From assembly GCF_009687845.1 (NCBI RefSeq), contig NZ_BLAD01000039.1:1-64000 (forward strand): DNA of 64,000 nucleotides. Direction: 5' to 3'. A program made the translations under genes and the position numbers. The notes below the pieces were generated by a model, which saw only the letters and a program-made list of their open reading frames with translations, had not been told where the DNA came from and did not search any database. The DNA comes from Acrocarpospora corrugata. GTDB lineage: Bacteria > Actinomycetota > Actinomycetes > Streptosporangiales > Streptosporangiaceae. This document shows positions 1 through 64,000 of this stretch, piece after piece (position 1 is the stretch's first letter; each line of letters starts with the position of its first letter).

Positions 1-423
1 GAGGGAGAGCGCGAGCACCGGAGCGGGAATAGGGCCAGGTGTTCTGCTCGCCGGGTTCCTGCACAACGTGATGTCGTAATTCGTACCTCCGGCGGGGCAC
101 TCCGACCCCGGGGTGATCATCAAGGGCCTCCACACCGTGGACGGCCATAGCGGGCGGAGGCAGGGGTTTGATCACCCCTCCCTGCATCGACCCGGGACAA
201 GCCGAGCAGACCAAAGGCCGCCGGGTCTGCTTCCCTATCGGGCGGGTCGACGGCAGCCGGGGTGATCAAGCAGGCGAGGCATGCGTGCTGCGCGGAAAGA
301 ACCAGGTCACAGGCTGGTCGTCGTGCCATTAGCCAGGGGGACGAGAGGGCGACACGGTCACTCATGCCCGGCCCCACGCCCGGGTCAGCGCCCCTATGAG
401 CCGTGTCCGTGCGATTGAGCTGT
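1..423. other. Non-coding stretch left of the insertion sequence
   Basis: I see no convincing gene here. The one longer open frame (minus strand, 120-443) has no recognisable domain and runs into the insertion-sequence end. The ten-base motif GGGGTGATCA occurs at 110-119 and 259-268 and inverted at 169-178. If the tRNA fragment at 4543-4586 is an attachment scar, this stretch lies inside the integrated element. Confidence 0.4.
110..268. repeat. Three copies of GGGGTGATCA
   Basis: Copies are at 110-119 (direct), 169-178 (inverted) and 259-268 (direct). Each is centred on the palindrome TGATCA. The spacing is uneven (59 and 90 bases), so this could be a cluster of protein-binding sites or chance in GC-rich DNA. 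No gene start follows directly. Confidence 0.3.
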
Positions 424-2162
424 GCTAGCCCCGTTTTCCGCACGTGGCTGATCTTCAGCGGAGGTCTCGGGGATCTACGTCGAGTAGATCGAGAAGGCGG
501 AGCTGAAGATCGGTCGGTTGAGGAATGATCGGTGGTGACTGGCCGGTACCAGAGATGATCCGGATACCGGCCAGTGCGTCGAAGATGAGCCGTCCGGTGG
601 GGACGGCGGCCCGCCCCGCGTACAGGCCCTCGACCTTGGTGGCCTCGCGTACGGCCAGTCCTGCCGTACCTGGCGTTCGACCAGGCAGAAGATGAGCAAG
701 GCCAGGCAGATGACGGTGATCAGCTCGGCGACGCGGCGGTTGTTCTTCAGGTACAGGGTGGTCACGGCCAGCGGGCCCTTGAACGCGGAGTAGCGGCGTT
801 CGACGGCCTCTTGGCCTTTGTAGAGCCGAAGGATCTGCTCGGCGTCGGCATGGCCGGGATCGAGGTTGGACAGCAGGGCGTACCAGCCGTCGGCGGCTGC
901 CTCGGCGTCGATCGCGTTCTGGTCGAAGTGCCAGGCCAGGGTGGGTTTCCCGGTATCGGGGGCGATGCCGGCCTCGGCGTGGAGATAGCCGGCCACCCGC
1001 CGATCACGGGCGATGACGGCGATCCGGTCGGCGACCTTGCCGGGGGTGGGATAGTGGCGGCTGCCCAGCCCGCGTTCCAATCGCTGCAGGTCATCGCGGG
1101 CGCGGTCGAGTTTCTTGGCCCGGGCGGTGGCGGCGGCCCGAGCCCGGGCCGAGGAGTGCACGAACACCCGCCGCAGCTTCACGACCGGGTCCTTCTTACG
1201 GGGGCCGGGCAGCGTCATGCCGTCTTCGAGCACGTGCCAGAGGCCCCGCCGCTCGGCGGGTTTGCCCGCGCCCCGCCGGGCGAGGTAGTCGACCGGAGTC
1301 GCCGCGGCCAGATCCAGGCCGCGCAGCACCTGGACGCCGACATAGGTCTTGGACGCCGGGGCGATGAAGCCGACCTGCTCGGCTGCCATCGCCGCCAGGT
1401 TCGCATACGAGATCAGTTTGGAGTCGCCGACCATCAGCAGTTGCTGCCGGGAGGCCAGGGCCTGCAGTGCCTTCATCACGCCGACGACCTGCCCGACCTC
1501 CCCGGCGCCGCCGTCGAAGGCGCGGTGGAAGAGCGGGAGTGCGCCATCACCCGACACCGCGATCCCGGCCTGGATCTGCTTCAGATCCGGGCGGCGGTCC
1601 TTGGGATGACCGAACTTCGGCGCGGCGAAGTTCTCTTCGGCCTGCTCGTAGACACCGTGCAGGGAGATCGATGTCATGTCCCAGTGCATCCGGGAGGCGT
1701 CGACGCCGAAACGCTCGATCGCGCTCAGTCCTGCGGACCCGGCGAGGTGATCGAGGTGGGGGGCGATCGCGTCCAGTGCCCGGCCGATCCTGTCATCGTT
1801 GAGCAGGTCCGGATCGACGCCGAATGTCTCGGCCACCGCCCATGTCCTGGCCCACTCTTGCACGTGGACCAGCGGGGCGGGCGAGGTCAGCCGGTTGGCG
1901 ACCAGCACCTCGATGACCTGTCCGTGGGTGAGCTCAGCCAGGTCACGTACCGGGCACGCCTCATCGACCAGCTCCCGGATCCGCAGCCGGGAACAGAACT
2001 CGGCCACCACCGGCAGCGCCCCGAGCATCTTCTCGATGCTTGGGGGTGCCCCACTGTGCTTGTTGTCTCACGGGCCCAGGGCATACTCCCAGCGACAGGG
2101 CTGATCAACACGCCACGCCGGAGATATCCCAATCACCCCGACGTGCGGAAAACGGGGCTAGC
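424..2162 (-). mobile_element. IS1634-family insertion sequence
   Basis: The two ends carry a perfect 22-base inverted repeat at 424-445 and 2141-2162, with core CCCCGTTTTCCGCACGT. Because the outer bases GCTAGC are themselves palindromic, the element may really start at CCCC and be flanked by a direct CTAG target duplication. That would give an element of about 1.73 kb. It encodes one transposase on the minus strand, which is frameshifted, so the copy is probably unable to move by itself. The right end meets the last codon of a small lipoprotein gene. Confidence 0.85.
455..2028 (-). pseudogene. IS1634-family DDE transposase, frameshifted
   Basis: This is a transposase with an RNase H-like DDE fold. 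The first Asp is in the motif DMTSISLHGVY (about residue 117), the second in VGDSKLIS, and the catalytic Glu lies in the stretch EAVERRYSAFKGPL near the C-terminus. The uninterrupted frame from ATG 2028 ends at 475, but its last 60 or so residues are low-complexity. Reading one base over from about position 659 restores the family tail (LAVREATKVEGLYAG through LLDLLDVDP) with a stop at 455-457. A single-base deletion at about 659-660 explains this. IS1634 transposases are normally a single frame, so programmed frameshifting is not expected. No better start lies upstream: the frame is open for only 13 codons and lacks ATG or GTG. Confidence 0.85.
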
Positions 2163-2313
2163 GCACTACGCTCTGCGTTTTGCTGACGATCTCAGGCAGA
2201 GGTTCGGCCGCGCCGGCCGACGTCGGCGCACGGATCGGCAGCGGCGAGGAGGGCATCGTGATCGAGCAACCGCCGAGGACGAGAAGGACCGGCAACCACA
2301 GCCAGCGCATCAT
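2158..2313 (-). CDS. Small lipoprotein (about 51 residues)
   Basis: The start ATG at 2311-2313 is preceded on the minus strand by an AGGGAGG ribosome site. The product begins with a short basic and hydrophobic stretch (MMRWLWLPVLLVLGG) ending in the lipobox LGGC, so it is probably an outer-leaflet lipoprotein with about 34 mature residues rich in Pro and Ser. No family is recognised. The stop TAG lies inside the CTAG at the insertion-sequence boundary. If CTAG is the target duplication, the gene had the same stop before insertion and is undamaged. Otherwise the original C-terminus was lost. Confidence 0.45.
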   Translation of the reverse strand: MMRWLWLPVLLVLGGCSITMPSSPLPIRAPTSAGAAEPLPEIVSKTQSVVR

Positions 2314-2542
2314 GCCCTCCCTTTCTTTCTGGGACACCCCCTGAAAGACCCCGCTGTCCTGGCAAGGCCACATGCTCTCCGGGACATCGCATCCGATCAA
2401 GCTACCGACGTCTGATGACGGTCATGTCACTCCTCGGCCGATCGCCCGTGGGCGGCAGATCGTGAAAGTGGAACCCGCTGAGCTTGGCTCGCGTGAGAGC
2501 TTGGCTCCATGCGCAGCAGACGCCTCCACTCTCGACCAGAGT

Positions 2543-2560
2543 GGTACTATATCTGGTACC
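2543..2560. promoter_or_regulatory. Candidate operator of the yefM-yoeB pair
   Basis: GGTAC and GTACC form an inverted repeat (2543-2547 and 2556-2560) 20 bases before the antitoxin start. YefM/YoeB complexes are known to repress their own promoter by binding palindromes with a GTAC-like core, so this site is well placed. The ribosome site GGAGG follows at 2570-2574. Confidence 0.5.
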
Positions 2561-2580
2561 AGATTGGGTGGAGGTTTCTG

Positions 2581-2841
2581 ATGTCGATCACTGCGAGCGA
2601 AGCCCGGCGCCGGCTGTTCCCTCTCATCGACGAGGTGAACGAGGACAGCCTGGCCGTGGAGATCGTCTCCAAACACAACCGCGCCTATCTCGTACCCGCC
2701 GCCGAGTACGAGGCGCTGAAGGAGACGGCGCACCTCCTGCGCTCACCGGCCAACATGCGCAGGCTGATCGCCTCCTACCAGCACGCCCTGGAAGGCCGTC
2801 ACGAAATCCGCGAACTCATCGACGGCGACGACCAGGCGTGA
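2581..2841 (+). CDS. yefM: YefM/Phd-family antitoxin
   Basis: This 86-residue protein begins MSITASEARRRLFPLIDEV, the typical N-terminal DNA-binding fold of Phd/YefM antitoxins. Its C-terminal half is charged (about residues 55-86) and should wrap the toxin. ATG 2581 has a GGAGG ribosome site six bases upstream. The stop overlaps the toxin start (GTGA at 2838-2841), so the two are translationally coupled. It neutralises the YoeB toxin and, by family knowledge, represses the operon from the GGTAC palindrome upstream. The frame is intact. Confidence 0.93.
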   Translation: MSITASEARRRLFPLIDEVNEDSLAVEIVSKHNRAYLVPAAEYEALKETAHLLRSPANMRRLIASYQHALEGRHEIRELIDGDDQA

Positions 2842-3092
2842 AGCTCTCCTTCACCCCTGAAGCCTGGGAGGACTACACCTCCTGGCTCACCACCGACCGC
2901 CAAGTCCTGAAACGCATAAACAAGCTCATCGAAGACACCCTGCGCGACCCGTACGCAGGCATCGGCAAACCAGAACCGCTCAAACACGCCCTCCAGGGAG
3001 CCTGGTCCCGAAGAATCACCGAAGAACACCGGCTCGTCTACCTCCCACGCGACGACGAACTGATCATCCTTCAGGCCCGCTACCACTACTGA
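2838..3092 (+). CDS. yoeB: YoeB/Txe-family mRNA interferase toxin
   Basis: The 84-residue length equals E. coli YoeB. The segment GKPEPLKH and the motif WSRRITEEHRLVY are almost identical to YoeB. The C-terminus ARYHY retains the catalytic His and the terminal Tyr, and the general base Glu and catalytic Arg lie in the conserved central part. YoeB is a ribosome-dependent endoribonuclease that cleaves mRNA at the A site. The GTG start at 2838 overlaps the antitoxin stop. Both genes look functional, which fits a module stabilising an integrated element. Confidence 0.93.
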   Translation: MKLSFTPEAWEDYTSWLTTDRQVLKRINKLIEDTLRDPYAGIGKPEPLKHALQGAWSRRITEEHRLVYLPRDDELIILQARYHY

Positions 3093-3222
3093 GCATGCCG
3101 TCGGCGGGCGATGCCTCCGGGTCGCCATGTATTAGCCCCGGCCCGGCAGAACGAATTCCCGGCGAGGACCCGGGCTTTCTCACGCTCTGGATCAGTTGTC
3201 GGCGTCCGGCTATGTCTGGCTT

Positions 3223-3777
3223 TCAGGTGTTCTTCACGGTGCGGTGCAGACGCAGGGCGGAGATGAGGAAGAAGACGCCGCCGACGGTCGCGTATCCGGC
3301 GAGGCTTGTCAGCGATGCCGTCGGCGTACCGGCCTGGAGGATGAACACCGTCCCGGCGATCGTGGAGATCGCCCCGCTGAGAATCATCGCCCATTGGCCG
3401 CCGAGCCTGCGGCGGCTGACGGCCACGATGAGCTGCACGATTCCAGCTGTGATCGCCCAAGCGCCCCAGACGCGCAGCACTGCGGGCACGCCCGAGTTGG
3501 CTGTGGCGGCCAGGCCGATGGCGGCGAGCAGGCTGAGGGCCAGGTTGACGTACAGGGCGGCGGGGCGCGCGGGTTTCGAGGAGCGCAGATCGGTGATGGC
3601 CGCGGCGACGTCGAACAGCGGGTAGATCACTAGCAGTGCCACGCTCATTGGACCAGAAGCCGACCCGATCAGGAACAGCAGGACCGCCCAGATGAGGGCG
3701 AATCCGAATCGCACCACGTAGAGGTTCCGCAACGCCACGGCAGTGCGACGGGCGTTCATATCAGTGACGGTGGTCAT
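3223..3777 (-). CDS. DUF308 (HdeD-like) membrane protein
   Basis: This 184-residue protein has about six hydrophobic helices with short loops, in the paired-helix pattern of the DUF308 short-repeat family (related to HdeD). It has no signal peptide and should be a plasma-membrane protein of unknown function. It is divergent from the TetR gene at 3886, with a near-perfect palindrome between them, so it is the likely target of that repressor. ATG 3777 is the first Met of the conserved frame. Confidence 0.7.
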   Translation of the reverse strand: MTTVTDMNARRTAVALRNLYVVRFGFALIWAVLLFLIGSASGPMSVALLVIYPLFDVAAAITDLRSSKPARPAALYVNLALSLLAAIGLAATANSGVPAVLRVWGAWAITAGIVQLIVAVSRRRLGGQWAMILSGAISTIAGTVFILQAGTPTASLTSLAGYATVGGVFFLISALRLHRTVKNT

Positions 3778-3805
3778 TCGCTATCTCTTTCGGCAGGAGG
3801 TTGGG

Positions 3806-3825
3806 TAGAATGACTAGTAACTCTA
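3806..3825. promoter_or_regulatory. Palindromic TetR-type operator
   Basis: TAGAATGACTAGTAACTCTA is a 20-base palindrome centred on ACTAGT, with 16 of 20 positions symmetric. It sits in the 108-base gap between the divergent DUF308 and TetR genes, 29 bases before the DUF308 start. TetR regulators typically bind such sites and control both themselves and the neighbour. Confidence 0.65.
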
Positions 3826-3885
3826 CCTCGCTGAGGCTAGCCCGGCGGTGAGGTTCGGCGCAAGGGGCGAAGAGGAGAGACGCGT

Positions 3886-4470
3886 ATGATCACGGGCATG
3901 GACAGCCCCATGCGTGAGCGCCTCCTTGAGGCGGCGATCGAGCTGTTCTACGCGTACGGACTCCGCGCGGTGAGCGTCGACAAGGTCATCGACCGCGCCA
4001 GTACGACGAAGGTGACCTTCTACCGACATTTCAAGAGCAAAGACGACCTCGTCGTCGCTTACCTCGAACGCCGCGCCGCATTCGAGCGGGACGGCATCGG
4101 TGAGGCGATCAAGCAGGGCAACGGCAACGTCGATGCCACCCTGCGGGTGATCTCCGAGGCGATCGGGATCATTGCCTGCGCGCCCGGCTTCCGTGGCTGT
4201 CCCTTCATCAACGCCGCCGCCGAATACCCTGACCCGGACAGCCCTATCCGCAAGGCCGTTGACGCGCATCGCCGCTGGAACAAGTCGACGTTCGAACAGC
4301 TCATCGTCCCGCTCGGTATCACGAATTCCGGAGAGGTCGCCACCGACCTGATGCTGATCCGCGATGGCGCCATGGTCGCCGGATACCTCGACCAGCCGGC
4401 GAACGTCGCCGCCTCGTTCCTCCGCGGTAGCCAGGCCGTCATCGGCACCGGCAACTCGACCCGGAGATGA
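3886..4470 (+). CDS. TetR/AcrR-family transcriptional regulator
   Basis: This protein has 194 residues. The N-terminal helix-turn-helix spans about residues 9-55, with a typical core (LLEAAIELFYAYGLRAVSVDKV then TKVTFYRHFKSKDDL). The rest is an all-helical ligand-binding domain containing CAPGFRGCPFINAAAEYPD, a segment common in one actinobacterial TetR subgroup. ATG 3886 is preceded by AGGAGAG at a good distance. The gene is divergent from DUF308 and probably represses it and itself from the palindrome at 3806-3825. The ligand is unknown. Confidence 0.9.
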   Translation: MITGMDSPMRERLLEAAIELFYAYGLRAVSVDKVIDRASTTKVTFYRHFKSKDDLVVAYLERRAAFERDGIGEAIKQGNGNVDATLRVISEAIGIIACAPGFRGCPFINAAAEYPDPDSPIRKAVDAHRRWNKSTFEQLIVPLGITNSGEVATDLMLIRDGAMVAGYLDQPANVAASFLRGSQAVIGTGNSTRR

Positions 4471-4542
4471 GCCCGCCGCCCACTCGACCAGCTCTGACCT
4501 GCACCCCGTTTCCCAGCTCAGGGCAGCAAGGCCAGCAGATGG

Positions 4543-4586
4543 TTCCCAAGCTGACAGCGCGGGTTCGATTCCCGTCACCCGCTCCA
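4543..4586 (+). other. 3' fragment of tRNA-Gly(CCC), candidate attachment site
   Basis: From 4543 the sequence reads as the 3' half of a tRNA. The anticodon loop is TTCCCAA (anticodon CCC), followed by the 3' anticodon strand GCTGA, T-arm GCGGG-TTCGATT-CCCGT, acceptor strand CACCCGC, and TCCA. The 5' half is missing: upstream bases give no D-arm, no matching anticodon strand and no GCGGGTG acceptor strand. Integrases that use tRNA 3' ends leave such a copy at the far end of the element. With this orientation the element would lie to the left and the intact tRNA-Gly beyond position 1. No integrase is visible in the window. Confidence 0.7.
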
Positions 4587-4847
4587 CGTACTGAGGCCCA
4601 GGTCAGGGATGGATTCCCGACCCGGGCCTAGATTGTTTTCTAGGGCTGTTGATCTTTCTGTGCCATCAGCTCACCGGGGCCATCGCAGCGGCCAGGCCGT
4701 CGTCTCCCTCGTCGTCTCGCTTCTTGATCTGGCGGTTAATGGCGTCGGTGATCATCTGGTTCTGCGCCGCGCACGGCGTGCTGATAGATCAGGATGCTCG
4801 ATCCGAACCACGCCGGTCTCCATATCCCAACGGAGTCGACGCGGTCG

Positions 4848-6275
4848 TCAACTTGCGGGGCGACGGGTGAGGACGTCCCCGGGTCGAGTTGACCCGGGTC
4901 CGGCTGGGCGGTGCGTCGCACTGATGGGTTCGCGGCCAGTTGCTGCGTCGGTGCCCATGGCCTCCAGCCAGGCCCGGGCGGCGAGCAGTCGGCGGTTGCG
5001 GCCGTCGTCGGTCTCGAGCCCGAGTTTGGTGAAGATACGCCGCAGATGTGTCTCGACGGTGCGGTGTGAAAGGTGCAGGTGCTCGGCGATGGCCGCGTCG
5101 CGGGCGCCCGTGGCGACGAGGGCGAGAACCTCGCGCTCACGAGGGCTGAGCACTTCGAGCCCTGGGGGTGACTCCGTGCCCGGCCGCGGTGGCGCCGGTG
5201 GTACGTCTGAAGGCGCCGGTGGCTCGGCGGGCTGAGGACCGAGGGGTACGGCGAACCCCGTCAGCGCGGCGGACGCCCGCCACCAGGCGACCCCGATGAC
5301 GGCCGTGACAGCGGCCACGGCGAGACCGGAGATCAACGGGCCTTCGGGGCGGAGCACAGCCCCGGTCCAGGTCACCGCGAGCGTCACGCCGATCGCGGCG
5401 TACCCACCGAGCACCCCAGACAGCAGCCAGCGCACCACCGGGGGACGGGCTCCGGTGGTGGACACGATGAGCGCCCACGCGCCGGCGAAGCAACCCGCGG
5501 CCAGTGAGACGAGGTATGCGACGCTGCCGTCCGGCGGCGCGATGTCGCCGGGACCGCTGGCTACGGCCGTGCCCATGCATACGACGATCAACAGGGGTCC
5601 CACAGCCGCGGCGGCCGCGCCCAGCGTGGCGCTCGCGCGTTCGTCCGCCGGGACGCGGCGCACGCGATTTGCCAGGAACAGCACGGCGGCGAGCATCACG
5701 ACGCTGATGAGGATGGTGGAGGCAGCTGCGACAGCGGGTGTCCGCCAACCCTCCGCAGCTGCCGGCGGGTGGCCGGCGAACGGTTTCACCGGCTCCAGTG
5801 CCAGCGCCATGCGGACGGCGGCGCCGGCAACGACGACGCCGAACCCGATCGACCACCAGCGGGCGCGAGGCACGGCGCGCAGCGCCGCGAGCTGCAGCAC
5901 GGCGAGCGGTACGGGCCACCATCCACCCCAGGCGCCGACGAGGAGAGGCGCCATGCCGGAATCAGCGGTGACCGCGACGACGGCGAGTGCACCGAGCACG
6001 AGGTAGATGAGGACGGCGGCTGCCAGCGCGAGGAGCCAACCGCCGCCGGTACGGTCGCCCCGGTCGGTCAGCCGTCGGGACAGCAATGCGATCCCGGTCG
6101 CGCCGCCCGTGAGGGCGAGCGTCGAGATCGGGTGGGTCGCGTAACCGCCGGTACCGCCGGCACGCGCGAAGGCGAGTATGACCACCGAGCCCAGCCCGAG
6201 TCCCGCGATGAACAGGACGGGCACGAGACTCCGCCACCGCCCCAGAACGCCGGGCCACATGCTTGCGTCGTGCAA
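4848..6275 (-). CDS. Membrane-anchored LuxR-family regulator
   Basis: This protein has 475 residues. The first 340 or so form about ten hydrophobic helices with no recognised sensor domain. A Pro-rich linker (around residues 350-375) leads to a C-terminal LuxR/GerE helix-turn-helix (LSPREREVLALVATG, then SHRTVETHLRRIFTKLGL, about residues 383-430). It is therefore a one-component regulator that senses from the membrane. The TTG start at 6273-6275 is supported by GGGGAGGG five bases upstream; an ATG five codons later is too far from it. The Pr6Pr membrane-protein gene is divergent 176 bases away and may be its target. Confidence 0.8.
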   Translation of the reverse strand: MHDASMWPGVLGRWRSLVPVLFIAGLGLGSVVILAFARAGGTGGYATHPISTLALTGGATGIALLSRRLTDRGDRTGGGWLLALAAAVLIYLVLGALAVVAVTADSGMAPLLVGAWGGWWPVPLAVLQLAALRAVPRARWWSIGFGVVVAGAAVRMALALEPVKPFAGHPPAAAEGWRTPAVAAASTILISVVMLAAVLFLANRVRRVPADERASATLGAAAAAVGPLLIVVCMGTAVASGPGDIAPPDGSVAYLVSLAAGCFAGAWALIVSTTGARPPVVRWLLSGVLGGYAAIGVTLAVTWTGAVLRPEGPLISGLAVAAVTAVIGVAWWRASAALTGFAVPLGPQPAEPPAPSDVPPAPPRPGTESPPGLEVLSPREREVLALVATGARDAAIAEHLHLSHRTVETHLRRIFTKLGLETDDGRNRRLLAARAWLEAMGTDAATGREPISATHRPAGPGSTRPGDVLTRRPAS

Positions 6276-6451
6276 TCGGCCCTCCCCTATCCGGAAGCGA
6301 GTTTATCCGGACAAGGCATGCCAGGCCCAGATTCAGGGCTACCCCGTACACCGCAGGGGCCATGTCAGGGCTGCTCCGGATACCGGCTCTGACCTCAGCA
6401 CGCCAGATTGCTCGGTAGTACCCCACACATACTCGATCAGAGAGGTATCCC

Positions 6452-7165
6452 GTGGTCGCTGCTTCTCCCGCACGTCCTGGTCCGATCCTGCCCGTCCTCG
6501 TCGCGGCCGCGCTGCTGCTGGTCGCGACGGTCACCTTCGTGGTCATCGATCCGCTGCTCGCCTGGGACGATGCCAACCCGTTCCTCGGTCGCGGCCGACT
6601 GTTCCTGTACTTCACGACCCAATCGAACCTGCTGGCCGTGACTGCCTGCGTGGTGTTCGGGGTCGCGCTGGTGCGTGGCCGGCATCCGGGCCAGGCGGCC
6701 GAGTACTTGCGCGGGCTCGCCGTGGTGGACATGGCCATCACCGGGATCGTCGCCAACGTCCTGCTCGCCGAACCGGGGGCGCCATGGAGCTTCTCCGACT
6801 TCGTGCTCCACCAGGCGGTGCCGGTCCTCATGGTCGCGTGGTGGATCGTCGTGCCGCCCGCCCGGCCGCTGCCCGTCACCGCGGCGGCGCTGTGGCTTGT
6901 CCACCCGGCCATCTGGACGGCCACGGCCCTCACCTACGCGGCCGAGTCGAGCGACCATTGGTACCCGTACTTCTTTCTCGATCCCGTTGAGGCAGGCGGA
7001 TGGGGCGGTGTCGCCGTGTTCGTAGCCTTGATCCACCTCGTGATTGCCGTACTCGGTCTTGGTGCCGTGCTTGCCAGCAGGGCACGGTGGTCAGGCGGCG
7101 TGTGGCGAACGTTGTGGCGCGAAGAGCACCCGGAAGGGGTCGACCACGGTCACTCACGACGGTGA
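6452..7165 (+). CDS. Pr6Pr-family membrane protein
   Basis: This 237-residue protein has about six transmembrane helices. It carries the family signatures YFTTQSNLLA (about residue 50), a His-Gln-x-x-Pro in the middle (HQAVPVLMVAWW) and WYPYFFLDP near the C-terminal third. Pr6Pr proteins are related to the FAR-17a/AIG1 androgen-induced hydrolase fold, but their bacterial role is unknown. GTG 6452 follows GAGAGG. It stands divergent from the membrane LuxR regulator and just ahead of the AfsR-like gene. Confidence 0.7.
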   Translation: MVAASPARPGPILPVLVAAALLLVATVTFVVIDPLLAWDDANPFLGRGRLFLYFTTQSNLLAVTACVVFGVALVRGRHPGQAAEYLRGLAVVDMAITGIVANVLLAEPGAPWSFSDFVLHQAVPVLMVAWWIVVPPARPLPVTAAALWLVHPAIWTATALTYAAESSDHWYPYFFLDPVEAGGWGGVAVFVALIHLVIAVLGLGAVLASRARWSGGVWRTLWREEHPEGVDHGHSRR

Positions 7166-7203
7166 GAACAGGTGGATGGCTCGGCGAAGCCTAGACTTGC
7201 GCC

Positions 7204-10200
7204 ATGCCGATCCACCTGAGCCTGCTCGACGGTGTGCAGTGGCGGGGGCGGCCGGTGGTCGGCGAAAGGGCTCAGGCGCTGCTCGCAGCCCTCGCGCTCG
7301 CCTGCCGAACCGTGAACGCTGACCGGCTCATCGCGGAGGTGTGGGGGGACAGCGAACCGGCCAATCCGGCGAAGGCGCTGCAGGTCCTGGTGTCCAGGAC
7401 CAGGTCGGTCGTGGGGTCGGAGTCGCTGATCACGGAAGGGGGCGGCTACCGGCTCGCGGTTCCGCCCGACCGGGTCGACGCCGGTCGGCTGCACGGTCTG
7501 GCGGGCCGGGCGTGGGCGCTGCTCGTCGAGAATCCGGCCTCGGCGGCCGCGGCGGCGAAGGAGGCGCTCGCGCTGGGCCTCGGGGCGCTGTCGCCCGCGG
7601 GCGGTGGCCCGCTGGCCGAGGTGCGCCGACGCGCGGAACGCGACCTGGCATCCGCGCGGGTCGTGCTCGCCCGGGCCCGGAGCCGCAGCGGCGACCATGG
7701 CCCCGCCCTGCCCGAGCTCGAGGAGGCAGTGCGCGTCCACCCCGAGGACGAGGGGCTGCTCGCCGACCTCCTGCACAGCGAGGCGGCGGTGCGCGGAACG
7801 GGCGCCGCGCTGGACCGCTTCGAGCGCTACCGGTCGGACCTGCGCGACCGGATCGGCGCCGACGTCGGCCCGGAGCTGCGGCGGGTCCATCGTGAGCTTC
7901 TGGCGCTCGACAGTCCCGTGCGCGCCGGCGTGCGCTTCGACACGACCACGCTGCTCGGCCGCGACGACGATCTCCGACGGGTGCGGGCACTGCTCTCCGC
8001 CTCCCGGGTGGTCTCGATCCTCGGTCCGGGCGGCCTCGGCAAGACCCGGCTCGCCCACGCCGTCGCCCGCGAGGCCCCGCAGCCGGTGGTGCACTTCGTC
8101 GAACTGGTCGGCGTGACCGCGCCCGAGGACCTGGTCGGCGAAGTCGGGTCTGCGCTCGGCGTCCGCGACTCGGTGACCGGACGCCGCACCCTTACCCCGC
8201 AGCAGCGCGCCGACGTCCGGGCCCGGATCGCCCAGCAGCTCGGTCTGGCCCCGACGCTGCTGGTGCTCGACAACTGCGAGCATCTGGTGTACGCGGTCGC
8301 CGACTTGGTCGCGTATCTGACCGCGACCACACGGGAGCTGCGCGTTCTCACCACAACCCGCTCGCCCCTGGCGATCGCCGCCGAACGCGTCTATCCGCTG
8401 CCCCAGCTGGGAACCGGTGACGCCGTCGAACTGTTCCGCGACCGCGCGACCGCGGCCAGGCCCGGTGTGCACCTCGACGAGGATGACGTGCGCGCCGTCG
8501 TGGCCCGCTTGGACGGCCTGCCGCTCGCGATCGAACTGGCCGCCGCGAAGGTGCGGGTGATGTCACCGGTCGAGATCGCCCGCCGGCTGGAGGACAGGTT
8601 CTCGCTGCTACGCGGCGGCGACCGGAGCGCCCCCTCCCGTCACCAGACGCTGCTATCGGTGATCGACTGGTCCTGGAACCTCCTCGGCGAGCGGGAGCGC
8701 CGCGCCCTCCGCCGCCTCTCGGCTTTCCCGGACGGCTTCGCCCTCGACGCGGCGGAGGAGGTGCTCGGCGACGACGCTCTCGGCGACGTCGAAGAGCTCG
8801 TGGAGCAGTCCCTGCTCACCGTCGTGGAGACAGCCGAGGGCGTTCGGTACCGCATGCTCGAGACGGTGCGCGAGTTCGGCCGGATGCGGCTGGACCGGGC
8901 CGGCGAGACCACCGACGCGCGGGCCGCCATACGCGAGTGGGCCGTCGGTTACGGCCGCCGGCACGGTGCCCGGCTGTACTCGCCGGAGCAGGTCGACGCG
9001 ATGGACCGGCTGCGTTCTGAGGAGACGAACCTCGCCGACATCCTGCGCGAGGCCCTCGCCGACCCCGACCCGGAAGCGGTCGTGGTGCTGTTCTCCGCTC
9101 TGGGTGGCTACTGGACGGTCTGCGGGGATCACCCGCGCAGCATCGTCATGGCCCCGGCCGTCGCCGCCGCCCTGAGCGGCTGGGCGCCTCCACCCCGGCT
9201 CCTCGACCGGACCCGGCTGGCCCTGAGCATCGCGCTGTTCAACACCATGATCGTCCCTCTCGAAGAGTCAGGGACGCTGGCGCGACTGCTGTCTGGGCTG
9301 GGCGCCGACTCGGCGAACCCGGCCGTCCGGGCGCTGGTGACCGCCCTGCTCACCACGGTGTCGGATCCCGAGGGCGGCTTGGACGTACTGGCCGCCGATA
9401 CCGACCCTCTGATCCGCCGGATCGCGCTGCACTGGCTGAGCCACGGCCGGGAGAGCGCCGGCGACCCGGTCGGCGCGATCGAAGCGGCCCGAGCCGCCCT
9501 CGAACTCGTCGGCGATGACGACGGTCCCTGGCACCGGGCGGTGCTGCACACCCAGCTGGCCGGCCTGTACGCGCACCTCGGTGACTCCGCGTCGGCCGCC
9601 AGGCATGCCACCGAGGCGCTCCCGGTGCTCGAACGCCTCGGGGCGATGGACGACGCCATCCAGATCCGCACCACCCTCGCCATGGCGGCGCTGGCTGAGG
9701 GGCGCCGCGACGAGGCCGCACGGATGATCGACGACCTGGAGGCGCTCGCTTCCCAGGGCACCTACAGCGAGGTCCTGTCCGTCGCCACCGGCCGAGCCCA
9801 ACTGGCCCTCGCCGACGGCGACATCGCCGAGGGACTGCGGCGGCACCGCGAGACCGCCGAGGTGCTCAGGAACCTGCGCGTCCCGGACGCCTTCACACCG
9901 TGGGCCGACCTGAGCGAGGTCATCGCGCTCTCGGCGTTCGCGCAGTACAGCGAGGGCGACGACGGCGCGGACCTCTTCGAGTCTGTGCGGGCCAAAGTCC
10001 TGATGGTGTTCGACCCTGACCGCGCCTCGAGGGATTACCCGGTGACGGGGATGGTGCTCGCCGGGCTGGGCATCTGGGGCCTGCGAAAGGGGGCGCTGCC
10101 CGCCGAGGAGGCGGTCCGGCTGCTCGTGCTCGCCGACCGGTTCGCCTACAACCAGTTCACCCCGACGATGCAGTGGTCGGTGCTGTCCGCGCACGCCGAA

Positions 10201-10305
10201 CGGATCGCCCCCGGCGTCATATCCCGGATCGAGGCCGAATACGGCGACCGACGCGGCCCCGACCTGCTGGCCGAGGCCCGTACCGTCCTGGAGCGGGTGG
10301 TCTGA
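7204..10305 (+). CDS. AfsR/SARP-like regulator (BTAD, NB-ARC, TPR)
   Basis: This protein has 1033 residues. Residues 1-90 are a winged-helix domain of the OmpR/SARP type and residues 95-235 the bacterial transcriptional activator (BTAD) helical domain. A STAND/NB-ARC ATPase follows, with Walker A GPGGLGKT at 274-281 and Walker B in TLLVLDNCEHL. The C-terminal half is alpha-helical, TPR-like repeats. AfsR-type proteins activate antibiotic or stress genes in actinomycetes. It converges on a DrrAB-type exporter with only six bases between stops. ATG 7204 was chosen because the conserved frame begins there. Confidence 0.85.
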   Translation: MPIHLSLLDGVQWRGRPVVGERAQALLAALALACRTVNADRLIAEVWGDSEPANPAKALQVLVSRTRSVVGSESLITEGGGYRLAVPPDRVDAGRLHGLAGRAWALLVENPASAAAAAKEALALGLGALSPAGGGPLAEVRRRAERDLASARVVLARARSRSGDHGPALPELEEAVRVHPEDEGLLADLLHSEAAVRGTGAALDRFERYRSDLRDRIGADVGPELRRVHRELLALDSPVRAGVRFDTTTLLGRDDDLRRVRALLSASRVVSILGPGGLGKTRLAHAVAREAPQPVVHFVELVGVTAPEDLVGEVGSALGVRDSVTGRRTLTPQQRADVRARIAQQLGLAPTLLVLDNCEHLVYAVADLVAYLTATTRELRVLTTTRSPLAIAAERVYPLPQLGTGDAVELFRDRATAARPGVHLDEDDVRAVVARLDGLPLAIELAAAKVRVMSPVEIARRLEDRFSLLRGGDRSAPSRHQTLLSVIDWSWNLLGERERRALRRLSAFPDGFALDAAEEVLGDDALGDVEELVEQSLLTVVETAEGVRYRMLETVREFGRMRLDRAGETTDARAAIREWAVGYGRRHGARLYSPEQVDAMDRLRSEETNLADILREALADPDPEAVVVLFSALGGYWTVCGDHPRSIVMAPAVAAALSGWAPPPRLLDRTRLALSIALFNTMIVPLEESGTLARLLSGLGADSANPAVRALVTALLTTVSDPEGGLDVLAADTDPLIRRIALHWLSHGRESAGDPVGAIEAARAALELVGDDDGPWHRAVLHTQLAGLYAHLGDSASAARHATEALPVLERLGAMDDAIQIRTTLAMAALAEGRRDEAARMIDDLEALASQGTYSEVLSVATGRAQLALADGDIAEGLRRHRETAEVLRNLRVPDAFTPWADLSEVIALSAFAQYSEGDDGADLFESVRAKVLMVFDPDRASRDYPVTGMVLAGLGIWGLRKGALPAEEAVRLLVLADRFAYNQFTPTMQWSVLSAHAERIAPGVISRIEAEYGDRRGPDLLAEARTVLERVV

Positions 10306-10311
10306 CACCGT

Positions 10312-11160
10312 CTACATCTTGCGGGAGTAAGAGCGGACCGCCAGTGGAGCGAAGATCAAGACGACGATCACGCAGCCGATGACCGCCCAGCCGACCTCGG
10401 CCGTCACGGCCCCGTCGTTGAACAGGTCCCGCACCGCGGAGACGACGTGCGACACCGGGTTGACCTTCACGAACGCCTCCAGCCAGCCGGGCAGCGTCTC
10501 GGCGGGGACGAAGGCGTTGGACAGGAAGGTGAGCGGGAACATGATCATCATCGAGATGCCCTGGACACTCTGCGCCGAACGCGCCATCGTGCCCAGCCAG
10601 GCGAAGATCCACGCCAGCGACCAGCCTGCGATCACGGTCAGTGCGACGCCGCCGACGCAGCCGAGCACCCCGCCGCCGGGGCGGTAACCGATGAGCAGGC
10701 CGGTGACGAGCGTCAGCACCGACGCGATGCCGTAACGGATCAGGTCGGCGATCATCGGGCCGGCCAGCGGAGCGATTCTTGCGATCGGCAGGGACTTGAA
10801 GCGGTCGAAGACCCCCTTGTCCATGTCCTCACGCAGCTGCACGCCTGTTGCCATGCAGACGGTCAGGGCCGTCTGGGCGAGGATGCCGGGGATCAGTACC
10901 GGGAGGTAGTTCGACACGCTGCCGGAGATCGCGCCGCCGAAGATGAACGCGAACATCGCCGTGAACAGCAAGGGCTGGATGAGGACGTCGAAGAACTGCT
11001 CGGGCTTGCGGCGCATCTTCTTCAGGGCTCGCCATGCCATCGCCAGGATCTGAACCCAGGTTTCCTGAAGCGAACTGCGGGGCGTGGTACGGGCGACCAC
11101 GGTGGACGAGTCGACGCGCTGGGGGTTGAGGGTGGCCGGGGTCATGGTTCTCGTGGTCAT
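10312..11160 (-). CDS. ABC-2 type exporter permease (DrrB-like)
   Basis: This 282-residue protein has an N-terminal cytoplasmic stretch and six hydrophobic helices. It contains the ABC-2 membrane signature seen in DrrB (segments FDRFKSLPIARIAPLAG and MMIMFPLTFLSNAFVPAETLPGWL). It should form the membrane channel for the ATPase encoded just upstream. Its ATG overlaps that gene's stop (11157-11160), so the two are co-translated. DrrAB systems export hydrophobic drugs such as anthracyclines; the real substrate here is unknown. Confidence 0.88.
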   Translation of the reverse strand: MTTRTMTPATLNPQRVDSSTVVARTTPRSSLQETWVQILAMAWRALKKMRRKPEQFFDVLIQPLLFTAMFAFIFGGAISGSVSNYLPVLIPGILAQTALTVCMATGVQLREDMDKGVFDRFKSLPIARIAPLAGPMIADLIRYGIASVLTLVTGLLIGYRPGGGVLGCVGGVALTVIAGWSLAWIFAWLGTMARSAQSVQGISMMIMFPLTFLSNAFVPAETLPGWLEAFVKVNPVSHVVSAVRDLFNDGAVTAEVGWAVIGCVIVVLIFAPLAVRSYSRKM

Positions 11161-12125
11161 CGGGCCGCCTCCATCTGAGACTTGGCGGCGCCGTGGCCGG
11201 TCAGCGCCAGGAAGACTTCGTCCAGCGTCGGCTTGGCGACGCTTACCGAGGAGATGCCGAGGCCTGCTTCTCGCAGGCCGATCAGGACGTCCGCGGCTCG
11301 GTCGGCGTCGGGGAGGGGGATCTTCATGCGTCCTGATTCCGGGGTCAGGACCGGGTCCTCACCCAGCAGCAGGCGGACGACGTTCGCGGCCATGGCGACG
11401 TCGACGCCGTCCGCGAGGCTGAGCTGCAGGGTTGAGTCGCCGACCTGGGTCTTCAGTGCGTCGGGGGTGTCTTCTGCGACCTTCCGGCCTCGGTCGATCA
11501 CGGCTACGCGGTCGGCCAGCTGGTCGGCCTCGTCCAGGTATTGGGTGGTGAGGAGGATCGTGGAACCATCGGTGGCCAGCTCGCGGATGGTGTCCCACAT
11601 CTGGCCTCGGGTTCTTGGGTCCAGGCCGGTTGTGGGCTCGTCCAGGAAGATCAATGGTGGGCGGGTGATCAGGCTTGACGCCAGATCCAGGCGGCGGCGC
11701 ATGCCGCCGCTGAACTGGGACAGGGGACGGTCGGCCGCCTCCTGGAGGTCGAAACGTTGGAGCAGGTCATCGGCGATTGTCTTGGCTCGGGCGCTGGTCA
11801 GGCCCTGTAGGCGGGCGAACAGCCAGAGGTTCTCCCGGGCGGTCAGGTCCTCGTCCACCGAGGCGTACTGGCCGGTGACGCCTACCAGCTGGCGGATGCG
11901 GTGGGGTTCCCGCCGGACGTCGACGCCGAAGATCTCCGCATGGCCGCCGTCGATCGGGAGCAGGGTGGCGAGCATCCGGAGCATGGTGGTCTTACCTGCT
12001 CCGTTGGGGCCCAGGACTCCGAAGATCTCGCCTTGCCGTACGTGAAGGTCGATTCCGTCCACGGCGCGGAAGTCTCCGAAGTTCTTGACCAGACTGTCGG
12101 CCCGGACGGCACTGAGGTCCGCCAT
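11157..12125 (-). CDS. Daunorubicin-resistance-type ABC ATPase (DrrA-like)
   Basis: This 322-residue ATPase has Walker A GPNGAGKT at 39-46, signature FSGGMRRRLDLA and Walker B PLIFLDEPTTGLD. It also has the extra C-terminal domain typical of DrrA, ending in the motif KPTLDEVFLALTGH. It drives the permease encoded directly downstream. A GAGAGGAG ribosome site precedes ATG 12125. The gene order (ATPase then permease, ATGA overlap) is standard for the family. Confidence 0.9.
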   Translation of the reverse strand: MADLSAVRADSLVKNFGDFRAVDGIDLHVRQGEIFGVLGPNGAGKTTMLRMLATLLPIDGGHAEIFGVDVRREPHRIRQLVGVTGQYASVDEDLTARENLWLFARLQGLTSARAKTIADDLLQRFDLQEAADRPLSQFSGGMRRRLDLASSLITRPPLIFLDEPTTGLDPRTRGQMWDTIRELATDGSTILLTTQYLDEADQLADRVAVIDRGRKVAEDTPDALKTQVGDSTLQLSLADGVDVAMAANVVRLLLGEDPVLTPESGRMKIPLPDADRAADVLIGLREAGLGISSVSVAKPTLDEVFLALTGHGAAKSQMEAAR

Positions 12126-12297
12126 GACGCGTCTCCTCTCTCCGCCGGGTACCTCCCGGCGTCAGAAGAGAGCTTCTGCGTTGTCGGCTTCATCGTGGCT
12201 TCAGGCAGGTTTCACCTCTGACCAGGCGGTTTCACCGGCTCCGGTGTCCTGGCCTTGACGAGAGGGGTACAGAGCCAAGGCGCGCTGGCCATGTGAC

Positions 12298-12329
12298 GCG
12301 GCCCTGCGCGCGCACGCGTGCAGGGCCGC
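12298..12329. terminator. Strong hairpin, probable terminator
   Basis: GCGGCCCTGC (12298-12307) pairs perfectly with GCAGGGCCGC (12320-12329) around a 12-base loop. There is no real T tract, as is common for actinobacterial terminators. It lies just past the end of the broken RCC1/PKD gene on the minus strand and upstream of the exporter operon, so it could isolate the two. Confidence 0.55.
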
Positions 12330-12345
12330 ATTTGCCCGGGTTACC

Positions 12346-13897
12346 TCAGCCGAACGTACCTATGCCGTTCTCGATCTGGACCACGTTCGCCGGGAGTACC
12401 GACTTCGTCGGCGTGGTGTAATTCGTACCGATCTTGCCCTTGCCGATCTGACCGTGCGTGTGGTTGCCCCAGCCGAAGAGCTCGCCGGTCAGCCCGCCCG
12501 GCGGCGCGTCCGGCGAGCCGCTGTCGCAGTCGTCGACGCCGTTGCCGAGGAACTCGATCTGGCCGGGGTGGATCGCCGCGTCGGTGTCGTCGCAGTCCGT
12601 GGTGGCCGTCCAGTTGTCACCGTCCGCATCGGGCCGGTGGACCAGCACGTCCCAGGCCTTGGTGGCCTGGTGCCCGTCGGCGTCGGTCGCGGTCGCGACG
12701 ACCTGGTGCGCGCCCGGGGTGTTCGGAGCAGTCCAGGACAGCGACCCACCTTGCCGGCCGAGTCCCCGTCGACGCTCCAGCTCACGGCGGGGGCGCCGCC
12801 CTCATCGGTCGCGGTGACCGCGAAGACCGCGGTCGCGCCGGTCCGCACCACCGGTTGCACGTTGTCCGGCGACGCACCCGACAGTTGCGGTTCCGCGCCC
12901 TTGCGGGTCACGGTCGCGCCGCTCCACGCGTACGCGATGCGGCCGACGCTGTCGGTCACCCGCAGCCCGACCACCGGCGTGCCCGGTTCGCCGAAGGTGA
13001 CCGTCGGCGTCGCCCCGTCGGCGTCGTCGAAGTCGCGGTCACCGTCCAGGTCCCAGGCATACGACGCGAGCGTCGCCCCGCCGCGTGCGGCCGAGGCGGT
13101 CCCGTCCAGCTTGACCGGCTCACCCTCGGTCGCGGTGTACGGGCCGCCGGCGTGCGCCGTCGGGTGCGGGTCGGGCACGAGCGGGTCCCCCGCCAACGCG
13201 TCCACGATGGCGCCCCAGGCGGTGAGCCCTTGTATGCCTCCACACTACGCAGCAGCGCCTCGGCCAGCGCGCCCTCACCCGCGATGGCGTCCGTCGGCGC
13301 GTCCACGGACTTGGGCACCACCGGCTGGTCGAAGTCCGGGTTCGGCGGGTCCTCGTAAATGCCCAGGTAGTGCTGGCCCTGGTTGAGCAGCAACCCGTCG
13401 AACTGCTACTGGATCGGGCTGAAGTAGTTGCCGTACTTCAGGTTGCCGGCCTTGCACCCGTTCTTCAGCGCCTTCTGGACGAACTTCCACACCCGGTTCA
13501 TGACCTGCCGGGTGGTCTTCCACGACTCGTATTCCTCGTACGCCGACTGTTTGAGCGAGGTCAGCGCGGCGTCGGGCGGTGGCAGCTCGCCCGGGGTCTC
13601 GGCCTTGATCACGCGGGCGAACACCGCGTCGTCCTCAGCCTGGAAGACCCCGTCCTGGCAGGTGTCGAACACCACGTCCTACTCGCCCGCACCGAGGGCG
13701 CCGGCCGGCGTGGTGATGCCGATGACCTCGTCGTCGAACGGTGGGAAACCACGGTCGTTCACGGGGACGCACCGGCACTCGACCGCCTGACCTGCTGACG
13801 CCCGCACGCTGGGATCCCCCAGTCGGTGCACGTCGCAAGCGCGGCAATGGGGGGTCGGCGGACTTCTTCTTGGCGGCTGAAGTAGCCCGCTTACCAC
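12346..13897 (-). pseudogene. Broken secreted protein with PKD, MopE-type and RCC1 segments
   Basis: One long coding frame can be followed from about 13897 to 12346 with four lesions. In-frame TAG codons interrupt it at about 13676-13678 (context GE*DVVFDTCQDG) and 13403-13405 (SPIQ*QFDGLL). Single-base deletions occur near 13222 (restoring KGLTAWGAIVDALAG) and near 12750 (restoring GSLSWTAPNTPGAHQ). The repaired product has an N-terminal part of unknown family, a PKD domain (AHAGGPYTATEGEPV onward), a MopE-like metal-binding motif (DADGDNW...DCDDTDAAIHPG...GNGVDDCD) and one RCC1 blade (GELFGWGNHTHGQIGKG). No signal peptide or start survives, so the 5' end is also lost. Confidence 0.8.
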
Positions 13898-14469
13898 ATC
13901 GGGGTCGGGGTCGATGACAGCACGTCGGTCCGCCCCAGATCGGCCACGATCACAGCCAGCGCGCCGACTGTTCGCGCAGTGTAGGTCCGCTCGACGCGCT
14001 CGGTCAGTTCGTCCATAGTGATACGGCCGTCACTGGCTGCGACACGCAGCATTTCGGCCACCTTGTCCCGGTCCTGGTCGCTGGCTCGTACGTCATGAGG
14101 GTCGATCACGGCCTTCTCCATCGCCGCTTCAAGGAGATCGTCGCTCCAGCCTTGACCGGCTTGCAGGTCAAGGACCGAGAGGCCGGACTGAGCGACGATG
14201 GCCTGGAGGGCGACCACGTGGTCCTGGTATGCCATGCGGCCGGCGGGCGTCAGACTGAACCATGTTCTCGGACGTTTGCCCACATGCCCCTTGCGGATCT
14301 TCACGTACCTGGCCGCCTCCAGAGCGCTGGCGTGCTTGGACAGCACCGAGTCGCTGACGTCCAGGCTGTCGCGCACGAAGGCGAACTCGGCCTCCTCGGC
14401 GGCGGCGAGCAGGGAGACGATCTGCAGCCGGGTCGGGGCGTGGATGACCGGATCGAGCTGCGGGGTCAT
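13891..14469 (-). CDS. Winged-helix regulator fused to a DUF1707 domain
   Basis: This protein has 192 residues. The first 95 or so form an HTH_34/ArsR-like winged helix (segments HAPTRLQIVSLLAAAEEAEF, SVLSKHASALEAARYV and RPRTWFSLTPAG). Residues 127-180 form a DUF1707 domain (VRASDQDRDKVAEML...GRITMDELTERVERTYTARTVG), which normally stands alone at the N-terminus of actinobacterial membrane proteins. The gene starts one base before the end of the membrane-protein gene upstream (TGATG). It probably binds the ACTTTCC repeats ahead of that gene and controls the pair. The fusion is unusual but the frame is clean. Confidence 0.75.
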   Translation of the reverse strand: MTPQLDPVIHAPTRLQIVSLLAAAEEAEFAFVRDSLDVSDSVLSKHASALEAARYVKIRKGHVGKRPRTWFSLTPAGRMAYQDHVVALQAIVAQSGLSVLDLQAGQGWSDDLLEAAMEKAVIDPHDVRASDQDRDKVAEMLRVAASDGRITMDELTERVERTYTARTVGALAVIVADLGRTDVLSSTPTPMW

Positions 14470-14951
14470 CAGTTCGTCCTCTCCGCCCGGCGAACGGTCC
14501 GCATGGACATCCATCGGGTCAGGATAGGCGTGGTGATGACCGCGATCACGGTCATTGTGATGCCCATCACGGTCCCTGGGTAAGCGAAGCCGAGCGCCTT
14601 CAACCCCACCGCCAGCCCCACGCTTCCGAGTGTCGTGAGGATGATCCAGACCGCGAAGCCACCCCATGCCCATGGATCCACCACGGAGGGATGGGGGCGC
14701 ACGGACTGGTTCCGAATCTCTTTGACGAACTTAAGCACGGCGACCACGAGCCCGATCGAGAGGACAGGGAGGGCGATCCAGAGCACCCACAGGGGAGTGA
14801 CCTCGGTGAAGAACTGTATGCCCGTGATGAAGACCCAGACCGCCACGACGTACCAGGACGGGAACATCGGGGGTGCGGATCGAAGCGCCCTGTGCTGCGT
14901 CTCGCGGATCTGGGCCAGCGACCGCGCTGCCTCTTCGGGGGTGATGTACAT
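14469..14951 (-). CDS. Small membrane protein paired with the winged-helix regulator
   Basis: This 160-residue protein has a soluble N-terminus (MYITPEEAARSLAQIRETQ) and four hydrophobic helices. Genes of this type, with a short EEAARSLAxI head, commonly sit directly before HTH_34 regulators in actinomycetes; no function is known. ATG 14949-14951 is preceded by GAGGAGG, which rules out the longer frame starting further upstream. Confidence 0.65.
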   Translation of the reverse strand: MYITPEEAARSLAQIRETQHRALRSAPPMFPSWYVVAVWVFITGIQFFTEVTPLWVLWIALPVLSIGLVVAVLKFVKEIRNQSVRPHPSVVDPWAWGGFAVWIILTTLGSVGLAVGLKALGFAYPGTVMGITMTVIAVITTPILTRWMSMRTVRRAERTN

Positions 14952-14965
14952 GATGCCTCCTCTTG

Positions 14966-14998
14966 ACTTTCCTAGTTGGAAAGTACTTTTCACTTTCC
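14966..14998. promoter_or_regulatory. Triple ACTTTCC operator
   Basis: ACTTTCC at 14966-14972 and GGAAAGT at 14978-14984 form a perfect inverted repeat with a five-base spacer. A third copy, ACTTTCC, is at 14992-14998. They lie 15-47 bases before the membrane-protein start, in an AT-rich patch where a promoter would be. The encoded winged-helix regulator is the obvious candidate to bind here. Confidence 0.6.
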
Positions 14999-15068
14999 AT
15001 TTCGTCAAGTACTTGTCGGAGGCGAAATTTGGCGGATGGCGTACCTGATCCGGGAAACTTCGCCGGGT

Positions 15069-16002
15069 TCACTCGCCCGAGCGATGGCGGCTCGGCGACA
15101 CCCCGCGGACGCGTCTGAAGGCCACGCTCAACGCGAAGGGGTTGGCGTAGCCGACGTGCCGGGCGACCGCGTCGATCGTGGCGTCGGAGGAACGCAGCAG
15201 ATCGGCGGCGAGCGCCATGCGCCAGCCGGTGAGGTAGGTCATGGGCGGCTCCCCCACGAGCGTGGCGAACCGGCGGGCGAACGCCGCGCGCGAGGCGCCC
15301 ACCTTGCCGGCCAGCAGGGCCACCGTCCAGGGATGGGCAGGGTCGCCGTGGATCAGCTGCAGCGCCGGGCCGATCAGCGGATCGCTCTGCGCCTGGTACC
15401 AGCCGGGCGCGTGGGCCTCGGGGCGGGCGAACCAGGCGCGCAAGGTCGCGATCAGCGCCAGGTCCAGGAGCCGGTTGAGGACGACTTGCTGGCCGGGCCC
15501 TTCACCGTTGACCTCCTGTGCCAGCAGTTCCATGATCGGGGACTGCACGCTCGACCGGGGCACGAGTACGATCTCCGGCAGGGCGTTCAGGAGCCGCTCG
15601 CTCACCTCCCCGATGACCTGGTAGGTGCCGCTGGCCACGATCGCCGACCCGTCGGGACTGTATCCGCTCGTGCGCGGCCCGAGCCGCAGCTGGTCGGTGA
15701 CGTCGACGTCGTCCATGGTGGTCAGGCGGTTACCCGGGCTTGACGATCACCTCTGGCGGAGTGGCCGGGTCGTCGCCGATCGTGTACGGCTTCGGCCCTT
15801 TGATGATGGTCACGTCCCCGGTGCGCATCAGCACCGGCTCACCCACGTCGGGCACGATCCAGGCGTGCCCGCGTAGGGCGGTGGCCAGAGCGAGCGTGGC
15901 CTCGTCGGCGATCCGCAGTGACCACGGTGGTTCGAGGATGGCCTGGCAGAACGCCGCGCTGCGGGCACGGACACCGTCGAGGAGGTCGGCGAGCGGGTCC
16001 AC
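15069..16002 (-). pseudogene. AraC-family regulator with cupin domain, frameshifted
   Basis: The first frame (GTG 16002 to 15730) encodes the cupin_6 sensor half (MDPLADLLDGVRARSAAF through PPEVIVKPG). The second (15716 to 15069) begins abruptly and carries the rest of the cupin plus the AraC double helix-turn-helix (about the last 100 residues, with SVAFRRVRGVSPSRHR). Together they match the usual 300-residue cupin-AraC protein. One extra G in the GGG at about 15735 puts a TAA in frame; removing it gives KPGNRLTTMDDVDV with no gap. The gene is divergent from the NmrA-like reductase, which such regulators usually control. A sequencing error would look the same. Confidence 0.8.
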
Positions 16003-16115
16003 GCCGCCAGTGTAGACGGACAGAAATGCAAACGAGCGTACGGAATATGGATCGTCTTTCTGCGGGCGCGTTCACTGGATGGTGACGCACCTCGACGACT
16101 CACCGGAGGTATCCG

Positions 16116-16988
16116 ATGTACGCGATCACTGGAGTGACAGGCCACGTCGGCGGCGCGGCGGCCCGGGAACTCCTGGCCAAGGGAGAAGCGGTGCGGGCCG
16201 TGGTCCGCGACAAGGCCAAGGCCGGAGCCTGGTCGCAGGCGGGCGCGGAGATCACCGTCGCCGACTTCGGCGACAGGGCGGCGCTGGCGAATGCCTTCCG
16301 TGGTTGCCGCGCGGCGTTCGTCATGCTGCCGACGGACCCGGCCCTGACCGATGCCGACGCCGATCATCGACGGCTGGCCGGCTCGATCGCCGGAGCGGTC
16401 CTCGACAGCGGGGTCACGCACGTGGTGATGCTCTCGTCGATCGGGGCGGAGCTGGCCGAGGGCACTGGCCCGATCCGCTGGCTCCACCACATGGAGGACC
16501 GGCTGCGGAAGACGGGCGTGACCCTGACCGCGATCCGCCCGCCGCACTTCCAGGAGAAGGTCGAGACCGTGCTCGGCGCCGCTCGCGAGCTCGGCGTCTA
16601 TCCGGTCTTCGCCGACTCGGCCGACGTGCCCACTCCGATGGTCGCGACGCGTGACGTCGGCGTGGTGGTCGCCGAGGCGCTCTCGGCGCCTTCCCCGGCT
16701 GAGGAGGTCATCGGCCTGGACTGCCATCACTACACCGAGCGGCAGGTGGCCGAGGAACTGGGGGCCGTTCTCGGCCGGCCGCTGGAGGTGGTCACCGTCC
16801 CGCAGCCGGGATGGGCCGGCCTGATGGTGCAGGCGGGTGTCCCGCCCCAGCTCGCCGAGGAGCTCGCCGGCCTGTACGACGCCGAGCAGCGCGGCATCCT
16901 CCAGCCCAGCGGCGACAGGCACATCAGCTGCACGACGGAGCTGGGCGAGACGCTCCACCATCTGGTGAAGACCGAGGTCGCGTCGTGA
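16116..16988 (+). CDS. NmrA-like NAD(P)-binding reductase
   Basis: This 290-residue atypical short-chain dehydrogenase has the Rossmann motif TGVTGHVGGAA at residues 5-15. Its body resembles NmrA and azoreductase/quinone-oxidoreductase-like proteins (VVMLSSIGAELAEGTGPI and IRPPHFQEKV). It may reduce a small electrophile or act as a redox sensor. GGAGG lies six bases before ATG 16116. It is divergent from the broken cupin-AraC gene, so control may now be lost. Confidence 0.8.
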   Translation: MYAITGVTGHVGGAAARELLAKGEAVRAVVRDKAKAGAWSQAGAEITVADFGDRAALANAFRGCRAAFVMLPTDPALTDADADHRRLAGSIAGAVLDSGVTHVVMLSSIGAELAEGTGPIRWLHHMEDRLRKTGVTLTAIRPPHFQEKVETVLGAARELGVYPVFADSADVPTPMVATRDVGVVVAEALSAPSPAEEVIGLDCHHYTERQVAEELGAVLGRPLEVVTVPQPGWAGLMVQAGVPPQLAEELAGLYDAEQRGILQPSGDRHISCTTELGETLHHLVKTEVAS

Positions 16989-17140
16989 GAGGCCATTGCG
17001 CAAGGCCAGGCCTGACGCCTCGGCAGGTCGGAGCAGTGCCGATCGCTTGTCCGTCTTACGAACATCGCTGTCCGCTGTGAGCCTGTCGCGGCGAGAACCG
17101 GCTTCCTAGTGTCGGGGTCGACCACTACTAGGAGGACACG

Positions 17141-17905
17141 ATGACCGTGACCACGATCGATCTGCGAACCCTCGCCGGCCACTACGCCGAGCATGGGTAC
17201 GTTCTGGTGAAGGGCCTGCTGACCAGGGATGAGGCGGCGGCGTACCGCCGGGTCGCCCATGACCTGCTCGGGCAGCCGGACCGAGACGAGGACCCGACCT
17301 GGGGTTCGGCCGCTGGGCTCGCGGCCGGTGCGCCGACGCGACTGCGGCACCTGCATGACGCGCAGTTCTACGCGGCGGCGTTCTCCCGGTTACTGGTGGA
17401 TGAGCGGTTCACCTCCGTCGCAGCGGCCGTGCTGGGGGTGCCGAACGTACAGCTGCACCACACCAAACTGTTCGTGAAACCGCCGGAGAACGGCTCACCG
17501 TTCCCGCTGCACCAGGACCACTCGTTCTTCCCCCACACCCATCATCGGGTCGGCGCCGCGATATTCCACCTGGACGACGCGCCGGAGCACAAGGGCTGCG
17601 TCCGCGTTGTGCCGGGCAGCCACCTCCAGGGTCCGCGGGAGCACGACCCCGAGGGTGGCCATCACCTCACCGACGTACCGTTCGAGGCTGCGGTGCCGCT
17701 GCCCGCGGAGGCGGGGGACGTGCTGTTCTTCACCTACCTGACCGTTCACGGCTCGGGTGTGAACGTCAGCGACGAGGCCAGGACCACCTGGCTGGTACAG
17801 TTCCGCGACCCGGCCGACCCGCCGTCGATCCAGACGCACGACTCCTCACTGGGGCAGGGCATGATGCTGTCGGGAGTGGACCCGACAGGCAGGAGACCGG
17901 CTTGA
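17141..17905 (+). CDS. Phytanoyl-CoA-dioxygenase-like Fe(II)/2-oxoglutarate oxygenase
   Basis: This 254-residue protein has the iron triad His124-x-Asp126 (motif LHQDHSFF) and His203 (VHGSGVN), and Arg214 is well placed to hold 2-oxoglutarate. The length and the motif GCVRVVPGSH match the PhyH family, whose members hydroxylate lipids or secondary metabolites. AGGAGGA precedes ATG 17141. Its stop overlaps the start of an AraC regulator (TTGA), so the two form a small operon. The substrate is unknown. Confidence 0.85.
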   Translation: MTVTTIDLRTLAGHYAEHGYVLVKGLLTRDEAAAYRRVAHDLLGQPDRDEDPTWGSAAGLAAGAPTRLRHLHDAQFYAAAFSRLLVDERFTSVAAAVLGVPNVQLHHTKLFVKPPENGSPFPLHQDHSFFPHTHHRVGAAIFHLDDAPEHKGCVRVVPGSHLQGPREHDPEGGHHLTDVPFEAAVPLPAEAGDVLFFTYLTVHGSGVNVSDEARTTWLVQFRDPADPPSIQTHDSSLGQGMMLSGVDPTGRRPA

Positions 17906-18807
17906 GCTTGGCGGACGTGGCCGGTGCCGGTCGGCTGCCCGACCTGACCGGCCTGCTGGACACCTGCCACGTCGGAGGGTTCAGGGCTGACTTCGTCAGC
18001 TGGGGGTTCTACACCAAGCCCGCCTGGCGCAACTACTGGCACCGGCACTCCTTCCACGAGGTTTGCCTGGTCTACACCGGTGCGGGCCGGTTCAGCGTCG
18101 GCGGGGAACACCATGACGTCGGCACCGGTGAGGTGTTCCTGGCCAGGCCGGGTGATGTGCACGAGATCGAGTCGAGCCGGGAGGACCCGCTCGGCATCGC
18201 CTTCTGGGGCTTCACCCTGCGGGGCGGCCGGGAGGCTCCGGGTCCGGACGAGCGTGGCTGGTGGTCCGGCCTCACCGACCCCGCCGGTCCCGTGGTGTCG
18301 CGCCGTACCGGCTCGCTGGCCGAGGTCGTCACCGCACTCGCCGGGTACGCCGACCCGGTGCGGTCCGGGTACGACGCCGGCCTGGCCGGTCTCGGCGCCG
18401 CGCTGGTGGTGGACACCGCCAGGGCGTTCGCGAACGAGGACGACCTGGCGGTCGAGCCGCCTCCCAGGGACCGGCCGTCCCAGGTGGTGGCGGCGATGCG
18501 GCGGCACCTCGCCGACAACCTGTGCCGGCCGGTCAGGGTCAGGGATGTGGCCGCCACCGCTCACCTGTCCGAACGGCACGCCGAGCGGCTGTTTCGCGAG
18601 CAGACAGGCGCGTCCCTGATGGCGACCCTGCGCAGGATGCGGCTCGAACTGGCCGCCGCCCTGCTGCTGGACACGGGTCCCACGGTGACGGAAATGGCCA
18701 GGGCCTGCGGCTACCCCGACGTCCGCGCCTTCAGCACGGCTTTCCGCCGTTTGCACGGACACTCACCGCTTGAACACCGCGCCCGCAGCGGAACCCTGCA
18801 CCTGTAG
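17902..18807 (+). CDS. AraC-family transcriptional regulator
   Basis: This 301-residue protein has an N-terminal AraC-type cupin (about residues 25-110, with WHRHSFHEVCLVYTG and GEVFLARPGDVHEI). The C-terminal double helix-turn-helix spans about residues 195-295 (VAATAHLSERHAERLFREQTG and RACGYPDVRAFSTAFRRLHG). The TTG start overlaps the PhyH stop by four bases. It probably activates the operon when a small molecule fills the cupin. The frame is intact. Confidence 0.88.
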   Translation: MSLADVAGAGRLPDLTGLLDTCHVGGFRADFVSWGFYTKPAWRNYWHRHSFHEVCLVYTGAGRFSVGGEHHDVGTGEVFLARPGDVHEIESSREDPLGIAFWGFTLRGGREAPGPDERGWWSGLTDPAGPVVSRRTGSLAEVVTALAGYADPVRSGYDAGLAGLGAALVVDTARAFANEDDLAVEPPPRDRPSQVVAAMRRHLADNLCRPVRVRDVAATAHLSERHAERLFREQTGASLMATLRRMRLELAAALLLDTGPTVTEMARACGYPDVRAFSTAFRRLHGHSPLEHRARSGTLHL

Positions 18808-18815
18808 CGACAACC

Positions 18816-19124
18816 TTATGGGCCGGGTGGGGGCGTGAATATCGAATGAGTTCCGATCCGCCGCCACACCACGTGGGGCTCACCAGGGATCTGTTCCTCT
18901 CCGTAGCTGAAGGTGGCCCGCCCGTCACCGTCCCAAGTCATCTCAAAAACGCCGGGATGAGCGGTGACGCCCTTCACCCGCAGCCCTGGGCGGAAGGGCC
19001 GCTCGGGTGCGGCCAGATCAGGTACGAACGACTCCATCACGACCTTGCGGAACAGCGCCTGTCGCGACTCAGGGAGCTTCTTCCAGTCACGCTCGAATCG
19101 CGGCGTGGTCTCGAAGGTCGGCAT
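18816..19124 (-). CDS. RelE-like toxin of a type II toxin-antitoxin pair
   Basis: This protein of 102 residues begins MPTFETTPRFERDWKKLPESRQ, the usual N-terminal helix of RelE-superfamily toxins. It ends in strands with VFEMTWDGDGRATFSYGEE and VVWRRIGTHSIF. Catalytic residues of RelE are poorly conserved and I cannot assign them. It starts one base within the stop of the AbrB-type gene (TGATG), the standard antitoxin-toxin order. It presumably acts on mRNA or another translation target. Confidence 0.7.
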   Translation of the reverse strand: MPTFETTPRFERDWKKLPESRQALFRKVVMESFVPDLAAPERPFRPGLRVKGVTAHPGVFEMTWDGDGRATFSYGEEQIPGEPHVVWRRIGTHSIFTPPPGP

Positions 19125-19459
19125 CAGTCGTCCGCCGACCCCAGCTTGTCCAGGTGAGCGAACATGTCCTCCGCGGACTCGTGCTTGGTCCCTCGCTCAA
19201 GCCTGATGTCCTCGTCCGCCTCCCGCTCTCCCGCCAGCCACTCCGGAGCGAAGAACCAGGCCTGATCGGTGGGAATGGAGATGTAACCCCGCACAGTGAT
19301 CGTGCCATCGTCCGCGACCGCGAACTCCACCTCGTCTCCCTCACCGATATGGAGTGCCTGACGAACCTCCTCTGGCAGGGTGAGCTGCGACTTCGCGCGA
19401 ACCTTTGCGCGCGCTCTCAACCGCGGCTCCGGCTGTACCTTGCCTGAGAGCGTTGCCAC
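19124..19459 (-). CDS. AbrB/MazE-type antitoxin
   Basis: This protein of 111 residues has a swapped-hairpin AbrB DNA-binding domain at about residues 19-60 (AKSQLTLPEEVRQALHIGEGDEVEFAV). A charged tail (ERGTKHESAEDMFAHLDKLGS) follows, likely to contact the toxin. The pairing of an AbrB antitoxin with a RelE-like toxin is known in actinobacteria. An inverted repeat 22-40 bases upstream of the start is a candidate operator. Confidence 0.75.
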   Translation of the reverse strand: MATLSGKVQPEPRLRARAKVRAKSQLTLPEEVRQALHIGEGDEVEFAVADDGTITVRGYISIPTDQAWFFAPEWLAGEREADEDIRLERGTKHESAEDMFAHLDKLGSADD

Positions 19460-19480
19460 GATCCACCTCCATCACACATT

Positions 19481-19499
19481 CGGATTCTCCGATAATCCG
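19481..19499. promoter_or_regulatory. Inverted repeat upstream of the AbrB antitoxin
   Basis: CGGATT (19481-19486) and AATCCG (19494-19499) are perfect inverted copies with a seven-base spacer. The site lies 22 bases upstream of the antitoxin start on the minus strand, the place expected for autorepression by an AbrB-type antitoxin. Confidence 0.5.
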
Positions 19500-19623
19500 A
19501 CTCTACCCGCTCATGCAGTCATCTACGCATCCGCTCATAGCCTCCGTGACCTTCAGGTACGGTGCCGTCCCCAGCCTGCTGGATACGGCCTGTTTGTTGG
19601 ACGCACCGCCTGATTGGGCACAG

Positions 19624-20865
19624 CTAGCCGAGGACGACCACCCGTGCCCATTCGGGCGGCGCGTCCGGCACGTAGTCGGGATCGTCCTCGCCCCCCGATC
19701 CGGGTGCCCTGCTCCGAGGGAACAGTCCCACCACCGTCCGGCACGGTGGCCGCGCATCCGGCCAGGGGGTTTGACCGTCGGTCAGGATCACGATGACGTC
19801 AGGCCGCGGCCTTGCACGCAGCGCCTTGGCGAAGCCCGTACGTAGATCCGTCCCGCCACCGCCCACCAGCGGGATTCCCTCGGCGCGGCACAGCGGGTGC
19901 ACGACCTGGGCCGCCGCATCGCACGACAGTACGCTGACCAGGTCGCGCCGACCGCCCACGACGCGGACGATCGCGGCGACCTCAAGAAGTGCGCTACCCA
20001 GTTCGGCGTCGCTGACTGACCCGGACGTGTCGATGATCACGGAGACCCGAGGCGGCCTGCGGCGCAGGCTCGGCAGGACGACACCGGGCAGGCCGGCGGA
20101 CCGCCGCGACGGCCGGCCGTAGGTGTAGTCCTCACCCGCGCCGGGGCCGGAGGCCGCCGAGCGAACCGCCGCGCCGAGCAGTTCCCGCCACGGCTGCGGC
20201 GGGTGAAACGCCTCCTCCGCCCACCGCCGCCACCCCTTCGGGAGGTTCCCGGGGCGGCCGATGATGCCTTCCGCCACCCGGAACCGAACCGCGTCTCGTT
20301 CCTGTGGGCTGAGCCCGTTCGCGCCGTCCGGTCCGAGGTCCCACTCCCGTTCCATTCCGTCGGCGCCACTGCCACAGTCCAGCCAGACCAGATTCTGCGT
20401 GTACGGCCCGAGCCGGAACTGCCGCAGATAGTCCTCCATGAGTTCCCCCTCAGGCAGGCCGAGGACCCCCGGGTCGACGGCGCCCTCGGGCCGGACCAAC
20501 CCGTCCCCGAAGACATCGTCGTTGATCTCGCAGTCCGCGGCGATGTTCATCCGCAGCCGGTCCCCCGGTCCGGTCAGTCCCCGCTCCAACGCGACCCGGT
20601 CGCTCCGCCCGTGATGGTCGCGCAGCAGGTGGGAGACCTCGTGTACCCACACCCCTGCCAGCTCCTCCACGGGGGTCCGATCAACGAACGCCGGCGAAAC
20701 GTAGCATCGCCAGTTTCGGTCCACGGCCATCGTCGGCACGAGTCGCGACTCCACCGTGCGCAGCGCGAACAGCGCCGTCGCCAGGTAGGGCCGAGCCCGG
20801 ACGGCGAGCAGCCGCGCGGCGAAGAGCTTCTCGAGGTCCAGAGTCCCCACTACGCCGGGCGTCAT
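19624..20865 (-). CDS. vWA/DUF2201 metallopeptidase-like protein
   Basis: This protein has 413 residues. The N-terminal DUF2201 domain has a zinc-protease-like HEVSH (His75, Glu76, His79), and DCEIND is a possible third ligand region. The C-terminal von Willebrand A domain has the MIDAS residues DTSGS, the Thr in GGGGTDLRTGF, and ILTDGQ. Such proteins pair with MoxR ATPases as chaperone-like or metal-insertion modules. Its ATG overlaps the stop of the MoxR gene (20862-20865). The protein looks intact while its ATPase partner does not. Confidence 0.8.
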   Translation of the reverse strand: MTPGVVGTLDLEKLFAARLLAVRARPYLATALFALRTVESRLVPTMAVDRNWRCYVSPAFVDRTPVEELAGVWVHEVSHLLRDHHGRSDRVALERGLTGPGDRLRMNIAADCEINDDVFGDGLVRPEGAVDPGVLGLPEGELMEDYLRQFRLGPYTQNLVWLDCGSGADGMEREWDLGPDGANGLSPQERDAVRFRVAEGIIGRPGNLPKGWRRWAEEAFHPPQPWRELLGAAVRSAASGPGAGEDYTYGRPSRRSAGLPGVVLPSLRRRPPRVSVIIDTSGSVSDAELGSALLEVAAIVRVVGGRRDLVSVLSCDAAAQVVHPLCRAEGIPLVGGGGTDLRTGFAKALRARPRPDVIVILTDGQTPWPDARPPCRTVVGLFPRSRAPGSGGEDDPDYVPDAPPEWARVVVLG

Positions 20866-22128
20866 CGGCTCGGCCCCGCGACGGCGGCGACCCGCGCCGC
20901 GGCCTTGTCCGCCTGCCTGCTCAAGGACACCACCCCGGCGAGCTTCTCCATGGACGCCGGGACGTCCCAATCCGCGCGGCGCAGCGTGGCGAGTGTGGTC
21001 GCGGGGATGACCACCAGGTCCGGGGCTCCGGTCTCCAGCGCTCGGACCAGCAGTGCCCACGCCGCGTCCCAGCGAGACTTGTCCGGCCGCTTCCTGACAG
21101 CCTGGACCACGCCATCGAGTACGGCTTGGCGCAGGTCGCCCCGTTCCGGCAGGTCGGCAGCCGCCGGATCAGCCAGCAGCACCTCCGGGTCCGGGAGGTC
21201 CATCCGGTCCATGCTGGCCAGCAGTTCCAGCCCCGGACCGTCCCCTACCGCGCCCCGGACGAGCATGGACAGCACATCCCTGGACGTGTTCGCCGCGGTG
21301 GCGAAGGCGATCAGAACCAGTGCCATCTCCCAGCTGCGGGGTGAGGGCCATGCCCCGCCCCGGCGGGCTTCGTTACTCGGCAGCCGATGCACGAGGGCAG
21401 GGCGGGCGGCGAGGAGCCCGCACACCGCACGTCGGGCGAACGTCACGGCCGCTGACAACCGATCCGGGTCGAGCCGTGGCAGCGACGCATGCGGCCAGGT
21501 CCCGCCCAGGCCGCGCACCACGACGTCGTGGTCATGAACCCACTGCAGATGAACGAACCGGTTGGCCAGGGGCGCGCTCAGTTCCCAGCCGTCGGCTGCG
21601 GAGGATCGCGGATTGGCGGCCGCCACGATCCGTACTCCGGGGGGAAGACGCAAGGCGCCGACCCGCCGCTCCAGCACGAGGCGGAGTAGAGCGGCCTGGA
21701 CGGCCGGCGGTGCGGTGGACAGCTCGTCCAGGAAGAGCAGCCCCCGGCCCGCCTGGGCCAGGCGCACGGCCCAGTCCGGCGGGGCCATCGGGATGCCCTG
21801 TACTGCGGGGTCGTCACCGACCACGGGCAGGCCGGAGAAGTCAGACGGTTCGTGCACGCTGGCGATCACTGTGGTCAGCGACAGGTCAAGGGCTGCGGCG
21901 AGCTGCTTCAGGGCCGCGTGTTGCCGATCCCGGCTCTCCCCACAGCAGCACCGGCAGGTCGGCTGCCACGGCCAGGGTCAGCGCCTCCAGCTGGGTATCG
22001 ATGCGCGGCTCTGTGGCCGTGTCCTGGAGCAGGGCGAGCAGATCGGCGGCGCGTCCAGCCGGGAGAGATGGGCCGGACCAGAGAATACGGTGGTGGTGGC
22101 GGACGGAGATGCGGGCATTAGAGATCAC
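20862..22128 (-). pseudogene. MoxR-type AAA ATPase, frameshifted at the P-loop
   Basis: The frame from GTG 22128 gives MISNARISVRHHHRILWSG and runs through LTLAVAADLPVLLWGEPG, then fails. The next frame resumes at about 21905 as ALKQLAAALDLSLTTVIAS, continuing into VHEPSDFSGLPVVG, Walker B (GLLFLDELSTAPP), sensor 1 (IVAAANP) and the MoxR lid. Between them the expected G-x-x-G-x-G-K-T loop is destroyed. One-base deletions near 21928 and 21914 would restore GIGNTRALKQL, and even then the Walker Lys codon reads Asn (AAC). The ATPase is probably dead, or translation restarts at 21869 to give a P-loop-less fragment. Confidence 0.75.
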
Positions 22129-22195
22129 CTCTGAGGTCAGGTTGAGCCGGTACGGGAACGCGGTGAGACAGTGCGAGGAGGACGAGGACCGCAAA

Positions 22196-22381
22196 TCAGC
22201 GGGACATCGCGTGGCGCGGATGTGCGCGGTTGCCACCGGGACTGAGGCCCGGACGGTCAGCCGGGCCCTGTCCGAGCTCGGCCAGTCCGGCCCGGAAGAG
22301 CCCATGGGCGATTCGCCGCAGCGCAGCCGTCTCCAGCTCGTCCCGAAGGGCGCCCCTGGGCAGCTGCGCGTCGCCGTCCAT
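22196..22381 (-). CDS. Small hypothetical protein upstream of moxR
   Basis: This 61-residue frame starts at ATG 22379-22381, with GGTGGAGG almost touching the start. The first half (ALRDELETAALRRIAHGLFRAGLAEL) looks like a real amphipathic helical segment; the second half is Pro/Gly-rich and may be out of frame. I do not recognise it. It may be the remnant of a longer gene of the MoxR/vWA cluster. Confidence 0.3.
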   Translation of the reverse strand: MDGDAQLPRGALRDELETAALRRIAHGLFRAGLAELGQGPADRPGLSPGGNRAHPRHAMSR

Positions 22382-22439
22382 GCCTCCACCCTCGCGTCTC
22401 CCCTTACGGGAGACTCAAGCCCATCCTCCAGGAACGAGA

Positions 22440-22605
22440 TCAGAGGTGGGCGTCGCGGGCTCGGGCGACGGCCTCCGCGCGGCCGGAGACGCCGAGTTTG
22501 GCGAAGATGTTCGACACGTGGTTGCGGATCGTCTTCTCACTGAGGAACAGGCGCTGGGCGATGGCGTGGTTGGTGAGGCCGGCGCCGACCAGGTCGGGCA
22601 CGCGA
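22440..22605 (-). pseudogene. C-terminal HTH fragment of a LuxR/NarL regulator
   Basis: The minus strand reads [20 protein letters not shown], then [15 protein letters not shown] and [13 protein letters not shown], ending at the stop 22440-22442. This is an almost complete LuxR helix-turn-helix. The expected LTPRERE start and everything before it are missing. The break lies next to 22605, where a plus-strand ATPase fragment begins. Confidence 0.75.
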
Positions 22606-22609
22606 CGGT

Positions 22610-23161
22610 ATGGCACCCGCCCAAGCGCTCACCGACACCTTCGAGGCATTGGCCCGACGCCGGGCCCTGCGGCTTCCACTGACCGGCCTCACCCTCCACG
22701 AGCTGGCCCAACTGGCTCCCGCCGGCACACCGGAGGACAATCTGCGGTCCCCGCACGATCGCACCGGCGGCAACCCCTTCTTCGCCACGGAACTCATCGG
22801 CCACCGGGCCGCCGGCGCGGTCCCGCCCGGGGTGCGCGACGTGGTACTCGGCCGGATCAGCCGCCTGCCCCGGCCCACCGCCGACCTGCTGCGCCTCGCC
22901 GCGACGACCGGCGGCGAGTTCGACCTGGCGCTGGTCGCCCGGGTCGCCGGGCTGTCCCTCGGTGCGGCACTCGACCGGCTGGAGCCCGCCATGGCCGCCG
23001 CCCTCATCACCGAACGATCCCCCGGGTGCTTCGGCTTCGCCCACGCCGTGGTTCGGGAAACCCTGACGGAGGGCATGTCGTCCCTGCGCCGGGCTCACCT
23101 GAACGCCGAGATCGCCCCGCGGAAGAACACCTTGGCGGGCCCCCGGCCGTGCCCACCATGA
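22610..23161 (+). pseudogene. ATPase-domain fragment of a large LuxR/AfsR-type regulator
   Basis: The 183-residue frame matches the middle of large ATP-binding LuxR or BTAD-AAA regulators: LTGLTLHELAQLAP, then DRTGGNPFFATELI, PPGVRDVVLGRISRLP and FGFAHAVVRETLTEGMSSLRRAHLNAEIA. Walker A and B should lie before this part, and several hundred residues should follow. It begins at the same junction as the minus-strand HTH fragment and ends in unrelated sequence. Both ends are truncated. Confidence 0.7.
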
Positions 23162-23251
23162 ACACCACGCGTCGCGATCCGCCGGCCCGCTCCGGTATCA
23201 CGACACCACTGCCGGCGCCCCGGAGGGCTGGGCTGACCGTTGCCTTATGGT

Positions 23252-23524
23252 TCACCGGTCGCGAGCCGCGATGGCCAAGGCGATGAAATCACGAAACCGT
23301 GCGAACTCCTCCTGGTTCATCTTCAGGCTCACTCCGCCTATGACCTGGTCATCGCCCCGCCTGGCACCGAGCCGGACCTTGAACCCATCACCGTGCGGCT
23401 TGACGTCCGCTCCTAGAAACGCCACGTGGTAGCGGCTGCTCTCGGACAGACCCCGGTGAAAGATTTCAAGGGTCCTACCGTCCTGCACCAGGATGTAATC
23501 GCCGAGCTGAAACTCCGCCGCCAT
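23252..23524 (-). CDS. Hypothetical protein, 90 residues
   Basis: The protein begins MAAEFQLGDYILVQDGRTLEIF and has alternating beta-strand-like segments with many charged residues, ending in a helix (MNQEEFARFRDFIALAIAARDR). It is soluble, with no motif I know. It resembles small actinobacterial proteins with a PH-like or SH3-like barrel, but I cannot name a family. The frame has normal codon use. Confidence 0.5.
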   Translation of the reverse strand: MAAEFQLGDYILVQDGRTLEIFHRGLSESSRYHVAFLGADVKPHGDGFKVRLGARRGDDQVIGGVSLKMNQEEFARFRDFIALAIAARDR

Positions 23525-23585
23525 GACTCCCGCTTCGAACCGTGTGGATAACAGCGCCCAACTGTCCCATACGATCCAGGTCGGC

Positions 23586-24077
23586 CTAGCGATTGAGAAT
23601 CGGCGCCATCCGTACGACCGAATCCGGGCTGTCTGCTCTTACGCTGCCGCCCTGGTCGACCGCCTGCGCGACCAGGAGTCCGGCGAAGGCCGTCACCGCC
23701 ATCACGGTGCGCACCGCGTGCAGCGTCCACCAGCTCTCGCGGGCATCGGTCCAGTCAGCCGGCAGCTGGTCGGCGTTCCAGGAGTTCGCGAGCAGATTGA
23801 GCGGCTCCAGCTGGGTCACGGTGAGCACGATCGTGGCCGCGATCAGCAGCAGGGCGGCGACGCTGAGCCCGAAGACGAGCCAGCCGCGCCGGTACGAAAG
23901 TACGCACGTCGCCAGGAGCAGCGCGAGGCAGGTGAGCAGGAGCACCGGCATGGCGCGGCCGTAATCGATGTTGAGCGCCTGCCAGTACCGCACGTAGGCG
24001 GGTCCGGGCAGCAGGCGCAGCGACGGAGCGAGCACGGTGAAGAAGACACCGCCGGCGAACAGACCGAGCAGCAGCAA
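23586..24077 (-). pseudogene. DUF1772 membrane protein, 5'-truncated
   Basis: The frame encodes a four-helix membrane protein of the DUF1772 (anthrone-oxygenase-like) family: LLGLFAGGVFFTVLAPSLRLLP, then YWQALNIDYGRAMPVLLL, and a C-terminal helix with WWTLHAVRTVMAVTAFAGLLVAQ split by a loop. The first usable start, TTG 24077, lies inside the first helix, so about ten residues are missing. It abuts a plus-strand TetR fragment that also lacks its 5' part. A deletion between a divergent pair would explain both. It may still be expressed. Confidence 0.6.
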
Positions 24078-24084
24078 CGCGCAT

Positions 24085-24376
24085 CCTGCGCGCCGCCGCG
24101 GCCGCCGATGCGCAATTGACCGACCTGCTGGCGAGCACGGAGCAGCAGCGACTGATCGGCAGCCGGGACCCGGCCGAGCACCTGGCCGCGATCGGCGTGC
24201 TGCGCACCGGGCTGGCCGTCGAGCGGGCCGCCGATCAGATCTACGCCCTGACCTCCTTCGAGCTGACCGAGCGGTTCACCGAGGTCTGCGGCTGGAGCGT
24301 GCAGGACTGCCAGAACTGGCTGGCCCGGATACTGGCCGAGACCCTGCTCGAACCGGTCGGCCGTGAACGTGGCTGA
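24085..24376 (+). pseudogene. C-terminal fragment of a TetR-family regulator
   Basis: From about 24085 the frame reads ILRAAAAADAQLTDLLAS, then LAAIGVLRTGLAVERAADQIYAL and CGWSVQDCQNWLARILAETLLEP. This is the C-terminal ligand-binding helix bundle of one TetR subgroup. The DNA-binding domain is absent. It overlaps the start of the next gene (24363) by 14 bases and may simply be read through. It adjoins the truncated DUF1772 gene head to head. Confidence 0.65.
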
Positions 24377-25982
24377 GCCCGACGAGGGCGCGGTGGCGTC
24401 CGTCCGGCAGGTGCTCGGTGACGGTCCGTTCGCGGAGGTCGGCGAGGCGTGTGTGGTCCTGACCGATCCCACCGGTGAGCACATCGCCGTCGGCGGCTCG
24501 CCGGGTTACCTCCAGTGGACCGGGCGCGACGTCGGCAGGACCACTGGCACGAGGGCCTGGCATCGCGTCGGCGTCTACGCGGCCCGCACGCTCCGGTGCA
24601 GGTGGTTGCTGCGGCTGCGCTGGGACGTCAACGCCCTGGCCTTCCATCCCGAACGCCCGATCCTGGCCATCGGTTCTGGCTCCTACGACGGCGGCCACAT
24701 GTTCGAGGGCGAGCTGATCATCCTCGACCTCGACTCCGGTCGTGGCGTCTCACTCCTCGACAGGTCCCGGGAGGTCACCCAGCTGCGCTGGCGGGACGGG
24801 CAGACGCTGGAACTGACCATGTCGGTACGCGACGACGATGAGCTGGAGGAGCTCGGCACCTCCGCGGTGGCCACCACGATCACGCTGGACGACTGGACGG
24901 CCGTCCGCGCGCGTTCGGTACGCGTCGCCGACCTGCCGGCCACGCCGGTCGAAGGGGTTGACGGCACCAACCGGGCCACCGCCGAGGCCGCCCTGCGCGC
25001 CATCGCCGCCGAGGCCGGGCTACGGCGGGTGCTGCGTAGCCACGTGTGGGCTGTCGCGGCGCTCGCCGACGGGCGGGTCGTGGCCGGTCTCGACCGGGTG
25101 GCCGCCGAATGCTGGACCGGGGCGGGCGAGCCGTTGTGGTCGCTGCCCGCCGACGGCACGGGCTGCCAGATCCTCGTCGACCCCGGCGGCGCGACCGCGA
25201 CCGTCAACAGCTCAAGGGGACGGCGCTGGGACGACTCGCGCGCCACCATCGAACGCGTCGGCCTCGCCGACGGCTCCCGCGAACCGCTCCACGTCCTCGG
25301 CCATTCCGCCGTGATCACTACCGACGACGGCGGCCGTCTCGCCGTACGCGACACCTCCCACGGCGCACACCGGCCGACGCTGGTCTTCGATCCATCCGGC
25401 GCGCTGGTCGCCGAGGTCCAGCTGGGCGGCTACGACCTGTTCAACCATTTCCTCGACATTCGCCGGGCTCCCACTCTGCTGTTCCTCAAAGGCATGGGAC
25501 AGCAGTCGTACGAGGACAAATGGGTGGTGGCTTTGGACCCGGCGGGACAGGTCATCGAGCGCCTGTTCCCGCTGGAGTGGGATGCCGACCGTGGCGGGCA
25601 CATCCGCGACAGTCCCGGAGTGTTCATCAGCGACGCCGAAGGCGATGCGGTGATCCATGCCAGCATCGTCCACAACGGACTGCCCTCGCTGCCCGCCAAC
25701 GTCCAGGTGGTACGCCGGTCCTACCCTGACGGTCGCGCCCAGTGGACTCACGCCGCCATCCACCAGGTCACCGCGGTGGACGCCCTCGATGGCATCGTCT
25801 ATGTGTCCCTCAACTCGGGTGAACTACTCGCGCTCCGCGCCACCGACGGACACGTCCTCGGCCAACAGAAGCTCATGGTCAACGGTCATCCCGTCGTCCC
25901 GCTGTCCCTGGGCACGCACCCGCCCGACACTGTCGTCATCGGCACCCTGGACGGGCGCATCCTCGTCTGCCAGACCGGCTGA
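24363..25982 (+). CDS. Hypothetical beta-propeller (WD40-like) protein
   Basis: This 539-residue soluble protein has repeated units of about 40-60 residues with strand patterns such as VNALAFHPERPILAIGSG, VAALADGRVVAGLD and IVYVSLNSGELLALRATDGHVLG. These resemble WD40/PQQ propeller blades. There is no signal peptide or catalytic motif. GTG 24363 starts the conserved frame right after the TetR fragment. It is probably a scaffold or monitoring protein; the function is unknown. Confidence 0.65.
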   Translation: MNVAEPDEGAVASVRQVLGDGPFAEVGEACVVLTDPTGEHIAVGGSPGYLQWTGRDVGRTTGTRAWHRVGVYAARTLRCRWLLRLRWDVNALAFHPERPILAIGSGSYDGGHMFEGELIILDLDSGRGVSLLDRSREVTQLRWRDGQTLELTMSVRDDDELEELGTSAVATTITLDDWTAVRARSVRVADLPATPVEGVDGTNRATAEAALRAIAAEAGLRRVLRSHVWAVAALADGRVVAGLDRVAAECWTGAGEPLWSLPADGTGCQILVDPGGATATVNSSRGRRWDDSRATIERVGLADGSREPLHVLGHSAVITTDDGGRLAVRDTSHGAHRPTLVFDPSGALVAEVQLGGYDLFNHFLDIRRAPTLLFLKGMGQQSYEDKWVVALDPAGQVIERLFPLEWDADRGGHIRDSPGVFISDAEGDAVIHASIVHNGLPSLPANVQVVRRSYPDGRAQWTHAAIHQVTAVDALDGIVYVSLNSGELLALRATDGHVLGQQKLMVNGHPVVPLSLGTHPPDTVVIGTLDGRILVCQTG

Positions 25983-26083
25983 CACAAGACCAGATACGTG
26001 AGTTTCCCGGCCAGAAGTGGACCTGGGCGGGCCGCGTGAGCCCTCGTTACCTTCACTGAGTTAGTCGTGGAAATGAGGGGGAA

Positions 26084-26665
26084 ATGGCCAAAAACTGGCT
26101 GAAAATGATGGCGGCCGTGTCGCTCACGGTTGCCGCGCTCGTGCCGGGGGGTCCCGCGTCGGCGGGTCCGCAGGTCGTCGGGCAGGCCCTGAGCTGGGGC
26201 AACAACACCTTCGGGCAGTTGGGGCCGAATGTGCCGCCGTCCAACAGTCAGCGGGTGCCGGTGAACATCCCCGGCGACTTCGTCGCCGTTGCCGGAGGCA
26301 CGTACCACAGTCTCGGTCTTGCCGCCGATGGCACGGTCTGGGCCTGGGGCGGGAACTCCTTCGGTGAGCTGGGCGACGGGACCGACACCTCGCACACCAC
26401 CCCCGCGCCGGTGCCGGGCCTGACCGGCATCGTCGACGTGGCGGCCGGATTCGGCACCAGCTACGCGCTCGGCTCCGACGGCCAGGTCCGGTCCTGGGGG
26501 AACAACCAGCAAGGCCAGCTCGGGCTCGGTGCGTTCGGGGGGACGCACCGCACACCGGCGCTCGTCAGCGGGCTGCCCGAAATCGACGACGTCGAGTCCG
26601 GGGACCAGCATGTCCTGGCCAGAACCCCCGACGGCTTCGTCTACAGCTGGGGCTGCGCTCTATAG
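26084..26665 (+). pseudogene. Secreted RCC1-repeat protein, 3'-truncated
   Basis: This 193-residue frame has a signal peptide (MAKNWLKMMAAVSLTVAALV...ASA). Three RCC1 blades follow (LSWGNNTFGQLG, VWAWGGNSFGELGDG, VRSWGNNQQGQLGLG) and a fourth begins (VYSWGCAL). An RCC1 propeller needs seven blades (about 350 residues), so about half is missing and the stop comes right after the fourth blade starts. The end adjoins the DUF234 ATPase gene, so a deletion or rearrangement removed the rest. Confidence 0.75.
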
Positions 26666-26683
26666 GCCGTCCGTCCCAACCGG

Positions 26684-28159
26684 TCACGAACCTGTGTACA
26701 ACCGCTCCAGTCCTACCAACTGCACCCGCCCGTCGCTGCGGGCCGCTGCCTCCTGCAACGCCGGCATGAACCCCACCCCGCTGAACAGCAGCAGCCGCCC
26801 CGGCGCCTCGCCCCTGGCCGCGAGTAGCGCCGCCACCCGCTCCAGCCGCTCCAAGTGCCCGAGCCCCACAATGTCCCCCCACTTGGCCTCCCCAATGGCG
26901 AGCAGCACGCTGTCGGGGCCACGGACTGCCACGTCCACCTCGTGGCCCGTACGGGTGGCGACGTCGTGAACAACCCCGGACTGGACGCTTCCGGCCATGT
27001 CACCCAGCGTCTCCTCAGACGCGAAATCCTCACACCACACCCGGCACATCCGCTCGTACACCGGCCCCGCCACGTTGCTGCGGAAGCGGGGCTGGGCGGT
27101 GTGCCAGATCCGCTCGGTACGCCCCTGCCGCACCCGTTCCAACTGCGCCCAGTAGGGCCGCATGATCGAGTGGTAGAAGCGGACCAACGGCTCGGTGATC
27201 CGGTACTCAGAGCGGTTCCGGCGGAAGGCGTCAGGGTCGGCCACCAGGAGGCCGGCGTCCTCCAGCACGGTCAGGTGGTGGGAGATGTCGACGGCCTTGC
27301 GCTCGATTCTGCCCGCGATGCCGCTGCGGGTCGCGTTGCCCTCGGCGACCGCGGCCAGGACCGTGTGATAGAGGCCGGTGTCGCGTAGCGCCGGATCCTC
27401 GGCGAGCAGGAAACGCACCTCGCGGAAAAGGGGACTGGCCGGGTTGAGCACGTATTCGACGACCCAGCGGTCGAAGTCGGCCAAGCCCGCCGGGGCGATC
27501 CCGGCCAGATACTCGGTGCGGTAGGCGGGGGTGCCGCCGACGACGAAGTAGACCAGGGCCGCCAGGCGAGGCTCGGCCGCCAGCCCCCAGAACTCGGCGG
27601 CCTGCCGGAAGTTGAAGGTGGGCACCACCAGTTCCAGCCCGGCCCGCCCGCGCAGCGGCGCCTGACCGGAGAGCAGGCCGCCCATGAAGGAGATCGACGA
27701 TCCGCACAGCAGCAGACGTGACCTGGACATCCCCCGCTGCTCGCGGCGTGGCGACAGTGCTTTCTGGATGACCGACGGCAAGTCCTTGGCGTCGCGTACC
27801 AAATAGGGGAACTCGTCCAGGACGACGGGGACGGTCCGCTCGGCGCCCAGGAAGAGCAGGCCGTCGATCGCCTCCTCCCAGTTTTCGAACCTGACCCGTC
27901 CCGGCGTCCCGGCGAAGGCGGAGACGGCCTCGCCGAGTTGGCGCAGTGCCTCCGCCCTGGGCACGGCCTCGGTGGCGGCGTAGTAGAAGCCGCCTGTCTC
28001 CTCGCAGACGGCTTCCAGCAGGAACGTCTTGCCCTGTCGGCGCCGTCCGGAGACCACGCCGAGGGTGGCGCCCCGGGACTCGTTGGCGACGAACCGCGAG
28101 AGCTGTTCCCACTCCCACTCGCGGTCGAACATGTCCGATGGCCGCGGCAACGACATCAT
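26684..28159 (-). CDS. DUF234-type STAND ATPase
   Basis: This protein of about 490 residues is a P-loop ATPase, with Walker A GRRRQGKT (about residue 40) and Walker B VPVVLDEFPYL (about 115). A winged helix follows (ISHHLTVLEDAGLLV). The C-terminal DUF234 domain has the nuclease-like pattern HEVDVAV...LLAIGEAKWG. Bacterial and archaeal relatives are single-gene, often mobile or defence-associated, with unknown role. ATG 28157-28159 and the adjacent ATG share a GAAGG ribosome site; a TTG three codons upstream is less likely. A strong AT-rich palindrome lies just upstream. Confidence 0.8.
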   Translation of the reverse strand: MMSLPRPSDMFDREWEWEQLSRFVANESRGATLGVVSGRRRQGKTFLLEAVCEETGGFYYAATEAVPRAEALRQLGEAVSAFAGTPGRVRFENWEEAIDGLLFLGAERTVPVVLDEFPYLVRDAKDLPSVIQKALSPRREQRGMSRSRLLLCGSSISFMGGLLSGQAPLRGRAGLELVVPTFNFRQAAEFWGLAAEPRLAALVYFVVGGTPAYRTEYLAGIAPAGLADFDRWVVEYVLNPASPLFREVRFLLAEDPALRDTGLYHTVLAAVAEGNATRSGIAGRIERKAVDISHHLTVLEDAGLLVADPDAFRRNRSEYRITEPLVRFYHSIMRPYWAQLERVRQGRTERIWHTAQPRFRSNVAGPVYERMCRVWCEDFASEETLGDMAGSVQSGVVHDVATRTGHEVDVAVRGPDSVLLAIGEAKWGDIVGLGHLERLERVAALLAARGEAPGRLLLFSGVGFMPALQEAAARSDGRVQLVGLERLYTGS

Positions 28160-28170
28160 GACCTTCAATT

Positions 28171-28205
28171 TTTAGGAGTACAGTACTTAAAAGTGTACTC
28201 CTAAA
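28171..28205. promoter_or_regulatory. 11-base inverted repeat ahead of the DUF234 ATPase
   Basis: TTTAGGAGTAC (28171-28181) and GTACTCCTAAA (28195-28205) are perfect inverted copies with a 13-base AT-rich spacer. It is 12 bases upstream of the ATPase start. It may be an operator bound by the ATPase's own winged helix, or a hairpin in the leader. Its low GC stands out from the surroundings. Confidence 0.6.
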
Positions 28206-28223
28206 TCCGCACCGGGGGTGTGG

Positions 28224-29168
28224 CTAGATCGGGAAGCGGCCGCGGCGCCACTGCCAGTGGCGGCCGGCCTTCAGGTGGTCGACGATCGCGCGCTGGAGCA
28301 CGGTGCGGCGGGGCAGCTGGTCGAGTGGCGTGGTCAGGGAGCGGAACACGAACCGCAGCACCTCGACGTCGGCGTTCAGCCCTTCCGGCTCCTCGTAGGG
28401 TTCCAGCTCGAACCTCCGCTGGAACCGGGCGATATTGGAGTCCGCGGGCAGGTACTCCAGCAGCTGCGGGTCGAGCAGCCACGAGCCGCAGCCGAACGCC
28501 GTGTAGCGCTCGTCGGGAAAGTGGCGCGGGAAGAACGCGCGGGCCTCGTCGAGCGACGCCGCGACCGCCTCCGGAGTCATCGGCCCCGACTCGAAGATGT
28601 GCACGTCGAGGGTGGCGCCGCCGCGGTGGTACTGCAGCCGGCCCAGCTCGTAGACGCTGCCGCGCGCGTGCAGCGTCAGCCAGCTCTGCATGACCGGCCA
28701 GCCCTCGCGGTTCATCCGCCGGTCGATCGCGAGGTTGCGGCCCAGGTCCGCGAGGGTCAGCCACGACACGGCATCGGCGATGCCGTGGTCGCGGTGGTAC
28801 TCCATGACGACGTCGACCAGGGCCAGGTATGCGTACACATAGAGATGCCGCCAGGCGGGGCCCCGTTCGCGCGGCAGCTCCGGACCGGGCGCCAGCCAGC
28901 CGTGGCCGCCGAGATCGGCGCGGACCAGGGCGATCGAGCGGTCGAGCAGCCAGCGCAGCTCCGGAGTCCACAGCGGGGAGCCGGGGTCGGGCCAGCCCGC
29001 CATGATCTCGGCGACGTCGTCCGGCCGCACCGCGAGCCGAGCGAGGATCGCGGGCGCGTCGGCCTTGGCCGGCAGCGGAGCCGACGGCCGATCACCGGCG
29101 AGCTGGTGTACGCGGTCGACGTCCTCGACGGATACCCCGAGCCGGGCGGCGGTGTCGTCCAGATCCAC
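28224..29168 (-). CDS. Acyltransferase-domain protein (NAT_N/GNAT_C type)
   Basis: This 314-residue protein, read from GTG 29168 (VDLDDTAARLGVSVEDVDRV), is typical of actinobacterial acyltransferase-domain proteins. These have an N-terminal helical domain and a GNAT-like C-terminal domain (LYVYAYLALVDVVMEYHRDHGI, YELGRLQYHRGGATLDVHI, CGSWLLDPQLLEYLP). The substrate is unknown. The frame stays open to 29237, but that extension is AT-rich and unlike the family, so I prefer the GTG. Confidence 0.65.
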   Translation of the reverse strand: MDLDDTAARLGVSVEDVDRVHQLAGDRPSAPLPAKADAPAILARLAVRPDDVAEIMAGWPDPGSPLWTPELRWLLDRSIALVRADLGGHGWLAPGPELPRERGPAWRHLYVYAYLALVDVVMEYHRDHGIADAVSWLTLADLGRNLAIDRRMNREGWPVMQSWLTLHARGSVYELGRLQYHRGGATLDVHIFESGPMTPEAVAASLDEARAFFPRHFPDERYTAFGCGSWLLDPQLLEYLPADSNIARFQRRFELEPYEEPEGLNADVEVLRFVFRSLTTPLDQLPRRTVLQRAIVDHLKAGRHWQWRRGRFPI

Positions 29169-29262
29169 GCGGCCGATCCTACCGGGGGTCCACCGGCCCA
29201 GCCATTGGGCAATTGTTTTTCGCGTGCGATTTAGCAATATGAAAGAACCGAATTACTCGGTG

Positions 29263-30159
29263 TCAGTCCGCGAGCGTGGCATGGTCTTGAGGTGTCAGGC
29301 GAATATGGCTCGCCCCCATGTTCTCCTCCAGGTGGTCAAGGGAACCGGTGCCGGGAATGGCGAGGAGCGCGGGTGATTTCGCCAGTAGCCAAGCGAGTGC
29401 CACCTGGGCGGAGGTTGCCTGGTGGCGGGCCATGACCTGTGCTATCCGGGTCGGGTCGATCGGACGATAGCCGCCACCGAGCGGGAAGAATGACACGAAC
29501 GCGATCCCGGCCTTCTCGCACTCTGCCAGAAGCTTGGCGTCGCCCTGATCCTGCACGTGAAAACTGTTCTGCACGGCCGCTACCGGGGCGATCTCCCGCG
29601 CCTCCGCCAACTGGGCGGCTTTGACGTTGCTGACGCCCAGATGGCGGATCAGCCCCTCCTCGCGCAGCTGGGCGAGGGCCGCGAACCGGGTGGCGATCGA
29701 CTCCCCACCGGGGGCGGTCATGCCGCCCACCCGCAGGTAGACGAGGTCGAGCCGGTCCACGCCAAGGGTGCGCAGGTTGTCCTCGACCAGGCCCCGGAGC
29801 TGCTCCGGCCCGGCCTGGTCGGTCGGAAGTCCGTCACTGCCGAACAATGGCCCGACTTTCGCCGCGATCACCAGGTCTTCTTTGTACGGCGCGAGCGCCG
29901 TCCGGATGAGTTCGTTGGCCACCACCCCGCCCCTGCGATAGAACCAAGCCGTATCGATGTGATCGACGCCCAGTTCGACCGCACGGCGAAGCACCGCGAT
30001 GCCGGTCTCCGGGTCACGTACGGCCCCCTGAAAAGTGCCGGCCGGGAGCCGCATCGCTCCGAAGCCGAGCCGGTGTACGGGAAGCTCTCCACCGAGAAGG
30101 AAATTTCCCGAGAGGGCCGCAGGGCTGGCTGAATCTGAATACGCGTTGTCCGTCGTCAT
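29263..30159 (-). CDS. Aldo/keto reductase
   Basis: This 298-residue TIM-barrel oxidoreductase contains the family landmarks LGFGAMRL, DHIDTAWFY (catalytic Asp and Tyr of the D-Y-K-H tetrad), VIAAKVG (Lys) and a cofactor region near IPGTGSLDHLEENM. It should reduce an aldehyde or ketone with NADPH. ATG 30157-30159 starts the conserved part. It is divergent from a LuxR-type regulator with about 90 bases between them, so that regulator probably controls it. Confidence 0.88.
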   Translation of the reverse strand: MTTDNAYSDSASPAALSGNFLLGGELPVHRLGFGAMRLPAGTFQGAVRDPETGIAVLRRAVELGVDHIDTAWFYRRGGVVANELIRTALAPYKEDLVIAAKVGPLFGSDGLPTDQAGPEQLRGLVEDNLRTLGVDRLDLVYLRVGGMTAPGGESIATRFAALAQLREEGLIRHLGVSNVKAAQLAEAREIAPVAAVQNSFHVQDQGDAKLLAECEKAGIAFVSFFPLGGGYRPIDPTRIAQVMARHQATSAQVALAWLLAKSPALLAIPGTGSLDHLEENMGASHIRLTPQDHATLAD

Positions 30160-30248
30160 GCCGGTCAGCCTCCCCCGGGTTTGTACAGTGGCCCAACGCG
30201 ATGGCAGCAAACTGCCATCGCCCGCACCATGACGGGGATGATGAACAA

Positions 30249-30914
30249 GTGACTGCCGATCAGGTCCTCACGGTCCGCGGTGACGCGGAACTCATCGCCC
30301 GCGCCGGTCATCTGTTCACCGGAGCCAAGCACGAGTTCGTGTGCGCGGCGCGTGACCTCAACACGTGGTCCCTGCCCTCGGCGCGACAGTCGATCAGCAG
30401 CAAAATGCTGGCGGCCAGCGAAGTCGGCTTCGCCGTGAACAAACTCCTCAGCCCGGTCGCGCTGACCGACGAAGCGGCCCGGCTACACCTCCGCCAGGTC
30501 ATGTCAAAGGGCGCCCGAGTGCGGATCAGCTCGACCCAGCTCCCCTACGAGACGATCATCATCGACCGGCGGGTGATGATCCTCGCCGGCCGTGACGCAC
30601 CGGTCCAACGCGAGTTCACGGTGACCACCTCACCGACGCTGGTCGGTGGCGTGTACGCCCTCTTCCAAGCTGCCTGGGCGACCGCCACCGACCTCGCCGC
30701 CTATTTCCACGGAGACGTGCCACACCTCGACGCGGACAGCCTGACGGTCCTCCGCGCCCTCGGTGCGGGACACACCGACGAGACCGCGGCCAGACAACTC
30801 GGCCTCTCCCTGCGCACTTACCGGAGACGCGTCGCGGAATTGATGGCGAAACTGGAGGCCGACTCTCGATTCCAGGCCGGTCTGCGTGTGGGCGAACTCC
30901 GACTCAACGAGTAA
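30249..30914 (+). CDS. LuxR-type HTH regulator with PLD/TrmB-like sensor part
   Basis: This protein of about 221 residues has an N-terminal part (residues 1-150) like the sensor of actinobacterial TrmB/LuxR regulators (LFTGAKHEFVCAARDLNTWS, GARVRISSTQLPYETIIIDRRVMILAG). The C-terminal LuxR helix-turn-helix reads SLTVLRALGAGHTDETAARQ, then LGLSLRTYRRRVAELMAKL. I prefer GTG 30249, but the frame is open to 30201. It probably regulates the divergent aldo/keto reductase. Its stop converges on the ltrA gene. Confidence 0.75.
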   Translation: MTADQVLTVRGDAELIARAGHLFTGAKHEFVCAARDLNTWSLPSARQSISSKMLAASEVGFAVNKLLSPVALTDEAARLHLRQVMSKGARVRISSTQLPYETIIIDRRVMILAGRDAPVQREFTVTTSPTLVGGVYALFQAAWATATDLAAYFHGDVPHLDADSLTVLRALGAGHTDETAARQLGLSLRTYRRRVAELMAKLEADSRFQAGLRVGELRLNE

Positions 30915-30934
30915 TCGAACGCGTGATAACAGCC

Positions 30935-32134
30935 TTAGCTTTCTTCTGGCCGGCCGAGCCTGCGCATCACCGCGGGATAGCTCACCTGCCAGTACGCCAC
31001 CGCGAGCAGCCCCACCACGATCCACCACGCCGCCAGCCCGCCCCCGAAGACCGCAAGCAGCACGGGCACCAGCACGGCCGGCAGGGCCCAGCCGAGCAGC
31101 CAGCGCAGGGGGGACCGGGCGGCGGCGCCCAGGACGGCGGAGGTCAGGAAGTAGGCGGTCATTCCGCCGCAGAGGGTCCAGCGGACGGCGGTGGCGAGGT
31201 GGCCGTCGGCGTGTTCGGCGAGGGCGCCCAGGCCGGCGGCGGTGGCCGCGACTCCGGCGGTCATCGCGAAGTGGGCGGGTAGCGTGATCCGGGCCTGTAG
31301 GCCGCCGAACCCGGGCACGGCGGCGGCGCCGTACTCCAGGGTGAGCCACCACAGGCAGACCAGCAGGCCGAAACCGGCCAGGGCGGCGGCGCTGAAGGCG
31401 GGAGTCCAGCCGATCTCCCCCGCCGCCACGACGACCTGCATGACGGCCTCGCCGAGCACGATGATCACGAAAAGGCCCAGGCGTTCGCCCAGGTGCGGGG
31501 TGTTGAGCCGGGCCACGGCCGGGAGGGCGATCCGCCGGGGCGTCCGGCCGCGCAGCTGGGAGCGCGCCTGCTGGCGCTGAGCCTCGTCGCGGAGCACGGA
31601 CAGTCTCTGCTCGGGGTGACGGCTCTGCAGGTAGGAGATGACGATGTCGGCCGCCACGCCGAAGCCCCAGAGCCAGTACCGGCCGGGCGCGTGCACCCAG
31701 ATCGAGATGATCCAGGGGATGAGGCCCGCGCCGTACTGGGCGGCGGGCCAGGCGCCGAGGAAGGTGCCGGTCCTGATCCAGGTGCGGGTGGCGAGCACCC
31801 GGCAGGCCACGTACGCGATGGCGAACACGCGCGCCCGATCCCCCGCGGCTTCCGGGATGGCGGCGGCCATCACCGCGATGCCGAACATGGCGATCAGCAT
31901 GGACTGGCGGCGGGTGCGTTCGCCGGCCACGTTGGCGTAGAGGGTGAAGCTGGTCCAGACGCTCCACACCGCGTAGTAGAGCACGATGAACAGGCCCGCG
32001 TCGGCGAGCCCGACCGGGTGGCCGGGGCTGGGGTGGAGCACGTGCGCCAGCTGAGCGACCGCGACCACGATGATCAGATCGAAGAACAGCTCAAGCCAGC
32101 TGGCATGCCGCTCCGGAACTTCGTGCTCAGCCAT
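30935..32134 (-). CDS. ltrA: Low temperature requirement protein A (LtrA)
   Basis: This 399-residue membrane protein has about 11 helices. It begins MAEHEVPERHASWLELFFDLIIVVAV, the LtrA N-terminal signature, and contains TPHLGERLGLFVIIVLGEAV, another family landmark. The function is unknown beyond a Listeria cold-growth phenotype. ATG 32134 fits the family start better than the earlier in-frame Met at 32170. It converges with the LuxR gene. Confidence 0.85.
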   Translation of the reverse strand: MAEHEVPERHASWLELFFDLIIVVAVAQLAHVLHPSPGHPVGLADAGLFIVLYYAVWSVWTSFTLYANVAGERTRRQSMLIAMFGIAVMAAAIPEAAGDRARVFAIAYVACRVLATRTWIRTGTFLGAWPAAQYGAGLIPWIISIWVHAPGRYWLWGFGVAADIVISYLQSRHPEQRLSVLRDEAQRQQARSQLRGRTPRRIALPAVARLNTPHLGERLGLFVIIVLGEAVMQVVVAAGEIGWTPAFSAAALAGFGLLVCLWWLTLEYGAAAVPGFGGLQARITLPAHFAMTAGVAATAAGLGALAEHADGHLATAVRWTLCGGMTAYFLTSAVLGAAARSPLRWLLGWALPAVLVPVLLAVFGGGLAAWWIVVGLLAVAYWQVSYPAVMRRLGRPEES

Positions 32135-32600
32135 GAGCTGCAAGGTACTGGCATGGGCGGTTCGCGCCAATTCGTCTTGCCTGGCCGGGCGGGCGATCCC
32201 CCACTTTGTCCCGCCCTGCCCTGGAGATCCAGGAGCCCGATCCGCAACCTCGTCAGCTCGTCCGCCGGGAGCTCAAGGTGAGGCCGGCGCGCATGATGCT
32301 CCGGCAAACCCCCGACGGCCCTGTCGAGTTCCCGATGCGGTACGCGCCGATCCTCCAGAATCTGGGGGAAAGCACGACCTCGTCGTCTGAGGAAGAGCCA
32401 CTGACCCTGAAGCCGGGGCCGACACTTACGCCGTCGAGGAAACAGCCGGTCCAGCCGCCGAGCAAATCGCTCACTCCCACGCTGTCGACGCAGTTTCCGA
32501 GCACCTCGGACGCAAGCCGCTCGAATCCTCCCAGCGCAAGCTGCGGCGGGAGAAGGTTCAACATTTCGAGGAGTCCGACGCCAGCGGGCCGAGAAGGCTG
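32135..32600. other. Region with a possible broken 5' part of a coding unit
   Basis: Two plus-strand frames look partly coding here. One from about 32218 reads EPDPQPRQLVRRELKVRPAR up to about 32390. Another, open from 32390, reads GADTYAVEETAGPAAEQIAH and HAVDAVSEHLGRKPLESS, and runs without break into the gene starting at 32601. A frameshift near 32390 could have split one gene, but I cannot place a single lesion or name a family. Confidence 0.35.
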
Positions 32601-33080
32601 GTGACCCGTGCTGAGGGTGGCCCGTCGCAGCGGACGAGGTCCCCCACCGGGAGATCGCAGACGCTGGCCTTGACGAAGAGGCGCGGGAACCGGCTGGCGG
32701 ACATGGACCGGCAGGACATGACTCGCTACCGCCTGAACGCGGCCCGCGACATGGAATTCGTCCAGGCTCTGTACAACGACCTGTACATCGAGGGCGTACT
32801 CGCCGTCGACACGGAGACACTGCGGCAAAGAATCTACGCGAGGCTGGGCTTCAGCGCGCTCGGCTATCTGGGCAAGGCGATCACGGAAGCGGAGATCTTC
32901 CAGCTCATCGCGGGCGCCGGGCCCGGGACGTACAACGTCGTCAACCAGCTCATGGCGATGGGCGGCACCGATATACGGGACGCGCTGAAAACGGGGACTA
33001 TTTCTCCTTCTCATATGCGCGGTATCCGGGCTTCCGCCCTACCCAGGAGCAACGGCAACGGCAACGGCGTCTCATCGTGA
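32601..33080 (+). CDS. Hypothetical protein, possibly N-truncated
   Basis: GTG 32601 gives 159 residues. The same frame is open back to 32390 without a clear start. The core (MTRYRLNAARDMEFVQALYN, LRQRIYARLGFSALGYLGKA, ITEAEIFQLIAGAGPGTYNV) is helical and looks like a real soluble domain, but I do not recognise it. Its stop overlaps the GTG of the next small frame (GTGA, 33077-33080), suggesting a coupled pair. Codon use is less GC-biased than in neighbouring genes, hinting at foreign origin. Confidence 0.5.
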   Translation: MTRAEGGPSQRTRSPTGRSQTLALTKRRGNRLADMDRQDMTRYRLNAARDMEFVQALYNDLYIEGVLAVDTETLRQRIYARLGFSALGYLGKAITEAEIFQLIAGAGPGTYNVVNQLMAMGGTDIRDALKTGTISPSHMRGIRASALPRSNGNGNGVSS

Positions 33081-33232
33081 ACGTCGCCAATCAGCAGGCG
33101 GGCATCAAGATCTTGCGAGGGCTCCTGCCGCTGTTCAACGACAAGGGCGTGGAGAAGTACTTCAAGGAAGTCAAGGTGTTTTCTCGCCACCGTGGCCCTG
33201 CCGCTGGAGGATGTGAAGAACGACAAAGCTGA
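33077..33232 (+). CDS. Small coupled frame after the hypothetical gene
   Basis: The 51-residue frame starts with GTG overlapping the previous stop and reads MNVANQQAGIKILRGLLPLF, then NDKGVEKYFKEVKVF. After about residue 35 it turns low-complexity. One frame over, a more protein-like reading (LATVALPLEDVKNDKADPDGF) follows, so a frameshift near 33182 may have cut a longer protein. No family recognised. Confidence 0.35.
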   Translation: MNVANQQAGIKILRGLLPLFNDKGVEKYFKEVKVFSRHRGPAAGGCEERQS

Positions 33233-33364
33233 TCCAGATGGCTTTCCTGGTGCACGGCATTCACCCGGCCATGCCGCACCGCCACCAGCCCTCGACCACC
33301 TCGTGACGTTCCGCCCCGCGTGTCCGGGGCCGCGTTGCCGCGGGCGGCGGGAAATGCTGGCGGG

Positions 33365-34474
33365 ATGTTGGATGCCGTTCTGCGCGCACTGGCCGTCGCG
33401 GGGGCCATGACCTGGGAGATCACCTGGGCGTTGGTGCTCGGATTCGCGTTGTCCGCCGTGGTGCAGGCGGTGGTGGCGAAGTCGACTGTGGTCGCGTTGC
33501 TGGGGGATTGTCGTCCGCGTACGCTCGCGGTGGCCGCGGGGCTGGGGGTCGCCTCCTCGTCCTGCTCGTACGCGGCGGTGGCGCTGGCGCGGTCGTTGTT
33601 CCGTAAGGGGGCCGATTTCACGGCGGCGATGGCGTTCGAGATCGCGTCCACCAATCTGGTGGTCGAACTCGGGGTGATTCTGGCGCTGCTGATGGGCTGG
33701 CAGTTCACGCTCGCCGAATTCGCCGGCGGGTTCGTCATGATCGTCGTGGTGGCGGTGCTTTTCCGGGTGTGGCTGCGGCCCGGTCTGGTACGGCAGGCTC
33801 GTACACAGGCCGAGCGCGGGCTGGCGGGGTCGATGGAAGGCCACGCGGCGATGGACATGTCCGTAGGGGGGCGGAGGCTTTTCTCCGGGGAGGGATTCAC
33901 CGCCACCGCGCATGTCTTCGTCATGGAGTGGGCGGCCATTCTGCGCGACCTGGTGGCGGGACTGCTGATCGCGGGCGCCATCGCGGCCTGGGTGCCGGAC
34001 TCCTTCTGGCAGGTGTTCTTCTTCTCCGACGATCCACTGGCCGCGAAACTGTGGGGCCCGGTCATCGGCCCGCTGGTGGCCGTCATGTCGTTCGTGTGCT
34101 CGATCGGGAATGTGCCGCTGGCGGTGGTGCTGTGGAAGAGCGGAATCAGCTTCGGCGGCGTCATCGCGTTCATCTTCGCCGACCTGCTGATCCTGCCGAT
34201 TCTGCACATCTACCGGAAGTACTACGGCCTGAGAATGACGCTGTTCCTGCTGGGGACTTTCTATCTCGCCGCCGTCGTCGCCGGGTACGCCGTGGAATTC
34301 CTCTTCGGCGCTCTCGGTCTCATCCCCGACCAGGCGCACGCGCGACTTCCGGCCGAAGGCATCACGTGGAACTACACGACGTGGCTGAACATCGTCTTCC
34401 TCGTTCTAGCGGGGATGCTGCTCGTCCGGTTCTTCCGCACGGGCGGCTTGGGCATGCTCCGGGCGATGGACTAG
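33365..34474 (+). CDS. ArsP/DUF318-type permease
   Basis: This 369-residue membrane protein has about eight helices in two halves. The conserved Cys-containing motifs are SSSCSYAAVALARSLFRKGA (about residue 60) and FVCSIGNVPLAVVLWKSG (about 240), as in PF03773 permeases such as ArsP, which exports trivalent organoarsenicals. A metalloid or metal substrate is likely but not shown. ATG 33365 begins the first helix. A TetR-type fragment follows within a few bases. Confidence 0.8.
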   Translation: MLDAVLRALAVAGAMTWEITWALVLGFALSAVVQAVVAKSTVVALLGDCRPRTLAVAAGLGVASSSCSYAAVALARSLFRKGADFTAAMAFEIASTNLVVELGVILALLMGWQFTLAEFAGGFVMIVVVAVLFRVWLRPGLVRQARTQAERGLAGSMEGHAAMDMSVGGRRLFSGEGFTATAHVFVMEWAAILRDLVAGLLIAGAIAAWVPDSFWQVFFFSDDPLAAKLWGPVIGPLVAVMSFVCSIGNVPLAVVLWKSGISFGGVIAFIFADLLILPILHIYRKYYGLRMTLFLLGTFYLAAVVAGYAVEFLFGALGLIPDQAHARLPAEGITWNYTTWLNIVFLVLAGMLLVRFFRTGGLGMLRAMD

Positions 34475-34477
34475 TGG

Positions 34478-34934
34478 TATTAGGTACAGCGCACGTACGC
34501 AACCTGGAGGACCTGCGCGGACGGATCGCGCTGCTGGCGGCGGACGAGAAGACCATTCGCGTCGCGGAGGCCACCGCCGGGCGAGCCGGCAAGGACGCGC
34601 TGGTGGCGTACGCGAACGCCTGGCGGAAGTACGCCCACGACCACCCGGGCCGGTACACGGCGACGCAGATCCCGATAGCGGTCGACCCCGAATTCCTGGC
34701 CCGTGCGTCCGGGCCGCGACGCGCGGTCGAACTCACCTACAGCATGCTGCGCGCCTACAAACTGAACGAACCCGACCTAACCGACGCGGTCGGCTGATGC
34801 GCAGCATGCTCCACGGCTTCAGCAACCTTGAGGCCGCAGGCGGTTTCGCGCACGCACGCCCAGCGGACGCCTCCTGGACCCGCTGCCTCGACGCCCTGCA
34901 CCCCCTCCTCGAGCGCTGGCCCGCATCTCAGTGA
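34478..34934 (+). pseudogene. TetR (WHG-domain) regulator fragment
   Basis: The frame reads VEATAGRAGKDALVAYANAW with the lead-in RVA, then RKYAHDHPGRYTATQ, the C-terminal WHG domain of TetR_C_33 regulators. A one-base deletion near 34790 puts a stop in frame; restoring it gives AVRLMRSMLHGFSNLEAAGGF and ends at TGA 34932-34934. The N-terminal DNA-binding domain is missing because the fragment starts right after the permease stop. It is non-functional. Confidence 0.75.
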
Positions 34935-35280
34935 CACGCCTGAGTCGGGAGGTAGGTGCCCAGTTTCTCGTGGAACCTGAGCTTGCGCCGCTGGGCCCCG
35001 GGGCGCGCGTCCGGTGACGTGACGGCTGGCGAAAGGAGAGGCTGGCACGGACGGGTTAATCGTGAACAAAGACCTTCGTCGCTGATCCCCAGCAGCAGAG
35101 CCCGAGCCTGCCAACCAGGGTGAGACCACGAGATCCGCCAGGTACGCCATAGAGCGCGGAGCAGGGCGGCAAAGGTTCGGAAATACACAATTCATACCGT
35201 GGCGTAATGGCGAGCGCGGTGATCGAATGCCCATCGGTCCTTCGATCGAGAAATGTCGATTTCCATCCAAAGGGGATTTG
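34935..35280. other. Intergenic stretch, no gene seen
   Basis: No convincing protein on either strand. An 86-residue minus-strand frame (34928-35188) has no family and poor codon use. The promoter of the beta-helix protein should lie in the more AT-rich last 100 bases. No clear hairpin or repeat was found. Confidence 0.4.
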
Positions 35281-36159
35281 ATGGGACGGTTCGCTAGAAG
35301 TACGGGTGTTGCCATTGTCGCGGGGGCGGCGCTCATTTCGACGTCGTCGCCTTCAGCGGCGGCGTCCCTCCCCCGGCCACGCGTCGTGTCGGTGCCGTGC
35401 AGTGCCATGGCACTGTCCAACGCGATCACCGCGGCCAACGCGACACCGTCGATCCTCCGGCTGGCGCCTGCCTGCGTGTACGACCTCACCGCCGAGCTAC
35501 CGCAGATCACCGGGAGGGTTTCACTCATCGGAAAAGCCACCACGATCAGGCGCGATGCGGCCACGCCGAATATCCGCATCCTGGACGTGGGCGTCACCGG
35601 CAGGCTGGAGGTCGAGGGACTTTTCATCCTCAACGGAAATCTCTCCACGGGGAACGGCGCGGGGATCCGGAACGCGGGCACCCTGATCGTGCGTCTCAGC
35701 CTGGTATCCGGAAACACCGCGAACTCCGGCGACGGCGCCGGAATCTACAACTCCGGCGGCGCACTGATCAGAAATTCCACAATCGAGACAAATTTTGCCC
35801 CAAACGGCAATGGCGCCGGAATCTACAATAACGGCGATATGACCGTTTACTACGCCAGGCTCATCGGAAACGTCACCAACAACCTGGGTGGCGGACTCTA
35901 CACCGCCGCGGCCCACACGACGCGTGTCAGCAAGACCGTCATCAACGCCAACACCTCCGCGCTCGGGTCCGGTGCCGGATTCGCCAGCGCGGGCACCACC
36001 TCACTCTTCCGCTCGCGAGTCGAATACAACAGGGGCACGTCAGGCGCCGGTATCGCCGTCGTGGCCCCTGGCACCGTCACACTCAAATACTCGGTCGTAC
36101 GCCGTAACAACAACGGCAACTGCGTACCGGTGAGCACCATCACCGGCTGCGTGGGCTGA
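35281..36159 (+). CDS. Secreted right-handed parallel beta-helix protein
   Basis: This 292-residue protein has a signal peptide (MGRFARSTGVAIVAGAALIS...SAAA). Eight or so short coils follow, built around GNGAGIRNAGTLIVR, GDGAGIYNSGGALIRNS and GNGAGIYNNGDMTVYYA. These are typical of pectin-lyase-like beta-helix cell-surface proteins with Asn ladders. No catalytic residues are evident. Two cysteines near the N-terminus and two at the C-terminus could form disulphides. An AAAGGGG site precedes ATG 35281; an upstream Met at 35227 is not preceded by one. A strong terminator hairpin follows. Confidence 0.75.
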   Translation: MGRFARSTGVAIVAGAALISTSSPSAAASLPRPRVVSVPCSAMALSNAITAANATPSILRLAPACVYDLTAELPQITGRVSLIGKATTIRRDAATPNIRILDVGVTGRLEVEGLFILNGNLSTGNGAGIRNAGTLIVRLSLVSGNTANSGDGAGIYNSGGALIRNSTIETNFAPNGNGAGIYNNGDMTVYYARLIGNVTNNLGGGLYTAAAHTTRVSKTVINANTSALGSGAGFASAGTTSLFRSRVEYNRGTSGAGIAVVAPGTVTLKYSVVRRNNNGNCVPVSTITGCVG

Positions 36160-36163
36160 CAGA

Positions 36164-36201
36164 AGCGCCCGGGGGCAGAACAGTCTCCGCCCCCGGGCGC
36201 T
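36164..36201. terminator. Terminator hairpin after the beta-helix gene
   Basis: AGCGCCCGGGGGC (36164-36176) and GCCCCCGGGCGCT (36189-36201) form a perfect 13-base stem with a 12-base loop, five bases after the stop codon. No T run follows, as is usual in actinomycetes. Confidence 0.8.
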
Positions 36202-36375
36202 CCCGCCATTCGGCGCGCCCCGGCGAAGGCGCCGATGACGATCTCCTTCTGTGCGTCGAGATAGGTCGGAGGGGAACGTCAGCGCAGGTCCAGCGCGGTT
36301 TTGCCGTCTCTCCCAGCGCATCTCAGTCGCCCCTTCAAGGCCAACCTGACAGTATTGGGCATGAGGGGAGACACC

Positions 36376-36606
36376 ATGAACTTCGATCGGATCGCTGTCG
36401 AGCCCGACAAGCTTGAAGGCAAGCCCACAATCCGGGGTCTGCGCATCACTGTCGAGACCGTCGTCCGGCTCGTCGCCGCCGGATGGACCTTCGAGGACAT
36501 CCTCTTCGACTACCCGGACCTGAAGCGTGCGGACATCAGGCAAGCCCTTGAGTACGCGGCGGCCTCGACCAACGTCCACTTCTACCGCCTTCGCGAGCCT
36601 GCGTGA
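36376..36606 (+). CDS. DUF433-family antitoxin
   Basis: This 76-residue protein has the DUF433 core MNFDRIAVEPDKLEGKPTIR, then GLRITVETVVRLVAAGWTFE and DLKRADIRQALEYAA. DUF433 proteins (VapB45-like) usually precede a DUF5615 PIN-like toxin. Here the toxin gene follows directly, with an overlapping GTGA-type start, but is destroyed. ATG 36376 lies 8 bases after a GGGGAG ribosome site. The antitoxin is intact, so it may be a harmless leftover. Confidence 0.85.
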   Translation: MNFDRIAVEPDKLEGKPTIRGLRITVETVVRLVAAGWTFEDILFDYPDLKRADIRQALEYAAASTNVHFYRLREPA

Positions 36607-36916
36607 ACTTCTGATCGACGAAAACCTCTCTCCCCCCGCGTTGCCGAGCTGTTGACCAAGGCCGGTCACGACTCAGTTCACGTCCGGGATCTTCAAGCCA
36701 CGAGTGCGCCCGATACAAGGATCATGGCCCTCGCAGTAGCCGACAGCCGCGTCATCATCTCCGCGGATGGTGCGAGAACTGCTTGAGTTCCGACCACAGG
36801 ACTTGGTCAACATCATCCTCAACCATCTCGATGTTCTCGAACCGCATCTCCGGACGCGTGCCATCGCTGCGTTTACCACCTCTGGCATCCGAGTCCGGAC
36901 ACTCCCGCTCCGCTAG
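36603..36916 (+). pseudogene. DUF5615 PIN-like toxin, degraded
   Basis: The GTG at 36603 is followed at once by a frameshift. Repaired pieces read LLIDENLSP and then RVAELLTKAGHDSVHVRDLQ, with the catalytic-type IDEN Asp, and continue to RIMALAVADSRVIISAD. Two extra C residues in the CCCCCC run near 36635 cause a second shift. About 20-30 residues are then missing before VRELLEFRPQDLVNIILNHL and the C-terminus ending at TAG 36914-36916. At least two frameshifts and an internal deletion make it dead. Confidence 0.85.
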
Positions 36917-37173
36917 AGAGTTTCAAGAGATGACGTTATGTAGTTCTATCGTCACGGTTGAATGGCGGGCTGACCGCGCAGGTGTGCGTGCGATACCGAA
37001 GCAGGTCAGCGTAGGTCCAGCGCGAGTTTCCAGGCGCAGGTACGCGTCGACCCAGGCGGGAGCGGCCAACTGGTCTCGGTCGCGGGTCAGACAGCCAGCC
37101 GTACTGACAAATCCTTTGGCTCGTGGGTAAAAAGCAGATGCCTACGGGGGAAGTGGCCGATTAGCCTCCGGGG

Positions 37174-37716
37174 GTGGAGTTTCGAGAAGAGCGGCCGGGT
37201 GACGCGGACGCGGTGCGTCAGGTTTGTCTGCGAGCGTTCGGTGATGAGGGTGTGGCCGATCTGGTCGAGACCCTGCGTGAGGGGATGGGCTCCGGTGGGG
37301 GGTTCGCCCTGGTGGCCGAGGATGCGGGGCAGGTCGTCGGGCATATCGCGTTCACCCGGAGTCTGCTCGATGCCCCGCGGCGGCTGGTCGATGTGCTGGT
37401 GCTCAGTCCGCTGGGGGTGCTGCCCGAACGGCAGCGGCAGGGCATCGGGTCGGCCCTGGTCCGCGCCGGGCTGGAGGCTCTCGGCCAAGGGGAGAGCCCG
37501 CTCCTGTTCCTGGAAGGTGATCCGGGCTATTACTCCCGCTTCGGGTTCGTCTCGGGGGCCGAGTTCGGCTTCCGCAAGCCGTCCCTGCGCATCCCCGACG
37601 CCGCATTCCAGGTGATCAGACTTCCGGCGTACGAGCCGTGGATGACAGGGACGCTGGTCTACTCCGAGCCGTTCTGGCGTCACGACGCCGTCGGACTCCG
37701 CGACCCCGACGCCTGA
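37174..37716 (+). CDS. GNAT-family N-acetyltransferase
   Basis: This 180-residue protein has the acetyl-CoA motif with LGVLPERQRQGIGSALVRAGLEAL (split here as LGVLPERQRQGIG then SALVRAGLEAL) at about residues 80-105. It continues as EGDPGYYSRFGF, the form found in the YhbS/predicted-acetyltransferase subgroup. The substrate is unknown. GTG 37174 follows a GGGGG stretch. It converges on folD, whose stop is 70 bases away. Confidence 0.8.
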   Translation: MEFREERPGDADAVRQVCLRAFGDEGVADLVETLREGMGSGGGFALVAEDAGQVVGHIAFTRSLLDAPRRLVDVLVLSPLGVLPERQRQGIGSALVRAGLEALGQGESPLLFLEGDPGYYSRFGFVSGAEFGFRKPSLRIPDAAFQVIRLPAYEPWMTGTLVYSEPFWRHDAVGLRDPDA

Positions 37717-37786
37717 CGGCCTCACGGCCGGAGATCGTCTCCTTCGCCCGAACTGTTCAGCGCGTCGCCGCCGATCGCGGTGGCGC

Positions 37787-38653
37787 TCAGCTGCTCAGGA
37801 AGGTTGCCCCGTAGGCATTGGCGGGGAGGCGTGCGGCCGTGGCCGTGTTGGCGAGGAGCATCGCGATCGTCATCGGGCCGACGCCGCCGGGGACGGGGGT
37901 GATGGCGCCGGCCACCGTGCGGACGGCGGTGAAGTCGACGTCGCCGCGCAGGCCGTCCGGGGTGCGGTGGATGCCGACGTCGATCACGGTCGCGCCGGGT
38001 TTCACCGCGTCGGCGGTGATCAGGCCGGGCAGGCCGGCCGCGACGATGAGGATGTCCGCGCGACGGCAGGCCGCCGCGAGGTCGCGGGTGCGTGAATGGC
38101 ACACGGTCACCGTCGCGTCGCGGCGCAGCAGCAGTTGCGCCATGGGTTTGCCGACCAGGTTGGAGCGCCCGACGACGACGGCTTCGGCTCCGGACAGGGC
38201 GATTCCGTGGGCGTCCAGGAGTTCGAGGACCCCGAGGGGGGTGCAGGGGCGCAGCCCTGGGCGGCCGAGCGCGAGACGCCCGGCGCTGGTCTCGGTCAGG
38301 CCGTCCACGTCCTTCTCCGGCGGGATCAGCGACACCAGCGCGGCGGCGTCCAGGTGCGGCGGCAGCGGCAGCTGGAGCAGGATGCCGGTGACGCCGGGAT
38401 CGTCGCCGAGCGCGTGGATGGCGGCGGCGAGCTCGTCCTGGGTGACGTCCGCGCCGAACTTGCGATGCAGGTCGCGGATGCCCGCCGCCACGCAGCGCCG
38501 CCGCTTGTTCCGCACGTAGATGGCGGAGGCGGGGTCGTCTCCGACGAGGACCGTGGCGAGCCCGGGCACGCGGTCGGACGCGGCGATCTCGCCGGCCGCG
38601 CGGGCCACGACCTGCTCGGCGACGAGCCGGCCGTCCAGGATCTTCGCGGTCAT
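37787..38653 (-). CDS. folD: FolD: methylene-THF dehydrogenase/cyclohydrolase
   Basis: This 288-residue protein interconverts methylene-THF, methenyl-THF and formyl-THF. Visible landmarks are the catalytic YVRNK Lys, the LLQLPLPPHL signature, PCTPLG, the NADP motif GRSNLVGKPMAQLL and the C-terminal PVPGGVGPMT. It is the last gene of the eight-gene minus-strand methyl operon, and its ATG overlaps the adenosine-kinase stop by four bases. Together with MetF and PurU in the same operon it completes oxidation of methyl-THF to formate. A housekeeping folD probably exists elsewhere. Confidence 0.93.
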   Translation of the reverse strand: MTAKILDGRLVAEQVVARAAGEIAASDRVPGLATVLVGDDPASAIYVRNKRRRCVAAGIRDLHRKFGADVTQDELAAAIHALGDDPGVTGILLQLPLPPHLDAAALVSLIPPEKDVDGLTETSAGRLALGRPGLRPCTPLGVLELLDAHGIALSGAEAVVVGRSNLVGKPMAQLLLRRDATVTVCHSRTRDLAAACRRADILIVAAGLPGLITADAVKPGATVIDVGIHRTPDGLRGDVDFTAVRTVAGAITPVPGGVGPMTIAMLLANTATAARLPANAYGATFLSS

Positions 38654-39639
38654 CCGAACACCGTCCGCAGGTGGGGACCGATCGCCGCCGCGGCAGCCGG
38701 GCCGTACGCGGCGGAGAGTCGTTCGGTTCCGTCTCGCGCGGTGAGCGTCCATTCCTGGCTGCCGACGCTCTCCAGCACGGCGGTCGCGATCAGCGAGGCC
38801 AGCTGGGCCGCGTGTTCGACGGGGAGCCCGCTGTCGACGCCGGCCAGGAATCCGGCCCGGAAGGCGTCGCCCACCCCGGTCGGGTCGAGGATCTCCCTGG
38901 CCGGTACGGCGTCCACCTGGAGGTCTATGCCGCCGCCGACCAAACGGGCGCCCTTGTCGCCGAGGGTGGTGACGCGGAGTCCCACCCGTTCGGTGATCTC
39001 GCGTTCCGCCCAGCCGGTGCGGCGGACGAGCAGTTCCCATTCGTACTCGTTCGTGAACAGGTATCCGGCTCCGTCGACCAGGGCCCGGCAGTCGTCGCGG
39101 TCCAGGCGGGGAAGCTGCTGCGACGGGTCCGCGGCGACGGCCACGCCGAGCCGGTGGGCCTGGACGGTGTGGGCCAGCATGGCTTCCGGGTCGCCGGCCC
39201 CGACGAGCACCAGGGCGACCCGGCGGGACGCGAGGACCGGCGCCAGGTCGATCGAGCTGGAGGAGGCCATCGCGCCCGGGTAGAAGGACGCGATCTGGCA
39301 CTGGTCGTCGTCGGTCATGCAGCTGAACCTCGGGGTGTGCGCGCCGTCGACGGTCAGTACGCCGCCGCAGTCGACGCCGTGCCGTTCCAGCCAGGAGCGG
39401 TAGTCGGCGAAGTCGGCGCCCACGGCCCCCACCAGCACCGGGTTCTTGCCGAGGACGCCCAGCGAGAAGGCGATGTTGGCGGCGACGCCGCCGCGCCGGA
39501 TCTCCAGGTCGTCGACGAGGAAGCTCAGCGAGACCCGGTCGAGCTGTTCGGCGATGAGGTGCTCGCCGAACCTGCCGGGGAAGTGCATGAGGTGGTCGGT
39601 CGCGATCGAACCGGTGATCGCGATGGGGCCGATGGCCAT
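38650..39639 (-). CDS. Adenosine-kinase-like PfkB sugar kinase
   Basis: This 329-residue PfkB-family kinase has the N-terminal GGVAANIAFSLGVLG (nucleoside-binding) motif and the C-terminal DPTGVGDAFRAGF anion-hole and catalytic-Asp motif. In the context of MetK and a SAM methyltransferase it most likely phosphorylates adenosine released from S-adenosylhomocysteine, pulling methylation forward. No SAH hydrolase gene is in the window. ATG 39639 begins at MAIGPIAITGSIATD; the longer upstream frame is out of character. Confidence 0.8.
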   Translation of the reverse strand: MAIGPIAITGSIATDHLMHFPGRFGEHLIAEQLDRVSLSFLVDDLEIRRGGVAANIAFSLGVLGKNPVLVGAVGADFADYRSWLERHGVDCGGVLTVDGAHTPRFSCMTDDDQCQIASFYPGAMASSSSIDLAPVLASRRVALVLVGAGDPEAMLAHTVQAHRLGVAVAADPSQQLPRLDRDDCRALVDGAGYLFTNEYEWELLVRRTGWAEREITERVGLRVTTLGDKGARLVGGGIDLQVDAVPAREILDPTGVGDAFRAGFLAGVDSGLPVEHAAQLASLIATAVLESVGSQEWTLTARDGTERLSAAYGPAAAAAIGPHLRTVFG

Positions 39640-39658
39640 GGGTGTGCCTCCTGGGCGG

Positions 39659-40570
39659 TCAGAAGACGACGGTGGTGGAGCCGTCGACGAAGACGCGGTC
39701 GGCGCAGTGCCAGTCGACCGCCCGGGCCAGCACGGCCCGCTCGATGTCGGCACCCTTGCGGACCAGGTCGGGCACGCCGGTCCGGTGCGACACGCGGACG
39801 ACGTCCTGCTCGATGATCGGGCCCTCGTCGAGGTCCTCGGTGGCGTAGTGCGCGGTCGCGCCGATGAGCTTGACCCCGCGCGCCTTGGCCCGCTCGTACG
39901 GCCCGGCCCCGGCGAACGCCGGCAGGAACGAGTGGTGGATGTTGATCACCGGTACGCCGACGTCGTCGAGAAAGTCCCCGGACAGGACCTGCATGTACCG
40001 GGCCAGCACCACCAGATCGACCTGGCCCGCGATCGCGTCCAGCTGGGCCGACTCGGCCTCCGCCTTCGTCGCCGGGGTGACCGGGATGTGGACGAAGGGC
40101 GCGCCGAACCCGGCCACGTCCCGCTCCAGGTCGGCATGGTTGGAGATCACCGTGACGACCTCGACCGGCAGTTCGCCGCGGCGCGCCCGCCACAGCAGGT
40201 CGAGCAGGCAGTGGTCGTGCCGGGAGACGAAGATCGCGACCCGGGTGGGCGTCGCCGCCGGCCGTACCCGGAAGGTGGCACGCAGGCGCCGCGCCACCTC
40301 GAACTCGAACTGCCGCTCAAGCAGCTCCAGCCGCTCCCGTACGCGCCCCAGCTGGAACTCGGTGCGCAGCATGAACCGCCCGCCGCGGGAACCGGTGGAG
40401 AACTGGTCGGACTGGAGGATGTTGGCGCCCTGCCGGTAGAGGAAGGAGCTGATGAGGGCCACGATGCCGGGACCGTCCGGGCATGAGACGACCAGGCGTG
40501 CGATGTCGTCGGGACCGGCTGGTCCGGCCGGGGCGAGCGCGACGGGCTGGGCCGAAACGGCGATCGACAC
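39659..40570 (-). CDS. purU: PurU: formyltetrahydrofolate deformylase
   Basis: This 303-residue protein has an N-terminal ACT domain (about residues 25-105, RLVVSCPDGPGIVALISSFL). The C-terminal formyltransferase fold has catalytic Asn-His (VINIHHSFLPAF) and Asp (HYATEDLDEGPII). It hydrolyses formyl-THF to formate and THF, which drains one-carbon units outward and frees THF. The GTG start at 40570 lies 11 bases after the metK stop. Confidence 0.93.
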   Translation of the reverse strand: MSIAVSAQPVALAPAGPAGPDDIARLVVSCPDGPGIVALISSFLYRQGANILQSDQFSTGSRGGRFMLRTEFQLGRVRERLELLERQFEFEVARRLRATFRVRPAATPTRVAIFVSRHDHCLLDLLWRARRGELPVEVVTVISNHADLERDVAGFGAPFVHIPVTPATKAEAESAQLDAIAGQVDLVVLARYMQVLSGDFLDDVGVPVINIHHSFLPAFAGAGPYERAKARGVKLIGATAHYATEDLDEGPIIEQDVVRVSHRTGVPDLVRKGADIERAVLARAVDWHCADRVFVDGSTTVVF

Positions 40571-40581
40571 GGTGCCCCCTC

Positions 40582-41811
40582 TCAGACCATCGACGGCGTG
40601 GCGTCGGCGCTCAGACCGGCGGCCGCCCGCAGTTCGTCGGCGCGGTCGGTGCGCTCCCAGGGCAGGTCCACGTCGGTACGGCCGAAGTGGCCGTAGGACG
40701 AGGTCGCCTGGTAGATGGGCCGGTGCAGGTCGAGGTAGCCGCGGAACGCCGCGGGCCGCAGGTCGAAGGAGTCCGTGACGAGTTCCTCGATCACGGCCGG
40801 ATCGACGCGCTCGGTGCCGAAGGTGTCGATCAGCAGGGAGACCGGCCTGGCCACCCCGATCGCGTACGCCACCTGCACCTCGGCCCGCCGCGCCAGACCG
40901 GCGGCGACGACGTTCTTGGCGACGTACCGGGCGGCGTACGCCGCGGAGCGATCGACCTTGGACGGGTCCTTGCCGGAGAACGCGCCCCCGCCGTGGCGGG
41001 CGAAACCGCCGTACGTGTCGATGATGATCTTGCGGCCGGTGAGGCCGGCGTCGCCCACCGGGCCGCCGATGACGAAGCGCCCGGTCGGGTTGATCAGGAG
41101 GGTGCGGTGCAGCTCGCCGGGGTCGTACAGGTCGGCGGGCAGGACGGGGGTGACGACGGTGTTCCACATGTCCTCGCGGATCTGGTCGGCCGTCGCCTCC
41201 TCGGCGTGCTGGGTGGAGATGAGCACGCGTTCGATCCCGGCCGGGACGCCGTCGCGGTAGCGGATCGTCACCTGCGTCTTGCCGTCCGGCCGGAGGTAGC
41301 CGACCGCCCCGGTCCTGCGCACCTGGGCCAGCCGGCGGGACAGGCGGTGGGCGAGCGTGATCGGCATCGGCATGAGCTCGGGTGTGTCGTCGCAGGCGTA
41401 GCCGAACATCATGCCCTGGTCGCCCGCGCCGACCCGGTCGAACGCGTCGTCGGACCGGCCCTCGCGGTGCTCGTGGGCCCGGTCGACGCCCTGGGCGATG
41501 TCCGGGGACTGCTTGTCCAGCGCGACCAGGACGGCGCAGTGGTTGCCGTCGAACCCGTACGCGCCGTCGTCGTAGCCGATGCGGTTGACCGTGTCGCGGA
41601 CGATCCGGGTGTAGTCGAGCTGCGTGGGCGTGGTGATCTCGCCGGCCAGCACGACCATGCCGGTGGTGATCATTGTCTCGCAGGCCACCCGGGCCAGCGG
41701 GTCGGTGGTCAGCGCGGCGTCCAGCACCGCGTCGGAGATCGCGTCAGCGATCTTGTCCGGGTGGCCCTCGGTCACCGACTCGGAGGTGAAGAGGAAGTCG
41801 TTTTTCCTCAT
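40582..41811 (-). CDS. metK: MetK: S-adenosylmethionine synthetase
   Basis: This 409-residue enzyme makes SAM from methionine and ATP. It has the expected [16 protein letters not shown] start, the [12 protein letters not shown] signature and the P-loop-like [16 protein letters not shown]. It overlaps the core-MetE gene by four bases (ATGA) and so is produced with it, which fits a dedicated methionine-to-SAM supply in the operon. It is probably a second copy beside the housekeeping metK. Confidence 0.95.
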
Positions 41812-42866
41812 GGCGTCGCTCCCTGTGTGGTTTCTGTGGGGGTGGCCAGCTCGGCCCGGACGATCCGGGTCCCGCGGACCATGGCGGCCAGCTTCGCCCG
41901 CGCGGTCGCGCCGGTGAGGTTGCGCAGGCCGCAGTCGGGGTTGATCATCAGCCGGTCGGCCGGGAGGTGCCGCAGGGCTCGGCGGATGCGGGTCGCGACG
42001 AGTTCGGGCGACTCGACGTCCGGGCTCTTCACGTCCACGACGCCGAGCCCCAGCTCGCCCGGCCAGCCGAACTTCTCGATGATGGCGAGGTCGTCGTCGC
42101 CCTTGCGGGCGAACTCCAGGACCAGCTGGTCGAGGTCGGCGCGCAGGACCTCCGGGAAGAGGAAGTCGTAGTGCCCCTCCCAGGACGGGCGGGCGTAGCG
42201 GTTGCCGTAGCAGACGTGCAGCGCCCAGGTGACGTCCACGCCGGCGGTGACCACGTTGATCGCGTCGACGGCCAGCGCGGTCTGGTCGGTGTGGCCGGCC
42301 AGGAACGGCTCGTCGATCTGGAGCAGCTCCGCGCCAAGCTCGGCCAGCGCGCGCGCCTCGGCGTTGAGTACGCCGGCCATCGCCATGACCAGGTCCCGCC
42401 GGCTGACCTGACCGCGCTCGCGCACCCGGCAGGAGAGCGAGAACGGGCCGGTGAAGGAGAACTTGATCGGCGCGCTGGTCTGGGCGGAGGTGAACGCGTA
42501 GTCCGCGGCCAGGCCCAGCGGCGGCGCGGGAACCGCCGGCAGCGCGGCCACCCTCGCCTCGTGGTAGTCGAAGTAGTAGTCCTTGACCGGCTCCGGGATC
42601 TCGATGCCGGGCATCCGGGCCAGCGTGTAGTCGATGTCGTTGTCCCGGCGCAGCTCGCCGTCGGAGACGATGTCGATCCCGGCCAGATCCTGGTCGAGCA
42701 GGGCGGCCTTGATCGCCATGTCGTGGACGTCCTGCAGCTGGCTGTAGCTCATCCGGCCCCGGGAGTGGTCGGTCTTGAGCCGCTCCATCCAGGCCGGCAC
42801 GGGGTAGGAGCCGACGACCGTCGTGGGCAGCGCCGGCACGCGGGCGCGAACCTTTCCTCTCGTCAT
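41808..42866 (-). CDS. Core-MetE (cobalamin-independent methionine synthase II family)
   Basis: This 352-residue protein contains only the catalytic TIM barrel of MetE and lacks the N-terminal domain that binds polyglutamyl methyl-THF. Zinc ligands are His217 and Cys219 (ALHVCYGN), Glu251 and Cys312 (INPDCGLRN); Glu186 in LQIDEP is in the homocysteine pocket. Relatives include folate-independent methionine synthases (Mes proteins) and epoxyalkane:CoM transferase, all zinc-thiol alkyl transferases. Here, next to metK and metF, methyl transfer to homocysteine is most likely; the donor is uncertain. Confidence 0.85.
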
Positions 42867-42867
42867 G

Positions 42868-44313
42868 TCAGTCCCTCGCCTGGGCGGTCATCGTGACGAT
42901 GTGGCCGGCCGACTGGTGCCGGAAGGGCTCGTAGTGCACGTCGAAGCCGCTGCGCCGGCCGACGTGCGCGATCAGCGGGCCGTTGACCCAGTTCACGACC
43001 GAGCCGTCGTACTTGCCCGGGCCGCGGAACTGGCTGCGGTAGCCCTCGACGCCGGTGACGAAGAGGTCGTGGCAGATCAGCCGGCCGTACGGGTGGAGCA
43101 GCAGGAGGCTGTCGGCGAAGCTGGCGACCGCGCCGTTGCTCACGTGCATGCGGACGTCCGCGCCGGATTCCAGCAACGGGCGCAGAGCCTCGCCGTCGCA
43201 CTGGGCGGTGACCGCGTACTGGTCGAGACCGGCCAGGGGGACGTAGCGCTCCTCCAGGCGCAGCATCGACCACGCGCGCCGCCAGAACTCGACCGCGCTG
43301 TCCACGTCGGGGAAGTGCGCGGGGGCGGCGTCGGTCAGGAGGCGCGGGCCCAGCCGGAGGAGTTTGTGGACCAGGCCGGGGAGCTGGCCAGGGGTGCCGG
43401 AGATCGAGTCGGCCAGTTCCGCCGCGGCGGGCGAGGGCAGGTAGGCGCGGGTTTCGACGGCGTAGGTGCGGCCGTTGAGCTGGGCCACCTCGTCGGTGGG
43501 CAGGTTGTCGTACATGTTGGAGACGTAGACGAGGAAGACCTTGTGCTTGAGGAAGGCCAGCGAGGTCAGCGGGCGGGTCGCGTCGAGGGTGACGGAGCTG
43601 ACCCGGCCGGCGTGTGCCGCCACGGTCTCACCGGCGAGGTCGAGGACGTGCTGCGAGTAGTCGCACATGAGGTAGTGCAGGCGCCGGTAGTAGTCGCTCC
43701 CCCGGGCCTGGTCGGCGCGGCGGAACTCGTCGAGGAACACCTTGGCCTGGTGCCCGTTGCCGACGCCGAGCTCGACGACGACCAGCTCCGCCGGGATGGC
43801 CGCCGACCGCGCCAGCGAGTCCCAGACCTCGAAGAGTTCGTGGATCAGCTCGCGGGCGGCGTCCCGGTTGCGGCCGTCGCTCTCGCCGCCCGGCAACGCC
43901 TGCTCGTAGCCGCGGCCGGACGCCTTCTCCCACAGTTCGAGCGCGGACCAGTAGAGGGCGTTGAAGGACCAGACGCAGCCGGCCGAGCCGAGAGCCCAGT
44001 CCTCCAGGTAGACCCGGCCCGACCCGCCGCTCAGGCAGGCGGCGGCCAGGCTGCCCAGCGCGGCCTCGCCGCCACGCCGTACGTCGACGGCCACCTCCAG
44101 GTCCGGCCGGCAGCCGGGAGCGGACATGATGGGCCTGGCGTCCACGACGTCGCGGAAGTTCTCCCGGTACTGGACCCAGTCGCAGACCACCCGGACCCGG
44201 GAGAGGTCCCAGGCGGAGTCGGCCAGGGCCGCGACGACCGGGGCGACCGAGGCCATGAGGTCCACCGGCTGGTCCGCCCGCAATCTCGCGTGCGGCCGGA
44301 AATCAATCAACAT
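42868..44313 (-). CDS. Class I SAM-dependent methyltransferase (MidA-like fold)
   Basis: This 481-residue protein has a unique N-terminal domain of about 150 residues. The Rossmann methyltransferase follows, with motif I VVVELGVGNG at about residues 178-187 and an acidic residue after YYRRLHYLMCDYSQHVL. It is near the Methyltransf_28 (MidA/NDUFAF7) type, which modifies proteins, but the C-terminal part is different, so the substrate is open. It overlaps the metF stop by 11 bases and ends one base before core-metE. It is probably the consumer of SAM in the operon. Confidence 0.75.
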   Translation of the reverse strand: MLIDFRPHARLRADQPVDLMASVAPVVAALADSAWDLSRVRVVCDWVQYRENFRDVVDARPIMSAPGCRPDLEVAVDVRRGGEAALGSLAAACLSGGSGRVYLEDWALGSAGCVWSFNALYWSALELWEKASGRGYEQALPGGESDGRNRDAARELIHELFEVWDSLARSAAIPAELVVVELGVGNGHQAKVFLDEFRRADQARGSDYYRRLHYLMCDYSQHVLDLAGETVAAHAGRVSSVTLDATRPLTSLAFLKHKVFLVYVSNMYDNLPTDEVAQLNGRTYAVETRAYLPSPAAAELADSISGTPGQLPGLVHKLLRLGPRLLTDAAPAHFPDVDSAVEFWRRAWSMLRLEERYVPLAGLDQYAVTAQCDGEALRPLLESGADVRMHVSNGAVASFADSLLLLHPYGRLICHDLFVTGVEGYRSQFRGPGKYDGSVVNWVNGPLIAHVGRRSGFDVHYEPFRHQSAGHIVTMTAQARD

Positions 44314-45235
44314 CGCTGTCGCCCTTCCTGGAGATTCCGGCTCGCCGCACGATGTCGGGAACCTCGTCGTCGTGGCCGAAGACCATCAGGTGCACCCCGC
44401 GTACGCCGGGGATCTCGACCAGGGTTTGAATCGTCTCGACGCAGGCGGCCAGGCCCTCTGCCTCGACCCGGTGCGCCGGGACCCCGCGGAGGCGGCGCTC
44501 CAGCTCCGGGGGCACGTGGACGCCGGGAACCTCGCCGGTCAGGAATGACAGCATGCGCAGGGACCGGATGGGCCCGACGCCGGCGATCACCGCGCAGCGT
44601 TCGGTGACGCCCTCCTCGCGCAGCCGTCGGACCCACTGGGCGAAGGCGTCGACGTCGAACACGTACTGGGTCTGCACGAACTCGGCGCCCGCGGCGACCT
44701 TCTTCGCGAGCCGCCTGGCGCGTAACGCCGCCGGCGGGGCGAACGGGTTCTCGACGGAGCCGATCAGCCACGAGGGCCGGGTCGCCAGCGCCTTGCCGGA
44801 CAGCAGTTTCCCCTCGTCGCGCAGCGTGCGCGCGGTCCACACGAGCTGGACGCCGTCGAGGTCGAAGACCGGTTTGGCGTCCGGGTGGTCGCCGAGCGCG
44901 GGGTGGTCGCCGGTCAGCAGCAGCACGTTGCGCACGCCGAGGGCGGCGGCCCCGATCAGGTCGGACTGCAACGCGATGCGGTTGCGGTCCCGGCAGGTCA
45001 GCTGCATGACCGCGTCCACCCCGGCCCGCCGCACCAGGACGCTGCCGGCCAGGCTCGACATGCGGACGTTGGCGCCCTGGTTGTCGGTCACGTTCGCGGC
45101 GTCCACCCACCCGCGCAGCGCGGCGGCCTTCCGGGTGATCACCTCCGGGTCGGCGTCGCGCGGCGGCCCGATCTCGGCCGTCACCACGACCCGATCCGAG
45201 GCCAGCGCGGCCCGCAGCCCTCCCTCGCCGCTCAT
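44303..45235 (-). CDS. metF: MetF-type methylenetetrahydrofolate reductase
   Basis: This 310-residue FAD-containing TIM barrel has the catalytic Glu in VVTAEIGPPRDADP, the typical DNQGANVRMSS turn, LLLTGDHP, and the QTQYVFDVDAF FAD/folate region. It interconverts methylene-THF and methyl-THF. It differs from E. coli MetF and matches the variant that travels with the PF12225 zinc protein, whose gene overlaps it upstream by four bases. In chloromethane and methoxyaromatic degraders such MetF proteins run in the oxidative direction. Confidence 0.88.
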   Translation of the reverse strand: MSGEGGLRAALASDRVVVTAEIGPPRDADPEVITRKAAALRGWVDAANVTDNQGANVRMSSLAGSVLVRRAGVDAVMQLTCRDRNRIALQSDLIGAAALGVRNVLLLTGDHPALGDHPDAKPVFDLDGVQLVWTARTLRDEGKLLSGKALATRPSWLIGSVENPFAPPAALRARRLAKKVAAGAEFVQTQYVFDVDAFAQWVRRLREEGVTERCAVIAGVGPIRSLRMLSFLTGEVPGVHVPPELERRLRGVPAHRVEAEGLAACVETIQTLVEIPGVRGVHLMVFGHDDEVPDIVRRAGISRKGDSDVD

Positions 45236-45744
45236 CGGACTCTCATGGGCGGGTACGGATCGGCGTCGCTGAACGTGATCGCGAGGCCCTCGTCCCGGCC
45301 CTGCCAGTAGTTCAGCCACGAACTCCGGGTCCACTGCCGGTGGTCGACCGGCCGCTGGAGCAGGTCGAGGTCGGCGCCGCGGGACGCGCTCTCCGCGCGG
45401 TCCCAGGCGGTGAGCCACACGCATCGCAGCGTGCGGTCGACCTCGCAGGAGCCGTCCGCGGATACGCCGCCGCACGGACCGTTGCGCAGTTGCTTGGGGC
45501 AGGTCATCGGGCAGGCGTAGCCGGTCGCCGGCAGTGCGCACTGGCCGCACATCCGGCAGCCGAAGAGCCGCTCCTTGGTGATCCGTTCGCCGGCCGTGAA
45601 CCAGCGGTAGAGCCGTGGCTGGCGCTCGACGAACGCGGCCAGCCACCGGTAGACCCGGTTGGTGGCGAGAACCGCGTGCAGCGGGTACGCGAGGCGGGCC
45701 GGGATCCGGGGCCGGTAGGGCTTCGGCGTGGGTTCGATGGCCAC
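45232..45744 (-). CDS. MTHFR C-terminal-type zinc/Fe-S protein (PF12225-like)
   Basis: This 170-residue protein has a cysteine cluster CRMCGQCALPATGYACPMTC (around residues 63-82), followed by PKQLRNGPCGG, as in the methylene-THF reductase C-terminal catalytic domain family. In other bacteria and acetogens it forms a complex with MetF and may feed electrons through iron-sulphur or zinc sites. An AAGGAGG ribosome site fixes the GTG start at 45744. It is the first gene of the eight-gene operon. Confidence 0.8.
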   Translation of the reverse strand: MAIEPTPKPYRPRIPARLAYPLHAVLATNRVYRWLAAFVERQPRLYRWFTAGERITKERLFGCRMCGQCALPATGYACPMTCPKQLRNGPCGGVSADGSCEVDRTLRCVWLTAWDRAESASRGADLDLLQRPVDHRQWTRSSWLNYWQGRDEGLAITFSDADPYPPMRVR

Positions 45745-45835
45745 TCTCGGCTCCTCCTTTCGTCCGTCGGTGCCAAGGTCGCAGCGCGGCGGTAGTCGCG
45801 TCTTCGGGCCGTGCCGCAACATTTGGGCTGTCCGG

Positions 45836-45853
45836 TTTGTGTCCCGATACAAA
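45836..45853. promoter_or_regulatory. Palindrome between the methyl operon and the VOC gene
   Basis: TTTGTGTCCCGATACAAA has five-base inverted arms (TTTGT/ACAAA) around an eight-base centre. It lies in the 205-base divergent promoter region between the MTHFR-C gene (start 45744) and the VOC gene (start 45950). A regulator such as the nearby PucR protein may bind it. Confidence 0.45.
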
Positions 45854-45949
45854 GAGCGCACCGATCTGTCCGCCCGGCTGTGGTGATCGGGCGGACGCGT
45901 ACTCTTGTGGCGGCGCACAAGTGCGCCTGAGGCACGAGGGGGTTGCGGG

Positions 45950-46831
45950 ATGCGGACTCTCGGATATGTCGGCGCGCAGTCAGCGTCGGCGGCGGACTGG
46001 CTGGACTTCGGGCCGAGGGTCTTCGGGTTCGAGGCGCGTCAGTCGCCGGACGGCACGGTCCTGGTGCGCTGGTGCGATCGCGCGTACCGGCTGGCGATCC
46101 ATCCCGGCGGGCCTGACCGGCTGCTCTATCTCGGCTGGGACCTGGGCGACGAGGCCGCCCTGGCGGAGGCCGCGGCCCGGGCGGCGAGCGCGGGGTTCGC
46201 GGTGGAGCGGGGCGGCGCGCGGCTGGCCGCCGAGCGTTCGGTGCGCCGGATCGTCTGGTTCACCGACACCTTCGGCCTGCGGCACGAGCTGTTCGTCGGC
46301 CAGGAGGAGGAGCCGGGCTCCTACCGGGGCCAGCGGCCCAGCTCGCGGGCGGTCACCGGTGACCTCGGGCTGGGATTCGTGGCGCTGCGGGTGCCCGACC
46401 TGCAGCGCGGGCTGGACTTCTACCGCGACGTGATGGGGATGCGGGTCTCCGACGCGATCAACCTGGGCGCGCCGTTCGGGGAGATGTGGTTCCTGCGCTG
46501 CAACCGGCGCCATCACAGCGTCGCGTTACTCGAAGGGGGCGACGCGCTCCGGCTGGAGCACCTGATGATCGAGGCGGCCACCCTGGAGGAGGTCGAGATC
46601 GCCTGGGACCTGGCGCGGCGGGAGATGGACGCCTTCGTCAGCCCGGGGCGCCGGCTGTCGGACAACATGTTCCTGTTCCGGGTGAGCACCCCGACGGGGT
46701 TCCGCGTCTGCTACGGCTGGGGGGCCAGCCAGGTCGACGACGAGGAGAACTGGATTCCGCGCTACATCGACTCCTCCCGGGCGGGCGGGATCGTCTACTC
46801 GGCGGCGGCCGTGGTGGCCGCGCCACACTGA
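45950..46831 (+). CDS. VOC-fold protein related to extradiol dioxygenases, metal ligands altered
   Basis: This 293-residue protein has two tandem VOC modules like BphC (2,3-dihydroxybiphenyl 1,2-dioxygenase). The metal positions differ: His146 of BphC aligns with Phe143 (GLGFVALRV), His210 with the kept His204 (RLEHLMIEA), and Glu260 with Cys254 (GFRVCYGWG). The second-shell His241 becomes Asn239. His188-His189 (RRHHSVAL) are kept. It is unlikely to be a normal Fe(II) extradiol dioxygenase; it may bind a different metal or act as a binding protein. ATG 45950 has a GAGGGGG ribosome site. Confidence 0.75.
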   Translation: MRTLGYVGAQSASAADWLDFGPRVFGFEARQSPDGTVLVRWCDRAYRLAIHPGGPDRLLYLGWDLGDEAALAEAAARAASAGFAVERGGARLAAERSVRRIVWFTDTFGLRHELFVGQEEEPGSYRGQRPSSRAVTGDLGLGFVALRVPDLQRGLDFYRDVMGMRVSDAINLGAPFGEMWFLRCNRRHHSVALLEGGDALRLEHLMIEAATLEEVEIAWDLARREMDAFVSPGRRLSDNMFLFRVSTPTGFRVCYGWGASQVDDEENWIPRYIDSSRAGGIVYSAAAVVAAPH

Positions 46832-46838
46832 ACGCCGG

Positions 46839-48167
46839 TCACACCTCGGCCTCGCCGAGCGTCTCCAGGATCTCCAGAGCGACCTGGACGGCCAGCCGGT
46901 CCCGGTAGTTCTCCAGGTCCAGGCCGGTGATCTCCTCCACCCGGCGAACCCGGTAGGTGATCGTGTTCGGGTGCACGTGCAGCCGTTCCGCGGCCCGCCG
47001 CAGGCTGTTGTTCTCCTGGAAGTAGCACTTGAGCGTGGCGACGTACTTGGACTGATGCTCCTGTTCGTGCCGGAGCACCTCGCCGAGGATGTCGTTGGCG
47101 AACTCGCGCAGCGCCTCCGGGTCGGGCACCTGGAGCAGCAGGTGGCTGATGCCGAGGCTGTCGAAGGCGACCACCGCGCCGCGCCGTCCCAGCCGCCGGA
47201 TCGCCTCGTTGGTACGGCGTGCCTCCTCATACGATCGGGCGATGTGCGCGGGCTCACGGAACCCGCCGCCGATGCCGATGGAGACGCCGACGTCGGGAAA
47301 GAGCGCGCCGAGCCGCTGCACGCACAGCGCGCCGAGCTGCTCGGCCCGGATGCCGGTGCCCGGCGTGGCCGGCTCGCTCAGCACGACGATCACCTCGCGG
47401 GCCCGGACGGCGGTGATCGCGTCCGGCGACTGGGCGACGAACAGGCGCGCGGTGGCGGCGGCCGCGTGCTCGGCGACCAGTTTGCTCCGTTCGCTGCCGC
47501 CCGGCGGCGCCTCGATCAGGACGGACAGCACGCGGTGGTTCCGCTCGCTGTCGAAGCCGAGGTGGTGGGCCCAGCGCACCACCTCGTCATGGTCCCGGCC
47601 GGAGCCGGAGAGCAGGCCCTCGATGAGGTCGTCGCGCACCTGGCTGCCGGCCGAGGTGATAACCCGCTCCCGGGCCAGGATGACGCCGCAGATGGTCGCG
47701 GCGTGTTCGGCGATCAGCAGGTGGGTGTCCTCGCTCTGTTCCGGCACGTCCTCGACGGGCGGGACGAAGAGCGAGACGAGGTAGGCCGGGACGGTGTCGC
47801 CGATCAGGATGGGCGCGACGATCATGGCCGCGTTCCTGGCCGGGTCGGGGAGGCGCAGGGCGCGCCGGGTCTTGCCGGCCATCGCCAGCAGGTGCGCGAG
47901 GCGTGGGTGGATCAGGTGGTCGTGCACGTACTGGACGGAGTGCTCGTAGCTTTCGCCGGGTGAGGCCGCGGCCAGGATGCCCATCTTCTGGCTGATGACC
48001 GCGACGGTCACCGCGGTCCTGCGGGCGATGAGCTCGGCCACGGTGCCGATGTCGGCGTCCTGGAGCGCCAGGCCGGAGAGGTGCCGGTAGATCTCCACCA
48101 GGTCGCGGAGCGTGCGGTTCTCCTGATTGATCTCAGTGACGCCGCTGGTGGCCGAGGGTTCCGCCAT
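46839..48167 (-). CDS. PucR/CdaR-family transcriptional regulator
   Basis: This 442-residue protein has an N-terminal GAF-like sensor part (about residues 30-170), a middle GGDEF-like region, and a C-terminal PucR helix-turn-helix (CYFQENNSLRRAAERLHVHP, NTITYRVRRVEEITGLDLEN). PucR regulators control purine, amino-acid and aromatic catabolism. It sits between operon A and operon B and is divergent from the ABC importer, with a perfect palindrome in the shared promoter region, so it is the best candidate to control all of this region. Confidence 0.88.
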   Translation of the reverse strand: MAEPSATSGVTEINQENRTLRDLVEIYRHLSGLALQDADIGTVAELIARRTAVTVAVISQKMGILAAASPGESYEHSVQYVHDHLIHPRLAHLLAMAGKTRRALRLPDPARNAAMIVAPILIGDTVPAYLVSLFVPPVEDVPEQSEDTHLLIAEHAATICGVILARERVITSAGSQVRDDLIEGLLSGSGRDHDEVVRWAHHLGFDSERNHRVLSVLIEAPPGGSERSKLVAEHAAAATARLFVAQSPDAITAVRAREVIVVLSEPATPGTGIRAEQLGALCVQRLGALFPDVGVSIGIGGGFREPAHIARSYEEARRTNEAIRRLGRRGAVVAFDSLGISHLLLQVPDPEALREFANDILGEVLRHEQEHQSKYVATLKCYFQENNSLRRAAERLHVHPNTITYRVRRVEEITGLDLENYRDRLAVQVALEILETLGEAEV

Positions 48168-48379
48168 ACGGGCATCCTAGGGACAGCTGACCGAGTTTCC
48201 ATGTGCCGGGAACCAGAGAACAGCGGATCTTCCTGTGCCGGAGCCCAAAGTGCGCGCTCCCGCTCGTGGGCTATACCACCAGGACCTGTAACAGTCCCGA
48301 CTCCAAGGATTTACGCGGCGGTATCCCCTTGACGCGAAGTTACCCGCAGTGCAGCATGGCGTAACAAATATCAAACGTT

Positions 48380-48398
48380 TTGTCCAATTATCGGACAA
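48380..48398. promoter_or_regulatory. Palindromic operator ahead of the ABC import operon
   Basis: TTGTCCAATTATCGGACAA has perfect six-base arms (TTGTCC/GGACAA) and an AT-rich centre. It is 41 bases before the permease start and lies in the divergent region shared with pucR, where a PucR-type regulator would be expected to bind. Confidence 0.6.
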
Positions 48399-48438
48399 GC
48401 TCGGGTCGGTGGCGGCCCGACACCGAACGGAGGTGACG

Positions 48439-49386
48439 ATGAGCACTCGCATGATCATCCGTCGGCTCGGTGGCGGCCTGCTGGTCCTGTGGCTGGTGTC
48501 CATCCTCACGTTCCTGCTGGTCCACCTCATTCCCGGCGACCCCGCCGAGGTCATCGCGGGCGAGAACGCCACCGTCGCCGACGTGACGCGCATCCGCGCC
48601 GAGCTGGGGCTGGACCGGCCCGTGCTCACGCAGTACGTCACCTGGCTGTCCGGCGTGCTCCGCGGCGACCTCGGCAACTCCCTGTTCACCGACAAGTCGG
48701 TGGTCACCTCGATCGCGGAGGTGGCTCCGCCGACCCTGGTCATCACCGTCCTGGCGATCGTCGTCGCGGTGCTGGTCGGGGTGTCGGCCGGCACCGTCGC
48801 CGGCCTCACCCAGGGCAGCCGGGTGGACCGGCTGGTCTCCACCCTGGCCACCCTGGGCATCGCGATGCCGAGCTTCTGGCTGGCGATGGTGCTGGTCTCC
48901 GTCTTCGCGCTCACCAACACCTGGCTGCCGGCCACCGGATACGCGAGCCTGGCGGAGGGCTTCGGCACCTGGCTGTCCCACCTCGTGCTCCCCGCGACCG
49001 CGCTCGGGCTGGCCACCGCGGCGGAACTGGCCCGGCACACCCGCGGCTGCGTGGCCGACGTGCTGACCCGTCCGTACGTGCGGACCGCGCGGGCCAGGGG
49101 CGCGTCCGGCGCCTGGCTGGTCCGGCGGCACATCCTGCGCAACGCCGCCATCCCGGTCGTGACCGTGCTGGGCCTCCAGGCCGGGCGGCTGCTCGGCGGC
49201 GCGATCGTCATCGAGGCCGTGTTCGGCATCTCCGGCCTCGGCACCCTGGCCGTCAACGCGGTGCTCCAGCGGAACTACCCGGTGATCCAGGGATACGTCC
49301 TGCTCTGCGCCGTCGTCGTCGTCCTGCTGAACCTCATCGTCGATCTGGCCTACGGCTGGATCAATCCGAAAGTGCGCACGGCATGA
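48439..49386 (+). CDS. Dipeptide/oligopeptide-type ABC permease 1 (DppB-like)
   Basis: This 315-residue membrane protein has six helices and the binding-protein-dependent transport loop (RARGASGAWLVRRHILRNAAIPVVTVLG split as RARGASGAWLVRRHILRN plus AAIPVVTVLG) that touches the ATPase. It starts MSTRMIIRRLGGGLLVLW with GGAGGTGA upstream. It is the first gene of operon B; each following gene overlaps its neighbour. DppB-type systems import peptides, but also nickel, opines and other small organics. Confidence 0.9.
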   Translation: MSTRMIIRRLGGGLLVLWLVSILTFLLVHLIPGDPAEVIAGENATVADVTRIRAELGLDRPVLTQYVTWLSGVLRGDLGNSLFTDKSVVTSIAEVAPPTLVITVLAIVVAVLVGVSAGTVAGLTQGSRVDRLVSTLATLGIAMPSFWLAMVLVSVFALTNTWLPATGYASLAEGFGTWLSHLVLPATALGLATAAELARHTRGCVADVLTRPYVRTARARGASGAWLVRRHILRNAAIPVVTVLGLQAGRLLGGAIVIEAVFGISGLGTLAVNAVLQRNYPVIQGYVLLCAVVVVLLNLIVDLAYGWINPKVRTA

Positions 49387-50276
49387 CCCTCGCCACCAAG
49401 CGCTCAAGCGCCCCGACCAATCCGAGCGTCCCCAGAACCTCCCCGGCCGGCCGGATCGTCAGGTCCGTGCTGCGCCGCCCGTCCGGCGCGACCGCCGCCG
49501 GTTTCCTGATCGTCCTGGTGATCCTGGCGGTCGCCGGTCCGCTCATCTACCCGCACGACCCGGACGCGCAGGACCTGGCCAACCGGTTCGCCGGGCTGAG
49601 CTGGCCGCACCCGCTGGGCACCGACGAGTTCGGCCGGGACGTGGCCAGCCGGATCATCCAGGCGGCCAGGATCGCGCTGGCCGCGCCGCTCATCTCGGTG
49701 GGCGTCGCTCTGCTCATCGGCCTGCCGTTCGGCCTCTGGGCGGGGCTGCGCCGGGGGATCGTGGACGCCGTCGCCGGGCGGCTGGCCGACACCATCCTCA
49801 GCCTGCCCGCCATGGTCGGCGCGCTCGCCATCCTGGCCGTGCTCGGCCCCGGCCTGGTCAACGCCATGGTGGCGATCGGCATCATCTTCGCGCCCGGCCT
49901 GTTCCGGGTGGTGCGCGGCGCCACCCTGGCGGTGGCGGAGGAGACCTTCGTGCACTCCGCGGTGGCGATCGGCTCGCCCACCAGGCGGACCCTGTGGGTG
50001 CACATCCTGCCCAACATCGCGGCCCCGCTGCTGGTCCAGGTGACCATCCTGATGGGCGTGGCGCTGCTGGCCGAGGCCAGCCTGAGCTTCATCGGGCTCG
50101 GCGTGCAGCCACCCGACGCCAGCTGGGGCTCGATGCTGAAGGCCGCCTACACCAACCAGTTCGACGCGCCCTACTCGGTGGTGCCGCCCGGGATCGCGAT
50201 GGTCCTGACGGTGCTGGCCTTCAACACCATCGGCGACGCGATCCGCGACGCGGTCGGACTGAGGAGAGGCAGATGA
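49383..50276 (+). CDS. Dipeptide/oligopeptide-type ABC permease 2 (DppC-like)
   Basis: This 297-residue permease has a short cytoplasmic N-terminus, six helices, the family landmarks HPLGTDEFGRDVASRII and AEASLSFIGLGVQPP, and the ATPase-contact loop AVAIGSPTRRTLWVHILPN. It overlaps permease 1 by ATGA. It forms the heterodimeric channel. Confidence 0.9.
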   Translation: MTLATKRSSAPTNPSVPRTSPAGRIVRSVLRRPSGATAAGFLIVLVILAVAGPLIYPHDPDAQDLANRFAGLSWPHPLGTDEFGRDVASRIIQAARIALAAPLISVGVALLIGLPFGLWAGLRRGIVDAVAGRLADTILSLPAMVGALAILAVLGPGLVNAMVAIGIIFAPGLFRVVRGATLAVAEETFVHSAVAIGSPTRRTLWVHILPNIAAPLLVQVTILMGVALLAEASLSFIGLGVQPPDASWGSMLKAAYTNQFDAPYSVVPPGIAMVLTVLAFNTIGDAIRDAVGLRRGR

Positions 50277-51259
50277 CCCCGTTGTTGTCGGTCGAAGGGC
50301 TCACCATCGACCTGCCAGGCCGTCAGCCCGGCCTGGTCGAGGACGTCACCTTCCAGGTGCGCGAAGGCCACTGCACGGCGCTGATCGGCGAGTCCGGCTG
50401 CGGCAAGACGCTGACCTCGATGGCCATCCTCGGCCTGCTGCCCGCCGCCGTGCGGGTCTCGGCCGGCGCGGTGTGGTTCGACGGAGTCGATCTGCTCGCC
50501 TGTACGCCCCGGCAGTTGCGCCGGATCCGCGGCGGGCCGGTCGGCATGGTCTTCCAGGAGCCGATGAGCAGCCTCAACCCGACCATGACGGTCGGCGACC
50601 AGATCGCCGAGGCGCGGCGGTTGCACCTGGGCGAGCGGCGCAAGACGGCCCTGGCACGGGCGCGCGAACTGCTGGAGCGGGTCGGCATCCCGAACGCCGC
50701 CCGGCGGATCGGCTCCTACCCGCACGAGATGAGCGGCGGCATGCAGCAGCGCGTCATGATCGCGGCGGCCATCGCCTGCGAGCCCAAACTGATCATCGCC
50801 GACGAGCCGACCACGGCGCTGGACGTCACCATCCAGGCCGAGATCCTGGCCCTGCTGCGGGACCTGCAACGCGACCTGGACCTGGCCGTCCTGCTGGTCA
50901 CCCACGACCTCGGCGTGGTGGCCGACTTCTGCGACGACGTGGTCGTCATGTACGCCGGTCACATCGCCGAACGGACCACCGTGGACGGGCTGTTCTACCA
51001 GCCGGGGCATCCGTACTCCAGCGCGCTGCTGGCCGCCGTGCCGCAGGTCGGCCAGGCCAGGTCCCGGCTGACGGTGATCCCGGGGCGGGTGCCGTCCGCC
51101 GGCGGGTTCCCGGCCGGGTGCCGGTTCGAGCCGCGCTGCGCGCACGCGGAGCCCCCCTGCCGGGAGCCACAGCCCGACGCGCCCTTGGGCGACGGGCTCA
51201 CGCGGTGCGGTCGCGTCGCCTCCGGCGAGCTGACACTTCAGGGAGCCCTGCGTGGCTGA
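50273..51259 (+). CDS. Dipeptide-type ABC ATPase 1 (DppD-like)
   Basis: This 328-residue ATPase has Walker A GESGCGKT (about residue 40), signature [14 protein letters not shown] and Walker [13 protein letters not shown]. The C-terminal oligopeptide-transporter extension has Cys residues ([14 protein letters not shown]), where DppD-type proteins can hold an iron-sulphur cluster. It overlaps the permease 2 stop by ATGA. Confidence 0.92.
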
Positions 51260-52271
51260 GGATCGGGTGGTCCTGCGGGTCCGGGGCCTGAGCAAGTCGT
51301 TCCCGGTGCGCCGCGGCGCGTTCGGCCGGGCGCTGGAGAGCGTACGCGCCGTGGACGGGGTGGATCTGGAGGTGCGGGCCGGGACCACCGTCGGCATCGT
51401 CGGCGAGTCGGGTTCCGGCAAGACCACGGTGGGCCGGCTGATGGCCCGGCTGCTCACCCCCGACCAGGGCACCGTCGAAGTGGAGGGCAAGGACGTCAGC
51501 CGGGCCAGGGGCCGCGAGCTGAAGGAGGTGCGCGCCCGCCTCCAGGTCATCTTCCAGGACCCGTACGGCGCGCTGGACCCGACCAAGACCGTCGCCCACG
51601 CCGTCGCGGAACCGCTGCTGGTGCACGGCCGGATCCGGCGGGGGGAGATGCGCGACCGGGCGGCCGCCCTGCTGGTCCGGGTGGCGCTCGACCCGGCGTT
51701 CGTGGACCGCTACCCGGACGAGCTGTCCGGCGGGCAGCGGCAGCGGGTCTGCATCGCCCGCGCGCTGGCGCTCTCCCCCAGCGTGCTGGTGGCCGACGAG
51801 CCGACCTCCGCGCTCGACCTGTCCACCCGGTCGGAGATCCTCAACCTGCTGCTGTCCATCCAGGAGGACACCGGCCAGGCGCTGGTGCTGGTCTCGCATG
51901 ACTTCGCCACCGTACGGCACCTGGCGCACCGGATCGCGGTCATGTACCTGGGGCGGATCGTCGAGGAGGGACCGGCCGCGCAGATCGCCGACGATCCCCG
52001 GCACCCCTACACGAAGGCGCTGCTGTCGGCGGTGCCGTTGCCCGACCCGCACGCGCAGCGCGCCCGCCGCAGGACCGTGCTCCAGGGAGAGCTGCCCGAT
52101 CCCGCCCGTCCGCCCTCGGGCTGCCGGTTCCACACGCGCTGTCCGGTGGCGCTGCCCGAGTGCGCGCGGCAGGATCCGCCGCTACTCCAGATCGCCGCCG
52201 GGCACCGGGTGGCCTGTGAGCCCGCGGTCAAGGCGGCTCGTCAGCCCGATTCCCAGGAGAGCATGCGATGA
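51252..52271 (+). CDS. Dipeptide-type ABC ATPase 2 (DppF-like)
   Basis: This 339-residue ATPase has Walker A GESGSGKT, signature LSGGQRQRVCIARALALSP, Walker B VLVADEPTSALD, and the C-terminal CRFHTRCPVALPEC region. GTG 51252 overlaps the previous stop by eight bases. With ATPase 1 it energises the importer. Confidence 0.92.
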   Translation: MAEDRVVLRVRGLSKSFPVRRGAFGRALESVRAVDGVDLEVRAGTTVGIVGESGSGKTTVGRLMARLLTPDQGTVEVEGKDVSRARGRELKEVRARLQVIFQDPYGALDPTKTVAHAVAEPLLVHGRIRRGEMRDRAAALLVRVALDPAFVDRYPDELSGGQRQRVCIARALALSPSVLVADEPTSALDLSTRSEILNLLLSIQEDTGQALVLVSHDFATVRHLAHRIAVMYLGRIVEEGPAAQIADDPRHPYTKALLSAVPLPDPHAQRARRRTVLQGELPDPARPPSGCRFHTRCPVALPECARQDPPLLQIAAGHRVACEPAVKAARQPDSQESMR

Positions 52272-54505
52272 CCGGCACCTCACCCGGGGCGCTGGCCGGC
52301 GTCAGGGTCGTCGACTTCGGCCACTATCTGACCGGTCCGCTGGCCGCGCTGATGCTGGCCGACCAGGGCGCCGACGTGATTCACGTGGACCGTCCGGGGG
52401 CCGGGCCAGGCGACGCCGACGCGTTTCTCAACCGGAACAAACGCCGCATCGCCCTTGATCTGAAGGCTCCCGCGGAGGTGGGCGTCGCCCGGGAGCTGAT
52501 CCGGCGGGCCGACGTGCTGATCGAGAACTTCCGGCCTGGGGTGATGGACCGGCTCGGGCTCGGCTGGGCGGAGCTGCGCGAGGTCAACCCCCGGCTGGTG
52601 TACTGCTCGCTGCCCGGCTTCGCGGCCGCCGATCCCCGGGCCGGGGTGCCCGGCTGGGAGGGCGTCATCGCGGCTGCCACCGGTAACTGCCGCATCAGGG
52701 CCGGGTACGTGCCCGCGGGCTGGGATCCCGCCCGCCCGACGTACAGCTCGATCCCGGTGGCGTCCAATTTCGCGGCGTTCTGCGGGGCTTTCGCGATCGT
52801 GGCCGGGCTCACCTCGCGGCACCGCACCGGGCGGGGGGATCGGATCGAGGTGCCGCTGTACAACGCGATGTTCGAGGCGATCGGGGGCAGCGGGGCGTAT
52901 CCGACGGCGCGGGGGTTGCAACCGGAACGTGCCATCCGGGCCAACGGGAGCGGCACCTATCGCTGCGCGGACGGCCGCTATGTGCAGTTCAATCCGATCG
53001 GCGCGACCACCCGCTTTCTGACCTGGTTTCTCGACGCGGCCGGGGTGGGCGAGTGGGCCAGGGACGGGCTGACCGACCGGCCCAGGATGGACCGCGAGCC
53101 GCACCTGCGTGACCTGCTGGAAAAGCGGCTGACCGCGCTCTTCCTGAGCCGCCCCGCGCTGGAGTGGGAGGAGCTCGCCGGCGCGGCCGGGGTGCCGCTG
53201 GCGATGGTGCGCACCACCAGGGAGTGGCTGGACTCCGAGCACGCGCGCGCCACCGGCGAGGTGGTGGTGGTCGATGACCCGGTGCTAGGCCCGACGGCCA
53301 TGCCCGGCTCCCCGGTTTGGTTGTCACGGACGCCCGCCGTGCCCGCTCGTACGCGCAGCCTGCCCGACGGGGATCGCGCGGAGATTCTGGCCGAGCTCGC
53401 CTTACCCGTGGTACGGCCACCGGAGGGCGAGAGCGGGCTGCCGTACCAGGGGCGGAAGGTTCTGGATCTGACCCAGATTCTGGCCGGTCCGAGCGCGGGA
53501 CGCATTCTCGCCGAGTTCGGGGCCGACGTGGTCAAGGTCAACGTGCCGCAGCGGTGGGTCGGCGCGCACGGCTTCGTGAACAGGGGCAAACGCACCGTGC
53601 TGCTGGACGTCAAGTCGAGCCAGGGCCAGCAGGTCCTGTGGCGGCTGATCGACGAGGCGGATATGCTCACGCACAACTTCCCCGGCAGGACCGCGGACAC
53701 CTACGGCCTGGGTTACCAGCACGTGCGGGCGCGCCGCCCGGACATCGTCTACGTGTCGGTCGGCTGCTACGCGCGTGGCGGGCCCTGGTCGGATCGGCGG
53801 GGCTACGAGACCCAGGGCCAGGCGGCGACCGGGATCATGGCCCGAACCGGCGGGGATGGGCCGCCGGCCGTGTTCGGGCCGTACAACGTGCTGGATTACG
53901 GGACCGGCACGATGGCGGCGTTCGCCGCCGCGCTCGGCCTCTACCACCTGGAGACCACGGGGGTGGGGCAGCACGTGCACACCTCGCTCACCCAGACCGG
54001 CCTCTACCAGCAGGGCTGGCTCATGCCGCACCCGGCGTCCGGCCCAGGCCCGGAGGCGCTCGGGCCGAGCCCGTGGCAGCGCTACTACCAGGCGGCCGAC
54101 GGCTGGTTCTACATGGGCGCGACGGAGGAGCAGTCGCGTCAGGTGCCGGACCTGGCCGACGCCTTCCGCGAGGCCGACGTGTCCGACTGGGTGGAGCGGC
54201 TCGCCGCGGCGGGCGTTGCCGCCCACCCGGTCACTTCGCTCGCTGACCTGATGACCGACCCCCGCGCCAGAGCCCTCGGATTGAGCGTCGACCAGGTCTC
54301 CGAGGAGGTCGGCCCGGTGGTGATGCCCGGACTCGCCATCTCAGTCGAGGGCAACCCGCCACGGCTGGGCGAAGCCGTCCGCCGCCCGGGCGCGGACGGG
54401 CGCGACGTGCTGGCCGAGATCGGCCTGGGCGAGGCGGCCGACACGCTGGCCCGGACCTGGGCCATCCAGCTGGACGCGCTGCCTCCGGGCTGGAACCACT
54501 TCTGA
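52268..54505 (+). CDS. Double-domain family III CoA-transferase
   Basis: This 745-residue protein contains two CaiB/Frc-like halves (about 1-370 and 395-745). Both have the N-terminal landmark (VVDFGHYLTGPLAALMLADQ and VLDLTQILAGPSAGRILAEF). Class III enzymes use an Asp to form a CoA anhydride; at that place this protein has Glu131 (PGWEGVIAAATG) and Glu514 (GYETQGQAATG), so either Glu serves or one half is structural. It overlaps the ATPase 2 stop by ATGA. It should activate a carboxylate as a CoA thioester, possibly the imported substrate. Confidence 0.85.
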   Translation: MTGTSPGALAGVRVVDFGHYLTGPLAALMLADQGADVIHVDRPGAGPGDADAFLNRNKRRIALDLKAPAEVGVARELIRRADVLIENFRPGVMDRLGLGWAELREVNPRLVYCSLPGFAAADPRAGVPGWEGVIAAATGNCRIRAGYVPAGWDPARPTYSSIPVASNFAAFCGAFAIVAGLTSRHRTGRGDRIEVPLYNAMFEAIGGSGAYPTARGLQPERAIRANGSGTYRCADGRYVQFNPIGATTRFLTWFLDAAGVGEWARDGLTDRPRMDREPHLRDLLEKRLTALFLSRPALEWEELAGAAGVPLAMVRTTREWLDSEHARATGEVVVVDDPVLGPTAMPGSPVWLSRTPAVPARTRSLPDGDRAEILAELALPVVRPPEGESGLPYQGRKVLDLTQILAGPSAGRILAEFGADVVKVNVPQRWVGAHGFVNRGKRTVLLDVKSSQGQQVLWRLIDEADMLTHNFPGRTADTYGLGYQHVRARRPDIVYVSVGCYARGGPWSDRRGYETQGQAATGIMARTGGDGPPAVFGPYNVLDYGTGTMAAFAAALGLYHLETTGVGQHVHTSLTQTGLYQQGWLMPHPASGPGPEALGPSPWQRYYQAADGWFYMGATEEQSRQVPDLADAFREADVSDWVERLAAAGVAAHPVTSLADLMTDPRARALGLSVDQVSEEVGPVVMPGLAISVEGNPPRLGEAVRRPGADGRDVLAEIGLGEAADTLARTWAIQLDALPPGWNHF

Positions 54506-54521
54506 CCTGATAGGAGATCCG

Positions 54522-55736
54522 ATGGAATACGACCTGCTGATCAGGGGTGGCCGGGTCCTGGACCCGGGACAGGACATCGACCATGTCCTGGACGTGGCGA
54601 TCACCGGCGGGCGCGTCACCGCGCTCGGCCAGAACCTCCCCGCCGACCAGGCCCGCCGCGTGATCGACGTGAGCGGCCCGGGCCGGTACGTGGTGCCCGG
54701 CCTGATCGACCTGCACACCCACATCGCGCACGGCGCCATCACCCCCGGCGTCGGCATGGAGGGCTGCGACCCGGACGTGATCGGCATCGGCTCCGGGGTG
54801 ACCACGCTGGTGGACGCCGGCTCCGTCGGCGTGGCCGCCATCGGGGTCTTCTCCGCCTACATCCAGCCCAGGGCCAGAACCAGGATCGTCCCCTACCTGA
54901 ACATCGGCAGCTACGCCCACACCATGCCCACGATGGTGGACGTCAACAGCATGGAGGAGATCGACCCGGCGGCGATCGCGTTGTGCGTGGCGGCCAATCC
55001 CGGGCTGGTCCAGGGCATCAAGCTGCGCCTGGTCGGCCCGCTGATCGCCGACCACGGCAAGGAGATCTTCGCCGCCGCCAAGTCGGTCGCCCGCGAGCAC
55101 GGCGTGCCGCTGATGGTGCACATCGGCGACCTGTCCGCGCACCGGCGCCCCAGCCCCGAGCGGCTCACCCCGATCACCCGGTTCGCCGTCGACCAGCTGG
55201 ACCCCGGCGACATCCTCACCCACCTGTGCACGCCCAACCCCGGCGGCGCGGCGGACCTGACCACCGCCCTGGCCGAGGCCAGGGAGCGCGGCGTGATCCT
55301 GGACGCCGCGCTCGGCCGGGGCAACTTCGGCCACCGGGTGGCCCGCGAGCAACGCCGCTCGGGTCTCGCCCCCGACACCATCAGCAGCGACCTGACGGCG
55401 TTCGGCCAGAGCTTCCACTCGCTGCTCGAATGCATGGCCAAGTTCATGGCCGTCGGCTACAGCCTGACCGACGTGGTGCGCATGACCACGGTGAACGCCG
55501 CCCGCGCCCTCGGCCGGGAACACGAGCTGGGCGCGATCGCCGTCGGGCGGGAGGCCGATCTCACCGTGCTCGACCTGGTCGAGGGCGACTTCGCGTTCGT
55601 CGACACCGCGCAGGAGACCTTCCACGGCGAGCACGGCCTGGTGCCCGTGCAGACCGTACGGGCGGGGGAACTGGTGCCACCGGTCTGGGGCACCCATCCG
55701 TGGGGCTGGCTGCCGGCCACCCGGGGCGACGCGTGA
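54522..55736 (+). CDS. Amidohydrolase/deacetylase (dihydroorotase-like)
   Basis: This 404-residue metal-dependent hydrolase of the amidohydrolase superfamily has the HxH motif DLHTHIAHG (about residue 64), a Lys in GIKLRLVG that could be carboxylated as bridging ligand, His in MVHIGD and THLCTP, and the catalytic Asp in ISSDLTAF. The nearest type is the amidohydrolase/deacetylase group that cleaves N-acyl amino acids or lactams. It is separated from the CoA-transferase by 16 bases with a TAGGAG ribosome site. Confidence 0.85.
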   Translation: MEYDLLIRGGRVLDPGQDIDHVLDVAITGGRVTALGQNLPADQARRVIDVSGPGRYVVPGLIDLHTHIAHGAITPGVGMEGCDPDVIGIGSGVTTLVDAGSVGVAAIGVFSAYIQPRARTRIVPYLNIGSYAHTMPTMVDVNSMEEIDPAAIALCVAANPGLVQGIKLRLVGPLIADHGKEIFAAAKSVAREHGVPLMVHIGDLSAHRRPSPERLTPITRFAVDQLDPGDILTHLCTPNPGGAADLTTALAEARERGVILDAALGRGNFGHRVAREQRRSGLAPDTISSDLTAFGQSFHSLLECMAKFMAVGYSLTDVVRMTTVNAARALGREHELGAIAVGREADLTVLDLVEGDFAFVDTAQETFHGEHGLVPVQTVRAGELVPPVWGTHPWGWLPATRGDA

Positions 55737-56752
55737 GCCCGGTCACCCGCGGCGGCCGCCGCCGCTTCCAGGTCGAGGAGGGCTGGGAGCGCCTGCCGGA
55801 CGGCCTGCGGCACGCGGACGTGACCGCGGTCGACGTGGACGCGGAAGACCGCGTCTACCTGTTCACCCGCTTCGACCACCAGGTCCTGGTCTACGAGCGG
55901 GACGGCACGTTCGTACGCTCCTGGGGCCTGGGCCTGTTCACCCTGCCGCACGGGCTGACGGTCGGCCCCGACGGCTCGGTCTACTGCGTCGACGCGGGCG
56001 ACCACACGGTCCGCAGGTTCACCCCCGACGGCGAACTCCTGCTGACCATCGGCACCCCGGGCGAAGCATCCGACACCGGCTACACCTCCGACGGCCCGGC
56101 GCGGGTGCACCGCGTGGAGCGGGTCCGCCGCCCCGGCGGCCCGTTCAACCGCTGCACCGACCTGGCCGTCGGCCCGGACGGCGACCTGTACGTGACCGAC
56201 GGCTACGGCAACTGCCGCGTGCACGTGTTCACCCCCGACGGCGAGCTGAGGCACTCCTGGGGCGAGGTCGGCACCGGCCCCGGCCAGTTCCACCTGCCGC
56301 ACTGCCTGGCCGTCACCCCCGACGGCCGGGTCCTGGTCGGCGACCGCGAGAACGACCGCGTCCAGGTCTTCGACGGCGACGGCCGGTTCGTCACGGCCTG
56401 GACGGACGTGCGCCGCCCCTGCGCGCTGACCGTCGCCCGGGACGGCACGGTCTTCGTCGCCGAACTGTGGCGGCCGAAGGGCGGCAGGTCCTTCGTGCAC
56501 GGCGAGACGGGCGAGGACCAGCCGGCCAGGCTCTCCGTGCTCGACCGGGACGGCCGCGTGCTCGAACGGTGGGGGGACTCCAGCCGGGAGCGCGCCGCCC
56601 CCGGCAACTTCATCGCCCCGCACGGCATCGCGCTGGACTCCCGCGGCGACCTGTACGTCGCCGAGGTGACCCACAGCTTCGCCGTCAGGCCCGGCCTGGT
56701 CCCGCCCTCGTGCGGCGACCACCAACTCCAGAAGTTCAAAGGAATCGTATGA
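55733..56752 (+). CDS. NHL-repeat beta-propeller protein
   Basis: This 339-residue protein has about six NHL blades (PHGLTVGPDGSVYCVDAGDH, TDLAVGPDGDLYVTDGYGN, PHCLAVTPDGRVLVGDREND, PHGIALDSRGDLYVAEVTHS). Propellers of this type include SMP-30-like lactonases and peptidyl-alpha-hydroxyglycine amidating lyases. The conserved His/Asp/Glu at blade starts could hold a metal. No signal peptide. GTG 55733 overlaps the amidohydrolase stop (GTGA). Confidence 0.8.
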   Translation: MSPVTRGGRRRFQVEEGWERLPDGLRHADVTAVDVDAEDRVYLFTRFDHQVLVYERDGTFVRSWGLGLFTLPHGLTVGPDGSVYCVDAGDHTVRRFTPDGELLLTIGTPGEASDTGYTSDGPARVHRVERVRRPGGPFNRCTDLAVGPDGDLYVTDGYGNCRVHVFTPDGELRHSWGEVGTGPGQFHLPHCLAVTPDGRVLVGDRENDRVQVFDGDGRFVTAWTDVRRPCALTVARDGTVFVAELWRPKGGRSFVHGETGEDQPARLSVLDRDGRVLERWGDSSRERAAPGNFIAPHGIALDSRGDLYVAEVTHSFAVRPGLVPPSCGDHQLQKFKGIV

Positions 56753-57957
56753 GGCGCGACAACCATCGAATTCTCACCACGCACGGCGGCAACCTGCCCC
56801 GCCCGAGGGACCTGGACGAGCTGATCGCCCAGGGCGACCGGGCGGCCATCGACGAACGACTCCCTGGCGCCGTCGGCGAGGTCGTGGACCTCCAGCTCGC
56901 CTGCGGCCTGGACACCGTCAACGACGGGGAGTACGTCAAGGCCGCCAACCTGTCCGGCTACGCCGGCTACATCCACGCCCGGGTGACCGGCTGGGAGACC
57001 TTACCCATCGACCCGAGCCTGCCCCCGAAGCGCGAATACGTGGCCGCCCGCGACAAGGCCGACTTCCCCGGCACGTACGCCTCCGGGCTCTGGCTGGCGG
57101 GCTCCGGCGGCCCGGTCCGGCCGGGGTTCTCGACCCCGGGGGCGGCCCCCAAGCTGCCGACCAGCGGACGCGTGTGCACCTCCCCCGTCACCTACACCGG
57201 CCAGGACGCCATCGCGGCCGACATCACCGCACTCAAAACGGCCCTGGCAGGCCGGGAGGCGGACGGTTTCATCGCCGCGCTCGGCCCGCTCAGCCTGGGC
57301 GCGGGCGCCAGGAACGCGTACTACCCGACCGAAGAGGAGTACATGTACGCGGTCGCCGAGGCCCTCCGCGAGGAGTACCGGGCGATCACCGACGCCGGTC
57401 TGATCCTGCAGATCGACGAGCCGGAGTTCGCCACCACCTGGCAGTTCCATCCCAGCTGGACGGTGGCGGAGCTGCGCCGCTACCTGGAGTCCGCGGTCGA
57501 GGTGATCAACCACAGCATCGCCGGGCTGCCCGCCGAGCAGATCCGCATGCACACCTGCTGGGGCAGCGGTCACCGCCCGCACACGCGGGACATCGGCCTG
57601 GCGCACATCGCCGACCTGTTGATCAAGGTCAACGCGCAGGCGTACGCGGTCGAGGCCGGAAATGTCCGGCACTCGCACGAGTGGCGCGTGTGGGAGGACG
57701 TGAAGCTGCCCGAGGGCAAGATCCTCATCCCCGGCGTGGTCAGCCACGCGACCGACCTGGTCGAGCACCCGGAGCTGGTCGCGGAACGGCTGGTCAACTA
57801 CGCCGGTGTGATCGGCCGCGAGAACCTGCACGCCGGCACCGACTGCGGGATCGGCTCCCGGGTGGGCCACGAAGAGATCGTCTGGGCGAAGCTGACCGCT
57901 CTCGCCGAAGGCGCCGCCATCGCCGCCGAGCGGCTGCGGACCAAAGCTCGACTCTGA
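56749..57957 (+). CDS. Second core-MetE-like zinc methyl/alkyl transferase
   Basis: This 402-residue MetE-type barrel lacks the folate-binding N-terminal domain. Zinc ligands are His268 and Cys270 (MHTCWG), Glu302 (AVEAGN) and Cys366 (GTDCGIGS); Glu224 is in LQIDEP. It is clearly different from the operon A copy. Such proteins in catabolic operons may move a methyl or alkyl group from substrate to a thiol, as epoxyalkane:CoM transferase does. It overlaps the NHL gene by ATGA and lies directly before the transport lipoprotein. Confidence 0.82.
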   Translation: MRRDNHRILTTHGGNLPRPRDLDELIAQGDRAAIDERLPGAVGEVVDLQLACGLDTVNDGEYVKAANLSGYAGYIHARVTGWETLPIDPSLPPKREYVAARDKADFPGTYASGLWLAGSGGPVRPGFSTPGAAPKLPTSGRVCTSPVTYTGQDAIAADITALKTALAGREADGFIAALGPLSLGAGARNAYYPTEEEYMYAVAEALREEYRAITDAGLILQIDEPEFATTWQFHPSWTVAELRRYLESAVEVINHSIAGLPAEQIRMHTCWGSGHRPHTRDIGLAHIADLLIKVNAQAYAVEAGNVRHSHEWRVWEDVKLPEGKILIPGVVSHATDLVEHPELVAERLVNYAGVIGRENLHAGTDCGIGSRVGHEEIVWAKLTALAEGAAIAAERLRTKARL

Positions 57958-57974
57958 AACATGGAGGCAAGGCC

Positions 57975-59528
57975 GTGAAACGAACGTCAGTCAAATCGGC
58001 CGGTGTGATTCTCGCCTTAGGTCTCGCCGTCGCCGGGTGCGGCGGCGGGACCGGAACCGGAGCAGGTTCCGGCGGGAGCACACAGGGAAACGCGGCGGGA
58101 TTCGACCGCGACGCCATTCTGAGGTGGGCGGTGCCGGGCATGCCGACCTCCTTCGATCCCCGCAAGTCGGCGCCGCTGGACCCCGTCTTCCTGGACGTCG
58201 TCTACGAGAGCCTGATCAACCGGACCCCCGCAGGGGAACTCGCGCCGGGTCTGGCCACCGAGTGGCAGCTCGGGGACGAGAACAAGACGATCACCTTCAA
58301 GCTGCGGCAGGGCGTGAAGTTCCACAACGGCGAGGAACTCAACGCCGAGGCCGTGAAGGCGTCCCTGGAGGCGTACAAGAAGGAGGGGGCGCTGGCCGGC
58401 ACCCTGGCGGGCCTGGACCAGGTCGAGGCGCTCGCCCCCGACCAGGTCAAGCTGACCTTCAAGGAGCCGTCCGGCTACATGATCAACGTGCTGGCCGGGG
58501 AGGCGGGCATCGTGGTCGCGCCGAGCGCGCTCACCGACCCGGGGCTGACCGGCAAGCCGGTGGGCACCGGGCCTTTCCAGCTGGACACCCTCAGTGAGGG
58601 CAAGGTGTCCTTCAAGCGGTTCGACGGCTACTGGGACGCCCAGCGGATCACCATCGGCGGCATCGAGATGGCGCTCTACTCCGACGAGTCCACCCGGCTG
58701 CGCGCGGTCAAGTCGGGGCAGGCGGACGGCACGTCCATCACGCCCGGCCAGATCAAGGAGTCCGAGGCGGCAGGACTGACCGTGATCAAGGGGCCGAACA
58801 CCACCTTCAACGGCATCCTGATCAACACCGGCTCCGACAAGCTGAGCGACCCGAAGATCCGCCAGGCCATGCTGTACGCGATCGACCGCGAGTCCATCAG
58901 CAAGAACCTGTACGCCAGCTCGTGCGCGCCGGCCGTACAGCCGCTCCAGCAGGGATTCTGGGCGAACGTGCCAGAGCTGAACGACGTCAAGCAGTACTAC
59001 GACCCGGCCAAGGCCAAGCAGCTGCTGGCCGAGGCGGGCTTCCCCGGCGGCTTCGAGATGCAGCTGGAGGTCGGCCCCAACACCTCCTACCAGACCCTGG
59101 CGCAGGCGCTCCAGGCCCAGCTGCAGCAGGTCGGCATCAAGGTCAACATCAAGGTCCTGGAATTCCAGCAGATGGTGAACGCGCGCAGGACCGGCAAGTT
59201 CACCGCCACCGTCTCGCTGCTCCAGGCCGGACGGCCCGACCCGAGCCAGTTCGTCGCCGACTTCTACCTCAAGGGCGGCCTCTACAACCCCGGCGGCTTC
59301 GAACTGCCGGGCGGCGCCGAGCTGCTCGCCAAAGCGCGGGTGAGCGACGACGTGACCCAGCGGGCCGCGCCGCTCCAGGAGATCTTCAAGAAGGTCCTGG
59401 AGGTGGGCCCGCCGGTGGTGCCGGTCTGCGGCGTCACCTACGTGGCCGCCTTCCGCAAGGGAGTCACCGGCATGAACGTGCCGGTGACGGGCGACTACGA
59501 CTTCGCCCCCTTGAAGATCAGCTCATGA
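57975..59528 (+). CDS. ABC solute-binding lipoprotein (SBP family 5)
   Basis: This 517-residue protein has a lipoprotein signal peptide (VILALGLAVAGC lipobox at about residues 11-22) and a Gly/Ser-rich linker. The family 5 (dipeptide/nickel-type) fold follows (ATEWQLGDENKTITFKLRQG, VKFHNGEELNAEAVKASLEA, GTGPFQL). It catches the substrate for the DppBCDF-type importer encoded upstream in the same operon. GTG 57975 follows ATGGAGG. Confidence 0.9.
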   Translation: MKRTSVKSAGVILALGLAVAGCGGGTGTGAGSGGSTQGNAAGFDRDAILRWAVPGMPTSFDPRKSAPLDPVFLDVVYESLINRTPAGELAPGLATEWQLGDENKTITFKLRQGVKFHNGEELNAEAVKASLEAYKKEGALAGTLAGLDQVEALAPDQVKLTFKEPSGYMINVLAGEAGIVVAPSALTDPGLTGKPVGTGPFQLDTLSEGKVSFKRFDGYWDAQRITIGGIEMALYSDESTRLRAVKSGQADGTSITPGQIKESEAAGLTVIKGPNTTFNGILINTGSDKLSDPKIRQAMLYAIDRESISKNLYASSCAPAVQPLQQGFWANVPELNDVKQYYDPAKAKQLLAEAGFPGGFEMQLEVGPNTSYQTLAQALQAQLQQVGIKVNIKVLEFQQMVNARRTGKFTATVSLLQAGRPDPSQFVADFYLKGGLYNPGGFELPGGAELLAKARVSDDVTQRAAPLQEIFKKVLEVGPPVVPVCGVTYVAAFRKGVTGMNVPVTGDYDFAPLKISS

Positions 59529-59533
59529 CTCCC

Positions 59534-59558
59534 GGGGGCGCCCGCGTGGGGCGCCCCC
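59534..59558. terminator. Hairpin between the binding protein and the SDR
   Basis: GGGGGCGCCC (59534-59543) pairs perfectly with GGGCGCCCCC (59549-59558) around a five-base loop in the 51-base gap. It could stop part of the transcription and so lower SDR expression, or stabilise the upstream message. Confidence 0.55.
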
Positions 59559-59579
59559 ACTCGACACGCAAAGAAAGGG

Positions 59580-60467
59580 ATGACTGTGCGGCTCGACGAC
59601 AAGGTCGCGATCGTCACCGGCTCCGGCCGGGGCCTCGGCCGCGCGTACGCCGAGGCGCTGGCCGCCGCCGGCGCGGGCGTGGTGGTCAACGACATCGACA
59701 AGGACGCGGCGGACGAGACCGTGGCCGCGATCACCGGCGCGGGCGGCCGGGCCGTGGCCGAGGTGTGCGCGGTCGGCACGGCGGAGTCCGCGGACGCGCT
59801 GGTCCGCCGGGCCGTCGCCGAATTCGGCCGGCTGGACGTGATGTGCACCAACGCGGGGGCGCTCCGCGACCGCACCCTCGGCAAGGTCACCGACGCGGAG
59901 TTCGACCTGGTGGTGGACAGCCACGTGCGCGGCACCTTCACCTGCGGCCGGGCCGCCGCCGCCCGGTTCCGCGAGCAGGGCGGCGGCGGCCGGCTGATCC
60001 TGGTCGGCTCACCGGCCGGCCAGTACGGCGGCTTCGGGCAGACCGCGTACGCGGCGTCCAAGGCGGCGATCATCGCCATGGTCCGGGTCTGGTCGATCGA
60101 ACTGGCCAAGGCCGGGGTGACGGTGAACGCCATCGTGCCGATCGCGCTGACCCGGATGGCGGCGACCATCCCCAACCTGACCGAGGTGGTGGCCCAGGTG
60201 GAGGCCGGCGCCCCGGTCCCGCCCGAGCTGCGCCGCAAGGGCATCGGGACGGTTCAGGACGTGGCTCCGCTGGTGGTCTACCTGTCCTCGGCGGAGTCGG
60301 CCGGGATCACCGGGCAGTATTTCGGCTTTGGCGGCGACAAGTTCGCCGTCTGGGGGCACCCGAAGGAGGAGTTCACGACCTACCGGGAGGGCGGCTGGAC
60401 GGCGGACCAGCTGGCCGCGGACTTCGCCGGGTTCGCCGAGCACTTCCAGAGTCACCAGGCACGCTAG
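59580..60467 (+). CDS. Short-chain dehydrogenase/reductase
   Basis: This 295-residue classical SDR has the cofactor motif VTGSGRGLGRAYA (about residues 12-24), Asp in NDIDKD (NAD-type), CTNAGA, a Ser in LVGSPAG and the active-site YAASK. The C-terminal extension (residues 255-295) matches the HSD10/MFE-type SDRs that act on hydroxyacyl or cyclic alcohols. It is the last gene of operon B and meets operon C tail to tail on a shared CTAG. Confidence 0.88.
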   Translation: MTVRLDDKVAIVTGSGRGLGRAYAEALAAAGAGVVVNDIDKDAADETVAAITGAGGRAVAEVCAVGTAESADALVRRAVAEFGRLDVMCTNAGALRDRTLGKVTDAEFDLVVDSHVRGTFTCGRAAAARFREQGGGGRLILVGSPAGQYGGFGQTAYAASKAAIIAMVRVWSIELAKAGVTVNAIVPIALTRMAATIPNLTEVVAQVEAGAPVPPELRRKGIGTVQDVAPLVVYLSSAESAGITGQYFGFGGDKFAVWGHPKEEFTTYREGGWTADQLAADFAGFAEHFQSHQAR

Positions 60468-61252
60468 AAATAGAAGGCCAGGGACGCCTGTGTGATCCGG
60501 TCGCGGACGGCAGGATCGGGCACGGTGGCCGCGAAGGAGTCCACCGCGTCCCGGTAGGTGACCGGCCGCCGCGCGCCGACGAAAGGGGCGTCGCTGCCCC
60601 AGAACAGATGGTCGGGTCCGGCGGCGGCCAGGAGTGTCTCGGCGTATCCGGCCAGGGTGGCGGCGGGGACGCGGAATCGGTATCCGGCCGACAGTTTCGC
60701 CCAGACCTGCCCGGTGACCAGGCCGCGCAGCAGGGCCGCGCCGCCGGGGTTGGCATAGCCGGTCTCCGGGTGCGGGTCGCCGAAATGGTCCACGACCACC
60801 TTCACCCCGGCCGCCAGCAGCGCGCCCAGGACCGGCGGCAGCCGCGCCGACTCGATGTTGAGCTCGACGTGCCAGTCCAGGGCGGCGACCTGGCGCAGGA
60901 GCGCGCGGTAGCCGGGCCCGGTCAGGTCGGGGAGGTCCGCGCGGCGACGCCACTGGAAGCGCACGCCGACGACACCCTCGGCCGGTGTCAGGTCGGCTAT
61001 CAGGTCGGTGCCCGGTTCTGCGTCGATGGTGCCGCGCAGCCGCCGGTTCGCGCGGAGCGCGGCCAGCGTGTACGCGTTCCGGTCGGCGAGCAGGCTCATC
61101 GCCGAGATGACCGCGTGGCCGACGCCGTGTGCGTCCATCATCCGCGCGTACGCCTCGGTGGTCAGGTCGCCCTCGGGCCGGGTCCAGGCCCCGGGTGCCA
61201 GCGGCAGCGTCCGGTCGAACAGGTGGACGTGGGTGTCGACCAGCGGTGTCAT
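60464..61252 (-). CDS. Amidohydrolase-2 family protein, PDC-lactonase-like
   Basis: This 262-residue metal hydrolase has the N-terminal THVHLF, HVELNIE, DHFGDPHPE and the late Asp motif FWGSDAPF. The layout and GVVGVRFQW segment resemble 2-pyrone-4,6-dicarboxylate lactonase (LigI) and related lactonases or decarboxylases. Its ATG overlaps the preceding amidohydrolase stop. It is the last gene of operon C. Confidence 0.8.
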   Translation of the reverse strand: MTPLVDTHVHLFDRTLPLAPGAWTRPEGDLTTEAYARMMDAHGVGHAVISAMSLLADRNAYTLAALRANRRLRGTIDAEPGTDLIADLTPAEGVVGVRFQWRRRADLPDLTGPGYRALLRQVAALDWHVELNIESARLPPVLGALLAAGVKVVVDHFGDPHPETGYANPGGAALLRGLVTGQVWAKLSAGYRFRVPAATLAGYAETLLAAAGPDHLFWGSDAPFVGARRPVTYRDAVDSFAATVPDPAVRDRITQASLAFYF

Positions 61253-62052
61253 AGGCCGTACAGGCGGGCCGCGGCGCCGCCGAGGACCAGGGCGGCGTCT
61301 TCGGGTTTGAGGCCGGCCACCGACTCGCGGCCGAGTCTGACCATGTCCGGGTAACCGACCGGGGTCTGCGTGACGTCCGAGCCCCACAGCACCCGCCCGG
61401 CCCCGAAGCGGGACACCAGCCAGGTGACGACGTCCGCCGGGGCGTCCGGCAGCCGGGCGTAGTTGAGGGTGGTGACTTTGACGTGCACCTCGGCCAGGTC
61501 GGTCAGCGCGAGCAGCGCCTCCGGCCGGTCGGGCTCCACGCTGGCGATGTGGTCGAGCACGACGGGCGTGCCAGGGAACTCGCGTACGACATCGGGCAGG
61601 GCGCGCAGGCAGTCGTCGCGGTTCCACCGGTAGATGTGCAGGCACATCGAAAGCCCGAGCTCGGCGGCCGACCGCCAGACCCGCCGTGCCGAGGGCCCCG
61701 CGAACCAGTCCGTCCCGCCGGGGCCGCCGTGCTGGTTGCCGCCGGGGGCGGTGAGCCGCATCGCCACCGCGCCGCGCCCGGCCCAGCGGCGTACCGTCGT
61801 CTCGGCGTCCGGAGCCTGCGCGTCGACCACGCACATGGCCGCCAGCCGGTCCGGATGCCGCGCGGCCGAGTCGACCACGTAGCTGTTGTCGAACCCGAAC
61901 ACGTGCGCTCGCTGCACCGCGACGGCGGCGGCGAGCCCGTGCTCGTCCAGCGCGGCCAGCAGCCGCTCCGCCGTCATCGGGTCGGTGACCTCGCGGTGGC
62001 TCGGGTAGGCGGGGTCGTTGACGGTCAGGTGCGCGTGCGCGTCGATCAGCAT
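61249..62052 (-). CDS. Amidohydrolase-2 family protein
   Basis: This 267-residue paralogue of the next gene has DAHAHLTV (HxH), MCLHIYRWN, LDHIAS and LWGSDVTQTP as the metal and catalytic positions of amidohydrolase-2 enzymes. ATG 62052 overlaps the end of the lipocalin-like gene by seven bases. It should hydrolyse a lactone or amide or decarboxylate a hydroxy acid. Two adjacent members suggest successive steps. Confidence 0.8.
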   Translation of the reverse strand: MLIDAHAHLTVNDPAYPSHREVTDPMTAERLLAALDEHGLAAAVAVQRAHVFGFDNSYVVDSAARHPDRLAAMCVVDAQAPDAETTVRRWAGRGAVAMRLTAPGGNQHGGPGGTDWFAGPSARRVWRSAAELGLSMCLHIYRWNRDDCLRALPDVVREFPGTPVVLDHIASVEPDRPEALLALTDLAEVHVKVTTLNYARLPDAPADVVTWLVSRFGAGRVLWGSDVTQTPVGYPDMVRLGRESVAGLKPEDAALVLGGAAARLYGL

Positions 62053-62465
62053 GAGAGGCGTTCCCAGACGAGGACGGGGGTGGGGGGATCGCCGTGGCCG
62101 CGTTCGGCGCGCAGGACCAGCCGGGATTCGGTCAGGACGGCCCGGCGGACCAGGGTGACGCCGATCCAGTTGGGGTAGAGGGCGGCTTCGATGTGGTGCA
62201 GGACCAGGTCACCGCGCCATTCGTACCTGCCGCTGTAGGCGCCGTAGCCGCGGACCGCCTCAAGGCGTTCGGCGTCGGTCGCCCAGCGCCAGTTGGGGGT
62301 GGCCAGCGGCGGCCGGTCTCCTGGCATGTACTGGACGGCCATGTAGCCGTCGGGGCCGTACAGGAGCCGGCCGAGCGGGGCGTCGCCGAGTGGCCGAGTG
62401 CCGTCGGGGCCGTCGCTTTCCATGTAGTAGTCGTCGAGACGCCAGCTTCCGGTGATCGAGGTCAC
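62046..62465 (-). CDS. Lipocalin-like domain protein
   Basis: This 139-residue protein begins MTSITGSWRLDDYYMES and contains RLLYGPDGYMAVQYMPGDRP and GAYSGRYEWRGDLVLHHIEA, the signatures of the PF13924 lipocalin-like family. It forms a small beta-barrel that should bind a hydrophobic ligand, perhaps a pathway intermediate. GTG 62465 overlaps the aldolase stop (GTGA). Confidence 0.8.
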   Translation of the reverse strand: MTSITGSWRLDDYYMESDGPDGTRPLGDAPLGRLLYGPDGYMAVQYMPGDRPPLATPNWRWATDAERLEAVRGYGAYSGRYEWRGDLVLHHIEAALYPNWIGVTLVRRAVLTESRLVLRAERGHGDPPTPVLVWERLSC

Positions 62466-63208
62466 GGCTCCTCCTTGTGGAAGGAGTGGACCATCGTGCG
62501 GGCGGTGCGGGCCAGCATGGTGACGTCGTTGCCCATGATCACGAACTGGTGGCCGAGGGCTACGGCCCGCGCGGCGGAGGCCGCGTCCACGCTGGCCGCG
62601 CCGCAGGGCTTGCCCGCCCGTGCGGCAGCCGCCCTGGCCCTGCCCAGCAGCCCCTGCAGCTCGGGGTCGGCCATCTCCACGCCGAGGGCGAGCGACAGAT
62701 CCCCCGCGCCCAGGAACACCGCGTCCACCCCGGGCACGGCCAGGATGTCGTCCGCCGCGGCCACCGCGGCGGGGCTCTCCAGCTGCGGGACACAGATCAC
62801 GTCCTCGTTGCCGGCCCGCACGTACTCGGCCCGGGGAGTGAGCCCCCACCGCCCGGCCCTGCTGGTTCCGCCCGAGCCCCGGCTGCCGAGTGGCGGGAAC
62901 CGCACGGCCGAAACCACCCGCCTGGCGTCCTCGGCCGAGTCCACCCGGGGAACCAGAATGCCCCTGGCCCCGGCGTCCAGCACCCGCTGGATGGAGGAGG
63001 GCTGGTGGTCGGGCACCCGGACCAGCGGAGCCACCCCGGATGCGGCGGCCATGCTGATCATCTGGGCGGTCAGGCCCAGGTCCAGCGGCGCGTGTTCGAG
63101 ATCGATGACCACGAAGTCGAACCCGGCGTGGGCCATGATCTCGACGCTCTCGACGGTGGCCAGCTTGATCCAGGTGCCCAGCCTGGGGGCGCTCCCGAAG
63201 AAGGTCAC
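62462..63208 (-). CDS. HpcH/HpaI-type aldolase
   Basis: This 248-residue class II (metal) aldolase has the landmarks GTWIKLATVESVEIMAHAGF, DFVVIDLEHAPLD, the metal ligands in VPQLESPAA (Glu) and LGAGDLSLALG (Asp), and GHQFVIMGNDV. The family cleaves 4-hydroxy-2-oxo acids to pyruvate plus an aldehyde, often the last step of aromatic ring degradation. It overlaps the cupin gene by GTGA. Confidence 0.9.
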   Translation of the reverse strand: MTFFGSAPRLGTWIKLATVESVEIMAHAGFDFVVIDLEHAPLDLGLTAQMISMAAASGVAPLVRVPDHQPSSIQRVLDAGARGILVPRVDSAEDARRVVSAVRFPPLGSRGSGGTSRAGRWGLTPRAEYVRAGNEDVICVPQLESPAAVAAADDILAVPGVDAVFLGAGDLSLALGVEMADPELQGLLGRARAAAARAGKPCGAASVDAASAARAVALGHQFVIMGNDVTMLARTARTMVHSFHKEEP

Positions 63209-64000
63209 CCAGGCTCCCCTGGCGCCGGGTACTCCCCGGCGTTGAGCACCCACCCGGCCTTGGCCGAGAAGTCCGCGCGCGGCGGGCTGAACACGTCGAT
63301 GAGCAGATGCCGCCCGGAGCCCACGGCCTGGCTGGTGTGCACGGAGGGCGGCGGGATGATCGCGGCCGACGGGCTGCCCACCCGGGCGTGCTCGTCCGCG
63401 CGCCACTGGGACAGTTTCGTCGTCCACGGAGTGCGGACGTGGTGGACGTAGTCGCCGGCCACGGTCAGCGAGCACTGCTCGAAGTCGTCGTGGTGGTGCG
63501 GGGAGAGCCGGTCGGGGTCGCGCGGCCCGTCGGCGGGGTCGCCGAAGTTGACCATGAAGGAGCTGGTCCGGAAGATCCGGCCGAACCTGCCCGGCTCCCT
63601 CGGGTGGTCGGCGGTGCGGTAGACGCGCAGCCGGTGCCCGGCGGGCGGGTCCGGCCACGGCTCCAGGAGGGCCACCCGCGGATGCGGCTCGGCGTAGGAC
63701 GCGGCGTTGACGCAGCGGGCCAGCACGTCGGTGCTGCGCGCGTCGAACAGCCGGAACAGCTGGGCGTCGCCGCGCGCGGTGATCTCGCTGTCCCCCGGCG
63801 GCACGACGACCAGGCCGCCGCCGGACACCGTCCGGCGTTCCGCGGAGGCCGTGACCTCGATGGTGGTCGCGTCGTCCGGCAGGATCACCAGGTACTCCTC
63901 GCGCTGCTCGGCGGCGGTGCGGCGGAGGGTGTCGCCGTCGGCCAGGAGGCTGTAGGCGATGGCCAGGTTCTGGCCGCGCGCGTACCAGGTCCTGCCGCCG
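63205..64000 (-). CDS. Cupin protein, incomplete at the window edge
   Basis: About 265 residues are visible and the frame is open to the window end, so the 5' end lies beyond 64000. It has two cupin-like halves. The second has SPHHHDDFEQCSLTVAGDY, a set of His and Glu suited to bind iron or another metal, and IIPPPSVHTSQ. It recalls gentisate or homogentisate-type dioxygenases and isomerases, but I cannot fix the reaction. It is upstream of the aldolase in operon C. Confidence 0.7.
   Translation of the reverse strand, partial: GGRTWYARGQNLAIAYSLLADGDTLRRTAAEQREEYLVILPDDATTIEVTASAERRTVSGGGLVVVPPGDSEITARGDAQLFRLFDARSTDVLARCVNAASYAEPHPRVALLEPWPDPPAGHRLRVYRTADHPREPGRFGRIFRTSSFMVNFGDPADGPRDPDRLSPHHHDDFEQCSLTVAGDYVHHVRTPWTTKLSQWRADEHARVGSPSAAIIPPPSVHTSQAVGSGRHLLIDVFSPPRADFSAKAGWVLNAGEYPAPGEPG

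Follow-up and report, generated by a model that had tools for sequence, protein, structure and literature searches.

A tRNA-Gly(CCC) 3' fragment in Acrocarpospora corrugata: a likely internal boundary in a row of units integrated behind one tRNA gene

The window analyzed here, a stretch of 64,000 nucleotides, forms the left edge of contig C39 of Acrocarpospora corrugata, and the contig starts 4.5 kb ahead of a 3' fragment of tRNA-Gly(CCC) (Table 1). The fragment, TTCCCAAGCTGACAGCGCGGGTTCGATTCCCGTCACCCGCTCCA, matches the intact tRNA-Gly(CCC) at 44/44 positions over its final 44 bases, which run from the anticodon loop through CCA. The base preceding it is G in the window and C in the tRNA, and no trace of the tRNA 5' half was found leftward of 4543. 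The initial annotation had claimed such a 3' match lacking the 5' half, and its coordinates proved exact, with every base identical. When a 29-base piece of the fragment was searched with up to three mismatches, there was one match in the window and none in 100 shuffles. Neither ARAGORN nor Rfam called a tRNA at 4543 to 4586, as expected for half a tRNA, which indicates that the fragment is not a gene. Its edge carries TTCCCAA, the seven-base anticodon loop. The anticodon loop is a usual crossover site of tyrosine integrases.

Table 1. Features on both sides of the tRNA-Gly(CCC) fragment in the window
Feature	Position	Strand	Remark
Relic junction, class B arm, core lost beside IS end	335..416	+	profile E 6.8e-4
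IS1634-family insertion sequence, inverted ends GCTAGCCCCGTTTTCCGCACG	424..2160		
IS1634-family transposase	475-2028	-	
YefM/Phd-type antitoxin	2581..2841	+	
YoeB toxin	2838..3092	+	E 1.9e-39
DUF308 membrane protein	3223..3777	-	
TetR-family regulator	3886..4470	+	
Element-side arm, class A ('..CCCAGCTCAGGGCAGCAAGGCCAGCAGATGG')	4481..4542	+	non-tRNA sequence, recurs ahead of other fragments
tRNA-Gly(CCC) 3' fragment (attachment core)	4543..4586	+	identical to intact tRNA on C83
Terminator-like stretch	4587..4640	+	common to DNA after intact tRNA and after other fragments
Next cassette	4837..7139		93% identical in Planotetraspora kaengkrachanensis
LuxR-type membrane regulator, in next cassette	4848-6275	-	
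Membrane protein, in next cassette	6452-7165	+	
Truncated class B arm (AAGGGGTCGACCACGGTCACTCACGAC)	7134..7160	+	profile E 0.17, weak; abuts conserved block
Block: BTAD/NB-ARC regulator (7204-10305) and two ABC transporter genes	7164..12242		behind same tRNA in G001, G002, G009, G019
Relic class A arm	13742..13789	+	profile E 0.0021
MazE-like antitoxin and small partner ORF	18806..19547	-	92-94% identical to G001, G002 array units
Gene identical at 91-94% to array copies	26681..28206	-	copies in G001, G002, G003, G004

In the whole 9.27-Mb genome, the 29-base piece occurred exactly four times, always on the + strand: in the intact tRNA, at C83:64143, at C83:65498, and in the window. The intact tRNA-Gly(CCC) lies directly after dcd on another contig (G000:C83, approximately 60566 to 60639), and two fragments in the same orientation lie downstream of it (C83:64130 and C83:65485). 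The 60 to 110 bp upstream of each fragment are common to the fragments and are not tRNA sequence, and the terminator-like stretch downstream of the fragments is also present after the intact tRNA. An nhmmer profile of the junction matched the window at 4480 to 4639 (E 3.5e-39). The arms ahead of the cores are given here as classes A, B, and C, which were assigned by eye, with automatic clustering putting nearly all arms in one cluster. A chance tRNA pseudogene made by segmental duplication, with no tie to mobile elements, would likewise be missing the 5' half and unable to form a tRNA fold. However, we regard this explanation as refuted, given four co-oriented copies with common non-tRNA arms, integrases adjoining them in relatives, and the same 44 bases beside a phage integrase. 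The footprint of integration into a tRNA gene that had been proposed for this site was thereby borne out.

Contig C83 stops at 66255, 0.7 kb past its second fragment. C83 and C39 are probably neighbors, in the order C83 then C39, because the conserved block of the window lies on the tRNA contig, downstream of a tRNA-Gly(CCC) array, in four related genomes (G001, G002, G009, and G019). With this order, which rests on synteny in relatives, the intact tRNA is to the left of the window, and the earlier orientation argument was correct. One unit on C83, which is PemK/MazF-like, is present from end to end in G001 with 95% identity. In the first segment of this genome's array (L037, 11038-11795), a weak BrnT-like toxin has as its partner, where an antitoxin would be expected, a small NikA-like protein of mobilization type.

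The insertion sequence, the YefM/YoeB pair, and the DUF308 and TetR genes all lie, as first proposed, within the DNA that ends at the fragment, together with a small lipoprotein-like ORF. At the far left, the class B arm resembles the arms ahead of fragments in many relatives. On its left, the segment is closed by this decayed junction, next to which the IS1634-family element has inserted. The gene set of an AICE (integrase, Xis, RepSA-type initiator, and FtsK/TraB-like protein) was absent from 417-4542 and from the C83 segments.

To the right of the fragment, the next cassette has a counterpart in another genus, Planotetraspora kaengkrachanensis (G364:C31:6809-9136), where a perfect 42-base fragment precedes it at C31:6421. 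The truncated class B arm is probably the right edge of this cassette in the window. The block that follows is 96% identical in Acrocarpospora pleiomorpha (G001) and A. macrocephala (G002), 90% in G009, and approximately 88% in Planomonospora sp. (G019). In G002 it is flanked by fragments on both sides; G020 is an exception, with the block and the tRNA on different contigs. The dcd-tRNA flank, in contrast, reached only 81-84% identity in two other Acrocarpospora species. On the basis of this difference, its position between fragments in G002, and its place off the tRNA contig in G020, the block has probably moved recently.

Further traces of junctions and units were found beyond the block. Six segments (12356-13739, 16998-18810, 18806-19547, 23255-23576, 24384-25971, and 26681-28206) recur in G001 to G004, inside or near arrays; the decayed junctions extend to approximately 13.8 kb, with parts of relatives' arrays found as far as approximately 28 kb. 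The gene in the last of these segments was found once per region examined in four other Acrocarpospora genomes. No syntenic core flank was found on the right of the array: genes of C39, from the window out to 104 kb, were absent beside the tRNA in the single-copy relatives G016, G104, and G008. A clean empty site for the exact 4543 junction was looked for and not found.

The fragment had been read as marking where an integrated element ends on the right, that is, a single element on the left ending at 4587, with ordinary chromosome on the right. There is indeed one fragment in the window, it has the right orientation, and toxin-antitoxin and IS genes lie leftward of it. But three more copies of the site stand in tandem on C83, the first 2.3 kb on the right follow the same fragment in Planotetraspora, relic arms stand at 7134-7160 and 13742-13789, and pieces up to 28 kb occur within relatives' arrays. 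A single element is thus very unlikely. Together, the Planotetraspora match, the relic arms, and the recurring segments show that the fragment at 4543 is an internal boundary of a tandem array and does not close off one element on its right side, and that a plastic zone extends to approximately 28 kb or further.

Arrays of this kind are widespread in the family. When a 42-base core was counted with at most two mismatches in 341 Streptosporangiaceae genomes, it was present in 246 of them, and 45 had at least five copies. For the tRNA-Arg(CCT) 3' half, used as a control, there were 0 to 2 occurrences in each of 25 of the same genomes. The largest array, in G001, holds 13 fragments (at most three mismatches) across 64 kb. 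Fragments were co-oriented with the tRNA in every array examined, and perfect or near-perfect cores were found in the arrays of many relatives. As in tandem accretion, the direct repeats equal the 3' end of the target, the intact target stands at one end, and all copies share one orientation. The 167 fragment-to-fragment segments had a median length of 1.72 kb, with 91 of them below 2 kb; most short segments carry no integrase and yet have perfect cores. Outside the family, the class A junction pattern had no match in viral contigs, and in plasmid and phage records the core matched well but the arms did not.

A site-specific recombinase adjoins the target in relatives. Proteins with PF00589 stand beside the intact tRNA and read toward it in G001, G004, G019, G026, G034, and others; intact integrases are convergent to the tRNA, approximately 130 to 200 bp beyond the core, and nearly always in the first segment. 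The head unit of Planomonospora (G019) encodes Phage_integrase, Xis-like HTH_17, RepSA (4.5e-104), FtsK_SpoIIIE, and GntR proteins, so that the integrase, Xis, RepSA-type initiator, and FtsK/TraB-like protein of a pSAM2-type AICE occur together. An AICE-like layout, judged by eye, was seen in G034 and G001 also. Many distal units retain the 3' part of the integrase gene alone, at the same offset from the core, and most units have no integrase sequence at all; those with an integrase tail resemble CIME-like products of deletion. A leftward integrase, which had been proposed as a check, exists beside the tRNA in relatives, but the genome of the window holds none of the relevant family: its best match to the head integrase was 37% over 79 residues, and no close relative was found. 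In one genome (G204:C1:10303001-10332000; L151/L152), the intact tRNA is separated from an intact AICE by a 658-bp unit without an integrase match, and a short unit can thus occupy the tRNA-proximal slot. Propionibacterium phages carry the core as well: in phage Anatole, the 44 bases occur at 93% identity approximately 134 bp from the integrase gene (NC_041890.1 18040-24083), which indicates that distant actinobacteria also have phages that target tRNA-Gly(CCC).

Whole segments recur across species and genera amid different neighbors. Among 65 cross-genome pairs of whole segments (at least 60% of both segments), a neighbor on the same side was common to only 6. One family of units of approximately 930-1000 bp was found in G019, G111, G113, G117, G119, G333, G334, and G341, and its copy in G019 encodes a PIN-domain toxin. 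In 13 pairs, mean identity at the right junction fell from 82-83% inside to 56% and 44% past the core. At the left junction of the same 13 pairs, identity rose from 61% outside to 71-74% inside, a change that is less clean because some left ends differ. Such differing left ends of shared units are not predicted by simple unit exchange. The hexamer GTGCCA was found at 6.3 per kb at 100-200 bp before cores and at approximately 0.2 per kb elsewhere (approximately 25-fold), and its reverse complement was not enriched before cores. This directional enrichment fits arm-type integrase sites.

Core decay was polar along the arrays. Mismatches were scored against each host's own tRNA in 24 arrays with 133 fragments, and positions were permuted within arrays. 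Perfect cores made up 78% of the proximal, 63% of the middle, and 33% of the distal third, and mean core mismatches were 0.30, 0.49, and 1.35, respectively. Decay rose with distance from the tRNA (permutation p = 5e-5, an optimistic value, since related genomes are counted as independent). This reflects either entry of new units beside the tRNA or preservation of the cores nearest to it. In G020 (L126) and G062 (L132), the proximal fragments match base variants of the host tRNA-Gly(CCC), which points to local origin or concerted change.

These data bear on whether the rows might be graveyards, in which single AICE integrations decayed in place, toxin-antitoxin pairs were kept as their loss is costly, and units spread by homologous recombination or descent rather than by an integrase acting on short units. 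Many units do have integrase tails at a fixed offset, the content is rich in toxin-antitoxin genes, and decay is greater distally; Streptomyces has known cases of DAICEs and remnants sharing one tRNA (PMC9513070). Still, we consider this rather improbable as the full account, as the same short unit recurs core to core across genera with differing neighbors, independent decay to identical end points is unlikely, and many units without integrase retain perfect cores.

The reading that we favor, with a probability of roughly 0.8, is that a single tRNA-Gly(CCC) gene anchors a tandem row of integrated units and that the fragment is one of the attachment sites in this array. The array would consist of AICEs and integrase-less derivatives accreted on an integron-like scale, with short units mobilized in trans or with a neighboring AICE. 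Elements with a tyrosine integrase that recombines at the anticodon loop (TTCCCAA) would insert at tRNA-Gly(CCC). Each would bring its own tRNA 3' half, leaving the tRNA whole and turning the old 3' half, now beyond the new unit, into a fragment, and repeated events would build a row of tRNA, unit, fragment, unit, fragment. An AICE (integrase, Xis-like HTH, RepSA, FtsK/TraB-like, GntR) often heads the row in relatives, and the other units there, mostly 0.7-2.5 kb long and without integrase, commonly carry a toxin-antitoxin pair, some of them appearing to be deletion derivatives. We infer that short units move whole, via the integrase of a resident or incoming AICE acting in trans or alongside a neighboring AICE, and that most join the row on the tRNA side. 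Homologous recombination between the approximately 180-bp repeats could be an alternative route for moving whole units. In the genome of the window, the integrase would have been lost, leaving a partly decayed remnant of an array, split by the contig gap and the IS1634 element.

As reported previously, AICEs accrete at a tRNA-Arg in Streptomyces, where one to three elements are joined by a single remnant (PMC9513070). Both systems show identical direct repeats, site-specific integration that recurs at the 3' end of one tRNA, and decayed members without mobility genes. Unlike those AICEs, however, the tRNA-Gly(CCC) arrays have up to 13 cores and units of mostly 0.7-2.5 kb, and their short units appear in new orders across genera. 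In an older survey, tandem AICEs were regarded as rare and inherently unstable (PMC3218068). In Dehalococcoides, there are many tandem ssrA islands, 15 of them without integration modules and suggested to be cis-mobilizable (PMC3146451). These islands also stand in tandem behind one RNA gene, are bounded by 3'-end repeats, have the integration module on the RNA-gene side, and in many cases lack an integrase. A serine recombinase and tmRNA serve the islands, whereas a tyrosine recombinase and a tRNA are found here; reductive dehalogenase cargo and a single genus were described for the islands, whereas the sharing of short units across genera is a feature of the tRNA-Gly(CCC) arrays. In the CIME-ICE accretion scenario (reviewed in PMC5704250, after Pavlovic et al. 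2004), units without integration or transfer genes likewise retain attL and attR and are aligned with functional elements. The present arrays differ in scale, small units, toxin-antitoxin richness, and family-wide sharing.

The likeness to sedentary chromosomal integrons lies in a polar row of small mobile cassettes, often with toxin-antitoxin genes, bounded by one repeat and with an integrase at the head. The row is polar, and new cassettes beside the primary site are indicated indirectly, by the rise of core decay with distance. Remnants without integrase exist, as do integrase-less cassette clusters of integrons. However, the head integrase is not IntI (TIGR02249, 25.2 bits versus a cut-off of 265) but an ordinary phage-type integrase, and the site is a tRNA half with directional arm motifs rather than a recognized attC site. 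Cassette genes also face both directions, unlike those of integrons (70 on + and 103 on - relative to the tRNA), and thus have no common promoter. By analogy, the array may work somewhat like an integron; it departs from one in the defining points of integrase and gene orientation and is better seen as a variant of tandem accretion. A stronger proposal is that Streptosporangiaceae possess an active gene-capture system, an integron analogue, in which the integrase of a resident AICE works in trans on the tRNA-Gly(CCC) anticodon loop to insert and reorder recombinase-free cassettes of 0.7-2.5 kb, the tRNA being the family's shared cassette port. We hold this to be possible but tentative.

In the openly accessible literature, with most subscription papers outside the scope of the search, we found no description of tRNA-Gly(CCC) arrays in Streptosporangiaceae. 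Tandem arrays at one site are usually considered few and unstable; here, long rows of short, recombinase-free cassettes behind one tRNA gene occur family-wide and are exchanged across genera. They offer a ready system to ask whether an ICE integrase can do the job of an integron integrase and how toxin-antitoxin pairs stabilize rows. In addition, the 42-base core can serve as a simple probe with which to mine antibiotic-producing actinomycetes for small mobile genes, among which several Pfam families of unknown function are recurrent.

The contents of the short units were surveyed in 150 proteins. Gp49/HigB-like toxins (7), DUF5615 (6), DUF433 (6), HTH antitoxin-like proteins (6), and PIN proteins (4) were found, with single matches to PemK and AbiEii. 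For 39 flanking genes, no toxin-antitoxin family was among the 25 listed, a weak control for enrichment. PADLOC matches were rejected as defense systems, being mostly small HTH proteins. The domains of unknown function DUF6461 and DUF6247 were each found in four short-unit proteins, and DUF6247 may belong to a toxin-antitoxin pair not yet described.
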